Assembly (NCBI GenBank): GCA_021234155.1
Contig: JAJEKV010000092.1
Span: 2,986,561-3,050,560, forward strand
DNA length: 64,000 bases
Direction of reading: 5' to 3'
From: Isoetes taiwanensis
Taxonomy: Eukaryota > Streptophyta > Lycopodiopsida > Isoetales > Isoetaceae
The position numbers and the translations under genes were made by a program. Below the pieces are notes generated by a model. It was not told the DNA's origin and did not search any database. It saw only the letters and a program-made list of their open reading frames with translations. The first letter of the stretch is position 1. Every line of letters starts with the position of its first letter. Shown here piece by piece: positions 1-64,000 of the stretch.

Positions 1-2350
1 TCTTTCAAAGTTTTCCTCAGTGTTGATTATTCGCTCATTATATATGTTAATGTACAGCACAATTAGACAGCGCAAGGAACTTACTAGTGATTCCACAGTG
101 ATAGCAAGGTCCTTGTTTCCCCATATTTCACGGTTCTTAATCAGCTCAAGCTCCTTTGGAGGGCTCAGGAAAACAGTTTCCAGAGCCCTCAACGTACACT
201 CCCAACTTTCATGCAACATGCAAAAGGAAGCAATGCACCAGCCTTTAAAGTTTAAGCTTATTATACTTCAGCAATCTAATGACATGGAGTAGGAATGGTG
301 ATTCATGGGGATGAATGAGACGTACGTTTAAGTAAAAAATGCAAATTCAGGCCGTTAGGACCAATTCTTCTCAAGAATATGCAGAATAGAAGGTGCAAGG
401 GGGATCAATAGATTGGCTGCAATGGCAGAAAAACGTCGAATTCAATTCGAAACAAACAGGAATCAAGTGACAACAAGCTCAGTATACACATGCCAAGCAA
501 AATGGCAAGGGTTAATGGGCACTAAAATGTCTGCAATGGGAAGACCCTACTTGCTTTGTTGGACTAAGAAGCAGAAGAAGAACTCTGTACCCAAAGACTA
601 AGCAACAAAAATGGGCAGGAAATGAAGAGGAGCTCTATTCAACCATAGCCTCAAATGCCAAGTTGCATGCTCCTGCCGGAGCAAACCGTCTCCAAATATG
701 GGGTGCACCGGAAAAGGAGCACGCCATAGCTTGGCTCCACTCTTTTATGCTCACCTTCCCTATTTTTAGGGTTTTTCTACTATGCCAAAATTTACCAGAG
801 CCGCCGGTAGCTATTGTGTTTCACCTGTTTGATCGGTTTGTTTGTCACGTGAAGACGCGACCATTATTCATTGTGTATGTCATTGACCCAAATGTGTTAT
901 GTTTGACTCGGTCAATCTCAATGACAATGTCTACTAGGGGTCAATCTCAATGGCAATGTCTACCCGGGCATCCACCCAGCTTCAAAGTTGGTTTGGTGTT
1001 CCATTCCCGCGTTCCCTAGAATTCTATGTTCCGGGAATGCCAAGTTCCGATTCCGAATTGTTAACGGGTCCGAACACCATTTTCAGTACGTTCCAAAAAA
1101 AAGGGGAAAACTAATGGTTTATTGTTTATTTTTTTCCTTCTATAAAAAACTAAGCATCTACGGAGTGGTTTAACATGTTTTTATCTATAAAATAGTCTCC
1201 ATGAATCCTTTTTAAATTCTAAATGTTCCACAACGATCATTATGCAAAGACAACACCAAAACTATAATTTGTCGATCCTTGTTCCAATCCATTCCTCTTT
1301 TCCTTCTTAGTTTTAGAACTTTCCCATTTCGGTCCCGTTTCAGGTAACTTCCCTCATTGGTTTAGACTAGATATAGCATCGAACATAAGTATTTTCACTT
1401 CGAAAAGTAAACTATTTGAGAAGTTACATATTTCATGTCTAGCAGAAGTTGTTGAATGTGTCTTCACATCAAATTGGTATTGTTAAACCAAATTGTGTTT
1501 ACTAATTCCTTTAGTTTATTTTTTTGCAGTTCAAGTTGTTCTAAAAGATGGCAGCATTAAGAGTGATCTTTGTCAGAGATAGGTAAAGGAGTATATGGGA
1601 AGCTGGATTACAAGTTGAAAGCAAAAAAAGCATAGAAGCAAGAGACAAGTATTGAAGTTGTGTGCCACAACATTCAAATGATAAGGTATCTATCCACAAG
1701 AAAGGTCCCCCTTTTATTCTAAAGAAAAGGTCTTTTGGCAGGATAAAAGCTTTTTAGTTGCAATTTTGCCATTGTTTAATTAAACTTGTGAACAGGCCTA
1801 GACATTAACCGCCAGTCTATTTATTATTTAATCATAAGTAAACGTTATAGGATGTACATATCTCATCTAGCTGATAAGCACAACAAAAAAAAGCTCCGGA
1901 AACACGAGCCTAGAGCATTATGTGCATAGGAAACTAATGATGATAAGAATTAATTTGTAGATATTGAATCCAAATATGGTCATTCGCTTCTTATCTGAGG
2001 GAGGAAGACTTATAAGCCATTAATATATTAGCCTGGACTACAATAATAACAGTACAAACAGATGAGTAAGTGTCTTGAAAAATGTGCAGCCCACGTGCCT
2101 TCTACTTTGTTGCGGCCCATGCACCTAGATAGGACGCCAAGTGGACAGTTTTGTTATTAGTGTACTGTTAAATAAACCGTGGAGCCAGGACCATGTTGGT
2201 TGGGCAATGCTCAAGTGTTTCGACATCTAAAAGACAAAGCGGGCATATTGCAGAGATATGAGAATCATAGCAATGCCACAAAGGCATTTACACACATACC
2301 TATGCAAAACTTGCCAACAAAGTACATAAACTTTAGGATGGAACAACTTA
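1..2350. other. intergenic DNA, no supportable gene
   Basis: I see no recognisable coding segment here on either strand. Short open frames are present, but none has a known motif or believable splice context. The sequence is AT-rich with short homopolymers and looks like decayed repeat DNA. Confidence 0.5.
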
Positions 2351-2389
2351 TTGCAAATCTAGCACTATGTATGAGCCTGCATGGGTTTT

Positions 2390-4620
2390 AAGATCTGCAA
2401 TTGCCATCCATTTGGCAGTGAGAAAGGTCGTGGAGCTAAGAGGAGACGATATATAGAGCGGACAAAGTACTTGCCTTTGTGAATACCCTTGTGAGACCTC
2501 CACGACGGCACCATGACACCAACTTCCACTATGAGAGGCAGGTTCTCTGCTATCTTCTCCCATATAGTACATCCCAAGATGAGAGTAGAAATTTTGTTTA
2601 AAATGCAAGCCATGATAAGAGGTAGCCTTCTTGTTCCTACTATGCTTTAATAGAGACGACACCTGTTAGATCCATCGTCTTAGTATGAATTGATGCAGCA
2701 AGTGGAGGTGCTAAGAGGTGTAGAGGTAATGGATCCCACCACCACAAAATATGTAGGAGAGTATGGATAGAAGGACACAACCTAAATAGATGTCTGACCG
2801 CATCCCATGCTGCTAATATCCTCGTAGGAAAGGTGATGCATTTGATAAGGGCTCAAGAGGGTGAAATATAGCCCAAGGAAAAGCTAGTTTGATTGCATTC
2901 TTGTTTAGAGGAATACAATCACCAAGAGATTGTTTAAGAAGTCGCAGACCAAGAGAGTCATCTTCACTATTCAAGAGCCTCCAAATAAATTTTGAGATGA
3001 GGACCTTACTCTACAGTAAGAAATCCATCATAACCAAGCCATCTGCCCACTTGGGGAGATGCATTTAGATCGGGCTACCTTAACTACAACACCCTTCTCA
3101 GTGCCAGTCCATATGAGATTTCGGACTATTGCATGAGCTCATGCACTACCATGTGGGGTTAACAACAAGAAAGCCATATAAACATGAGTACTGCAAAACT
3201 AATTTGGCCACTGTAATGCGACCAGTGAGAGATAACTTTTGCAGTTGGCCACCAAAATTGTTGTTTCTCCAAATCCTAGTAATTTTTTTCTATGCTGCTC
3301 CTGCACTAACATAAATGCCAACGGGAATTTCAAATAGCTTTGTGGCCTGTCCGAGAAGTTTCCATGGATAATCATGAAAACATGTCGGACCCAGAGTGTC
3401 TAAAGTCCATAAGGCCATATAGTTCTGCCAACTCACCAACATAGCGGAAGCCAACGAGAATGTTTATAAGAGCAGTTTTGCAACTTCAAGATTCTTGAAT
3501 TAGCAACCAGAAAGAGGAACATATCATATGCATATTGATTGTAAACTTCTTGCATACCATCCTCCATAGCGAGATCCTAAAGGACTCCCTCCGTTGTTGT
3601 AACATCAAATAACAGCGACAATGCCTCCGCAACAATTGTGGTGGTGCTAAACGGCATTCCTGATGAATATCACGACCAAGTGGGAAAATCTCTAATGGAT
3701 CACCATGAAAGAGAACAACGGCTCAAGCAGAGACATGCAGCTTCATGACATCTGATGTGAATTGCTGCTTGAATCCCAATCTAAGCATACACAAGCGGTA
3801 AAGTCCGAGCTGACACTGTCATATGCCTTTGCGAAATCAAGTTTAAGATACACCACAGGATGATTTCATCGACATGCCCAATAGACCCCCTCATATGCAA
3901 CCATCACACTATTCAAAATGCATCTTCTCATAAGAAATCCTAATTGAGTTGTAGAATTAAACTCAGCTAAAATATTTTTCACCCTCTCTACAAATGCCTT
4001 GAAAAATGTTTTATATACCAATGATAAGGTAATTGGTCGTTGATCTGAAATAGTTTGGGGATCTTTGATCTTGGGGATCAGCGAAATGGCAACTGTATTC
4101 AAAATTTTGTTCAAGGCAGTAGACCGGCGAAGTCACAAAAAATACATCTGACTGTAACCAACTGGGCATTTCCCCCTTTTAAGTTCAAAAACTATCGAAC
4201 AAAGATTGACGGGAGTTATAGCAGCCTCTACTAATAGACATATCCTCAATAGAACTTTGTCTCACATCTTTTACTGAAAAGCAGATGTCTCTCAATAAAA
4301 AATGCCTAAAAGTGATTATGTGGATACTGCTTGAGATCTGCCGACTATGAGAGTATTGAGCCATCTGAGAGACGCAATGATGACATGGCTGACATCATGC
4401 ATCGCTGCTTAGCTACACGAAAGAAGAAGCCAGTATAACAGTCTCCATCATGGAACCACTGTAAACTTGCGTTAGTCTTTGCTTGTTGGGTCTGTTCTTC
4501 CTCCATGAACACCTGGAAGAAGACCCTGCCGAGAGGAGAAGATTTTGATATTAGATATCCAGAGCGAAGCACAAGATACTGCTGCAAATAGTCGGCCCCA
4601 CTGTTTTGCAAAAGATTTGA
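2390..4620 (-). pseudogene. decayed LINE (non-LTR retrotransposon) fragment, RT region to C-terminus
   Basis: Read on the minus strand, short frames in order resemble plant L1-type LINE polyproteins. Near 4611-4345 is a pre-RT segment containing FHDGDCYTGFF, like the 'GD.NT.FFH' motif. Near 4114-3866 is an RT segment with IPKIKDPQTISDQRPITL, matching the 'LIPK...DFRPISL' block. Around 3250-3000 are pieces like the post-RT 'GR.T..K.VLQ' and 'W.GTE' blocks. Many stops and frameshifts interrupt it, and no endonuclease domain or poly(A) end was located. The LINE assignment rests on motif order. The exact ends are estimates. It cannot encode a functional protein. Confidence 0.6.
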
Positions 4621-4809
4621 CCACTGTGAGTACGTCCACTATGCCAACCATCCCTTAACATCAGTTAAAGACAGGTATTCAAATGTCATTTCAAGATTCT
4701 TTCAGAATTCCTCTAGATTTTGTAAATGCCCTATACAATTCAAACCTCATATCTATTCTAATTTAAATCCAATATCTATATTATTTTTTGTACTTACACC
4801 TGATGAAAA

Positions 4810-4838
4810 GCCCAGCAACGCTGGGCACTTTTTCTAAT
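4810..4838 (+). mobile_element. probable Helitron 3' terminus
   Basis: A perfect 7 bp stem (GCCCAGC, loop AAC, GCTGGGC) at 4810-4826 is followed 7 nt later by CTAA at 4834-4837, and the next base is T. A GC-rich hairpin just before CTRR, with insertion between A and T, is the defining 3' end of Helitrons. I could not find the matching 5' TC end, so the length of the element is unknown. The decayed LINE upstream may lie inside it. Confidence 0.55.
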
Positions 4839-7260
4839 AATGCTATAGATAAATAAATAAATTATCTGAACAATTTTTTCAAGTCAATCCAACACGCACG
4901 CACGCACGCCGCACGCGCACACACACGAAACAAAATTTATTAACTTTACTTACTTTGCGTATATCAATTATAATACATGTGTTATAGACGTAATTTATAT
5001 GATATTGCTGTTTGTGCATGAACACCGCATATAACGCCACATGTGGCTTTATCTCTCCGCTTGCGAGATATTTTGAATTTGGAGCTCGATGTGATAATTT
5101 GAACAACATTCTCTCTGCACGTGTGGGATATTTTGAATTTAGTGTTCGATGTCATTGAATTTTCAAGTCTTGCTTTTAGAAGCAATAGAGCAGACACGCC
5201 ATAGCCACTTCATAAATATGCAGGATAAGCCAGTTGGAAATTTGGGAGTTCAGCCCGGTAGCTTTAGCACATCTTGCCCTTCTATGTTTTGTTTCATGTC
5301 TTTGATGCCTCCATGCTCATTTTGAACATATGCTACAATCATGGCAGAGCAACATAGAATATGAGAACACACTATTTAATAGATTGAACAACAACCACGT
5401 GTGAATAGGACAAAGAGAGATTTGAATAGGATGGTTGCAGGTGCTATAGGGTGAGGGTTATTTTAGATATATATTTTAAATAAAATTTATTATTATAAAA
5501 GGATCTAAAACATATCTAAAATGATCGATTTTTCGATCTGTAGGATCTGAAGCATCTATCTTATGACCATTTTGGACATTGAAATGTCTATTTCTTAAGA
5601 CACAACCATGGCTATTTCATGATAAGTTTTGCAAAGTGGATATAGTTGTGGCTTAAACCATGGCTTCTCTTTATGGTAGATATGGTTTGAAACCGGATTT
5701 GTGGGTTCAAGACCTACATTTTAATTATTTGTTGGAGTGTAGACTTCTCTCACAAACAAAATGATATGCATATTATGCATATTGGGTGTGTTATTGGGGA
5801 TCTTGTGTTTTTGGTTGGACATATAAACGACATATAAACCATTAAAAATAACACAAGTTTCATAACACTCCAAAACAAAGATTAAAAAAAAAATAATGTT
5901 CTGCATACAAAATGTGGCCATGTTTAAGAGAAAATGTGGCTTACCAAATGAACTGGAAAATCTAAAAACTATGAAAAAAGCAAGAATAGACAAGAGTCTA
6001 ATAAAATTTCTGCATTTTCTATTGATCTTTGAAGCAAGGGAGCAAAGATTTTGCAAAGGACTTAACAACAAAATGAACAAGGCTCCCATTCTGTACAAAA
6101 TGGAGAAATGGCTAAAATGAAGATAAAACCTCACCTCTGGCCCCGGGCGCCTACCTGAGGTGCTGGGAACTCATGTGTATATGTATATTTGTACAGCTGC
6201 CATCAGGCTTGTTGCTGCGACGGTTTTTCCCTCCTAGGGGGGGTTTTTTAATCCGGGTAGCAACAAGCTTGCTGCACCCATGTAATTTGGGTCCCATAGG
6301 CCGATTGGCCTCCGCGGACGATAAAAGAACCTTCCTTCCTTCCTTCTTAAAACAAGAAAGAACGTTACGATTTTTTATAATCCAAAGAAGGGAAGGGGAT
6401 TTTTCGCCGGAACAAGATGCATGCGAGAAATTTCTCGCCAGACACCCCAGCCACTGGAGTTTCTTGCCAGACACCCCAGCCACCAGAGTAACCTATTAGA
6501 TCCGAAATCTCCTGATCCAACAAAACAAACAATTCTATTGTAACGAATCTCTATAGCTCTGCAAACAATGGGGTCTATGCAAACAATGGCAGTAATAGAT
6601 AGGACAAAGTTTAGGAGAACTTAGGAGCTTGCGGGGAAGGTTCAACTTCATGTATTGACTGGCTTGTATGCGCGAATCTCTTCTCCGTAGCAAGATCCTT
6701 AGTGATGCCAGAGTATCCAAAGTTTTCTAACGGAGTCAAGAGTCAAGCCTTATTCCATGTCGGTCAACTTGGTTTTGTTACTAGAAACACCCAAGAAGCA
6801 TGTGCTTTCTCTTCTGGATTCGTTAGAAGTAGAACCTAAATCAAAGTCTTCGGCCATCACAAATGCCAAGCCATCATTATATCCGGTATTACCCTTCTTG
6901 GAGATGGAAAATATGTGAAAATCCTACAACCCTACAATCCTATAATCCTTGGAGAAAATTAGTGCCTGGACAAATCCTGACAAATGCAGCAAATCTAGCA
7001 TCTCCTGCATCATTTCGACAGGAGCTCTACCCTGCATCATTCCGAGAGCTCTACCCTGCATTATTCCGGCAGTTCTTGTATTCAAAGATTGGCAGTTCTT
7101 GTATTGAAATGGAGGAACCAGTTACATGCAATCAGGATTGAAGCTCCTTTTATGGGCTGGCCTTCAAATCGGCTTGAACGACCGCTGAATAGTCTGTAAT
7201 GCAGAAAGCTTCAGGTCTTAAGTTTCTTCTATGCAATCGGGTGGTGCCACATGGGAGAAA
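4839..7260. other. intergenic DNA, no supportable gene
   Basis: This stretch holds an ACGC/CACA microsatellite at about 4893-4926. It also holds a short tandem duplication near 6435-6485 (unit around TTGCCAGACACCCCAGCCAC). The overlapping open frames at 5721-6134 and 6151-6499 on opposite strands show no family motif, so I do not call them genes. Confidence 0.5.
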
Positions 7261-7262
7261 CC

Positions 7263-7289
7263 AAAAAAAAAAAAAAAAAAAAAAAAAAA
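7263..7289 (+). repeat. poly(A) tract
   Basis: A run of 27 A begins here and is directly followed by a 104 bp sequence that recurs at 19266. It could mark the tail of a retroposed sequence, but I could not define the upstream end or a target duplication. Confidence 0.6.
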
Positions 7290-7290
7290 C

Positions 7291-7394
7291 CAGATCACAC
7301 TAGCCTCGACCTATAGCCATACTAGCATAATCATCCGTATCGGTCAATCCCTCCACGGTATTATCAACCCAAAAATCCAAGTGAGTTCCTTGGA
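7291..7394 (+). repeat. 104 bp repeat, copy 1
   Basis: The sequence starting CAGATCACACTAGCCTCGAC matches 19266-19369 over 104 bp without a visible difference. Both copies are preceded by an A run. The second copy ends where the large duplicated unit (copy B) begins. It is probably the end of an unidentified mobile element. Confidence 0.8.
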
Positions 7395-8339
7395 GGTTGT
7401 GTGCAGTGACTGGACGATCCTCTTTCTTGGCGGTTCCCGAGCAGTCCCTACGTGTTTGGGGGTCGAGTTGGGGTCCTGGATTCGATGGGGCGACGGAAAA
7501 CGATGTTGGTCTGGTGGAGTCGTCGGGGGATTTTGGCAGTCACATATGCTTTGAGATGAGGCAGTTGATGCTTAACTTGGGGTGTTTGGGCTACCTAGGA
7601 TGTTCTTCTGATTGTTATATTGTTACTCACTCATTTGGGGTTATTTGTAAACTCCTATGATTCATTGTACTCATTTCATTCAGCTCAATGAAAACACCAC
7701 TTCACTCCCCTTTATTCCAAGATCTGGACCGTACATAGCGATCCTCGTTTGTGGGATATGCATGTACAAGTTTTTGTATACTGTATATTAAAGTTTGCAA
7801 AATACTATAAGGTTTGAGAGAATGTACTTAATGGTATTAATTTTATACATGCATTGTAAATATGTTTTTGGGGCTCTCGCTGCCCTACGTAACCCCCCGT
7901 GTGAATATGCACCCAAACCAAAGGGGGTTTAAGGGGGATTTTAATTTAAATGTGTTAAATGCAATGGTTTATGTTAATAATGTTAATGGTGTTGTGTGTT
8001 GATTGTTATGTTTAAAAAAAAAATTGGGCTCTTCGGGCCCTAACTAAAGCAAACGTAGGTAAACTTTATGGGCCTAAATATTAATTATTAAAAAGCACAA
8101 TAACAGACAAACAAATTATTTCCCTAATGGTTGTTTCCAGAAGCACATAATGGTTGTTTCCAGAAGCACATAATCTGTAACATCTGGTGCAAGATCTCCA
8201 ACAAATATGGAATGATCCGGACCGGAATCACCACGCAATCACCACGCCTGTCCCATATGCCAAAAGATGTGGCCATTTTGATGGCTTGATATGCCGAGGA
8301 ATTAGTGCGCATCTATCTTTCGATCGCCAAGAACTACGA
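7395..8339. other. intergenic DNA with short direct repeat
   Basis: No gene is supported. A 23 bp unit beginning AATGGTTGTTTCCAGAAGCA occurs twice in tandem at about 8126-8171, next to the mosaic of host gene fragments that follows. Confidence 0.5.
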
Positions 8340-8868
8340 GATTTTGTATATATTGCTTGGAAATATCACGTCCAGAATAACAATATTGCATAAATCCGAA
8401 TTACAGTCAGAATATTGGACACTCTGGAAGCTGGTATTGCTTCCTTAAAACCAATCCCTTCAAACAAACCAGCCCATATTACTGCAAAGACTATGAACAT
8501 ATATGTTACCACTCCACCAACAGATAAATATGAAAACAATTGCAGGTCGCGGATAAGAACTGTTGGTAAGATAAAAAGAATTGCTATAATAGACAACAGT
8601 TGGGAAGGCCCAAGATTTATCCATGATGTATTGAGAGCAGCTGCAGGAAATAGCTTGGCTAAATTATCTCCCATAGATATCGTGTAACCAACAAGGACTG
8701 CACAAATTTCCACGTACAAGAAGCATGTAACTGTAGCTCGACCCTTCCAAGTTTATATGCTGTGTAGCAAAACGTTAATGCAAAAAATAAGAGAATGCCG
8801 AGGCCAAGCCAGCCACCCTGTTGGAGTGCAAAAGGGGCTGAGAGCATCCCAATACCCCTTGATACCAC
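8340..8868 (-). pseudogene. fragment of AVT1-like vacuolar amino-acid transporter
   Basis: The minus strand encodes two blocks of a member of the amino acid/auxin permease family. The first (8868-8760) contains GIGMLSAPFALQQGGWLGLG, the conserved first membrane helix. The second (8719-8366) contains ICAVLVGYTISMGDNLAKLF and LPTVLIRDLQLFSYLSVGG, typical of AVT1-type vacuolar transporters. The loop and helix normally between them are missing, and the blocks are in different frames. Near 8370 a one-base shift breaks a CYSG motif. The fragment represents roughly 170 residues of a ~500-residue protein. It lies directly downstream of E2 and tubulin fragments on the same strand, which suggests capture by a mobile element. 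It is not functional. Confidence 0.75.
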
Positions 8869-9106
8869 GGCGATTAACCATGGTCAGGCAACATGGAACC
8901 ATGGTTGGCAACATGGACGGATCTTGCTTTGTATTTTTACATTGCCAGTTTCAAGTCCAGAAAAGTAGCATCTTTTGCTTCTGCACGACAGACCAAATGC
9001 TTCCAAACAAAGATTTCATCCTACATTTCCCCGGGTAAAATGAAACCAGTAAGTTGCACAATCAGATGACAATCTAACAAGCATCAAGGTTAGAAGAGAA
9101 GCATAC

Positions 9107-9236
9107 CCGTTTGTAAAGTGCATCCAATGCTTTAGTATTGATAGCGTACCCAACCCTGAATGTGGGAACTGAAAGGCTTTCCACCATATTTCGAGCCACT
9201 GCAGCTTGCATGGCAGTGAAAGGGAAGTTGGGGTAA
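9107..9236 (-). pseudogene. exon fragment of plastid pyruvate dehydrogenase E2 (dihydrolipoamide acetyltransferase)
   Basis: About 43 residues on the minus strand, including FPFTAMQAAVARNMVESLS and PTFRVGYAINTKALDALYK, match the start of the catalytic domain of plant plastid E2 (LTA2 type). The coding match ends at 9107 exactly before GTATGC, a normal splice donor. The fragment therefore came from genomic DNA, not from a spliced mRNA. Its upstream side is fused within a few bases to a beta-tubulin fragment in another frame. No other E2 exon is present. Confidence 0.75.
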
Positions 9237-9620
9237 CAAGTTTCAGGGTTCTGAAGCAGATGTCGTAAAGGGCACCATGCACTCGTCTGCATTCTCGACC
9301 AGCTGGTGAACACAAAGAGTGGCATTGTATGACTCTACCACTGTGTCGGAGACTTTAGGTGATGGAAACACAGAAAATGTAAGCATCATTCTGTCAGGGT
9401 ATTCTTCACGGATCTTTGAAATAAGCAGTGTTCCCATGCCAGAGCCTGTTCCACCGCCAAGAGAATGGCAAACTTGAAAACCTTGCAAGCAATCGCAATT
9501 TTCGGCTTCCTTTCGTACCACATGAAGAACAGAATCAATTAACTCAGCGCCCCTTCCGTATAATGCCCTTTGCCCAGTACTGGGCTCCAAATCCATAAGA
9601 ACAGCACCATATCTACCACC
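9237..9620 (-). pseudogene. beta-tubulin exon fragment
   Basis: The minus strand encodes the nucleotide-binding region of beta-tubulin: [32 protein letters not shown], then the GTP-binding loop [40 protein letters not shown] and [12 protein letters not shown]. About 30 residues between MDLEP and GAELIDS are deleted. A second small deletion after ECMV shifts the frame before [11 protein letters not shown]. The rest of the ~445-residue protein is absent. It joins the E2 fragment at about 9237. It is a non-functional captured fragment. Confidence 0.9.
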
Positions 9621-10024
9621 ACTGGCTCATCGTATACAACCTCTCAAAACTTGGCATCGATTTGATTACCGCACTGGCTGCCCTGGATATGAAGGATCGG
9701 GCACCGCTATGCATGTCTCCAAGGGCCTGCCATCATCGATTCTACAAACCCTAAACGTGCCCTAATTAGAATTTCATGAGAATAAGGGCTTTCATTATAA
9801 GCCCTTGGATAATTTTGAATTAAAAGAGGGTTTTATTTGTAAGCCCTCTGATCTTAACCATTGAGGAGGATGAAACAAAAATTGCACAAATTGCATGCAA
9901 AAATTTGGTGCACTCTAGATGTACTGATTAGTATGCCTCGTGCAATACGCCCATGAAATCATATGAAAACCATGCCAAAAAGCGTATAAAATCACAAAAA
10001 AACCCCCTGTTATAATGCTACATA
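9621..10024. other. intergenic DNA
   Basis: No gene is recognised. Two related short segments (AATAAGGGCTTTCATTATAAG near 9780 and GAGGGTTTTATTTGTAAG near 9827) look like a degenerate tandem pair. Confidence 0.4.
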
Positions 10025-11373
10025 TTTGGTATTAGACTATCCTGGCTCTAGAAATCATCCCTTAAATAGTAAATGCATCATTAGAAAGAATGTACAGTAC
10101 ATGTCTTTTTAGACAAGTAGAAAACTAATTCATAATGACTCGGTAACAAACAAATTACCAGTTTAAAAGACATTTTAGGGTAACTTCCAGACTTATTCCA
10201 TCATAGAAGATACTAATTCTTTGTTTCGCTTTGTATTTCAGAACTTAAGCTACTTGTATCATGCTTTAGAACAAAGAGTTGTTTAAATCAATAGTACCAG
10301 TCATAGGCCACTTCGTATGTACAGTAGATTACATGTGTTACTACCCATATTTTGTTTATTTCAAAAACAGAATTTTCCAGAATGTAAGGATAATGTTGAC
10401 ACAATTCTGCAAAAATGTCACCATCTGATAATAGAAGTAGAGCAGAGATACATTTTCTACCAGAGTTATCTTAGAAGTACTACTAACATAGACTTAAGGT
10501 CTTAGGACATGATTTAAGTTTAAACCTGCCTCCTTTTTTAAGTTTTCAGAAGTAGCTAGATTTGTCCAATATGAAATAGAACATGATAGTAACTACAGCA
10601 CTGATCCAGGAACTGAGTTATGCTATACTTAGACCCGCCATAAAACGTTAAGTGTTTCGTATACAAAAATAACCCTGACTTAAAGCATCTTGTCCAGGTT
10701 AACTAGAAAAGGATTGAAGATGTATCCCTGATAACAGCCATATTTTGCTTGTCCAGCTCCATGTATATACCAATTTCAAAACTTCCATATTGCAACTACC
10801 AAGCAAAAAGCATCACATCGAGAGGGAAAAACCCGTACCTGCAGCCAATCAACATAGAATTAGCATAAGAATGGTAAATCTATGAGGGCCAAAAGGTACA
10901 TTGGGTTTTTCCGGCTTATCGCCCTTCCCAATGTAACACTTTTGCCCGCAGTATTGCTAAGGAGGATTTACATTTAAGCAACAATAATAAAGTAGAAAGA
11001 AGCCTAAGAAACATATTGCAAAAGAAACAGCAGAACAAAATACCATCTCTTGACCAAATATTTGGTGTTGATCTTGAACATAAAGGAGCTTAGCAAGCCA
11101 TGTACAAGGAAGCAATTGCTTCATGCAGGTCATTTACGATTTGTACAGCTAAAAAAGGTTTAATATCTCAGGCCTTAGATATAATAGTTATCTTGAAAGT
11201 ACCTGATCAAACTCTGGGTCGGAGTTATACTCATCCTCCTGTTGTGTTTCAGGAATGAAAGACCTTTCATTCTCGGTCTGATTGAAGCTACCATGCCCAT
11301 AACCTCCACCTCTTTTGGGGAATCTAGGTCCTTGATAGTTACCATGACTTCTTTTGGAATCGGATCCACTTCC
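10025..11373. repeat. large duplicated unit, copy A (left part)
   Basis: From TTTGGTATTAGAC at 10025 the sequence is nearly identical to 19372-20758. Only scattered substitutions and small indels differ, plus an (AATAG)n expansion with a short insert in copy B. The unit continues at 14421 after a 3.05 kb insertion. It contains an exon of an unidentified minus-strand gene, and one possible short exon at about 10850-10895 flanked by splice-like signals. Confidence 0.9.
11202..11373 (-). pseudogene. exon of unidentified gene, copy A, split by insertion
   Basis: This is the 3' part of the exon described at 20584-20900. It encodes a glycine- and arginine-rich tail with SFIPETQQEDEYNSDPEFDQ and ends before GTACTTTC, a splice donor. 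In this copy the exon is cut by the 3.05 kb element at 11374-14420. The 5' part resumes at 14421-14575. The gene copy is therefore disrupted unless the element is removed. Confidence 0.7.
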
Positions 11374-14300
11374 CGGGGATTTCACCATTAAAAAACCGTA
11401 TAATACATGTGCGTGACTGGTTAGGGGTTTTTTTTTTTTTCTAATCCGTCCGCATACGGTCGAAGGAGAATACGGCTGCACCACCAGTTTTTCGTAGGTG
11501 GTCGTGAAGGGGAGGTCTGGGCGGGAACTCTTCACCAGTTTCATACGTTAGGGGTTCTTCAAGATCCGAGGCTCTGAATCATAGGGGTTCTTGTAGTTCA
11601 TCTGCTCCTGTCTACTTCAAAACTAGCACAGTAATTTCGATTTAGGGCAAGACTATGTTCCTGCACTTTGAAATCTCTTTTCATGCTCTACACTGGCTGG
11701 AAAGCTTCGAACATGAATCCAGGCCTGTCAAAAACAGGTTTGCTTGATCTACTTTGTTTTTACATATGCATTCAAGATCGATGCAGGCTTTAAAGATCTC
11801 AAAGGGTTTTTCCCATACAGGTTATAAATTCGAAACCTGTCCAGGCTTTGTTTGTGAAGTAGCTGCTGAAGCAACTCATAATTTCGTTGATGGTCTGTGC
11901 CTACCCAAAAATAGTCTGGTTGGAGCAACTTCGATTTACTCCAGTGCCTAAGACTGCCGATGCAGTCGAGCCAGTCTTATTGATGAAGGCCATTGCCTGT
12001 TTGTAAAAGTCAGTGACACCGATTGCATATTTGCAATCTAGCTTCTAACAGATTTTGCCAGCCAGTACTAAATATGTTTTATGCAGTGCTTTCCAAGTCT
12101 CCCTAAAAAACCGTTTACTCAAGGTATGTGATATGCGTTGATATAATGTTTTTCTATTTTTCTGATTGTTTATGGAGATGAACTCTGATTTGGCAATACC
12201 AGATTAAGGGCGTTGATGAGGATGAGGGCCTGCACACCTTCTGTTCATATTTATCAGGAAATGTTGTGATATCCAAGGTATATAACAAGATCAGCGCATT
12301 TTGTAGGCTTTGGCTTTTGATAACATTAAATTTTGTGTTTAATTCATAGGGAACAATAATTGACTTCTATTGGCACCCTAGTGGAAAGCTGATAACAGTA
12401 GGCAAGTTATATTACTGAATTCTGCTGTTTTTCTTCAGATCCTGAAGTTTGACTCCTTTTGTTGTTTTACACAGTAGATGGGCAGGAACTTGGAACCATT
12501 TCTAGCCAAGACCTATGCAGTAAGTATATCCTTGGAAATGTTGGATTTATGATGTATGTGAATTTCACGTGGTTGCAAATTCCTTCCTATGTCTATCAGG
12601 GGCATTCTTTAATCTCTATATAGGAGGCCCACCAGCGTCAAGAGAAATCAAGTCACGGAGATACAACATATATAAATAAACCTAAGGGACATGGTGTAGA
12701 AAGGCTGTATTCATACGCTCGTTCTTTTTGAAGCAAAGCTGTGTCCATCCCTGAGATGAGACTGTAGGGCATTTTTACTACCATCGCATCAAGTGCTGGA
12801 TTGAGATCCGAATATGGGGGCTCCTTTATAACCTTGGGATTTAAGACTGCAGACCTTGCAACCACCACCCTGGATCATACCGTAATGCCATACATGTCCA
12901 GTCTTTAATTATATACCATGAAGCAGTTTGTTGTCCAGTATTTAATTATATGCCATGGAGCATTCCGCTGGACCTGATGAATGAATACGATTTTTGTATC
13001 ATGTCTTGCCTACCATTTTCTATTCACTCAGTAAAACTTTTGCAGTTGATGTTCCATTATTAGCTGAATAGAAATGGAAGCAGGTGTCATGGAGTGACTC
13101 TCACTATAGCTTTGTGTTACAAAGATTTAGCTTCTCTACTATTGGGAGCATTTGGGATGTCCTTTTAAGTGAAGAATCATTATGCGTATATCTGACAGGT
13201 TTGTATCCGTGCTAAGTGGGCAATTAAATCTATATTTTTGGATTGGTGAAATGATGCTTATGCTTGAGAAACATTTGACTAGTAATATCAGGATATTCAC
13301 AAGGGAATATCAGAGGTCTTGCCTATGCAAGTGACCACATTTTGCATGCATGTCCAACACTTCCAACAAAGACATTGATTTTGTAACCATTTTTGCTGGC
13401 CACATTATGAATATGTCTGCCGCACTCCATATCTTTTGTCATGGCACAAGCTCTTAGCACTGCCGCTATTGTATATGTACTAGAGGATGCACATTATCAT
13501 TTTCCATTTTCTGATACAGTCCAAGGCCATGTTGTGGTCGGCCACATTCATTATACCCTAACATTAAAGATGTCCAGGAATGCACATTCTGATGATTTGA
13601 CCTGTTGAAATTCTGCTGAGCATCAAATACTTTGATGATTCAACCTGTTGAAATCTGATGAACACATTTTGATGAGCATAAAACATTCTGATAATAGAAC
13701 ATTTTGATGAGCCGGCTGAACATAAAACATTACGGTGATTTAACATGAATCATCGAGTTTTGGTCCACCTCCAACAAAGCAACCTTCAAAGAGAAGATGG
13801 TATGCAATAGTATGGATCTGGTTACTCTCTTTTTAGACCATAATTCTTATTCCATAATCCATTTAGACATTCCTAAACCCATATGCACCATGTTTTCAAG
13901 CTTGAAGTATCCCTAGTACTTTACTATTAAACTACAATTTGAAAACAATCCACTAGTTTAGCCTTCAAATAGTTTACAACCCCGTCTACAACCCTATACA
14001 TTCTTACAACTACAATGATCTCGGCAATGTTCATTATTTATTCAACGTAAGGGACACATGCAATGAAAATTCTTGCATCTTAAGAGATAGATGCAATAGA
14101 GTCTTAACCAACGAGACTAGTTTAGACGAGAATGAAGATGCGAGAAATGTCGTTTAAACACATTGTGAAATTTTTTTCCTTCTCCACAAACCATTTTTTC
14201 TCTGAATAAGGCTACGGCACAAACTCAAGTACAAGATCGGGTAGGGGTATGTAAAACGTAACATAGTCCGGGCGTATATCTACGGTAGGGGGCAGGGAAA

Positions 14301-14420
14301 CTGGGTTTTCCTATTTACGTATGTAGGGGTTTTCGACCTCCAAAAGTCGTATACAAGGGGTTTTCTGGTGACCCCTTGCACGCACATGAGGTATCCCCAT
14401 GTGCCTAGGTGAAATCCCCG
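11374..14420. mobile_element. Pack-type DNA transposon carrying host exons
   Basis: Comparison with uninterrupted copy B defines the insertion exactly. GGATCCACTTCC is present once in copy B and on both sides here (11362-11373 and 14421-14432). The element ends are inverted: CGGGGATTTCACC at the left and GGTGAAATCCCCG at the right. Because the ends are palindromic (CCCGGG), the duplication could equally be scored as 12, 10, 8 or 6 bp. That leaves Mutator-like, hAT-like or other superfamilies open. No transposase is seen, so it is non-autonomous. It carries at least five exons of a chalcone-isomerase-like gene, the hallmark of Pack-type elements. Confidence 0.85.
12087..12660 (+). pseudogene. 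captured exons of chalcone-isomerase-like fatty-acid-binding protein (FAP2 type)
   Basis: Five successive exons with intact or nearly intact splice sites lie at 12087-12123, 12203-12277, 12350-12397, 12475-12519 and from 12600. They encode AFQVSLKNRLLK, then KGVDEDEGLHTFCSYL, GTIIDFYWHPSGKLIT, DGQELGTISSQDL and RAFFNLYIGGPPASREIKSR. This is the C-terminal half of plant chalcone-isomerase-fold proteins of the FAP type, including the conserved 'LCRAFFD.Y.G..PVS' motif. At the exon 3 donor a base seems lost (ACAGTAGG), which breaks the frame to exon 4. The N-terminal half is not recognisable. The exons lie inside the Pack-type element and introns are kept, so capture was from genomic DNA. Confidence 0.75.
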
Positions 14421-14575
14421 GGATCCACTTCCTTTACCATATTTATCCATTTCTTCAGATTCAATGCTGAGTCTACAAAATTCTAGTTCCCTTTCAAGAG
14501 CTAAATCGTTCAGAACTTTCCCTTTGGCGCTCAAATGTTTAGCCCTTTGCACCATTATATGTGCTATCAATGCTA
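14421..14575 (-). pseudogene. 5' part of split exon, copy A
   Basis: This is the other half of the interrupted exon, encoding MVQRAKHLSAKGKVLNDLAL and EFCRLSIESEEMDKYGKGSG. It begins just after CCCATAG, which fits a splice acceptor. The equivalent intact exon is at 20584-20900. Confidence 0.65.
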
Positions 14576-14885
14576 TGGGTTAAATCAGAACATTATCCGA
14601 TACCTTTTCTCGAAGTCAAGCAGCCGGCCATAACTGCGCTCTCCTTTTAGACCTAATTTCGATGCAAATACTGAAATATTTCCAGAGTGGTCTTAACTCA
14701 AGGTAGCCGGAAATAAAAAACTATTAATATATTATTATCTTCCACTTAAATGTTTATAGCCATGTGCTTTACCAGTCCAGGAGCAATGGAAACATTCCCT
14801 TAGGAATTTTCTATCATTCGTTTTATTAAAGAAAATTAACTGAATGTAGAATTATGAAGGGAATAAAGTATATTTAGAAAAAAAA
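14421..14885. repeat. large duplicated unit, copy A (right part)
   Basis: This part resumes copy A after the insertion and matches 20747-21200. The two copies stop matching inside an A run (9 A here, 21 A in copy B). An A-run end suggests the duplicated unit may end at the poly(A) of a retroposed sequence, or that the breakpoint fell in a homopolymer. Confidence 0.85.
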
Positions 14886-14949
14886 TCCTACCTCCAGCCG
14901 TAGTTTAAGGCAGATCCCTTTGTAAGCATACCAACTGTAAATAAATAGG

Positions 14950-14995
14950 GAGGGCGTGACCCCACTTATTACAGTAAGGGTCACGTCCTTAACCT
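14950..14995. repeat. hairpin near retroelement 3' side
   Basis: GGGCGTGACCCC and GGGTCACGTCC form an inverted pair with one mismatch and a ~14 nt loop. It lies downstream of the reverse transcriptase gene. It could be a 3' UTR structure of that element, but this is only a position-based guess. Confidence 0.45.
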
Positions 14996-15060
14996 ATATT
15001 TTGAAATAAACAACCCAAATGCATTCAGAATAAATAAAAGTATTAGAGAATGCTTACCCA

Positions 15061-17030
15061 TTACATTTGCTCTGAGATTTCTTGAAGAAGAATATTTTGT
15101 TCATATTTCAGTCCAGGAAATGAGCCTTCACTGATGTACTTATTGACCCTTTTCATAATCCCCCATTGGTCAAAACCGTTGGCCACGAATATCTTTATTA
15201 TTTCACAAATATCTTTAGCCGCTCCCCTAGGGTCAGAATTAATATACATGTAAGGTAGCAGTTGTGAAATAATCACGTTCCTTGCTTGAAATAGGGTCTG
15301 CACCCACTGGCATGTATATACTTGATAGCATTAAAGGGTAGTTTATCCTTTTTATCATATCTGGCCGTTGTGAATAAACCTTTATCTCTGCTAGTAATTT
15401 CAATCTTCATGTTAAGGAAATTAATCCTATAGCCAAACACAAAGTTTACATCTTCATTACTGGTAAATACTGTTTCCTCTTTGATCACTAGGCTGTTGAA
15501 ATCATAAATATTTATCCCTTTATTTACTGAATTTGTCTCCTTCTGCAAGAAAGACCTGATTTCTGGGCAGTTAATGGATGCCAAGTCATCCACATACCGG
15601 AATGTGTGCTTAAACTTATGGATGATGTCAAATCTGCCTTGCAAAGCCAAATTTTTGATAAAGTTTAACTCATACCAAGCTAGATATAAGTTACACCAGC
15701 AAGGACTGCAGGCAAAGCCCATGGGAATTCCACATGTTTGTTTCCAGACTTTTTTGCCCATTTTTATGTAGCAATTAGTAAGCAGCCATTTGTTCATGCT
15801 ACAGAATTTTTCTTTGCTAATATATGACCAACACTTACCTGTAGGGTCTTGCTTGAACCACTTGACAACAAACTCATCTTTCATGTCTTTCTTTAGCCAA
15901 AGTTTAAATCTTTTGTTTATGGAAACTTTGTAGTTCCATGTAGCTTCAGCAACTAGGTCCATTGTATTGCAGATGCCTTCCTTTCCTTCCAAAGTTATGC
16001 TTTCATAACACTTGGTAATGTCTGCTACAAACAGATCAGTAATTTTTGGGGGAAGATTCAGAGCAAGATCATAAATAGAGCCAATGATCCAGTTAGTGTT
16101 AACCTTCCCAGGCAGTAAAGTGAAAATATTAGCACTTAGGAATCTAGAAATATCTGGCCACATTTCCAGAATCATGATCAAAACAGCATTGATTATTTGT
16201 GAGATTTCCGTATAGATTGAGCCATGAGCATTTGTAATCCAACGATAATCAGCTTTATGTACTTTAAAAATCCCAAGGAGATATGGTAGTTGCATACTTT
16301 GAAAAGAAATGTTCCCAATAACATTTCGGATCCCATTTTCAATGATATTGGAAATACTTTCCATATCTAGCTCAATGACCTTAAAATCATCACGGTCCAA
16401 ACGTTTAAGAGCCATTTCCCGAATGTGTTTAGGGCAAATGAATGATGGATTATTTGAGGCTTTATCAACACCCAATATATACAGATTTTTGATTAGCCAT
16501 TCCAAGTTTGTGATAACTGCAGGCTCATTTAAGGGAAATTTTCTAGTGCTATCCTGTCTGCATGCCTTATGTAACTTATATTTTGTGTCTTCAAGCACTT
16601 TGCTTTTTATGCTTTCAACTGTCTCAATCTCCATGTTTGGAGCTTTGAATCTGTGCATATCGAACAGATTATCAATTATGGTCTCAATTTCTTTCTTGAG
16701 TTCCCCCCATTCCAAACATCTGTCTGGTATATGACTCAGCCCTTTACTGAAAAGATTCCGAAGTAATCTGTTATGAACAATCTTTATATCCGTAGATCGG
16801 ATATGCCCAATACTTGGGTCTAAAAACTGTTTTAAGTTAGGATTTGCACATGGGCAAACTGGTTCTTGTTCCTGTGAGAAGATAGGGAATGGTTTGTAGC
16901 AAAGGTCTTTAAGACTTTCCACATATCTCCATGAGAACATAGTGTCCATCATGATGTCTTCCCCTAGTTCACCTAATTCCTCCCCTATGACTTTGCTTAC
17001 AATTTTAGGTAGACATATTTTATCCAACAC
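15061..17030 (-). pseudogene. reverse transcriptase of an unusual retroelement (Penelope/TERT-like relationship uncertain)
   Basis: A 585-residue frame (17030-15273) carries reverse-transcriptase motifs: A at residues 335-344 (FVADITKCYE, one Asp), B at 433-443 (CGIPMGFACSP) and C at 478-482 (RYVDD, two Asp). Near residues 66-80 is DPSIGHIRSTD, a motif I associate with a poorly described RT group from algae and oomycetes. A one-base frameshift near 15290 separates a 78-residue tail (15303-15061) beginning VIISQLLPYMYINSDPRG that clearly continues the protein. The coding frame starts after CCAAG, possibly a splice acceptor, so 17030 is not a proven start. No endonuclease (GIY-YIG) or RNase H domain is visible. 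Upstream on the same strand is ORF1 (19083-17511). Confidence 0.75.
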
Positions 17031-17104
17031 CTTGGATAAAAAAGAACAATGTATTTTTTTTTTCTTGTTCTTCTCTCTGTCATCTTTCAGGTGTATTCTC
17101 CCTT

Positions 17105-17190
17105 GACAGTCCTTGAATAAGCTCCTGCTACACTGCTCCTTGACACTGCTCCTTGAATAAGCTCCTGCTACACTGTGTCCTTGACAGTCT
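17105..17190. repeat. short tandem repeat between ORF1 and RT
   Basis: The unit CTTGAATAAGCTCCTGCTAC followed by ACTG occurs twice, separated by a shorter related CTGCTCCTTGACA piece. It lies in the spacer between the two retroelement genes. Confidence 0.6.
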
Positions 17191-17510
17191 ATATTTTTTA
17201 CAAAAAAAAACCAGTTACATATATAAGATTAAAAAAAGAAAAAGGAAAGTCAAGTATTTTCACTCTTATAGAGGTGAAATGGTAATGTGTTGGAAGCATA
17301 ATAAGCAATCCCAACATCAAGGTAGCCCTTAGGCAAGCTTTTTTTTAAAAAAAAAATTGATCAATGATCACTGTCCAGTAAGGACATAAAATATGGTAAT
17401 ATCCAGAAGTCCACACACTTCAGGACATTACAAACTATCATTGCATGTTATATCTATGCACAGAATAGAACAATAGATATCATTTTGTAAAAGAGATTTT
17501 ACCAAGTAGT

Positions 17511-19083
17511 TCAGAAAAGTTGCTGTGCAGTACCATCCAGGTTGTCGATATTGCTCTTTCCACTACCTTTGGTGATCGAATTATCAGTATCATTGCCCAC
17601 AGCCAATGCTTTGGTGGTCGAATGACCAACGTTACTTGGAGTACCTAAGCACTCAATAGAAGAGTTATCAGCTGAATTCAAAATGCCTAACCTCGGTGGA
17701 GCAGTAATACGAGGTGGGGCCAAAACCATAGTACGAGTATTGTTGGACCCTTTGGATTTATTCTTCCTGTTATTGTCCCCAGTACTATTACTGGCTGAAG
17801 CCTCAGTTTTTTTGTTATCCTTTGCCGGCTTAATGGTTCTTTCACACAGTTCAGCCATTTTACATCTTGGGAAGTTAACCTTTAAATCTGCCCAAGGGTC
17901 AACTGCACATGCCATAGTCATATCTATCAATATTTGTCTGATGTGTAGATAAGAAAGGTAAGCAATAATGCTGGATTTTAAAGTGGTTTTCATGCATGTT
18001 CTCATTGCCACCATTTGACCAGCCACAGGAAGTTCCGGATAGATCTTGTCCAAGTTGTTAAACATGAACCAGACAGCATGGTCCAGCCAAGTCATATTAT
18101 CTTTGCACGTGTTTCCTTTGTCACGAGGGTCACAAGGACATTTGAAGTAGGGACACATGGTCCTCCACATCTTTTTGAGGAAAAAGTCAGTCCTGCGTTC
18201 AGCCGAGAAAGCCATGTGCCCTTTTTGGCTTATATAAATATGCTCGTCCTTACTGCATCTTTTGTCAAAAAATCTGTTATCAATTCTGAGCTTGATTTTC
18301 TGTCTATTGAATATTCTTTCCATAGAGTGGGCAGCTTTTTCAGCAGCAATCTCTTGTTCAGGGGTAATCCCCCCGAGTAAAATCCACTTCTCTCTACTAA
18401 TGGGGGCCAAAGCCCCAAAGTTCTTGGTTCTCCAAATCCCATGGTTGCATAATGCTGCATAACCTTCAACCAGTCGTTCAGGTATAATAGGAAAGGTATG
18501 GCAATTGTGTAAAGTGAAACCAAAGTTCTCCTTGTCAGTGGGGCAAGAACTTGAAGCTTTCTTTTGTAGGACTTCCTTATCTTTTTCTGTCAACAGACAT
18601 TCACCGAAAGGATCATCTCCATCAATCAAATCAGAAGTACATACCTCATCTTTCTTAACTTTGGAGGTATTGATTTTGTTTATTTCTTCAAGTCCAGCAA
18701 AGAACATGTTTTTGCATTTGTCCTCCTCCATAGTGAATTCATATACCTTCATTGGGAGATCCTCATACATTTGGTCCACAACCTTAGAGGTAGCAGCCCA
18801 CTCATCATCAAATTTGTTAAGTATGGGGACCATTTTCATCCAGCCATTAAACCCCATATTGGAAACAGCCGATAACTCGTCAACTTTTTTGGTGGCTTCT
18901 TTATCCAATATCAGTGCATGAACTTTAGGCTTCTTAATACAGCATAACAGTGTTTGGACTGCATAATTTGGACATTCAATTTTGCTTGTTCCCTTTCCAT
19001 ATCCAATATCATCAAGTTCTTTGTTCCATGTAGGAGGTTTGTACTCAATCTCAGCATCAGCTGAGTTAGTATTATACTCCTGT
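17511..19083 (-). CDS. unidentified ORF1 accompanying the reverse transcriptase
   Basis: An uninterrupted minus-strand frame runs from a TTACAG acceptor at about 19083 (first residues EYNTNSADAEIEYKPPTWNK) to a TGA at 17511, about 520 residues. It begins at a splice-like acceptor, not an ATG, so at least one upstream exon is missing from this call. I recognise no family. Visible features are a cysteine cluster (CPYFKCPCDPRDKGNTC) and a helical stretch after it. The last ~120 residues are rich in Asn, Ser, Thr and Lys and look disordered. Its frame is open although the neighbouring RT is broken. The position upstream and on the same strand as the RT suggests a nucleic-acid-binding ORF1 of the same element, but this is inference. 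Confidence 0.55.
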
Positions 19084-19265
19084 AAGTCATAAACATAGAA
19101 CTGGTTAAAACAGAATAAAGCTGCATAACAAATATTTCATATATGATGTGGAACTAAAGGCCCACCCTCAATACGTTTTATTTATGAAAAGTTTACTTAT
19201 AAAATCAGCCAAGGATAGTTAATAACAGAGGTATAACCACTGAGTTGAAGTGTCTAAAAAAAACC

Positions 19266-19369
19266 CAGATCACACTAGCCTCGACCTATAGCCATACTAG
19301 CATAATCATCCGTATCGGTCAATCCCTCCACGGTATTATCAACCCAAAAATCCAAGTGAGTTCCTTGGA
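19266..19369 (+). repeat. 104 bp repeat, copy 2
   Basis: This matches 7291-7394 and is again preceded by an A run. It ends 3 bp before duplicated unit copy B starts at 19372, so the two repeats are joined here but not at the first site. That points to a rearrangement junction. Confidence 0.8.
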
Positions 19370-19371
19370 TC

Positions 19372-21200
19372 TTTGGTATTAGACTATCCTGGCTCTAGAA
19401 ATCATCCCTTAAATAGTAAATGCATCATTAGAAAGAATGTACAGTACATGTCTTTTTAGACAAGTAGAAAACTAATTCATAATGACTCGGTAACAAACAA
19501 ATTACTAGTTTAAAAGACATTTTAGGGTAACTTCCAGACTTATTCCATCATAGAAGATACTAATTCTTTGTTTCGCTTTGTATTTCAGAACTTAAGCTAC
19601 TTGTATCATGCTTTAGAATAGAATAGAATAGAATAGAATAGGTTTTTAGCACAAAGAGTTGTTTAAATCAATAGTACCAGTCATAGGCCACTTCGTATGT
19701 ACAGTAGATTACATGTGTTACTACCCATATTTTGTTTATTTCAAAAACAGAATTTTCCAGAATGTAAGGATAATGTTGACACAATTCTGCAAAAATGTCA
19801 CCATCTGATAATAGAAGTAGAGCAGAGATACATTTTCTACCAGAGTTATCTTAGAAGTACTACTAACATAGACTTAAGGTCTTAGGACAGGATTTAAGTT
19901 TAAACCTGCCTCCTTTTTTAAGTTTTCAGAAGTAGTTAGATTTGTCCAATATGAAATAGAACATGATAGTAACTACAGCACTGATCCAGGAACTGAGTTA
20001 TGCTATACTTAGACCCGCCATAAAACGTTAAGTGTTTCGTATACAAAAATAACCCTGACTTAAAGCATCTTGTCCAGGTTAACTAGAAAAGGATTGAAGA
20101 TGTATCCCTGATAACAGCCATATTTTGCTTGTCCAGCTCCATGTATATACCAATTTCAAAACTTCCATATTGCAACTACCAAGCAAAAAGCATCACATCG
20201 AGAGGGAAAAACCCGTACCTGCAGCCAATCAACATAGAATTAGCATAAGAATGGTAAATCTATGAGGGCCAAAAGGTACATTGGGTTTTTCCGGCTTATC
20301 GCCCTTCACCCAATGTAACACTTTTGGCCGCAGTATTGCTAAGGAGGATTTACATTTAAGCAACAATAATAAAGTAGAAAGAAGCCTAAGAAACATATTG
20401 CAAAAGAAACAGCAGAACAAAATACCATCTCTTGACCAAATATTTGGTGTTGATCTTGAACATAAAGGAGCTTAGCAAGCCATGTACAAGGAAGCAATTG
20501 CTTCATGCGGGGTCATTTACGATTTGTCAAACTAAAAAGGTTTAATATCTCAGGCCTTAGATATAATAGTTATCTTGAAAGTACCTGATCAAACTCTGGG
20601 TCGGAGTTATACTCATCCTCTTGTTGTGTTTCAGGAATGAAAGACCTTTCATTCTCGGTCTGATTGAAGCTACCACGCCCATAACCTCCACCTCTTTTGG
20701 GGAATCTAGGTCCTTGATAGTTACCATGACTTCTTTTGGAATCGGATCCACTTCCTTTACCATATTTATCCATTTCTTCAGATTCAATGCTGAGTCTACA
20801 AAATTCTAGCTCCCTTTCAAGAGCTAAATCGTTCAGAGCTTTCCCTTTGGCGCTCAAATGTTTAGCCCTTTGCACCATTATATGTGCTATCAATGCTATG
20901 GGTTAAATCAGAACATTATCCGATACCTTTTCTCGAAGTCAAGCAGCCGGCCATAACTGCGCTCTCCTTTTAGACCTAATTTCGATGCAAATACTGAAAT
21001 ATTTCCAGAGTGGTCTTAACTCAAGGTAGCTGGAAATAAAAAACTATTAATATATTATTATCTTCCACTTAAATGTTTATAGCCATGTGCTTTACCAGTC
21101 CAGGAGCAATGGAAACATTCCCTTAGGAATTTTCTATCATTCGTTTTATTAAAGAAAATTAACTGAATGTAGAATTATGAAGGGAATAAAGTATATTTAG
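19372..21200. repeat. large duplicated unit, copy B (uninterrupted)
   Basis: This is the 1.83 kb reference copy of the unit also found at 10025-11373 plus 14421-14885, in the same orientation. It differs by scattered substitutions and by an (AATAG)n run at about 19615-19640. It ends in a 21-nt A tract at 21201. Confidence 0.9.
20584..20900 (-). CDS. internal exon of an unidentified gene (copy B)
   Basis: The open exon lies between a CCCATAG acceptor and a GATCAG/GTACTT donor on the minus strand. It encodes about 105 residues: a helical, charged part (IMVQRAKHLSAKGKALNDLA, ERELEFCRLSIESEEMDKYG) followed by a Gly/Arg/Ser-rich part and an acidic end (QQEDEYNSDPEFDQ). The composition suggests an RNA-associated or regulatory protein, but I do not recognise the family. 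I could not assemble convincing flanking exons within the 1.83 kb unit, so this may be a fragment rather than a working gene. Confidence 0.45.
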
Positions 21201-21334
21201 AAAAAAAAAAAAAAAAAAAAACCAGTGGTTCACTCACAAAAAGCCATTATTTTTAATTAAAACCTTTTTCCCCAAAAAAAAAAAATTTTGAAAAAAAACA
21301 TTTGCCAACATAACTATAGTGGCTGCTTGGAGTA

Positions 21335-21740
21335 TGCTTCTTATTTGTTTATGTTCATTATTACTCACGTGTATTAGTTGCTGAGGAAATGAGCTTTTCA
21401 CACTAATGTTTGAAAAATCTATTAATCGCAAACAGGAGTCTGTTGCGATCAACTTATATTCGGAGCAATTTTTATCATTGACAATACTGCATTATATTTT
21501 CGAGAGCATTGAGGACTAATCCCTTCATTCTAAACAATTTTACCATTGACACTACTTCTTGTTTGTTTAAGTTCATTATTCAAGTGTCGTTAGTTGTTGA
21601 GAAAATGAGCTTTTCCATTAATGTTTGAGAAAAACTAGTTAATCGCAAACATGAGTCTGCTGGGATCAACTTATATTCTGAACAATTTTTATTGTTGACA
21701 ACACTGCTTCATGTTTTAGAAAGCATAGAGGACTCAACTC
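21335..21740. repeat. degenerate tandem repeat, two units of about 200 bp
   Basis: The stretch around GAGCTTTTCACACTAATGTTTG and ATCGCAAACAGGAGTCTG recurs about 230 bp later as GAGCTTTTCCATTAATGTTTG and ATCGCAAACATGAGTCTG, with the flanking phrases in the same order. No coding potential is seen. Confidence 0.75.
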
Positions 21741-22500
21741 CTATAATCTTGTAAAATTGTAGAATTGCCCAAATCTTCAATTGTTTGAGTTGTATAATTT
21801 GATAGGGTTGCTATTTTGGGACAAGTTTGTGGTATGTTCTCTACTACACTACCCTTTCATATTTTGGTTTTTGAGATAAACCTGATGAAACATGAGGGAC
21901 AAAATCTCTTACTATTGTTTCAGTTTTAGGATGGAAGAATCTTAAGACCAATTGCCATCCATATCCTCTGCTACATTTTGAAGAGAGATGTAAAAAGTAT
22001 CTGCATTTGATTTCATCTCGTTCTTGGTCATCGAACACTGCTCCATCATAAAAAAGGGATTTTCCATATCAAGATGCTATAAAAAATGCTATATGTATGC
22101 TTCATTTCCTCAAATATATTTGCTATATAACATACAATGAGAACTAGAAAATGTCACATCACATAACAAATATGCTCTTCCAATGAATCCAAGCCATGCC
22201 CAAAACATTCACTCATCTACTCACATTGCACACCTTTTCTATCTATATTGAGTTTGCTAGGTCATAGACAGATATATACTACTGCAAGAGGGAATTTGAA
22301 CTCATCCCCATTACTAATGATCTAGGTATTAAACTATGAGGTGGCAGCCTTCATGATGTTGACAAGCTTCTCTGTTTACTGTGGCCAGGTCAGACTTGTA
22401 TTTTAGTCTAATATCTCAGCTTTAAGAAGTATTTGCATCACTTTCGTATCTTTGACAACATAGGCTTGTGACTTTACTTTAGAAGGAAAGAAGGGAGGAA
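21741..22500. other. intergenic DNA
   Basis: No gene, repeat unit or RNA is recognised in this interval. Confidence 0.45.
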
Positions 22501-22547
22501 ATTTATTCATGCCTACTGAAAAAGACATGCCAATGAACAGAGCAGAA

Positions 22548-22613
22548 TAATAATAATGATGACGATAATGATGATGATGACGACGACAATGATGATGATG
22601 ATGATGATGATGA
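22548..22613. repeat. (GAT)n microsatellite
   Basis: This is an interrupted run of GAT, GAC and AAT triplets. Open frames reading through it encode only low-complexity serine or aspartate tracts and are not genes. Confidence 0.9.
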
Positions 22614-22759
22614 TAATTCTATTATCACGCCCCTTAGGATCTTGAGATCATGGAGCGACCGTTCCATTTGCATGTTCACTTGTATTTGAGCCAACAACAG
22701 TCTATGTGACTCCACTTTTTTGAAGTAACATCCTAGTTTTTTAGGATCTATGTCCAAAA

Positions 22760-24730
22760 TTACTATAAAAATTACGACAATTATTATTATATGACTCGCG
22801 GAGTTCCACATATGCTGTACGTACTAAAAATACATGCTCTTCATCCTCTATGTCTCCATTTGTGCACATGAAACAAATTCGTTCCTGCTTTGGGATACCA
22901 ACCCATTTGCCCATCTCGATCTGAAGCTTATGTGAGCTCGTGCGATACCGTGCTATGGTTTGCTTCAAACTTCGTGAAGTCCCACCCCAATTGATCCAAA
23001 TATACCAACATCGGATTCACCACCTTCATGTAATATGCCATTTTAGTACCAGGCTCGTCCCAAATCCGCATCAATGCTAGTGATTGCCCGTACACCTATC
23101 TCTGAATCTGGCCAACTTGTTCTACATATTCCCCAGCTTTCAGCCCAGTTCAATACATCATTATACCAGCCCACGGATTGACACCTCCATTCCTTTCTTT
23201 GGAAGTCGGTTTTTTGTCCAATGCGGATAACCTATTTACAAAGATAATAGTCTGGATCAGTGCCTCACCTTCCAAAGGTAATAACCCTGCTTTTGCCAAC
23301 ATTATGGGATAAGATATTTGCTACTTAATCCCAAACTCCTTCTGCAAAAATATTTTTTTAATACCCTCAATCTGTTTCCATAATCCTTTCGATAAGGTTG
23401 GCACCCAAATCGAAGCACCATATTGTAGGACTGTTTGAACTAGAGTTTTGAATAGCATTCTTTTCAGTCCCCAATCCTGTAACGATGCCTCTGTGCACTT
23501 CTGGAGCATACCATATAGGGCCTTTTTCCCTCCTGCTAACCGTTTCTTAGTACATTCTTTCCATTTGTAATCTGCACTAAACTCAATTCCAATGTACTTA
23601 TAGTGATTCACAATCTCCAATGCTTCTCCATTGTGAGTAAAACTTGGCTTGTTAACTGTGCCGCATACCATAACCTTAGATTTAGACAGATTTACCTTCA
23701 TCTTCTTTGCTTTGCAAAACTCGCTCAAAGTCTGCAGGTGTTTCTGAAGTACGGTCGGTGTGGCTGCCAATAGTACCATGTCATCCGCATAGAGTAGCAG
23801 TTGGATCACATAGTCTCCTAGTTGAGTTCCTGTAAGCTCGTTTTGCTCCATCCACAATTGCAATTCATCTATGTACAACCCGAAAAGTGTAGGCGACATT
23901 GGACAACCTTATCTCACACCTATTATGCTATGAATCTCGGTTGAGTTATCTGCTAGTCGTGCAATAACTTCCTTGTACATTCTAGATACTGCACCCATGA
24001 ATGAAGTCGGAACTCCAAGCTCTTTCATTCTATTACACAACCCATCCCTTGGTACTGTATCGAAGGCCTTAGAGCAGTCAATAAATGCAAGAAACAATGC
24101 CCTCCCTGGTTTCTTAGCCTTTTCAATGAGCACCCTCAATGTGAGGGAATGATCTAGAGTATTGTGCATCCTTCTGAATCCTGCTTGACATGTAGCTCTT
24201 TTCCCATGTATATCTGTCCATGTGCTCAATTTCCTTTCCAGTAAGCAGCCCAATAATTTGGAGTATACACTTCCCACTATAATTGTCTGGTAGTTACAAA
24301 CATCCGCCTTATCACCTGATTTATGCACGGGACTACTTTGTTCAGTTGCCATGGTCTTGGCAAGCTCTCTTTAATTGGGCATTTAGCTGATTGACTAGTG
24401 TCTACAAGAGTACTTTATCACCCCATTTTAACAATTCTGCACTCATCCCTTCAAAATCAGCGGCCTTACCATTCTTTAATTGCTTCAAAGCCATACCTAC
24501 TTCCTTAACCGCGAATAAATTCTCATTCACATCCATTTCCTCCATCCCTGGTGCATCTCTACAGTAATATATGGACTGTACCAGCCGCAAAAAATCTTCC
24601 TCCTTTAGCCGTTGGTGCTCTATATGCCCACGAAGCTTATTCCAAAAAGTTTTTGGATGCTCGGATAACCAACTCCATAGTTCTTCTTGCCTTTTGGACT
24701 CGTAGGCTCTTTTCTTACCTCTTATGATTG
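22760..24730 (-). pseudogene. LINE (non-LTR retrotransposon) RT and C-terminal region
   Basis: The minus strand encodes, in order, a pre-RT part (24730-24402, with LKQLKNGKAADFEGMSAELL), RT palm motifs with FLAFIDCSKAFDTVPRDGL (near 24090), then after one in-frame stop GCPMSPTLFGLYIDELQLWM and LLLYADDMVLLA (near 23790). Then come the thumb and connection (LSKSKVMVCG, HYKYIGIEFSADYKWKECTK). A C-terminal zinc-finger-like ERICFMCTNGDIEDEEHVFL follows near 22890. YADD with a catalytic Asp pair is present. At least one stop (23908) and two frameshifts inactivate it. The apurinic endonuclease domain expected upstream is absent, as in 5'-truncated LINEs. Confidence 0.85.
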
Positions 24731-24944
24731 CAATACGACATGGGAAAGGACACTGTTAATATTACTTGAATGAAGAAATTGACAAATACACCTTGTAAAT
24801 ATATCCCTTATATTCTTGAAATAGTCCTCATGTTTCTCTGCATAATGGTGACCACTATAAGTATCCACCATTTAAAGAACATATTCCTACCAATTACATA
24901 TCTATGACAAGGAATATGATTCCAATCTAATCTTAGGATTTACG

Positions 24945-25620
24945 ACGTTGAATTCGTACCCGTCGTATAATCCTAAAGTTGAATCGAGACAGCCTGCCAA
25001 GATGCACTTCTTATCATTTGAGAGTGAAATACTATTCACAGAATGACCCAACGCATCTCCATTTTGTCCGAGAAATAAACTACTTTGTTCAGAAAGGCAA
25101 CTATATGACTAAAGATTTTTCACATATTACATAAACTATAAACTGTTCATATAGGAAAATAAAAGAGTGGATTCACCTTCCTACAAGATTATCAAATGCA
25201 CGTATCGACCTGCTAACATTGTCGGCAATTATTTCAAACTTTATTACGACTACAAATGTGACACTGTATGTGAAGGCTTCCATTATCTGTATAAAATCCA
25301 TCCACTCCTTAGGATGTCATTCACGGGCCAAACAAAATCATAGTTCTACTTTAACGACAATATCATAACTAACAGATAATAAATATTTTTGCTGATAAGA
25401 GATATACCTGAATGGGCTCCATGTTATGGAGTCGGCAATCCCACACATGCACAGACCTGCCATATTCGCCTGAAATAATAGATGGAAAGAGCTCGTTGAA
25501 TTTTACAGAATTCACATGCCAAATTTCCAGTGTAAGAATCTCACACAATTCAAAAAAGACCCAGTTAAAGAAGCTAGAAGAGGAGAACTCATTATCATGG
25601 CCTCTGAATTTACGAATCAC
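24945..25620 (-). pseudogene. relic of WDR83/MORG1-like WD40 gene
   Basis: Four short blocks on the minus strand, in the right order, resemble plant WDR83-type WD40 proteins: VIRKFRGHDNE (25620-25588), VNSVKFNELFPSII with YGRSVHVWDCRLHNMEPIQ (25515-25408, followed by a GTATAT donor), an eroded blade with SVTFVVVIKFEII and IRAFDNLVGR (about 25290-25177, followed by GTGAAT), and SISLSNDKKCILAGCLDSTL (about 25070-24975). Introns lie at positions expected of a genomic copy. Key residues are lost in the third blade and the first donor is gone. It directly precedes the LINE fragment on the same strand. It is non-functional. Confidence 0.65.
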
Positions 25621-26092
25621 ATGGCCTTATAAGAGAATTTGAATTACGATAGGATTCAAAAAGAAACAAAAAACAGGAATTTGTGATGCCATCTAAGTAA
25701 ATGCATGACCAGTTCATAGGGATCTTAGAATAAAATAAGCTCCCTCCATGTATTTTTTCAAAGCTGTTTTGCTATAGAACATCACACTTAGGGTATTTTG
25801 CCGGTTTATGTGACCGGAACAATAAAAACTAGAGTTGGCCGAAAGATATGAGATGTGTTCGAAAATAATTGCCCTAAATGAACAAGTGCGACGTGGTACA
25901 CACAATTCGAGCAATCCTGTAGGCAGGTAAATAAACGGAAGCTGAACCTTGTAAGACGCAACATGCCGTGGTGATGTCCTTCCGCATCTCCGTATGAATT
26001 TTTGGTTAATTTCTAATTTTCTTAACTCTCGATTTGTAAACTATAAATCTAATGGTGAAATATCATGCCACATCAGATTTTGCTGGCATGGA

Positions 26093-26205
26093 GATGATAC
26101 GTGGTAGGCTAGAATTCGAGAAAAGGCTGTAGGCTCGGTAGAGCTCTAGCATGAAGACGATACGTGGATAGGCTAGAATTTGAGAAAAGACTGTAGGCTC
26201 GGTAG
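26093..26205. repeat. tandem duplication of about 55 bp
   Basis: The phrase GATACGTGG...TAGGCTAGAATT followed by GAGAAAAG.CTGTAGGCTC occurs twice in tandem. A related GTGGATAGCTAGAATTGCAG occurs near 36045, so the unit may belong to a dispersed repeat. Confidence 0.7.
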
Positions 26206-26209
26206 GGTT

Positions 26210-28157
26210 GGTGTGGTGATAAGGTTCCCAAATTATCTCTTTACTATGATTGGTGGAGCGAGAAAATGGGATTTGAATTTTTGTCTTTATTTCCTAGTGC
26301 TTTGTAATTAGAAATGGCGTGCCTTCCTTTCTAGGTCAGACGATGAATTTGGATGGAGTTGCTTCACAAAATTTGCTCTGGTGCAGATAATTTGCACGGA
26401 GTTGCTCTGGTGTAGATAATTTTCTTCGGATAGTTAAATTTCAGTTGTTTCCTTGTTTGCTCGCTGATTGAAGCAAGCAGACAGTGCGTATGAAGGAATC
26501 GGCTTCCTGTTTGTCAAGGCCCTCATGTCTGAGTTGCAAATCATTTTCATGGCTCAGGATTGTGCTCAAAAGGAAACGACGGTAGGAAACAACAGAGATA
26601 GTAGAACCGCTGCTCTAGATTTTGTGGATCTTGGGTTGATCTGGAAATTGATCTAGACTGCAATTGCAGCTCTGCTTATAGAATTCGATGTTGTGCTGGT
26701 TATGCCGATACGTCTATCTCTGTTTACGATAGGTTCATGGCATCGCCTCTCTGTGCTCTTCAAAGTCGCCATGGTTTTCAGTGTGTATTTTTTGTTATTT
26801 GGATGTATTAGTGCATGTACAAATACACGTACATGGAGCTTTTGTTTGTACATGGGTGTGATGTGTAAATATCATATCTCTTGATTTAGAATATTCTTGG
26901 CATTATCTTGGGATCCAATGATCACAAGTGAGCGATAATGTGTTCCCAATCAAACCATATATTTCGAACTTATGATTGTTGAAGGTTATGTGGTGTAGTC
27001 GTATTAAAATAAGTAGAATGCTGATGCTGGCATCTCAGTTTTGCTAAGAAACAGTATAAAGATTTTCACAATTGTTGAGGGCTGGATAGGAGCGCACGTG
27101 AGCCCTGGCAGATGCTGACCTGTGATCGCCATTCTAATTTGGTTCGTTGCAGCTGTTGGGGTCGACATACCAATGAGATGAGGATGCCGCCTTTGGTTCT
27201 TGTTTGCTTCATCTGCAGGGACGGCGTACAGATGAGCGATTGCTTTGTGTGTTTTTGTTTTGTTGCCTTTGTTTTTCATCATGTCCATGAGGAGAGCAGC
27301 GATAAAGGGCAAGGCTCATGCTGCCCATGTGCCCATGCCCCCTGTTGGTTCCATGCCTGTGGAACATCGGTAGCTCTGCAATGATGTCCTAGCATTAATT
27401 CGTGGGACAGGACTTAGAGCAATTGCTGGAGCGGTTCTTTCTGTAGTAATCAATCTCTATTTTTCTTGTTTTGCATTGAATCTGACTGTTTTAGCTCACA
27501 CCCATATCAAATTTTAAATGTATAGTTTTCATGGCATTGGCGTTGCTCGGAGGGAGTTTTTCCAGGAAATATTAAGCGGCCCATTTATGCAAGAGCAAGT
27601 TGAGCATGCAATTCCATGAAGCCATAACTGGCGGGTTTGTGTTACTGCTCAAAATTCGTGTGGATGATGCAATTTAATCCGGGCTCTATGCTGCATGTAT
27701 CATGGGAATTAAACTGGATTGTGAAGCTTCAGATAAGGTAGTTGGAGATTCCCCAGGCTCATGTCATATTGGAATGCTGCTGCTATGTTTGAGTTGTGCA
27801 GTACTACATTGTATTAGTATGACAACTGTATTGTATAGATACCAGTATGCTTCTATACTATCTTAACCCATGGTGTATGATCTTCAAGCGCCCCCTTTAA
27901 AATCGGGTCAACAGGGGCCAGTTTGACCCAGAAAGACTTCACAAGGGTGGACATGATGTGTGGAGAGGGAATATCCCATGAATTATGCCACGATCCAAAG
28001 CCCAAACAAAATAATACAGAGTGAGCTATAAACAAAACATTTTTCCTAAAAAATTTTCCATCTCAACAGGACATTGTCTCATGTTTGGGGAATAATAGAA
28101 AATAGAAACCACCCTAATACCCTACTCCTCTCCGGCGGCTCCATCTCCGTTTCAATT
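26210..28157. other. intergenic DNA upstream of OLA1
   Basis: I find no gene. The last few hundred bases presumably hold the OLA1 promoter and 5' UTR. I did not find a convincing TATA box. Open frames such as 26468-26656 and 27112-27384 have no family motif. Confidence 0.45.
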
Positions 28158-31134
28158 ATGCCTCCTAAAGCTGCCAAAGGCAAGGATGCCCCAGTGGAGC
28201 GTCCCATTCTGGGACGTTTTTCATCACATCTGAAGATTGGTATAGTAAGCATTCTCTGCTCTCCCAATTTTTATTTCAGTTGAAGCATGAATTCCTATGT
28301 CGCTTCCATTTCTTATCATACCTTCTTGCCGGATTGCAGGTGGGGCTTCCAAATGTTGGAAAGTCTACACTCTTTAATACACTGACGAAGCTATCTATTC
28401 CTGCTGAGAATTTTCCGTTTTGTACCATTGAACCAAATGAGGCCCGAGTGTTTGTTCCAGATGATCGTTTTGATTGGCTTTTACAGCTTTACAAGCCTAA
28501 GAGTGAGGTAATATTTGAATTAATCTTAAAGACCTAAGGACATATTTGGACATGGGAATGTTGAAGACGGGACATTACTCCCATTTATTCGCAAAACATG
28601 ATTATCTAACGAAATTATCAAGATCTTTATGGACCTAACAACTAAAGCAAAGCAAGCATTCGACAATGTCTATCAAGATACATTAGGATTAGCATAGAAA
28701 GGGAGGGATTTAATAGCACTTGTATTGTTTGTGGGCCAATGCTTAGAGGAATCTTTACATCGTTTTAGACTCACTTAATGTAATCTACTGGATAAAATAA
28801 TAAGCATTGAGGAAAGCAACAGCTTCTTCCCCACCATTTGGACGCCATTAGTGATTTCTATTTCCATTGCCTCATGGAAAGGCAGAACCAGTTTCTCGCT
28901 TTCGTAATGTATTTGGAGACTGTCTTTGATAATTAACTTCCATGTCACCCCAATCAACATATCTCTCACTGTTTATTGATATTGATTGGATAGGTATCCG
29001 CCTTCTTAGAAGTGCATGACATAGCAGGGCTTGTTCGTGGAGCACATCAAGGACAGGGTCTTGGGAATAACTTCCTTTCGCATATCCGGGCAGTGGATGG
29101 AGTTTTCCATGTTCTAAGTGAGCACTAGCCTTTTACAATTTGGTAGGAAGTTTATTCGTTTAGTCTAAGAATACGTTGCCTTCGGGCACGAGCAAATAAT
29201 CCTAAACTAGAGTTATACAAAAGATTATCACAGCTTATAGCCTCCCTGGTGGATAGCACATACTTATTCTACAAAAGCTTGCTAAATCATGTCCTTCTCT
29301 AAAGCAGTTCAAGATTCCTATTGAATGCTAATGCGCCTTATTTTTAACAGGCATATACTTGAGTTTTGGTAGGAAAATAATTTGCTATTTTGAATGTGCT
29401 TTCAGGGATTTGAACTGTTTAGCAACAATATGTCCTTACATTTTTTTCTTATCATTTGTGATATAAATTCTGTTAAATAGGAGCATTTGATGATCCGGAA
29501 GTTATTCATGTCGAAGACACTGTTGATCCCATTAGAGACTTGGAAGTCATTACGGAGGAATTACGTCTCAAGGTAACAACACTGCTATTATATAACCAGT
29601 GTGGTGTTATTAATCACGCTGATAAATTTGCCTTAGGATTTGGAGTTTATGGAGAGAAAGATTGAAGATTTAGAGAAGGTTTTGAAACGTAGCAATGATA
29701 AGCAAGTCAAGCTGGAGCATGAGTGTTCCCTTAAGGTACCGTCTTTCAGGCTTGTTGTGACCACCCAACAAACCCTTTCTGTACTAACTGGAACTCTCTT
29801 GTCTGAATCAGGTGCAAGAATGGCTGAAGGATGGTAAAGATGTTAGGCTTGGTGATTGGAAATCAGCAGAGATAGAATTTCTAAATACTTTCCAGCTGCT
29901 AACTGCAAAACCTGTTGTCTACCTGGTAAACTTTTTAAACTATTATCAAAGCACACATATGACAATTGTGGAACTTGGCTTTATGTTAATGCAAGAACGC
30001 ATGTTTAGGATTTCTGATCTATGAGATCATGATTTGGGTTGATTGTTTGACAGGTCAATATGACAGAAAGGGACTATCAAAGGAAGAAGAATAAGTGGCT
30101 GCCGAAGATACATGCATGGTATCAAATTGTAGCTTGATTCTTTTCATTAGCATATAGGAAGCTTTTAAGTACAATCCACTAATTATGAAGTCTATTTTAG
30201 GGTTAAAGACCATGGTGGTGAAAGTATTATTCCCTTCAGTGCTGCATTGGAACAAAAGCTGTCTGACATGCCATCAGATGAAGCGTCAGTTTACTGCAAG
30301 GAGAATGATATCCAAAGGTACGAGCATCTTTATTATAAGTTCTACTTTTTGCTAGAATTGAATATATGTTTTGCATTTGCAGTGCATTGCCAAAAATAAT
30401 CAAAACAGGTTTTGCTGCAATCAATCTCATTTACTTTTTTACAGCAGGTCCAGATGAGGTAGAAACTCAAGCATGTTATCTTCACCTTAGTTCTTTTTCG
30501 AAAGTACTCGTGTACGTCGTATTCAATATAACCATTAACTAGCGACATGAATATTTATGTTCTAGCATTTCATGGGGAAAACATACAATTAATGGGTTTG
30601 CATATTTTGCAGGTCAAATGTTGGCAAATAAGGAAACAAACTAAAGCACCTCAAGCAGCAGGGACTATTCATACTGATTTTGAAAGAGGGTTTATATGTG
30701 CTGAGGTATAATTTAGCATTTTCTATAGTCAGCTCATATTGGATATAGATACAGACTCAGCAATAATTAAATGCAGGTTATGAAGTTTGAGGATCTTAAA
30801 GAACTTGGTTCTGAAGCTGCTGTCAAGGTGCAATCTAAATTTCTCTAGATGCCTTTGTGTTTCGTTTTGATATAGTCATTGACATTGTCATAGTCCTTGT
30901 CAGTCATTACATGGAAATAGCAAGCTCCTGCCATTAATAATACCTTTCAAAGCTATATTGCTTCGTTTGTGTATTGTTCAAACTTGAGCTATTGCATAAC
31001 TAATCTTGGTAAGGTTTTTTCTTTCTTTTCTTTTGTAGGCTGCAGGAAAATATAAACAAGAGGGCAAGAACTATGTTGTTCAAGATGGAGATATTATACT
31101 ATTCAAGTTTAATGTAACAAGTGGGAAAAAGTGA
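28158..31134 (+). CDS. OLA1: Obg-like ATPase 1 (YchF/OLA1), complete 12-exon gene
   Basis: Twelve exons join in frame to 393 residues, the normal length of plant OLA1: 28158-28244, 28340-28507, 28994-29117, 29481-29572, 29637-29735, 29812-29925, 30054-30118, 30201-30317, 30383-30458, 30613-30705, 30777-30827 and 31039-31134. All introns are GT-AG. Motifs visible are G1 [12 protein letters not shown] (exon 2), switch [13 protein letters not shown]3 [20 protein letters not shown] (exon 3), G4 NMTE (exon 7) and a C-terminal TGS domain ([17 protein letters not shown] to DGDIILFKF). Glu in place of the usual G4 Asp (NxxE for NKxD) is the known reason YchF proteins prefer ATP. It is a cytosolic, ribosome-associated P-loop ATPase with roles in translation and stress responses. 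It has no disabling change and is the only intact host gene here. Confidence 0.97.
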
Positions 31135-32082
31135 TAGAATCGGCTGAGGTGTTGCACAGAGATTGTAATATTTGGTAATTTTTCATCCCTCTGGTCCTGC
31201 TGAGCACTCCAACCATACTTAGGCTGGAATAAACGTTTACCCTGGGAGTAACTGAAAATCAGCGCTGGAGATGAGTTTTCAGGTGTTAGTGCCATCTGAG
31301 AGCAGGCAGGGATAACGTTAAATGTAATTTTAAGGTGAGCTTTGGAAATATTTATCAAGAGCGAGGACTCTTCGATTTTGCCCCATGCATCATTATTATA
31401 TTCTGATATATTTCATATAATAGGAATAGACGTCTGAATTTCTTGGCATTGACAAATACTGATACAGATATCATGGCAATTATTTCTATACCAGCTCATG
31501 TTATCTACCAAAACATTTATTTATTTATTTATTTTTAAATACTGGCTCATGCTGGCTACCAAGACATTTAATGTATGTACCGTGGCATTCATTTTGGAGC
31601 TCACTTTTTGGCATTCAGTAAGGTTGCTTGAGAACCTTAGGCTCACGTAGGATGTTCCCTAAGCTACACATTGAGCCCACATGGTGTGGGTTTGAAAAAC
31701 ACTCAATATAAAAACGAGGGATTGGAAACTCATACTGTAAAAATGAATCAACCTCAAAAGAATACATTCTCTACGATGCGTTGAAGGATGTGAGAGTTGA
31801 TGTAACCGGCCAGGATAATCCATTGGTGTTGCCTTTTGCTCCTTTTATTCAAAAGTATGCATCAGGAATTAAAAATTAAGGGAGAACTAGCAGTTGGCAA
31901 GCTTGGGGCAAAGGCTAGAAAGATTGGACATGTATAATGAAGTATGCAGTTAAAGAAAAATAGTGGTAAAGAAAAATCAAGAGGCATTATGTAATAGGTA
32001 AAGGCCGTTGAGGCCATTTTTCTGGCGGAAAAGGCTTGGCAGCAACGAGACGAGCTGGCAGCGCCGCTCGCGGCACCTTACA
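31135..32082. other. OLA1 3' region and intergenic DNA
   Basis: The first part should include the OLA1 3' UTR, but I see no certain polyadenylation site. The rest holds no recognisable gene. A short ATTTATTTATTT run lies near 31515. Confidence 0.45.
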
Positions 32083-33116
32083 TAAAGGTAAAGGGAGCCA
32101 CATTTTGGCCAGCTCGATGCCACGTCAGCAAAGTATATAAAGTTTTATTTTTTTTAATATTTTTTTTCCTCCTTTCTTCCAGCAATACTTTTGTCACCAT
32201 AGCCGTGCACAGAGCTATGGCGATATCTGTTTTGGCATGGGCGCTTGCCTTTTTTCCTGTTGCCATAGCATTTGTGCATGGTTTACCAGTTGCCATAGCA
32301 GATTTTTTTGCGGATCGCCATACTTTTGGTGTTGTTCTTTCTGTTCTTGTGGATTTTGCATTCCGGCAGTCGGCTTTCAGGGTTTTTTTTGGAGTTTGTG
32401 TCGTTGAAGCTCAGGTAAGGAAGCAAATCTGTTAATCTTTTACTAACAGAGTCGTGAGATTTTACTTTAACTGGTTTTTCGTAGATTTGGAAGGATCTTT
32501 TGTCATTTCTAGGCCAGTTTGTGGAGACATTGTTGCAGCTAGTGCAGGTTCTAGGGTGGTGACAGCAACAACCAACTTGAATGGAGATCCTGGGTTCTAT
32601 AAGGGGAAGAACGGTGAAGAGGTGAAGCTTTAATATCTTGAATAGTGCGATTGATGCATGGCCTGAGGCTGCCAAAGCTTTACTGTGTGCTATTATCATG
32701 AATAACACTGTTACTACTTCAGGTGGTTTCTCGTTTATGGCTCCAGTTGCTAATTGCGTGTTCATAACATGTGCGGATGGTCGTTCTGTTGGAGAAGCTC
32801 TGGAATCATGGAAGAAAAAGACATGATCTGTCCTACTTGTTCAGTGGAAGTTGTGTAATACCTTTTTTTTAGAATCATTGGAATTTTCTTAATCAGTACT
32901 CTATTACTGTTTTTGATCAGTGTAATCCTGAATTTCATAAATACAATCAATATGATCTTGAACTTCTGTGCTATTTCTATGTTATGGAATAACGAAAATC
33001 AAGTGATCAATGGATAAATCAACTGACCCGAAATCAACTCACCAGACCATAACAAGAACTATGACTGGATATAAAATAAGCTGAAAACAGCCGAAATGTG
33101 GCCCCCTTTACCTTTA
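32083..33116. mobile_element. non-autonomous terminal-inverted-repeat element
   Basis: TAAAGGTAAAGGGAGCCACA at 32083 and the inverted TGTGGCCCCCTTTACCTTTA ending at 33116 pair over roughly 26 bp with a few mismatches, framing 1.03 kb. No transposase motif is seen inside. Just within the left end are CCACGTCAGC and a TATATAAAG box, then a frame (32205-32435) coding for a hydrophobic peptide that I do not trust as a gene. No clear target-site duplication was found, so the ends are approximate. Confidence 0.55.
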
Positions 33117-36100
33117 CGAATATGGTTGAACAAATTGAAGAAAAGTTTTTTTCATTATATAGTAGAATTGTATCTGAAGCCCTTGCTTTCTTATTCTATG
33201 ATTTATATCCTATGCAACCTAGGATCAAACACAACAGTAACAAGGTGATGTACCACTAGGGGTTGCCCTTATAAGGAATTTGTTTATGCATGTGTTGTAA
33301 GATAAAAGAGATGGGATGAACAAGGACAACGTGCATTTTTTATAGAAGAGAAAGATCTGGAAAGTACTTAGGCTATTTATTGTAATTTTTGGTAGCATAT
33401 ATTTTTGAGGGATCTTGTGGGTAAAAAGTTGGAAAAATCACCACAAGAATGCTGTTTCTATCTTGTAAAAGTTGTCGATTAGTGCTGCAACCTTGCGTTT
33501 ATACAATCAGGAATCAATGCCCATGCAGAGCGTGAAAGTCTCCATATCGGCTAAAGTGATGCAAGTACAAACCATTTTAGTCACAACTATCTGGATACAA
33601 CAAATATAATCCATTTGCCACAGAATCAGGATCATCTCATAATCTTATTGTGCTTTACACTTGCTAAATTCAATTGTGGTTCATGAGCCAATCCTGCCTG
33701 TTGAGAATGATGTGGCTAAGACTAATGTTAAAAGTTATGAAACTGTCACTCTAACTCTTCCTTTAATATTAGTCTAGATGCACTGCAGATGGTTTTGGGG
33801 CAGACATATACCCTGATTTAATATTATGATGACTAGTCTAGATGCCCTACAGATGGTTTTGGGGCAGACATATACCCTGATGTATATCGTGGGTTTGAGG
33901 TGCAAGATATAGTTGAAGGATGCTCAGAACTTGTTCCTCCAATCATAGTGCTATAGGGTAAGCCCTTAGATCTCTTCAAGCGTGGCTCGTAGTAGTGCTC
34001 CTATTGAGGCAAGGATATTAGAGCTCGCATGCCTTAATATTTAGGATATGACGCTGTTGGCGTGAAATAATTGCTTAAAACTAAGTATCAGTTTGATGGC
34101 ACAAACCTCTAAACACAAGGCTCAAATCTCATAATAACGACTTTCTCTCAATATCTTGCATTCCATGGATAAAACTTTTTTCAATAGGCAAAGCATATTG
34201 CAGCAATTCATAAATGTTTATATTCAACCTATGCAATTTTGTATGCTCACAAACCATGAGGAGACTTTAAAATATATATTTTTAGCTTTGATCCAAGCTA
34301 CTGCCAGATTTTCATCCAAGTGATATTGCAAAATATCAAATGAGTCAATGACAGAATATGGGTGTCACAATTTAGAATTGGGCCAGATGCCTCATAACAA
34401 AGTATGAGCATCACCTTTTTAAAATTGGACTATGTAGACTTGCCTGCTTTCCCCACCAGGGAGGAAATAGCAAAGTGGACTATTTGTTTGGAAACCCCAT
34501 TTTCATAGTCATCACTTGGCTTATAGCTTCGTTGTACTGAAACAACATCATGCAATAATAATTCATAAGAAAGCAATGCATTCTGAAGTTTTACGCATTA
34601 AAGGACATTTCCATACAGATATAAGCCTTACATTATTTTCATTGCAAAAATTGTTTAAACAAACCTCCACACGTGGTTGAATATCAGAACGTTTGTGGTG
34701 ATCCATTATTCTTAAGTAAAGTATCTTTCTAGCACTTTTCTAGCACTTTCCAAACTGATACAGATAATATAAGATAAGAAATTATACAAACACGACTAAT
34801 ATGCAACCAAAGCATGCTATTAAGAGATAATTGGTAGTTGGAAACGACAAATACATGATATGTCCAATATCATTTACCTAGATAAAGCGTCTTTTAATAC
34901 GCGATGGTTTCAGAAATCAATGAAGGGCAGTTCACTGTTGTATCCTCTTGCCAATAAGCACCTTTTGAAGAGTTTGGAAGTGATAGAATCGCATCTAGGC
35001 AACACCACTTGCAATATTATAAGTCTTAAAGCCATTTTGTGAATTTTCGTCTTGTACAAAATTGCAATTGTAGACAAGCCTCACTGCAATGTGACACAAT
35101 CCAGTGAAGCTAAGCAACATTTGCAGATTGCATAGTAGCCAAAGACTAAGGCAACTTGCAAATTCAACAAGATCTCTCGTGCATTTTGCATTAAACCAAG
35201 CAGTAATATAAAGATCTTTGCCTGCTCTTTCTTTGGTGCAATCCCTCTTGAATCCACGCTTCTGTTTAAGCATATTTTACCACTATATCTAAGCAAGTCA
35301 AGTAACATGCTGCAGACAGAACTTACTTACAATTCTTCTTATGTTTGCATCATCAGCTTGGCTTGCCTGGAAACGAGATGTCAAATACCAGAAGTATAAT
35401 TTACCTTCTCTACATAAAATATAAAGTAGCTTCTCTAGCCCGATGATGGTAAAATCCAAGGCTTTCATCAAGCACGAAAAAGCCAAATGATCCCTACATA
35501 ACAGCAAAGAATCTTACATCCATTACCTGCACCATTTTCAGACAGACAGTTTAACTGCATCTTTGGTCGTTGCACAAGCTTCAGCTGGTGCCAATAAAAT
35601 GAGGGTCTAACATCTCCCCAACTTGCTTGAAACTCTTCTTTATACTGCCAGTTCTGCTTTTCCTGCCCATGTTCTTGTGAAGATCCATGCAGATCTTCGT
35701 TATATCTTCCAGTTTGTTGCAGATATTGGTCTTTTGCCTAAATTGTTGACCAAACAAGCTCGAATCTAAGGAAGGCTTTAGAAAAATAAAATGTCTCAAT
35801 ATGTAAAAAAGGAATTGATAGGGGAAGAATGGATCCGGCACCCAGGGATGCAGAAAACTCACTGATTCTTTCCTCCAATCGTCGCCTAAAACCCACATAC
35901 ACAGCTTCAGATGCTCCACCACAAATCAAATGCTCCACCAGATGCTCCAGATGCATTTTCTAATTTTCTTGCCCGTAGGATTGGAAAATAAGAAATCAAT
36001 GGATAAAAGAATGCCACGTCATATTTGCACGCCGTGGCAGACACGTGGATAGCTAGAATTGCAGCATTTGTTATAGCAGGGGTTAGGCAGTGGTTGGGAA

Positions 36101-36150
36101 TATGATTCCCGTGTTATATTGTATGCAAGACTGTACATTTTGTGGGGCTT
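33117..36150. other. intergenic DNA with unidentified minus-strand coding-like pieces
   Basis: A 60 bp unit containing AGATGGTTTTGGGGCAGACA is tandemly duplicated at about 33772-33890. Between 35000 and 35960 the minus strand has several open pieces next to splice-like signals: VYVGFRRRLEERI ending near 35860 before GTGAGT, DSSLFGQQFRQKTNICNKLE near 35750, and MKALDFTIIGLEKLLYILCR near 35450 ending before GTAAGT. They could be exons of a gene or a captured fragment, but I recognise no family and cannot join them reliably. Confidence 0.35.
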
Positions 36151-36423
36151 GAGCAGCTTAGTTGCCATGTTGCTTTTTTGGGTTTTTGGATGGCATTCTT
36201 GGCAATGGTTCTAAAAAGAGAAAGATAGCCTGCCTTTCGTAGGGACTGGATAAGGCCAGACAGGTGCGTTTGCATGTCGAAACTCCAGTGCCCTGCTCCA
36301 ACGCCGAAACTCTGCTCCTAGTGCAGATGCGATTAGGGAGGTGGGGCCTGATTGTGTCTGATTGTATGGTCTTTGGCAAAAAATGGTCTGTGAAGTCGCT
36401 ATAGGCCTCTGCGTTATTGTAGG

Positions 36424-36524
36424 GGGTAACCTTCGCCACCTGGCGGTTTCCGGGTGGAACCCGGCTCGCGGCGGCGCCACCTGCGGATTTCCACCCGGAA
36501 ACCACCAGGTGGCGGAGGTTACCC
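36424..36524. repeat. 36 bp inverted repeat (strong hairpin)
   Basis: The arm at 36424-36459 (starting GGGTAACCTTCGCCACCTGG) and its inverse at 36489-36524 match at 34 of 36 positions, with a 29 nt GC-rich loop. Downstream are GCCACGTCGGCAGGGG and a TATAAAG box at about 36570. The arrangement of CCACGTC and a TATA box resembles the left end of the element at 32083. Confidence 0.85.
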
Positions 36525-36569
36525 TACGTGGCCTACGCCACCTGCAAATTCCCCCTGCCACGTCGGCAG

Positions 36570-38100
36570 GGGTATAAAGTAGATTTTTTTTATTGTTATT
36601 ATTCCTTTTTTTTTGTGCCGACGTGTATTCCGGCAGTCGAGCTCCGGAGGTGTTTCGTCGGCGGTAGGGCGCCGGAGTGGCGTCAATCGAGGCGCTGGGA
36701 TCTCAGCTTCAATTTGAAGTAGTTTTTTCTTTAGTATTCTGTGTTTTTTTGTGTTTTCTTGATTACTTATATGATTTTGTGATGTTTTTGTAGGTTTTCG
36801 TGTAGATCTGCTCCTGTGTAGTTCTGTTTGGCGGTAATCGGATTTAGTGTAGTGGAGTCGCTGAATTTAGTCTATTGGAGTGTATTGGTAGTCAGAGATG
36901 TTTCTTCAGTTACTTGCAGTTGCATGCAACTCTTGTTGAAATGTGAAACTTTTTCAACTTGAAATGTGAAGTTGTTGATCTTCAATATGAAGGATTTTAA
37001 CTCTCGAATTTAAGCTGTATTAAAAAATTAAGTTGTATTATAATGTTATTGTATATTGTGGTGGCGGCGCCACCAGAGCGCCGCCTGAAATTTAACACTC
37101 AAAAAACACTCAAAAACACTTAAAGCAAGGTGCTGCGCACGGAGGGTTGCCCTCCAATGGCCCGAGAGTGTGTTTTCATATTTCTTGTTGTTATTTTGTT
37201 TTCATGGTTCTTGTTGGGTCATTTCATGTGTCAGGGCTTATTAATGGTTTGAATGGGGGTTTTGTTTTGTGTTGTTTTCTTTTCTTTTGTTTATGAATTT
37301 TTTTATATATAGCAAAAAAGGGTTTTTGCCTTTTTCGAACATAAAGGCAACTTTTTGTGAAAATAGTATTGGTTATTTAAAGAACTGGGATAGCGAAGTA
37401 TTCATTTATAGAAGGGTCTGCAAAAGCGTTTGTGCATCGGGGATCTTACATGTTCTTTAAGTATCCACAGACACAGACAGAGGCTCAGGAACACCAATGG
37501 CATAGGAAACCTGCACAATGCAGTGGCGAGCAAGTTTAGCTGCTACCACACTCTTTGCAGCCTGCCGAACGATGTATGCCCTTATTCATAGACTCAGAGG
37601 TAAACAAGTACATGGCATTGACAATGCTCATTCAGAACCTTGCTTATTAACTAAATATCAAAATACATAAGGTTAGATGTTCAAAGAGACAACAAGGAAT
37701 ATGCATTTTCTTATGAAAAGATTAATAACCTAACTATGTTGTTACCCCTTTCTCACTTAATAGTTAGGTTTAGTTCCTAACGAAGTTAAGTGTAGTTCCT
37801 AGCGGAGTTAAGTGTGTCAACTATTACGAGCTGGAATTTTAGCTTCCAATGAAGTTTGTAAGCATAATGCAATTTGGTTATGTTGTTTAAATTCTTTGTG
37901 TTTGCAATTCAATCAAGTCCACTTTGGTTCATATAACAAATTAATTCTTATAAGACATGATATCAGTCCTTAAATCACGATTCTTGCAATTTGTCACGAG
38001 TTAACGTTTTGCCTTAAATCATGAGGCTTGCAATTTATTACGAGCTGACCGTTTACAGCTGTTGGATCAAAGATAAGTTATAATGTGGAACTTGGGGTAG
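36570..38100. other. intergenic, repeat-derived DNA
   Basis: GGCGGCGCCACC at 36470 recurs near 37065. A segment around GGTGCTGCGCACGGAGG (37128) has a diverged relative near 43744 (GGTGCCGCGCACGATGG), each followed by CCCG.GA.TGTGTTTTCAT. These look like ends of dispersed elements. No gene is seen. Confidence 0.4.
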
Positions 38101-38104
38101 CTCG

Positions 38105-38318
38105 CCACCATCGCAGCCACCATCGCCAGAACACCGATTAGCCGGTTTGCAGAGTGGCTACCTAGCAACAGAAATGAGCGCCAGTTTACAGCCAACAATG
38201 TTTAGAGCAGTTATTGGCATATTCTGGGCATATACTGGCATATACCTGGAATATGCCACAAACCCACATGGACGAAGGTTTGCCCCCTTAGGGGCAACCC
38301 AAAAAGGAAATGCAATAT
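38105..38318 (+). repeat. direct repeat flanking VPS4 and DUF3593 fragments, left copy
   Basis: The stretch with TTATTGGCATATTCTGGGCA, TATACTGGCATATACCTGGA and GGGGCAACCCAAAAAG recurs at 42719-42914 in the same orientation with moderate divergence. The two copies bracket about 4.4 kb containing gene fragments. They could be terminal repeats of one element or two insertions of the same short element. Confidence 0.75.
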
Positions 38319-38919
38319 CAATTCATTAATGCTGATATTTTATATTAATTTTCACATTTATGTTGGAGACAAAAATCAATTTGGTATCACAAGAATTGGA
38401 ATTTCATTGAAATAAAGAAATAAAGAATGAGAATGATTTTTATCGTCCATTGAGACAACTATGAAGATAAATAATAGCATGGAAGGTGAGGTACATGTAT
38501 CACTTTATTGCCCCATATCTATTCTAGCATTAAGGAAAATCATATTGTTGTGTTTGAGTTGTTTAATACCTTGACAGGCATGAGGTCTTGGTACAAATGA
38601 CAGAAATAACTACAAATAATGTATAGGAATCCAATACAATCTTATTGTTCACCAAGACCATCTATTAATAAATAAACACGGTAAGCTTACTATTATGTGC
38701 GAAGGAGGCTTTTAAAGAGAAACCTTGATAATGATAAATTTCTTGAAATGTCAATATGTCTCACCTTTACGTAGTTGTGCGGCTCGACCACCTCTACAAC
38801 ATAAGATGCTAGTACACCAAGATGTCTATGAAAGTTAATACTTTACTTTGGTGCTATTTCACCTGTAGAACATAATATGCTTGTGCACCCAGCCAGATGC
38901 CTACAAAAGTGGATACTTT

Positions 38920-39096
38920 ACTTTGGTAGTCATATATGTTGGATAAATTTGACATGTAGCGTGGTTCATAGGTCTTATTTAGCAAAACTCATACATGCTA
39001 AATTTTTACTTTGGTGGTCGTATATATTGGACAAATTTGACATGTAGCATGGTTCATAGGTCTTATTTAGCGAAACTCATACATCCTAAATTCTCG
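38920..39096. repeat. tandem duplication of about 88 bp
   Basis: The unit starting TACTTTGGTAGTCATATATG and ending in CATACATGCTAAATT occurs twice in tandem with about ten differences. Confidence 0.8.
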
Positions 39097-39914
39097 AGGC
39101 TCATAGTCCACCTTCTGAGCTCGTGCATCTTTTCATAAGCAAATTAAGATTCAATGTGCATGCAAGCATCCTTCATATTCAATACTTACTTTATGGACAT
39201 TTTCTAGGAACTGCTTCCAATCTTGCTAGCTATACACTTTTACACTCTACAACATGTTTGAAGCACAACCACAACTTTGTCAACTTATTTAAAAACTACT
39301 TCCAATGTGACCACCTCCTTGCTAGCTATGCTTTTACAACCTATCTGCAGCAAAACCACTGTAAGTTTACTTATTTAGACATATATACTTTGTCGCCAAT
39401 CGAATGTCCAGGTCTAACAATTACGATTGCAAATCCTGGATTAACAAATTGTGTAATTTAAGGGTGGAAGGTATCACATCTGCTATTGCTTGGCATGGCA
39501 TTGACCTTGGGTGGCTAACAATTTGTGATTTCCGTAAATATAACATGATTCAAATTCTGGCCACGGAAACAAATTGTGTGTCCCCATTTTGGAATAATTT
39601 TAAGTGCAGCCCATCTTCAAGTTCCATAACATACAATAACCAGAAAGTGTTAGAAAGGGACTTCTCAAAAATGACCTTTGACTGCAAGTTTAGCCCACTT
39701 TCCTAAGACATATAACTGATTTTTCACAACCTATATTTTAAATTCAGCATCTTCAGCCAAAAAAGGATATTCATTCACCATAATAGATTACTAGACAATA
39801 CTTGGATAACCTTATACAAATCAACAACTGCCAATTGCTTGGTATCTATATACAGATGTGTATGTGGCTCCAAAAATACGAGAACTGTAGAAGTATAGAT
39901 GACCAAAAAATCAA

Positions 39915-41445
<1,531 letters not shown>

Positions 41446-42395
41446 TCAATCCAAGAACAAGAGCTCATCTCCCCATATCCGTTGTTTTTCCTTAATAACA
41501 TAGTTCTAGTAGCAAAAATTAGTCATATTCTGATGTGCATTCCAGGCATAAGCAACAACAAAAATGCATGATGCAAACATATAGCGCTATCTAGAGAAAA
41601 GTGTGTGAATCTCCAATGAAATAACTTTCTATCATCACTATTAGTGAAGTGTATAATTGAAGAGTGTTGACCACCACCAGGCATCTCATTAGCACAACTG
41701 GAGATTTAAAGTTCTATTAGACTAGAGACCAAAAAACTTTGGCAACCACATTTGGTATGGATGCAAATGCCACCATTCCATCATCACACCACCAAAAAGT
41801 AATGCCTGGCAATCACCTATTTGTTATGTAGACCAAGATGCCTAGACCGTGCAACATAAGAGCTTCCAATGCCATCTTCACACCGACACTACTCACTGGG
41901 TCCAAATTCCTTTCAGACTGAAAATTTGCATATTGCTTTGCTTCCTTCCTTCCTTACCTCTTTCTATCTGCAATCAGGCAAACCATTGGATCTGATTTCG
42001 AACTCATTGTTTACCATTGTCCGAGCGGCGGGGAATGGATCCTGAATTGTTAAAAGCTCAGAATTGTAAAAGCTCAGAATTGTTAAAAGCTAACTCAATG
42101 TAAAGTTGACAACTTGACTATTCTAGGTAATAAATGTGCAACTTATGCATACGTCAGAAAGAATGGAAATCAGCAACTCAGATGCATAAACTATAGAGCA
42201 TGATATGCAGATGCCATATGAGGAAAAGTTTAACAGTCAGATGCATAAACTATAGAGCATGATATGCAAATGTAATATCTTGTTTACATGAGCTAGCAGA
42301 GTTTATCCTTTTAGAGAGATTTAACACAAAAGTTTTCGTTTGCATTTAAGCAATAAATAAGAGCAGACATGTACAGAAATTACGAAGATACTTAC

Positions 42396-42610
42396 TTGTA
42401 GCTCCCACAAAAGCAAGCAAAATATAGAACCCAAATAATGTGAGCTTTGGAGCAGTTCCCGACTTCATGAGATGATACAAGAATCCCAAGTAAGAAAACA
42501 AAGCAGCAAAGATTGCGGAAGCCACACTCTGCGAGTCTAAGAAGGAACCAGGAGCCCATGGATCCACAACAAGGATCCCAGCCACTATGGCATTACCGGA
42601 TTCTAACTCC
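42396..42610 (-). pseudogene. exon of DUF3593-like plastid membrane protein, captured fragment
   Basis: The minus strand encodes VVDPWAPGSFLDSQSVASAI, AALFSYLGFLYHLMKSGTAP and KLTLFGFYILLAFVGAT, two hydrophobic helices that match my recollection of plant and cyanobacterial DUF3593 proteins. It ends before GTAAGT, a splice donor. No other exon of such a gene is nearby. It lies next to the right copy of the direct repeat. The reading frame continues upstream into unrelated repeat sequence, so this is a fragment. Confidence 0.5.
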
Positions 42611-42718
42611 CAAGCTTGAAGTCGGTTGAACTTTCTCAATTGGGTCCATGAAGGACTAAAATTAGACCTTTGCCACAGGCTGGGCGAGACTTTTGATTGG
42701 GGCAAAGGTAAAAAAATG

Positions 42719-42914
42719 CAGGAGGCCATCGCCAGAGCACCATCGCAGCCACCATCTCCGGTTAGCCGGTTTTCCGAGTGGCTGCCCAGCAACAGAAATG
42801 ACCGCGAGTTTACAGGTAGTAATGGGTTTGGAGCAGTTATTGGCATATTCTGGGCATATACTGGCATATACCTAGAATATGCCACAAACCCACATTTAGG
42901 GGCAACCCAAAAAG
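42719..42914 (+). repeat. direct repeat flanking VPS4 and DUF3593 fragments, right copy
   Basis: This is the partner of 38105-38318, with the same phrases in the same order and orientation. Confidence 0.75.
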
Positions 42915-44332
42915 ACATGAAAAAAACTTAGGAGATAATCTTAAGGAATTTGCAGGTGGTGTATGTGTGTGGCTTGCAGGCAGGGCATCCAGACGAGGCT
43001 TCCAACGAAAGCTAAGAGGCGCAGATTCTGAGGGTGTGCTTGGACTGGATAGTGTTAAATCTAAAGACGCCGCATTGTCCTGGTGTTTGTGGCTCTGGTG
43101 AGGCCATTGCGGCCTGGAGGTTCGAATCCTCCGGCCCAACGAGAAGGATTTATTTCCTTTGCGCCTTTGGTTCTTTGCTTCGTTTTCCTTGCTTTGTTTC
43201 TCGGATGGAGGCAATGTGGATCTGGTGCAGAATGTGAAAGGCAACTGGAGATTCTTTCCGGCTTTGCGGCCATTGCGCTTTGGAGATGCAAAACAGATGC
43301 CAGGGAAAATATTTACCTGTCTGTTTGATTCAGAAGTTCTTGCCTCCTCAAATGCTCCAAATAAGGTTTAATGTAGTTATCTTTAGGACCCAAAATGCGA
43401 GCTGGGCATTTATTTTGTAAGGAAAACATGGGTAAGACATTGCAGCTGTGCTCAAATTAGTCTTTTCGGCAAGAGCCAGCATCATATCTACATATGCATC
43501 TCTCAATTGGAGATTCTAATTGGTCTGGCTGGGATTCTTTTTGGCAGTCTGCAGTGCTTGATGCCGAGCTTTGCTACCATTGGGTTCCATATTTTTTTCC
43601 CTCAATGTTTTTCAACGGTGCATAGACCATTGTGCACTTTTGCACAATTGAAAGTTGCATAGGGAAGAAAATCGAGGGTCGTTGTTCTGGCACAATGGAG
43701 GACATATTCACCAGATCAATGGTCCACAAACAATATAAATAAGGTGCCGCGCACGATGGCTCGCCCTTCGATGGCCCGCGAATGTGTTTTCATGGTTATG
43801 ATTAACAATGAAAACATCATTTGTTATGAAGTGAGGTCATGATTAACATACAATGGAGTGCCCTTTAGCTTTGCCCTCTGGCATAATATAGCATCTCTCA
43901 TCAGTGCATCCGCAGCTTGAAAAAACCTTAAAAAAAATATAGCGTATCTAAAAAAAATGTAACGTACTTCGATTTTTTTTTTTTTTTTTAATCACAGAAC
44001 GCATAAACTCATTTCGTACGTCCTGTCCAGTACAGTAAGTACCTAGAAGGTACCGTACACGTACGTAACCTACACTGCATCCGCTACTGTGAATTCGACA
44101 ATCTGTGGGCGGTCGGGGCATTAAACACCATGACGAGTAGCCCTGGCAATGTGTACTTGAACATGGAACTTCATGTGAGAGGAGACCTATGTCTTGAGTC
44201 GCTCAACAAGGAATTGTGTGTTTGAACGTGGTATATGTAGCAAAATAACAGGGGGTTCCAGGGGGATTTGATATGGATGTAAAAATAACAATTCCTGAAA
44301 CCATAGACTATCTTAACATATATAAGGCAGTT
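42915..44332. other. intergenic DNA, repeat-derived
   Basis: No gene is supported. A T-arm-like motif (GGAGGTTCGAATCCTCC) at 43118-43134 is not part of a tRNA. A diverged repeat with GGTGCCGCGCACGATGG lies near 43744. An A/T homopolymer run is at about 43975-43990. Confidence 0.45.
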
Positions 44333-44400
44333 AACAAAGTTTAAAATGAAACGCACTTATTTGCTGGAAACGCACTTCAAAAGGAATCTTTGAAAGATTC
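44333..44400 (+). repeat. left terminal inverted repeat and subterminal palindrome
   Basis: The first 30 bp match the inverse of 54011-54040 with one mismatch (A/G at position 6). GAAACGCACTT occurs twice within 30 bp. GGAATCTTTGAAAGATTCC at 44382-44400 is a near-perfect palindrome whose half also occurs near the right end. Confidence 0.85.
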
Positions 44401-44804
44401 CCTAAAATTCCCTTAAAAAAGTCCATTTTTAAGATTTTTTTGTGACAGGTGTGACAATTTAAGTAATTTAGGTACCATTTTTGAGGGGTTGATTGAACAT
44501 AACTTTCGTGCAAAAATTTTAAATAGCAATTTTCATCCTCCTAAACTAGAACAAAAAATAGTTACTTTTATAAAGTGTAGCAAAAAAGGGGCAATAAAAA
44601 AAATAGCAAGGGTAGTAGAGTGACAAAGAAGTGATATATTCAAGGTTGTGAAAATTGTACAAAATTATGAACAAAATTGTCAAAAATATAGGATATTTTG
44701 ACGCACAATCATCACCGCACTTTCTCGTTCTTTATATGTTCGAAGTCATCGGACAAACTTACATTTTGCAAAGAAGATCGGGATGCATCTCATCCTCGAC
44801 TCAT

Positions 44805-47800
44805 TTATTCCCGATCACTCGAGCCTTCATCCTCGGCTTCACTCTCAAGACTGGATGTACTCGAGCGATCTTCTTCCTCACCGCCTACAAGTGAGTCTTC
44901 ATCATCATCTTTTTGGCCACCTTTTTGGCTTGTTTGTCTAATCCACATGCCGACCTTATTAAAGTTTGAGTGACCATACGTAACTTATTAGCAAAGCAAT
45001 GTCGAACAAAGTCATATGCAAGAACCTTTACTTCGGTTAGATCTATGATGCCAGTGCTTGCTTTGGACTTAGCTCTCTTTCCCACTCTGTTTTTACCATC
45101 TCCAAAGTATAACTCCCAATCGAAAGCATTGGCGGCCGATCGTTCTCATCCAAAGGCACTTTTAATTGAGTGGGAATTCCATCCTCTCTTGTTACCTCCA
45201 ATTACTTTAGCTAGCGAAATGGCCTCCCAGATTCATCATTATCAGCTGGGACAGCTATGAGCATTCCTTTCTGAATCTCAGAGACTGAACCATATACTCG
45301 AGCAACTTGTTGTGCTGTGCGTCTAGGGCCAGTGTACATGACTCTGTCATCTTCATCTGAGCTAGCCAATATCTCTACATGTTCCTCTTGATTCTCAACT
45401 TGCACAGGGAGGGTTTGCCTAGATGGCCAGTTGAATGTAACTGGTCTTCGACCTTGTAATGAAGCTTGCAACATGTCACGTTGCCGAGAAAAAAATTGAG
45501 GCCACCATAAAGCATCTGCCTCCCCAAAGTGGTTAGAGCAGGACTGAATACTTGTCTCAATACAATCCAATGATTTATTTGAGTCAAATGCTCTTCCCTC
45601 CTTTTTACTCTTTGTGATTTCTTTCAAGCTTTTTAGAGGCATTTGCTCTGCAGAGAGCATGGAACTAGTATTGGGGATGTTGCGAATGAATTGAATACTG
45701 GCTGGCGGGTCGCCAATTTTGCAAGGATGTGGCATATTTCTTTCCTTGTAAGATGGCCTTGCCATCTACAAGTGAAATTTTGATCCGATCTTTGAAATGT
45801 AATGTTTCTCAAGGGCTCAATAGCACAGTGACCTAGTTGATCTCTCCGAAAAATCCATTCCTTGAAATCATAAGTTTCTTCCAATAACTCGATGTCTGGA
45901 CGAGGATTGTAGGAATCTTGGATGACCTCAATCATGGTCGGGGGCTTAGAGCTTTTTTTTTCGCAAGACGTTTAGAGAACCTCATGAACATCCGATCAAT
46001 TTGGTCGTGTATGACCAACAAGCAGAAACCAATCTTCACCTTCTTGAAGATTTGTTTCTCTACTAGCATAGCACGATAGCAAACAACGCCTGATTCTTAT
46101 TTTCCCTTGTCGTGTTATCTAGTGAAGATACGAGCCGGCAGTATATGTTCTAGATTGGAAAGAAGCTTATTCAATATTGTGATAGTGAGATTTGGATCAG
46201 CATGAATGTTTGGATAATTCAAAAATGCCTTGCAAGATAGTTTTCCATTAAATACCATAGCACCAACAACATGCGGATGTATGAAATCTTCTTCAAAGAA
46301 GATCCTTAGGCACATTGACAAAATGTGGTAGGGTGGTCTTCTTCCGTCCATTCCATCAATAACAACCGATATGTAGTTGAGTGGTTGTTCCAAAGCTTTC
46401 TTCCTATGTTTTGTCAATTTTCTCCTTTCCAAAGATTGTTGTTCTCTGTGGCTTGTTCGGTTTCTCCTTCAATGCATCCGAAAGGAAAATATGTTTAGGA
46501 AAGAACCTACTTTTAAGTAGAACTAGGCAAGAACACGCCCGGAAGCTTACTTTTAGTGTGAAGTGTCCTTGCATTTTGTCTCGAGCTTTTAATTCGTGAG
46601 CATGTAGCACAAACAGACATCCTATGCTTTCTAGGAATGGACACGCCGAGAAAACTCTTTTTTCGAGAGCACGAGAAAGTAAGAGTAGCGGATAAAGCGT
46701 TCTCCACCTCAACACACATCTCCTTATAATTATCGTGAGACTTCTTGTTTCGTGGAAATTGTCACTCAAGTGGTACATAGGGCTATTAGGGAGTTTCTCA
46801 CAAGACTCCTTAAAGAAACCTTCCATCCAGGAAACACATTGAAGGGCATGAATTCTGGCTATGCCTCCTGAATGGCAGTAGTCATTGATGCCTGGATTCT
46901 TGTCAAGCCTTTTCTTCAGGCGGTCAAGTCGTCTGCTGCCTAAAGCATGAATCAATTTGAAGGCCGTTTGATTGATGTGATTGGCCACCACCAAATGTGT
47001 AAGTAAACTTCTCACCATCATCCGCCTAATATTGAAGGCTAAGTAGCCCCTTTGGTCTAGCAGAGTCATTGAACTGTAACTATCACGAATCAACCTCAAT
47101 TCCTTTAGTCCAATCTTAAGCAAACAACGTTGAGAACAACAGTGCTTTGTATGTGTTGCCCGCAAGTGAGCCTCGTCCATGAGTTTCTTTCTTCTAACAG
47201 TTGTACATGCTTTCTTGTGTAAGTTACGTTTAAGATTCTTACTTGCGGGGGGCTTTGAATTCAACAAGGAGTCTTGTGGCTTTGGTAGGTCCTCGTCCCG
47301 AGAGATCAACATGAGGTGTTTCTTCGTCCGAGAGATCAACTTGAGGTGTACTTGTAGATGCCGATAGGTTTGGTTGTGTGCAAGTCCTGGGGAGGTGCTT
47401 TCCCTCTCTCTCGGGAAAAAAGTAATCGAGGTTGGTGGCGTAGTTGACCAGCTCCCGGCGTCGTAGAACACAGAGGGAGTTGCGTGTCCGACCGCTTCCA
47501 CTTGTTGTAGTATCATTTAGCTAAATTGATGGAGTTGGCGTGATTTGCCTCCCGAGGATTTAGCCTTTACCGGTGGACTAAGGGCTTACGTGCTAAACCG
47601 AAGTGGAGGAGGTAGTCCGACCTCTCTAGCCCGAGGTGGGGTAAAACGCATTGGTGGGGGGCACACGCTCAAGAGCGGGTGTGGTGGAGTAAGTTGAACC
47701 GGTGGTGGAAGCCGAGGTGGTCGTGGCCGGAGTAAACTCAACAGTAGCCGGGGTTTGAATATCGAGGCGAATTTCCGAGGCTACTTTTCGGTGTCGGTTG

Positions 47801-47880
47801 AGGGGTGTGAATGTCATTGCGGGGAGGAAGCTTCGCGAAACAGACTTGGAGGCTCTGCAGTTCTTTTTTTCTCGAGCCAT
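44805..47880 (-). pseudogene. DUF7869-like putative transposase, several frames
   Basis: Minus-strand pieces in order give one long protein. The N-terminus MAREKKNCRASKSVSRSFLP at 47880 is Thr/Pro/Ser-rich. A Cys/His part follows near 47150 (HTKHCCSQRCLLKIG). Then HSGGIARIHALQCVSWMEGF near 46850 and YISVVIDGMDGRRPPYHILS near 46370 come before DNTTRENKN (near 46110), VEKQIFKKVKIGF and HDQIDRMF (near 46000). This set (IDGMD, DN..RENKN, GF..V.H..DQID.MF) is characteristic of the widespread DUF7869 proteins, thought to derive from RNase-H-fold transposases. After it come VIQDSYNPRPDIELLEETYD and a C-terminal part with QKGMLIAVPADNDESGRPF and an acidic tail ending at TAA 44805. Several frameshifts and stops (such as 47626 and about 46118) make it non-functional. 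Introns may exist but were not resolved. Confidence 0.65.
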
Positions 47881-47905
47881 ACTGGAAAGGTAGCGTCACA
47901 CCGTG

Positions 47906-50900
47906 TATAAATTTATACTGACGAAGAGCGGATGGTAAAAGTTTACATAGGATGGTATAAATTTATACGAGAAGGCAAACTTGTAGCCGATTGTATAAAT
48001 TTATACGAGAGATGGTATAAATTTATACGGAGGAGGAAGACACACAAATTTATAACGAAAACTCACGCACACTTGTATTGGAATCTTTATGGAGAAACGC
48101 TTATAATAAACGGCACTTAGCGGGGGTACTTAAGCCCTGGCCGGGCCAATCCCTATTTTTCATATACGCAGCCGAGTCGGGCTAGGCGCCAAGGGTCCGC
48201 CTTTATATACCCCCTCTTATTTGCTCTCCCAACCTCTATACGCCAGTCCATACGGTCATGGCCACGTAAGTCTACTTTCCGCATTGTTTTAGTTTCTCTT
48301 TGGTTTTAATTTATAGGAGTGTAAGCCCCACGGTAAATTTATACCGAGATGGCTCTAGATCGGTATAAATTTATATCGCCCGTGCTTTCGAACGGTATAA
48401 ATTTATATAAATTTATACCGCGAGCACTTATAAATTTATACCGCGGTACCCGCAAGTGCTCGAGCCGTATAAATTTATACCGTTCGAGAACCATTTTAAA
48501 TTCTTGACGTCTAGTGCTCAACGAATGGTCCCGAACCTTAATATTTTGGTAATATTGTTGTGTTTTCAGCTTAAATGACACAAATGAAGTGTTAATTTAG
48601 TGTGGATTTTATGCCCTTTCATCCTCTTTTTCTACTGTTTTTGTGTTTCAAAAATTCGAAAAAGGTACAGTTTCTTTTGTAAAAATGGTTTTTTTTGCGC
48701 ATTACAGTGGCCCTAAGATCAAGTTTGTACTCGGAGGGTCATCATCAAAGGGTGCACCACCAGAGCCACAGACTTATGAACTAAAGGATCAGACTTGGTA
48801 CGTCCACAGGGGCGCAAGAGAGAGCAAACCCACTGAGGCGTACCTTTACTTGTGCAAACAATCAGGGAAGGGCAAGTTCAAGTCCGATGATTATTACCCT
48901 GCTGGCGAAATTATAAGCCTTGTTGCTACAGAGAACGATGATGAAGTTCTAATGCAGTGCAACCATGACAAGGGTCCCGTCCACTATGTTCTGAATACTA
49001 GAATGCTTAGAATTAGCATGTGCAAGCCTAAAGACGTACACGATTACATTGCGGACAATTACAAGAGCGGCTTCGTAAGTTATTCTTACATGCTTTCCGT
49101 ATAAATTTATACCGTCATTCTCTTAACTTAACCCCTCGCATTACAGGGGACGTAGTAGAAATTTTGATGTCAGTAGTGCTGTGCGACGAAAAAGTGTTGG
49201 TCAAGGGTCTATGGTACCCCCGTACTATCGAAGAGGAAGTAGTAGAGGAAGAGGAAGAGGAAGAGGAAGAGGAGGAACCAGTCGTCACAAAGGGAAAGGG
49301 TAGGAAGTATTCCCTGGTAGAAGATACACAGCCTCCTACCAAGAAAAAGTCTAGAATCACAAAGTCCTTGACTATAGAGGAGTCAGCAGAAGCTCTTCAG
49401 AAGGCTCCAGGAGCAGATATCGTTGTGAAGCCCGCAGATAAGTCGAGTGCTATTCTCAAGCGGGTTAATGAAACCAAACTGCTCAAGCAGACCATTTCTT
49501 TGACACTAAGCACTATTAAGAGGCCACCAAAAAATGAAGATGGGGTCAGAGTGCTTCAGGTCCGAAAGTTGTACGCGGCACATGTGGCTATCCTTAAGCA
49601 AAGAATGAGAAGGAATCCTCATGCCCATGTGTCGCCACTAGTTGTGATGGTGGACAGAAGTCAGTGCAACCAATTAAAAGACTACAAAAAGGCAGATTTT
49701 GAAGATTACACCTATTATGTTCTTGGAGGCACACATAGCTATAAAGCAAGAAAAGAACTTTCAAAAGAAGAAAGCCGTAATGAAGTCTGGAAGAGCGTGG
49801 AAGCACATATCTATGTGGGGGTGACAGACGAAGAGGCAAAAGTCATTGCCGTGAGTCACAATCTCGACAATGACTTCAGACTAAAGATGAGCCTAATAGA
49901 CAAGATTCGCTTCATGCACCGAGAGTACGTGGATTTCAAACAAGTGCATGGAGACGACTTCAAAAAACAAAAGAACAAGCTTCAAGAGCTTCGAGAAGCC
50001 TGTGTGACAGAGTGCTGCCTCAGTTATGATTCGGATAAGAAACCCATTATGGCTGTCAAACAATACGATAACTACTTTCAGCTAGCTTTCAGAGATGGTC
50101 AAGTAAGTAAAAGCTTCAATTCAATCTTTTGTAGTATGTTTAAGCGTGGTTAGAAGCTTGTAATAGCCTAGTGATTATAAATTTATACCGCAGTGCGGAC
50201 AGGTATAAATTTATACCGTGCACGGTCATGGATAAATTTATACCGTATAAATTTATATCACACCAGCACGGTATAAATTTATATCATGCCGAGACGGTAT
50301 AAATTTATACCACGGCGCCGTGCACAGTATAAATTTATACCATGGCCGCACTTGTATAAATTTATACCGTGTTGAGTCGCCGTGCCCATCCTCTTACGCC
50401 ATTCAACACTAAACTTCGTTTGAACATTTACAGGTGTGGGATCTTCAAGAGAGAATTTTTTGTATGTTCGAAGATGGGGAGCTCAAAGAACAAGCTAGGG
50501 ACGCAGGAAAGAAACCAAAGAAAGGTGGTGAATCAAAACAAAAAAATATGAGCATTGTACCCTCGACGCCTTGCTTCTGTGGTCTTAAAAGCAAAGAAAA
50601 TATTTGTTCACTTTGTTGGAAAAAGTAGTTGCCAAAGAATTCACATTAGACGAGATGGCCAAGGAAGCTAAAACGTAAGCCTCACTTGCTATGCCAAGTT
50701 TTTTTCTACCTTTTTTTGTCTTACAATACTTTTCCCTCTGCAGTCAGAAAGACATTGTCACTTGCCAGGCCGAGTTAATGAAGCAGCTCAACCTAGAAGA
50801 CTGGGAGGAGTGCAAACTTTTGTACCCAAGTTGCACCACAGACAGTATCATCAGAGAGCACGCAGTTAACTTCAGTGGCTGGGTAAGTTTTGCAAACAAT

Positions 50901-51554
50901 ATGTTATGTGTTTGTGCCTTTGTCTTACATTACTCTTACAGAACAAGAAGAAGGGGCTACCAACTGGATTTTTAAACCTGGTTCGTAGGGCCAAAGAAGA
51001 GAGGCAAAGGCTTAAGGCAATTGAACAGGGTAGAGAGGTCGCCACTTCCAGTTTTGACTGTACATATGAGAGATTTACCACATTTGGTCAGGACGTCCAG
51101 TACAGGGTTGTTGAGGGTGATTGTACAAGGCTGGGGACTCTTTTAGACAAGCAAAATTTTACATTATGCATTGCAGATATTCCTTATGGATTTAAAATAA
51201 AGGATAGCGCTTTTGATGAGGAGGCTTTCACTCACGTGCAAGTCCGGGTCTTTCTGGATGGCCTAAAAGAAGTCACGACATCCCGAAAACCGAGGGTCAT
51301 CATTTTTCATTCCGACCTTCGAGACGATGTCGGTGCTTAAACCTATGGGAGCGGCCTCATACGCCCGGTTTAAAGCGTTTGGTAAGCTTCACAATTAACG
51401 CTTTTTGTTTTACGGTAACTCCACTGTATAAATTTATACCACATCTGTCTTAAGGTTTAAATTTTAAAGGCTGGAACAACCGCGGTATAAATTTATACAG
51501 CAAGGCAATGTCTGTTCAAATTTATACGGCTTGCCGCCGTGGTATAAATTTATA
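47906..51554. repeat. 20 copies of palindrome TATAAATTTATA in non-coding parts
   Basis: Exact 12 bp copies start at 47906, 47956, 47994, 48016, 48364, 48396, 48406, 48429, 48468, 49100, 50176, 50204, 50246, 50272, 50298, 50328, 50355, 51427, 51486 and 51543. Many extend to the 16 bp palindrome GGTATAAATTTATACC, and several one-base variants lie among them. Four are upstream of the transposase start, the nearest 26 bp before its ATG. Five are in intron 1, one in intron 2, seven in intron 3 at 26-42 bp spacing, and three in intron 6. None falls in an exon. Flanks between copies are unrelated, so this is not a simple tandem array. Selection for a binding or modification site is the likely reason. 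Confidence 0.95.
48202..48210 (+). promoter_or_regulatory. probable TATA box of the methyltransferase gene
   Basis: TTTATATAC lies 48 bp before the ATG at 48258, in a CT-rich stretch suited to a plant core promoter. It lies between the first palindrome cluster (47906-48027) and the cluster inside intron 1. The two divergent genes are 378 bp apart (ATG to ATG), so they may share control. Confidence 0.5.
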
Positions 51555-53590
51555 CAGCAAGGCAACCGTCGTATAAGTTTATACCGCCACACTACCGGGC
51601 TAACTTATTTTCCTTGTTTTCTTTTTACTAATTTCTAATTGCTGTTTTGCTTGGCAGGCTTAAAACAAACGTCAAAGGTCATGGTGGTGGTCCGCGCTTA
51701 GTGAGCTGTTTCGAGCATTTTCATATAGGTTTTTACAGCGCGGACACCAAAAAAACCATGATTCATTTTAACACGCAGAATGAGAAGACTCCTCCCTGCA
51801 ATGCATTTCAGTTCCCAAATTGTTCTGCGAAATTAAAGAGACCCACAAATGGCGACAAAGCGCCGTGGTGTCCCATTATCGGGGCCACGCCGCTTATTAA
51901 TAATTTGGTACGGTGGTTTTCTTGCCACGAGATCGGATCTTAGATGCCTTTTGGATCGGGCACCACGGCCAGTTTTGCCCTTAAAGCGCGGGCGCAATGT
52001 CGCCTCGGTCGACATAGACCCGGATAAAGTAAGTTTCATCGGGACCGGATAAGCTCTTGTGAATCCTTTCCCGATGAAAATGAGGAACTGGAGCAAAGAA
52101 CGGTGCTAGCGATGCTAAGGGCACTTACACGTAACATCGCTTCAAGAGTCGAACATGAACCTCCTTCTCGATCATGCCGTTTGCTTTCAATGCGGAAAAA
52201 GCGGCCGATGGCGCCGTTTTGGCGCGCCAGCTTGGTCGGCTAGGGTAGCGGCCATACCGCCCTCAGAGATCAACACGCCCAATGCAGCGGTGGATCGTGA
52301 AGACACAATCGAACTCCCCGAACGGCTAGCGGGGCCATGTATAATCGCTTCATCGAAAACGAGAGAAAAAGATCTGGCTGGTTTGGGGCAAATGGTTTTC
52401 TTTTTTTAGGTGGCGAGTCTTGTAGCATTTTCCTCTAACGAGGTAAGTTCTTTGGTGCTTTTTGCGCTATGTCATACGACATGCTTGAAATGGTAGATCC
52501 ATCCGAAGATAGATCCATTTGGAAGCTGGCCTATAAGGCTAAGAACGAGACTACAGGACTAGATAAAGATTATTATTTGCATTTCATATTCAATAGGGAT
52601 ATCACAATCTGGCTTTGATGGAAGAATTTTAGATATGGCTCCTTTTTTCCGCTCTTCCTTGCTAGCGGGAAGATCTGATTATACAAATGATAAATCGGAA
52701 GATATATTTTGTCTCAGCATGGATTTGCGTGTTTGTCCGGGGTTATTAATTTATGTTGAAGCGGCGAGACAATACATGGTATGATAGTTTGATATATTGA
52801 TGGAATTTATTAGCATCTTCATTATTTTTCAAGTAATCGTTGCGGCTTGAAGAAAAACCACCAAGTTGAAGCTTGAGTATAATTTGGTAATCGATGCCAA
52901 ATTTACCTTACCAATTTATTGGATAAGGTTTGCTCAAATGTAATTTGGTGCACCGATGCCAAATTCACATTATCATCTCCAATTCATTGGACTTAGTTTG
53001 CTCAAATATCGCAACGTTTGAGTGAATGCTAAATCAGTCTTGATATGCCCGAATTTCTTCCTAATTGTCTACTTTCATACATATATGAGTCCGGGCCTTT
53101 CTTCCTACTTCGGTTCTTACACCACCGCACTTTCCTCGAATAAGATTTATCATTTCCAGTGCCTTATGGCTACTTCGGATTATCTTGTATAAGTTGGTTA
53201 CTATGCGGATGGATTCAATAAGTTTTCTGCATGTAGAGGATGAAGATGTTTGAGATTACTCCTGTAGTAATCCTCTGCAAGCAGCAAGACATTGTAATTT
53301 TTATTTATTATATATAAAATATAAAAATCGTTCTCTCAAAAAAAAAAAAAAAAACTTACACAGAAATCCAGCCTCCACTTACAGGAAGAAGAGATGAGGA
53401 GGTGGAGTTTGTCGACTTAGAGCCTGTGGTGCCCGAGCTAGAGAAACAGCCTGTACCTGTGCCATTGGAATCAGAAGCAGGCGTCTCTGCTATCATACCC
53501 TCACAAGAGTCAGATCCTAAGGGGTACGAGAGTCCTGTGGACTGGGAAGAACCACCTCCTCCACCAGTTGTAGTCAAGATTACAAACTAA
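48258..53590 (+). pseudogene. ParB-like domain fused to DNA amino-methyltransferase, 8-exon gene with mutations
   Basis: Exon 1 is only ATGGCCAC (48258-48265). Exon 2 (48708-49074) joins in frame to give MATGPKIKFVLGG. Further exons are 49147-50102, 50434-50674, 50744-50882, 50942-51381, 51658 to about 52442, and 53363-53590. After an acidic Glu run, exon 3 encodes a ParB/sulfiredoxin-like domain (YYVLGGTHSYKARKELS, AHIYVGVTDEEAKVIAVSHN). Exon 6 has methyltransferase motif IV as ADIPYGF, then RVIIFHSDL. Exon 7 has LKTNVKGHGGGPRL, CFEHFHIGFY, LVRWFSCHEI and motif I FGSGTTASFALK, then GRNVASVDIDPDKV. Motif IV before motif I is the permuted order of beta-type N6-adenine/N4-cytosine methyltransferases. 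Defects: a one-base loss at the exon 2/3 join, a frameshift in exon 4, TAA stops at about 51339 and 51370, a TAG near 51942 and a frameshift after motif I. The start of the protein is unrecognised. Confidence 0.7.
52470..53354 (+). mobile_element. probable poly(A)-tailed retroposed insertion in last intron
   Basis: Between a donor-like AACGAG/GTAAGT at 52443 and an acceptor TTACACAG at 53362 lies about 0.9 kb ending in an 18-nt A tract directly before CTTACACAG. Its composition differs from the other introns of the gene: no palindromes and strongly AT-rich. The A tail suggests LINE- or SINE-mediated retroposition. The left end and a target duplication were not found. Confidence 0.4.
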
Positions 53591-54010
53591 CTTTCATTGT
53601 AAACTATGTGCTAAGAAATATAACATATTTTGATGATGATTTTTAATCTGAAAGCTTTGTCTCTTCAACAGTGCTTAATTAGAGCAACTCTTTCTTGCTC
53701 CATGATTTCACACTCTTTGTCTTCCCTATGTTTAATTTTCTTAGTACTTATATTAAGCTTGCAAAAAGACAAACTGTATTTCCTTCTATTTTCAGCAATA
53801 AATACTTATTCAGCTTTTAAATTTAATGTCACCCTCCTCAAAACAAGCTTTTTTTTTTTGCCCTCTTTAAAACATGAAAAGGCTTCAAAAATGTTGCTTT
53901 TTTGGGGGTATTTCGAATGCTAATTGCTTAACAATCTATTTTGCTCCCTATTTTGTCTGTTTTTTTCAAGTTTCCAATTTTTATAAAGGAATCTTTCAAA
54001 CGCACTTCTT

Positions 54011-54040
54011 AAATAAGTGCGTTTCATTTTAAACCTTGTT
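54011..54040 (-). repeat. right terminal inverted repeat of the 9.7 kb element
   Basis: Read on the minus strand it begins AACAAGGTTTAAAATGAAAC and pairs with 44333-44362. Directly inside, a second GAAACGCACTT-like copy is inverted and makes a local hairpin around 54000-54028. Confidence 0.85.
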
Positions 54041-54268
54041 AGTTGTAATTTTTGTTTGATCCTAATATTTTTTCCCCAGCAATAAGAAGTTTGGGGGCGA
54101 CACGTGCAGCAAAAAAATTGGGGGCGACACGTGTCTTTAAAAAATAATAATGAAAAAAAAAAGAAGTGACGTCCTTTTCTTGCTCTGCAAGGAATCCGGC
54201 CCTGCAGAGCAAGCAATCCAGCCCTGCTCAGTTCTGGCCCTGCTCAATATGCGGAATTATGTGATAGA

Positions 54269-54492
54269 TGTTGATCAAATGAAGTCATCTTGACACGTGG
54301 CACCCACAAAACCGTCACCTTCTCGGTGCAACAATCTTAGGAGAAACTCTAGGAGAAACTCTAGGAGAAACTCTTGCATGTTACTGTTTTCAGTATTGCT
54401 GTTTTGGTATTAAAGGATCCTTTCGATCCTCTCTTTGTACTCAGTTCTGGCATTCAATAGAATCTGTCGCCTTGCTATTCACCTGGGTTACA
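54269..54492 (+). repeat. 5' LTR of copia element
   Basis: It starts TGTTGATCAA and ends CTGGGTTACA (TG...CA). It is 224 bp, 24 bp longer than the 3' LTR because AGGAGAAACTCT is present three times here and once there. Apart from that only two substitutions were noticed. The flank ATAGA (54264-54268) matches the base run after the 3' LTR. Confidence 0.95.
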
Positions 54493-54504
54493 TGGTATCA
54501 GAGC
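54493..54504 (+). promoter_or_regulatory. primer binding site, initiator Met-tRNA type
   Basis: TGGTATCAGAGC directly follows the 5' LTR. It is the standard sequence complementary to the 3' end of plant initiator methionine tRNA, used to prime minus-strand synthesis. Confidence 0.95.
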
Positions 54505-54535
54505 ACAGGTGATATCTTCAAGATCTATAGGTAAG

Positions 54536-57500
54536 ATGGATTCTAGCTCTTCCTCTACAATCGCCCCTGCCGCTGTCCAAACCCCTGCATCGCCTGATCT
54601 CCTTGACCCCATCAAAGGCTTGGAGAAATTTGGAATCGAGAGGTTCAAAGGGGATGATTTTCGCATGTGGAAATATCAAATCTCCACTTATTTCATGGCA
54701 GCAGGCTTATGGGAGGTGATAAACGGCACTGCTGCACGACCTGGCGGTGAAAATATGAGCCCTGATGCATTACGAAAATGGATTGCCAAAGACTCTAGAG
54801 CACACTCAGTTCTGATCAGCAGCATCCATCCCTCTATCTTGCACAGGCTCAAGGTTTCCAACTCTGCTCATGAGTGCTGGAGCAAATTACTCCGCATGTG
54901 CGAAGAGAAATCTGTAGCCGCTCAAGTGATGCTAAGGCACAAACTCTATGCCACCAGGCTTGGTGATGGAGAATCCATGAGTGCCCATATTGCTAAAATG
55001 CGCAGCATCATGGACCAACTTGATGAGTCTGGTCCAATCAAACTTTGTGGAAACTGCTCTGCCTATGCTGAGCAGCACAATTATCTTGCCCTTTTGTCCA
55101 GCCTTCCTCCAGCATACGAAAATTTGGTTGTGGTTCTTTCAAACCACCAAGGCACTCTGGTTTGGGAGGAGGTTAGTGCCCGGCTGCTGCAAGAAGAGGC
55201 CCGGATTCAGCAAAATGGAGCCACTGAAACTCAGATGGCTCTCTTCTCTGGCATGCGTCCCAAAGCCGAGAACAAGACAAATGATGGACACAAACCCAAT
55301 GCGGGAAAAGTCAGGCCCAAATGTGATTATTGCAAACGCAAAGGGCATCTCAAGGAGGGATGCTGGAAGCTGATTGCTGATCAAGCAAATGGGAAACTGC
55401 CCACTGCAAATTGCACCACTGATGAAGTTCAGCCTGTTCAGCCAGCTCATGCCTTCATGACCATTCACACCTCCTATTCTGATCTAGATGTATGGTGGTT
55501 GGACACTGCTGCATCCAACCATATGACTGGATGCAAAAATTTCTTTGTCAAGATGCAAGCATTACCCCAGTTGCATATTGTCACCACCAGCAATGGAAGC
55601 AAGTTGCAGTCTCAATATGGTGATGTAAGTATCAAGATTGCTCCTCAGAAATTTCTTACCCTTTCAAATGTTCTTTATGTTCCAGGACTGGACCATAACC
55701 TTGTTTGCATTGGGCAAATTGCTGATCTTGGTTTATCCATCACATTTGATCGCACTCAGGCCATTATTACCAAAGAAGCTGAAACCATTGCTTTTGGGAT
55801 GCGGTTTGGCAATATTTACAAGTTGCATACATCATCTAATGAGCTAGCTCTTCATACTCAAGCAACATCCATGGGCTCTCTTTGGCATCAGCGCCTTGGG
55901 CATGCTGGCTTTGATTGCCTTCAACATACAACATCTCTCAATGCTGCCACTGGCCTCCCTGCTACATTTCAGCAGGAGCCTTGTGAAATTTGTCACCTTG
56001 GCAAGCAACACAAGCTCCCTTTTCCGCTCTCTGAAAATCGGGCATCATCCCCAGCATTGCGCATTCATTCTGATGTTTCTGGTCTTCATCGTCCCACAAA
56101 AAGTGGCTTCACCTATTTTCTGACATTTATTGATGATTATTCGCGGTTTGTCACAGTCTACTTCCTCAAACACAAAAGTGAGGTATTTGGTTTTTTCCAG
56201 CAATTTGTTGCTTTGGTCCGCACTCAACTTGACAAACCAGTCAAAGCTCTTATGAGCGACAATGGTGGAGAATACTGCTCCAATGCCTTCAAACTCTTTT
56301 GTGCAAGTCAAGGCATTGAACATCGGACTATCATTCCTGGAGACTCTGAGCAAAATGGACTTGCTGAACGCATGAACCGGACACTCAAGGATATGGCTCG
56401 CTGTCTCTTAATTCAAGCCCAACTTCCATTGCAATTTTGGCTGAAGCCCTTAGTACAACAGTGTATCTCAGAAATCGCATTGCATCTCGCAAAGCTCAAA
56501 AGACTCCTCTTGAGATGTGGAATGGAACTCGCCCTAACCTCGCTCATGTTCGAGTTTTTGGATGTTTGGCCTTTGCTCTTCAGCGCCATCGAGCAGGAAC
56601 TTTTGCACCACGCAGCTTACGCACCATTTTCGTTGGTTATTCCATCACTCAGAAGGGATATAAGCTCTTGGACCCGTGCACTGGCAAATTCTTCTTTAGC
56701 AGGCATGTTCATTTCATGGAAGATCGCTTGGGATCTGCTCTCCTTTCTCCTGCACTTTTACCTGCAGACCTCATTAGTCTTCCAACAATCATCTCCTCTG
56801 ATGACATTGATCAAATTCCTGCTGCTGCCACTGCCTCCACTCCTGCAGACGTTGCCCTTGGATCATCTCCTTCTGCCACATCAGCCTCACCTGGCCTGCT
56901 CCTTCTCTGGTTCCACTTGTGGATTCTTCCCAGCCTCGGAGATCTGCTCGCACTTGGAAGCCCACAGCCAAGATGCTCACGTATCACCAAGCTGCCTTCA
57001 ATGTGCATGATCCCACTGTTCCTGCCACTTACAAGCAAGCTTGTTCTGATGTTCATGCAGCCCAATGGCATGCCGCAATGGATGAGGAAATGGCAGCTCT
57101 CCGCCGTAATCACGTGTGGTCCCTTTGTGCACTTCCTGCAGGACGGCAGCCTGTTACTTCGAAATGGCTTTACAAGATCAAGATGCGTGCTGATGGATCC
57201 CTTGATCGATTCAAAGCTCGCCTGGTTGCTCGCGGCTTCTCTCAGGTTGAAGGTGTTGATTTCCATGAGACCTTCTCTCCCGTGGTGAAAATGACTTCCA
57301 TTCGGATCCTTCTTGCTTTAGCAGCAGCTCATGATATGGAGATCCATCAAATGGACGTGCAAGCTGCATTCTTGTATGGTGATCTTTCAGAGGAAGTTTA
57401 CTTGCAGCAGCCTGAAGGCTACATTCAGCCCGGCGAGGAGCATTTGGTCTGGAGACTTCACAAGGCCCTGTATGGCTTGCGACAGGCACCCCGAGCTTGG

Positions 57501-58656
57501 TATGAAAAAATGCACAACTTCTTACTTCAATTGGGCTTCAGCAGTGGTTTTGCAGACACCAACCTTTATGTCCTCAAGCAGGATGCTGCCTTCACTCTTT
57601 TGGGCCTTTACATTGATGATACTATCATCGTCACTAACTCTCTTGCAGTGCTCTCTCGCATCAAGCAATCTTTGGCTGCACACTTCATGATGCATGACCT
57701 CCAAGAAATTCGGAGTTGCCTTGGCCTGCGCATCACACGAGATCGCTCTTAGCGCATCCTCTGGCTTGATCAAGAGAAATATAGCTTGGCTATTCTCCAC
57801 AAGTTCAATATGCATGACTGTCATGGCATCTCCACTCCCATGGACGTTGGTCTAAAACTGTCTACTGCTGATTCCCCACAGACCCCAGCTGACCATGCTG
57901 CTATGGCTCCCATCCCATATCGCAATGCATTAGGTTGCCTCAATTATCTCATGATCTGCACTCGTCCTGACCTTGGCTTTGTCGTCAGTCTCTTGAGCCG
58001 CTTCATGGCCAATCCTGGTCTCCCTCATTGGCATGCTCTCAAACGTGTTTTGCGTTATCTTCGAGCCACTGCCCACTTTGGCCTTCAGTTTGGACCTCCT
58101 TCCTCTACCCAGGATCTCTTTCTTGGTTACACTGATGCTGACTATGCCGGTGAAGAGGAGGCTAAATCAACCTCTGGTTATTATTTTTTTCTTCAATGAG
58201 GGTATCATCAGCTGGAGCTCCAAGAAGCAACATGTCACTGCTCAATCCACTATGGAAGCGGAGTATATTGCTGCCTGCGAGGCAGCCAAAGAAGCTGCTT
58301 GGCTTCAGAAAATTGCCCTGGACCTTCACCTTCAGCAGGAGCTGCCTCTCACTCTTTACTGTGACAGCCAAAGTGCAATTGCCTTGGCTAAAGATCCCAG
58401 GTTTCATCCCAAGTCCAAGCATCTGAAAGTGCGGTTTTATTATCTGAAAGAACAAGTTCATGATGGTCACCTGGTTATGCCTTACTGTAACACTCATGAC
58501 ATGGTGGCAGATCTTCTCACTAAGCCTCTGCATACTTCCAAATTTCAGCACCATCGCACTCAACTTCGTGTTCTTCCTCGAGGTTCAGCTCAAGCAGGAG
58601 GTACAGAAGATCTTGTGAGCACCACCTCTTCAGACTCCTTCAAGCAGGAGTGTTGA
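54536..58656 (+). pseudogene. copia gag-pol polyprotein with frameshifts
   Basis: From the ATG at 54536: gag (GIERFKGDDFRMWKYQI), zinc knuckle CDYCKRKGHLKEGC near 55325, and protease WWLDTAASNHMTG near 55500. Integrase has the HHCC part (LWHQRLGH...CEICHLGKQH), DVSGLH...FIDDYSRF, SDNGGEYCS and QNGLAERMNRTLKDM. Frame changes occur near 56450 and 56910. RT follows in a third frame (SKWLYKIKMRADGS, MDVQAAFLYGDL, ALYGLRQAPRAWYEKM, YIDDTIIV). A TAG at 57750 and a frameshift near 58190 precede RNase H (DADYAG, STMEAEYIAACEAAKEAAWL, SQSAIALAKDP). All domains are present, but at least three frameshifts and one stop prevent a full product. The RT box is YIDD, where YVDD is usual in this superfamily. 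Confidence 0.95.
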
Positions 58657-58850
58657 TCAAATGAAGTCGTCTTGACACGTGGCACCCACAAAACCGTCAC
58701 CTTCTCGGTGCAACAATCTTAGGAGAAACTCTTGCATATTACTGTTTTCAGTATTGCTGTTTTGGTATTAAAGGATCCTTTCGATCCTCTCTTTGTACTC
58801 AGTTCTGGCATTCAATAGAATCTGTCGCCTTGCTATTCACCTGGGTTACA
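58651..58850 (+). repeat. 3' LTR of copia element
   Basis: It is 200 bp, TGTTGATCAA to CTGGGTTACA, followed by ATAGA. It carries a single AGGAGAAACTCT unit. Confidence 0.95.
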
Positions 58851-58855
58851 ATAGA

Positions 58856-59778
58856 TCTTTGGTAAAGGTCCTGGCTGGACAACGCTGCTGGCTATGGAGA
58901 GTCGGAGCTGGGAAGGCCTCTGTAATTTCTCTGCTACATGGAATCTCCGTTTTCAGGTAAGAAGAGATTACAGAAGTCTAAAATAGCATTTCTATGAATA
59001 TATGGGCTTTTGACCTTAATTTTTTGGCAATCTTCTCTTTATCAGCATTGGTTGGAAATAGATAAAGTTGCATGATCGCATTGCACGATCGCATCAGCAC
59101 TCTGATTTCGCAGCTTCTTCATGCATTGAAGCAGAGTCACGAAGCTCTCCAGGTAACCCGAGTGTCCCACAAAGCAGAAAACGAAGAGAGGAAAAAATGT
59201 TCTGTTATGGACTAGACTCGTCTATTATGTCTCTCATCTAGCCAACCTATCTCGCTTTTTTCTTCCAATATTGAGCCTGGCCGAACCATTTCTTCTTCTG
59301 TCATTGCCATTCATGCTTCCTGGCTTTGCCTTCTATCTATATCTCTGTATTAATGCATCAATCAGTGGGTCTGTCCTTATTTGTAGTTAAAATTGTTAGC
59401 AAGGCACCGGTTTCGAGTTTGAATCATTTGGCAAATGACAAGCAAAACGCATTTTCCCGGCAGAGAGCAACAGGTAAGGAAAAACCAACTCTCCGCTGTT
59501 TTGTACAGTGAAATAGTACCCTTTTCTGCTTCTGATTCTGCTGGCTCTGGTGGGCTCCAAGCCCAAAGGCCTTAGACCTAAATACGTAGAAATATGGTGT
59601 AGCAGTGTTCATCATGATTTGCCTTCTTTTTACTGTGTTTTCTTTGTAGAACCACTGGACGTTGAATACAGTATCGTTATATGCATGTAAGTGGTAGAGC
59701 CGTCTGTTAACTTCTTCTTCTAATGTAAAGCTTTTGTTTTCTTCCTTTCTTGGGTTTTTCCAGGTCCATCTGGGACCG
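58856..59778. other. intergenic DNA
   Basis: No gene is recognised on either strand. Confidence 0.45.
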
Positions 59779-60225
59779 CCGTATTTAGAGTCCGGGATGT
59801 GGTATTTCCGGACTTTGTTTGTGGTATTTCCAGCCACCCGTTATCAGCCACTGTAACTTCACAGTTTCAAGCCCAGAATCAACTGTTTTGGGGCATTTTT
59901 GGATCAATCCGGCTCTATCTGGGCTCAAATCGCTTCCTCTCTTCATCAAACTAACATTAAAGAGGCAGACAAAGTGATTAGAAGGGCTTTTGAAGCAGTT
60001 CAAGCCGTCCACGGAGCTGCAAGAACGATCCGACCAAAGATTTCAGCTCCGCCGCGCAGTTTCGCGCTTGGTTTTTGGCCAGAAATACCACTTTTTGGCT
60101 GGAAATACCACCTTTTGGCGGAAATACCACCTTTTTTGGCCGGAAATACCAATTGGCTGATAACGGATGTCCAAAAATACCACCAAGAAAGTCCGAAAAT
60201 ACCACATCCCGGACTCTAAATACGG
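59779..60225. mobile_element. inverted-repeat element (foldback/MITE-like), about 450 bp
   Basis: CCGTATTTAGAGTCCGGGAT at 59779 and its inverse ending at 60225 begin two arms of about 72 bp (59779-59850 and 60155-60225), which share the GGTATTT phrases and CGTTATCAGCCA. The ~300 bp centre includes four tandem units of the type GAAATACCACCTTTTTGGC (60080-60155), which resemble the arms themselves. No coding capacity is evident. A target duplication is uncertain (CCATCTGG left, CACGTCTGG right). Confidence 0.75.
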
Positions 60226-63200
60226 ACGCCCACGTCTGGTGCTGAGGCGACAGTAGGTGGAGCTTTGCCATGTTTATTCAAATCTTAAAGCCCCATCACT
60301 TTTGGCCTCCGTTTTTTCCAAAGTGGGTACTGGCCTTATCCTTTTGCAAGATGATAGACCTACCGCTCATCGCATGGAGTTTTACTGCTGGATTTGAGCT
60401 TCTTCGTAGTACCCACTTGGTGGTATGAAGACTCATCCTTTTGCTTTCTTTCAGTTTGGTTTCAAAGCAGATGGTCACGTTTTTCCGCTGGTTTACAATT
60501 GGAATCAGATTGTGGCAAAGAAGAGAGATAAACAGTCCAATCAGCGCCAAATAGAACACAAGAAAGCGTTCTCTACATCAACACAGTTTGGACTGAGAAG
60601 TTTAACTTGGCAGATGCAGAGATTCTCATACCTTTGAAATAAGGTTATATTAGTTGGTGTCATAGTACAAGACTCTGAAATGGGCTGCACTGGATTTAAG
60701 ATACAAGATGAAGAGGCAGTTCATAGATGCAAGCAAAGGAAGTGCTTTGTTAAGCAAGCACTTTCTGCAAGGACGAACTTTGCAACTGCACATGTTAACT
60801 ATCTGCAGGCACTCAGGAACAGGTGCTGCCTTTAAGCAATTTGCCAGAGGCAGAGTTTAAACATCAACAGCAAGAGCTTCCTGATACTCCTATAACAGCT
60901 TTGGAAATGAGATAGAACTGGAGGAAAGGGCTGAGGATGATGATTCAACTGAAGGTCCCACTTCTAATGGCGAACAAGCCTCATGCCCACTTTATCAGCT
61001 CTTCAAGCTCAACTGATATTTCTCTTTGATTTTCACATCAATTTTGTACCTTAATAGGGTTTGAAACATATGTAACTAGGAAATTAGTAAATAATGACGT
61101 AAATATAATGGCGAGATCTCAAGTTTTACTGACAGAGAAAAGTTCATTACCTTCCATTCGGCGGTCTTGGACTACTTCAGATAGAGCACGATCTCTTTCC
61201 AAATACGAGCATTTTGAAATCTAAATTAAATTAGTCTGTTTAAATTGTGGGGCAAGCTAAACACTAGTGCCCCAGTATGTGTTCTAATGGTAAACGTATT
61301 TTTTGGGGCAGAGCATATAAAGCTGATGCAATGCTAGAGGTGGGCGGTTTGTTCTGAATTATTTTCAACACAACATTCATAAGGGGAAATAACTACGAGT
61401 CACAAAATCTTGTTGCAAAGGGAATGAATTTTATTTGTCCAAATGGGAAACATGTATATGAAAAAATTAATTATTCATATTACGTGCCTATTTTCGAAGC
61501 GTAAGAAACTGACAATGTATTCCATTTCAGCTGGGGTATCTGGGGCTTTTGCTTTTGCACTTGAGCGTCTACAGAAGACATGGTCGTTCTCTAACTGTAG
61601 TCTGTTGTTTCCTTTCCTTTATTCAAATGGATGATGTTGAGTCTTTTGCTTCCAAGCTTCAAAAAATTGCTTCCAAACAGGGTTCTTCAAGCCGTTTAGG
61701 GTTATCTTAGGCTATCTCCTCACAAACGATGCTAAACAATGCCATGGCGGCAGGCACTTCTGGGTTATTCTGGGTTCTTCTTCAACTCGCAGTTCTGCCA
61801 TCATAGACATCTGGCCATAGAATTCAAGCCCTTCCCTGGCCTCTGCCATAGCCAGAAGCTCTCAGTACTAAGTTCTTTCTAAGCTATTATTCTGAGTATG
61901 TTGTGAATCAGATTTACTGTTGTCTAGAGCAGGAAGAAGCAAGGCGGTCGGCTCCATGTCTCTTCTAGAAAATGCGGCATCTCCATGTTTCTGAAGGCAA
62001 CATCATTATATCACAAACTAGCCGGTAATAAGAGTCTTTGTGTTGCTTCTCTTATGTCGGATGCAGGTAGTATGTCAGGGCTTGGGACCCTTGGCCAACG
62101 GAGGATCTGTAATTGGTGATTTGAAGGTACTATAATTTGTTAAAATCTCTTTTTGCTGATATTTGAAGTATAAGCATAAATTTTCTTAGGTGATATCTGA
62201 AGCTAATGTCTGCTGTTGCTTATTGAACTTCTCCTGTAGGGTAGAGGTTATTCTGTCATTCTGTCCGATATGACAATAAGATAGCAGGATGACAATAAGA
62301 TAGAACTTGTGAACATCAATATTCATGTATTTTTGATAGTTGCCAAAATGCCCTAGCGCCCAGCAGTGGACACGAAGAGAATTACACCGTTGTGTCCCCT
62401 TCAGAATCAATTCTTTTGAAGTGAAACACCACTTAGTCTATTATACAAAACATGAAGGCTCTTTCAATGAGAAAATCTGGTATTGCTCCTATGGCACGCA
62501 CTTTGTTAATCTCGAAATTGCTTTTGAATGGTCTTGAAAATTGTCTATTGAACTGCAAGCTCAACAGTGCCTTCATTCGGACATCTAAATCATCTCCAGG
62601 GTAAAGCGCCGAGCCAGAATCCATCTTTGTAGTGCAAACATTACTTAATTTGATCTCAAAAAATGCGATTTCGAAGAAAAATTTGTAACTTTTTCACCTT
62701 GGTAGAATAGCAGGGATGTTGCACACTAGGCCATTTGTTATGGGCAACGTTATTGGATTATATATCAAATGATCCGAATAAGGTTATGAGTGTATACAAC
62801 AGGTTGGGAAAGAGAAACGTTCGCGGCGGCAGTTTCTTGTATCCCTAAATAAAGTAGACTTATTAGGACATTGAGTTATTTTGGTAGAGGTTCGAACCCC
62901 CCGTATTTCATATTCTATAATCTTAGGCAAAACCGTATAGAGGTTCGATATTCCCTGAAAACCTTAGGCGAAATCGTATTTCATATTTCAAAATCATAGA
63001 TGCCTCCAATCATAAATGACTATAAGCGAAACGAGAGGTGCCCAGAGGCCCCAACATACGATCTGGGTCGTAGGATCGATGAATCCGACGACTGTGGTAG
63101 TCCAAAGTACACATCGTTTAGAAAAATGATAGAAATATGCATATGGAACATATATTATTTGTACTATATTCCTGCAGATGTCGACATCCACAACATGATG

Positions 63201-63690
63201 CATCAATTATTAACTGAGCAAAAATACTAGTGATATTCAAATAGAAGTATGATAGTCTCATCTCCAAAGTGATTCTGCGAATACCAAGGTCTCATTTTTT
63301 GATGGAGCGCAGAAGCTGATTAGTGCCTGTGGCTCCAAGGAAATGAAGGTCGCCGCGACTATAATCAAGAGGTGTTTTTGTCGTGGAAACCCCGATAAAA
63401 ATCATTGCTTTCATATGGTTCTCCTGGTTTTCACACCAGCTTTTTCTGTGTCATGGGTGGCTCACATAAAAATGATCCGAAGCAGCCCTTTAATGGTTCA
63501 AAACACTTTTCTAGGATTACACCTTTGATGATATATTAAGTGCAAGACTAGAGTGCTTATGTAATGGCCGTCTTTTTTAAATTTAAAGAATAGAAAATAT
63601 GATAAACACTTCAGTTGCAGGTGATAGATACATTCAACTTCATACAGGTTCTACATAGTACGTATGTAAAGGACAGTTAGGCACCATTCT
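60226..63690. other. intergenic DNA, no supportable gene
   Basis: Short open frames occur on both strands, but none has a recognised motif or convincing splice context. Related GGTTCGA-containing phrases near 62885 and 62940 form a degenerate ~60 bp repeat and are not tRNA genes. Confidence 0.45.
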
Positions 63691-63693
63691 GCC

Positions 63694-63825
63694 TTGGGCT
63701 CCAATGAGATGCTGCCACATGCCACTTTTTAACACGCTTTCTTTTTTGGGAAGTACATTGGACTCTAATGAGATGCAGTCACATGGCACTTTTTAGCACG
63801 CTTTCTTTTTTGGAAAGTACAATTA
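63694..63825. repeat. tandem duplication of about 65 bp
   Basis: The unit with AATGAGATGC, CACATG.CACTTTTTA and CACGCTTTCTTTTTTGG occurs twice in tandem with a few differences. Confidence 0.8.
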
Positions 63826-64000
63826 CAAACATTCTGTTTTTCTATTTGACTTCTCTGCTTCAATCGTCGAAATGGCAACATGGAGCACAAAATCTAACTT
63901 TCTTCCACATTACAAGGAAGATCACTTACGTGACCTTTCCTGTATACAAACAATTATTTAACTATAATGTGGATTTAGCTATAATACGAATATCAGTTTC

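Follow-up and report, generated by a model that had tools for sequence, protein, structure and literature searches.

The interval 44333–54040 of the window, a 64,000-nucleotide stretch of Isoetes taiwanensis DNA, represents one of the many copies of a DNA transposon. Its family is well supported as an autonomous-type DDE/D transposon family that carries its own DNA methyltransferase. Comparison of sequences documents the element's ends, its target duplications, the pairing of two genes with DUF7869 and PF01555 domains, their conservation, and arrays of short palindromes associated with the gene pair. The combination of a transposase, a bacterial-type methyltransferase and a palindromic array has not been described before, as far as the literature searched.

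Ends, copies and gene pair of the element

The 30-bp inverted ends (44333–44362 and 54011–54040) with one mismatch (AACAAAG/AACAAGG) and the AGTT duplication reported in the first-pass annotation are present as stated. Within the window, matches to the 30-bp terminus with 8 or fewer mismatches occur only at these two places, and a chance inverted repeat is ruled out by a probability of about 5e-7 for a comparable pair in 64 kb under a simple base-composition model. The features of the interval are as follows (window coordinates, evidence in brackets):

44329–44332: left target-site duplication AGTT (sequence)
44333–44362, forward strand: left terminal inverted repeat, AACAAAG... (shared with genome copies)
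44750–47880, reverse strand: transposase gene, frameshifted here, bounds approximate (reading frames against copies L024, L013 and L012)
45633–46468, reverse strand: DUF7869 catalytic core, in several frames here (weak window matches; intact in L024; predicted fold of homologue P0014)
47905–48029: palindrome cluster 1, four exact sites, adjoining the transposase start upstream (pattern search)
48258–48265, forward strand: probable first coding exon, ATGGCCAC followed by gtaagt (inferred by eye)
48332–48484: palindrome cluster 2, in the probable first methyltransferase intron (pattern search)
48708–49074, forward strand: exon E1, N-terminal domain of unknown type (reading frames; related sequence in L019 and L024 and, by eye, in L031 and L034)
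49099–49112: palindrome in intron E1/E2 (pattern search)
49147–50102, forward strand: exon E2, ParB-like domain (open frame 49032–50153; weak ParB profiles)
50176–50371: palindrome cluster 3, in intron E2/E3, seven exact sites and one near site (pattern search)
50434–50674, forward strand: exon E3, frameshifted here (comparison with copies)
50744–50882, forward strand: exon E4 (comparison with copies)
50942–51381, forward strand: exon E5, motif IV (ADIPYG), frameshift near its end (frames, copies and profiles)
51426–51588: palindrome cluster 4, in intron E5/E6, three exact sites and near sites (pattern search)
51658–53590, forward strand: exon E6, motif I region, split by the insertion below and frameshifted (frames, copies and profiles)
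52131–53353: secondary insertion, polyA-tailed, with an 8-bp duplication, foreign to the family (comparison with other copies)
54011–54040, reverse strand: right terminal inverted repeat, AACAAGG... (shared with genome copies)
54041–54044: right target-site duplication AGTT (sequence)

We searched the Isoetes genome (1,658,258,908 bp, 1110 contigs) with the first 80 bp of the element. From 1131 first-look candidates, all 40 scored places matched at 100%, the window itself not being among them, and 10 kb were read at each of the first 20. The right end was found within 10 kb, at 6 or fewer mismatches, in 13 of these copies; at that threshold it was not found in the other seven (L009, L012, L016, L018, L023, L026 and L027). 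All 14 complete copies, that is, the 13 fetched ones and the window copy, are bounded by perfect 4-bp duplications, those of the fetched copies being TTTT, AGAA, CTTA, AATG, TACA, AGTA, ATAA, AAAA, CTAA, AATT, AAAT, GATG and ACTG, and all 14 show the same A/G mismatch between the left and right ends. The annotation had noted that copies ending elsewhere would speak against its reading; the other complete copies share its termini. The family thus shows the shared inverted ends on dispersed copies and the duplication of fixed length (4 bp) expected of class II, cut-and-paste DDE/D transposons.

The 13 complete fetched copies measure 8,482–8,869 bp and the window copy 9,708 bp. The latter is longer than its relatives because of a retroposed insert of 1,223 bases within the last methyltransferase exon (52131–53353), with a run of A at its end and ACTTACAC on both sides. 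Hence, the 9.7-kb size given earlier holds for the window copy and is ruled out as the family length. The first-pass annotation did not include this insertion, nor the palindrome arrays and the differing histories of the two halves described below.

The transposase gene (reverse strand) and the methyltransferase gene (forward strand) are divergent, and pieces of both lie within the 10 kb read in 17 of the 20 fetched copies, in agreement with the two divergent genes first proposed; two copies (L018 and L027) have the transposase alone and one (L026) has neither gene. A DUF7869 gene and a methyltransferase gene that never occurred together had been named as grounds for rejecting the pairing, and they occur together in these 17 copies and in five contigs of a second, Azolla-like lineage. 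No reverse transcriptase was matched by Pfam in the eight main reading-frame pieces of the window copy.

Regarding the integrity of the genes, both are frameshifted in the window copy, and reading frames are broken in many others. Across 17 copies, the transposase region shows deletions of 5.5% at CHG trimers against 0.93% elsewhere and insertions of 4.7% against 1.2%, with raised values at CG positions too. Indels are not made by deamination, and nanopore errors at methylated sites could make them. The Isoetes taiwanensis assembly (1658.30 Mb, 204 scaffolds and 909 contigs) was built from nanopore reads polished with racon and pilon, according to the available part of PMC8566536. Given the CHG enrichment of the indels, some of the frameshifting is probably an error of assembly where CHG sites are methylated, and host methylation of the copies is probable. 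Variants of the palindrome arms (e.g. CTGA for the expected ACTG) were considered as a basecalling sign of 6mA and set aside, as they fit CHG-associated errors. We claim no given copy as intact. The window copy looks defective, and the earlier description of the element as autonomous has support for the family and not for this copy.

The transposase and the methyltransferase

DUF7869 matches in the window pieces had E-values of 5.9e-5 and 0.0094, both under the Pfam cut-off, while copy L024 matches the family (PF25273) at 2e-53, with 181.3 bits against a cut-off of 26. The transposase homologue P0014 is predicted to adopt an RNase-H-like, Mos1/integrase-like fold whose catalytic core would hold the acidic triad of such enzymes; this assignment comes from a second-look structure aligner, because Foldseek by itself gave no match to the transposase model at E 0.001 or better. 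Only Foldseek rows at E of about 0.1–0.2 suggest a BAH-like C-terminal domain. Among viral sequences of IMG/VR, none of 132 pattern matches was confirmed as a DUF7869 relative. The uncharacterised DUF7869 is hereby connected with actual transposon termini and a duplication of fixed length.

The methyltransferase of copies L019 and L024 has an N-terminal domain and an acidic linker, followed by a ParB-like domain and another region; then come motif IV (ADIPYG) and motif I (DAFSGSGTT). Motif IV thus precedes motif I, as in the beta class, and copy L019 matches PF01555 at 7.2e-16 (59.2 bits against a cut-off of 26.7). Besides, the enzyme resembles CcrM (8e-8), with a match spanning most of the domain, and MboIIA (6e-8), in this case along a C-terminal part. 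The classical catalytic tetrapeptide is (D/N/S)PP(Y/F/W). This strict form is absent from the Isoetes and Azolla-like copies, which have DIPY, and five of six related Chara proteins carry DFPY, NFPY or DFPC at motif IV. By its profile match the protein belongs to the PF01555 family, with an atypical motif IV. Its likeness to CcrM and the D at motif IV make N6-methyladenine the most likely product, N4-methylcytosine being possible as well.

The ParB assignment made from the first reading finds weak support in profile searches. Three ParB profiles match weakly (phrog_1033 at 0.0024, phrog_723 at 0.012 and phrog_6392 at 0.057), each in one of seven sequences; DUF6551, a family akin to ParB, matches at 0.011; and by eye a GGxHS...A motif like that of ParB is seen. 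No ParB family was named by PDB profile, NCBIfam or further profile searches, and the structure model of the ParB exon has a pLDDT of 39.5. We therefore treat the ParB identity as weak.

A search for relatives, in which only candidates sharing most words were scored, returned six Chara braunii proteins, one from Adiantum capillus-veneris, one from Adiantum nelumboides and four metagenomic plain methylases. Among 120 proteins listed, no DUF7869 partner was found for the Chara relatives. Recent acquisition straight from a bacterium or phage is ruled out: the 12 listed of 187 phage records cover 35–44% of the query at 23–26% identity, none of the 12 reaching 80% coverage, and the sole IMG/VR match is a 297-aa methyltransferase frame in which no ParB part is seen by eye. 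The introns also contradict such an acquisition, two of them being shared with the Azolla-like contigs in position and phase, as judged by eye.

Constraint on both genes was estimated from the 138 pairs of copies that offered sufficient codons. The medians of synonymous differences were 0.504 for the methyltransferase and 0.181 for the transposase, and median nonsynonymous differences were 0.118 and 0.072, respectively, values lowered by the restriction of the codon analysis to stretches with at least 50% local protein identity. In the 94 pairs whose methyltransferase pS exceeds 0.4, the median pN/pS is 0.222. Methyltransferase pS is more than twice that of the transposase in 106 of the 138 pairs; L024 and L019, for instance, differ at 9% of synonymous sites in the transposase and 79% in the methyltransferase. 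Given this gap, the transposase and methyltransferase halves differ in history, which recombination between related elements would most simply explain; the left half's low diversity is in part a product of sampling, since a perfect match to the left 80 bp was required of the copies.

Palindrome arrays in two lineages

The palindrome TATAAATTTATA occurs 20 times in the window, always within the element and never in the other 54.3 kb. It is absent from the right flanks of the 13 fetched complete copies, save for two occurrences next to L022, whose flank is another copy. The 14 complete copies hold 252 exact sites against 0.15 expected, and a relaxed match gives 366 sites, 16–39 per complete copy, with CGGTATAAATTTATACCG as the majority sequence. 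The centre is exact in 101 of 113 GGTA...TACC sites, and ACCG is found in 302 of 710 arms of sites chosen by their centre. Across copies, sites are found upstream of the transposase start and, in the methyltransferase gene, within the probable first intron as well as introns E1/E2, E2/E3 and E5/E6. Nine of the 14 copies also have an exact site at the methyltransferase stop, and in L019 and L024 the stop codon itself falls, by eye, within the palindrome. Counting this site as outside, none of the 252 exact sites lies within methyltransferase exons, and none of the 14 copies has an exact site below position 3540 of the element. The spacing distribution has its peak near 30 bp, with 180 of the 281 spacings of up to 100 bp measuring 26–34 bp, and shows no 10-bp phasing (at 10.4 bp the vector is 0.31 and forms no peak). 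The palindromes are kept in copies that differ at about 80% of methyltransferase synonymous sites.

A search of genome contigs found ParB-methyltransferase relatives on six contigs of one metagenome-assembled genome (MAG), labelled as uncultured Trichormus, matching query residues 3–630 in five and 3–446 in one. Trichormus azollae is a cyanobacterium that lives as the symbiont of Azolla. Because the genes have GT-AG introns and the transposases are about 53–60% identical to a Ceratopteris transposase, we read these contigs as probably being Azolla fern DNA binned with the symbiont. By eye, two methyltransferase introns of these contigs match Isoetes introns in position and phase. In this MAG each gene is found on nine contigs, 13 contigs bearing at least one. 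Both genes occur together, on opposite strands, on five (C142, C204, C433, C437 and C447; 6.7–15.6 kb), the transposase frame of C433 being broken. The one-gene contigs are C259, C294, C299, C326, C358 and C425 (3.7–5.1 kb), together with C311 and C473. Matching ends are seen at 391 and 8114 of C204, with AACA duplicated, and near 3146 and 10952 of C142, with no clear duplication: there, TTAA would flank the element only with the ends moved inward by 3 bp, a position at which it belongs to the repeat.

These contigs have a palindrome of their own. Exact GTCGATRCNNNGYATCGAC is found at 37 places in the 5.9 Mb of the MAG, all on eight contigs bearing one or both genes, and the reversed pattern at none; it is absent from five of the 13 gene-bearing contigs (C294, C311, C425, C433 and C473). 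On C142, C204, C437 and C447 the two genes flank the array, and no palindrome was found inside genes in the Azolla-like contigs. Its spacings fall near 31, 41 and 51 bp, and the distinct spacings follow a 10.5-bp period with a vector length of 0.80, reached by none of 2000 random sets, which ignore array growth by duplication. In this comparison two palindrome-bearing contigs were not treated alike, C299 being left out of the spacings. Neither palindrome is shared: the six Azolla-like loci lack that of Isoetes, and the Isoetes copies lack the Azolla-like one. The occurrence of the gene pair with a palindrome array in both lineages thus points to a recurring design, and the sequences are best explained if methyltransferase and array are a matched pair.

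Proposed working, alternatives and known systems

We propose that the DUF7869 transposase, of the RNase-H-like DDE/D class, would act on the 30-bp ends and yield the 4-bp target duplications, while the divergent ParB-like/beta-class enzyme, most likely making N6-methyladenine, would bind the palindromes cooperatively and methylate at or near them. Binding or methylation may then regulate the shared promoter region and the methyltransferase's own transcript, and methylation would give the element its own DNA mark. Catalytic activity, the base modified, the palindrome-binding protein and the regulatory effect are parts of this account that we infer. We hold the account as a whole, including a range over early-diverging vascular plants and an autonomous-type cut-and-paste mode, with slightly better than even confidence. 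A wider reading, which we offer tentatively and with somewhat less than even confidence, is a transposon lineage with a private epigenetic identity, in which methyltransferase and lineage-specific palindromes changed together and the self-mark controls the transposase and competes with host silencing. Several observations weigh against the main account: motif IV is DIPY and not DPPY, the ParB assignment is weak, many Isoetes sites are intronic and would be needless for a pure promoter model, the Isoetes spacings lack the 10-bp phasing, and five of the 13 MAG contigs lack an exact palindrome. To these can be added the missing DUF7869 partner of the Chara relatives among the proteins listed, the lack of a transposase match at E 0.001 or better from Foldseek alone, and the fact that the transposase could bind the arrays instead.

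One could argue from this last point that the transposase, or a separate domain, binds the palindromes and represses its own promoter, the methyltransferase acting elsewhere (globally or at the ends) to escape host silencing. Cluster 1 directly upstream of the transposase start and the Azolla-like array between the two genes would suit such a repressor, but 102 of the 252 exact Isoetes sites lie in introns between methyltransferase exons and nine at its stop codon, and none is found below position 3540 or in the ends, where a transposase must act; we regard this explanation as unlikely. We think it less probable still that the ParB-like domain is a nickase in a restriction-modification-like or homing-like module that cuts unmodified sites, protects modified ones and promotes conversion among copies or their spread. 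In the available part of PMC5512222, a Bacillus cereus ParB-methylase is reported to nick through its ParB domain, and recombination between copies would give the differing histories seen in 106 of the 138 pairs, although the ParB identity on which this idea depends is itself weak.

The location of the Isoetes sites in probably transcribed, non-coding parts could also mean that the palindromes work at the RNA level, where hairpins in introns or 5' untranslated regions would control splicing or be modified. This is highly improbable in our view, as the centre is more uniform than the arms, the opposite of what a free-loop hairpin needs, and the Azolla-like genes had no palindrome found inside them. 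Finally, the broken frames of many copies could indicate that the methyltransferase is a passenger that does nothing for the element and was retained by chance in a single family that amplified. The CHG enrichment of indels means that this breakage may partly be assembly error, and a passenger is already strained by the conserved pairing, which recurs in the DNA of another plant lineage together with the two introns matched by eye, and by the low pN/pS among divergent copies; we give it hardly any credence.

Our preferred account, a methyltransferase matched to its own array, would make the element a eukaryotic counterpart of ParB-parS or orphan-methyltransferase circuits. With this element, a DNA transposon joins the small group of mobile elements in eukaryotes in which a DNA methyltransferase is known. 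Candidate recognition sites are now defined in two lineages (CGGTATAAATTTATACCG and GTCGATRCNNNGYATCGAC), so the disputed functional 6mA/4mC in plants becomes testable on long reads of these species. In the full texts searched, a scope that leaves most subscription journals and Repbase outside, we recognised no account of a DUF7869 element and none of a eukaryotic DNA transposon with a ParB-like/beta-class methyltransferase. DNA transposons with DNMT in marine viruses are mentioned in the available part of PMC5890265, and that of PMC10045372 gives general background on superfamilies.

Other eukaryotic mobile elements with their own DNA methyltransferase are the LINE and DIRS retrotransposons of Symbiodinium and the Gypsy elements of the charophyte Klebsormidium, for the latter of which purifying selection is reported, as described in the accessible part of PMC5890265. 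They combine reverse transcription with C5-cytosine enzymes, whereas the Isoetes element has a DDE/D transposase, a bacterial-type beta-class enzyme and palindrome arrays. DIRS elements with Dam-like adenine methyltransferases (cited in PMC5890265) share an adenine-type enzyme, but have reverse transcriptase and tyrosine recombinase, and the part available mentions no ParB-like part or array. Bacterial ParB-methylases, as far as the accessible part of PMC5512222 describes them, likewise fuse a ParB-like part to a methyltransferase; the Isoetes gene differs in its setting, a plant transposon where it is paired with a transposase, and in its introns and additional N-terminal domain. Beta-class enzymes, CcrM among them, have the same order of motifs IV and I and match over most of the domain, while the Isoetes enzyme has DIPY instead of DPPY and large N-terminal parts. 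Finally, KolobokP is, according to the available part of PMC9587614, a eukaryotic DDD/E transposon that also carries a second DNA-acting enzyme, in its case a homing-type nuclease, and it differs from the Isoetes element in structure and hosts.

Mobile-element sequences within and around the window copy

Besides the transposon, the window holds several other frames that look like parts of mobile elements, and the transposon copy has itself received an insertion in its methyltransferase gene.

15273-19136, minus strand: a pair of long open reading frames (651 and 541 aa)
23321-24370, minus strand: pieces of LINE-type reverse transcriptase, recognized by eye
52131-53353: 1.2-kb insertion with a polyA tail and an 8-bp duplication, interrupting the last methyltransferase exon
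54461-58656, plus strand: reading frames resembling those of Copia retrotransposons, recognized by eye

The Copia-like frames begin about 0.4 kb to the right of the transposon, which ends at 54040. When inspected by eye, the 651-aa frame, the first of the minus-strand pair, looks like an unusual reverse transcriptase.

Differences among the Isoetes copies

Across the transposase region in 17 of the 20 further Isoetes copies (L009-L028), the rates of indels and substitutions at CHG trimers were about 4 to 6 times those elsewhere, an excess that suggests nanopore errors at methylated sites in the Isoetes assembly. Repeat genes of this assembly may appear more broken than they are.

Two of the 20 copies, L022 and L023, either sit inside another member of the family or are split by one. 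Their junctions both lie close to one internal point, around base 6699 of the window copy, which possibly reflects a target preference or a segmental duplication.

Relatives outside Isoetes and the transposase C-terminal domain

Plant-type, intron-bearing transposon contigs (L030-L035) were also present in the cyanobacterial MAG CAKZGI01, from a bacterial reference set; this MAG is therefore probably contaminated with Azolla DNA. Regarding the ParB-methyltransferase, Chara braunii has at least six relatives (P0002-P0004 and P0006-P0008), which apparently fall into two subfamilies. Finally, in the predicted structure of P0014, a homologue of the DUF7869 transposase, residues 396-480 form a C-terminal beta domain that could steer integration via chromatin and that showed a weak Foldseek likeness to BAH domains.
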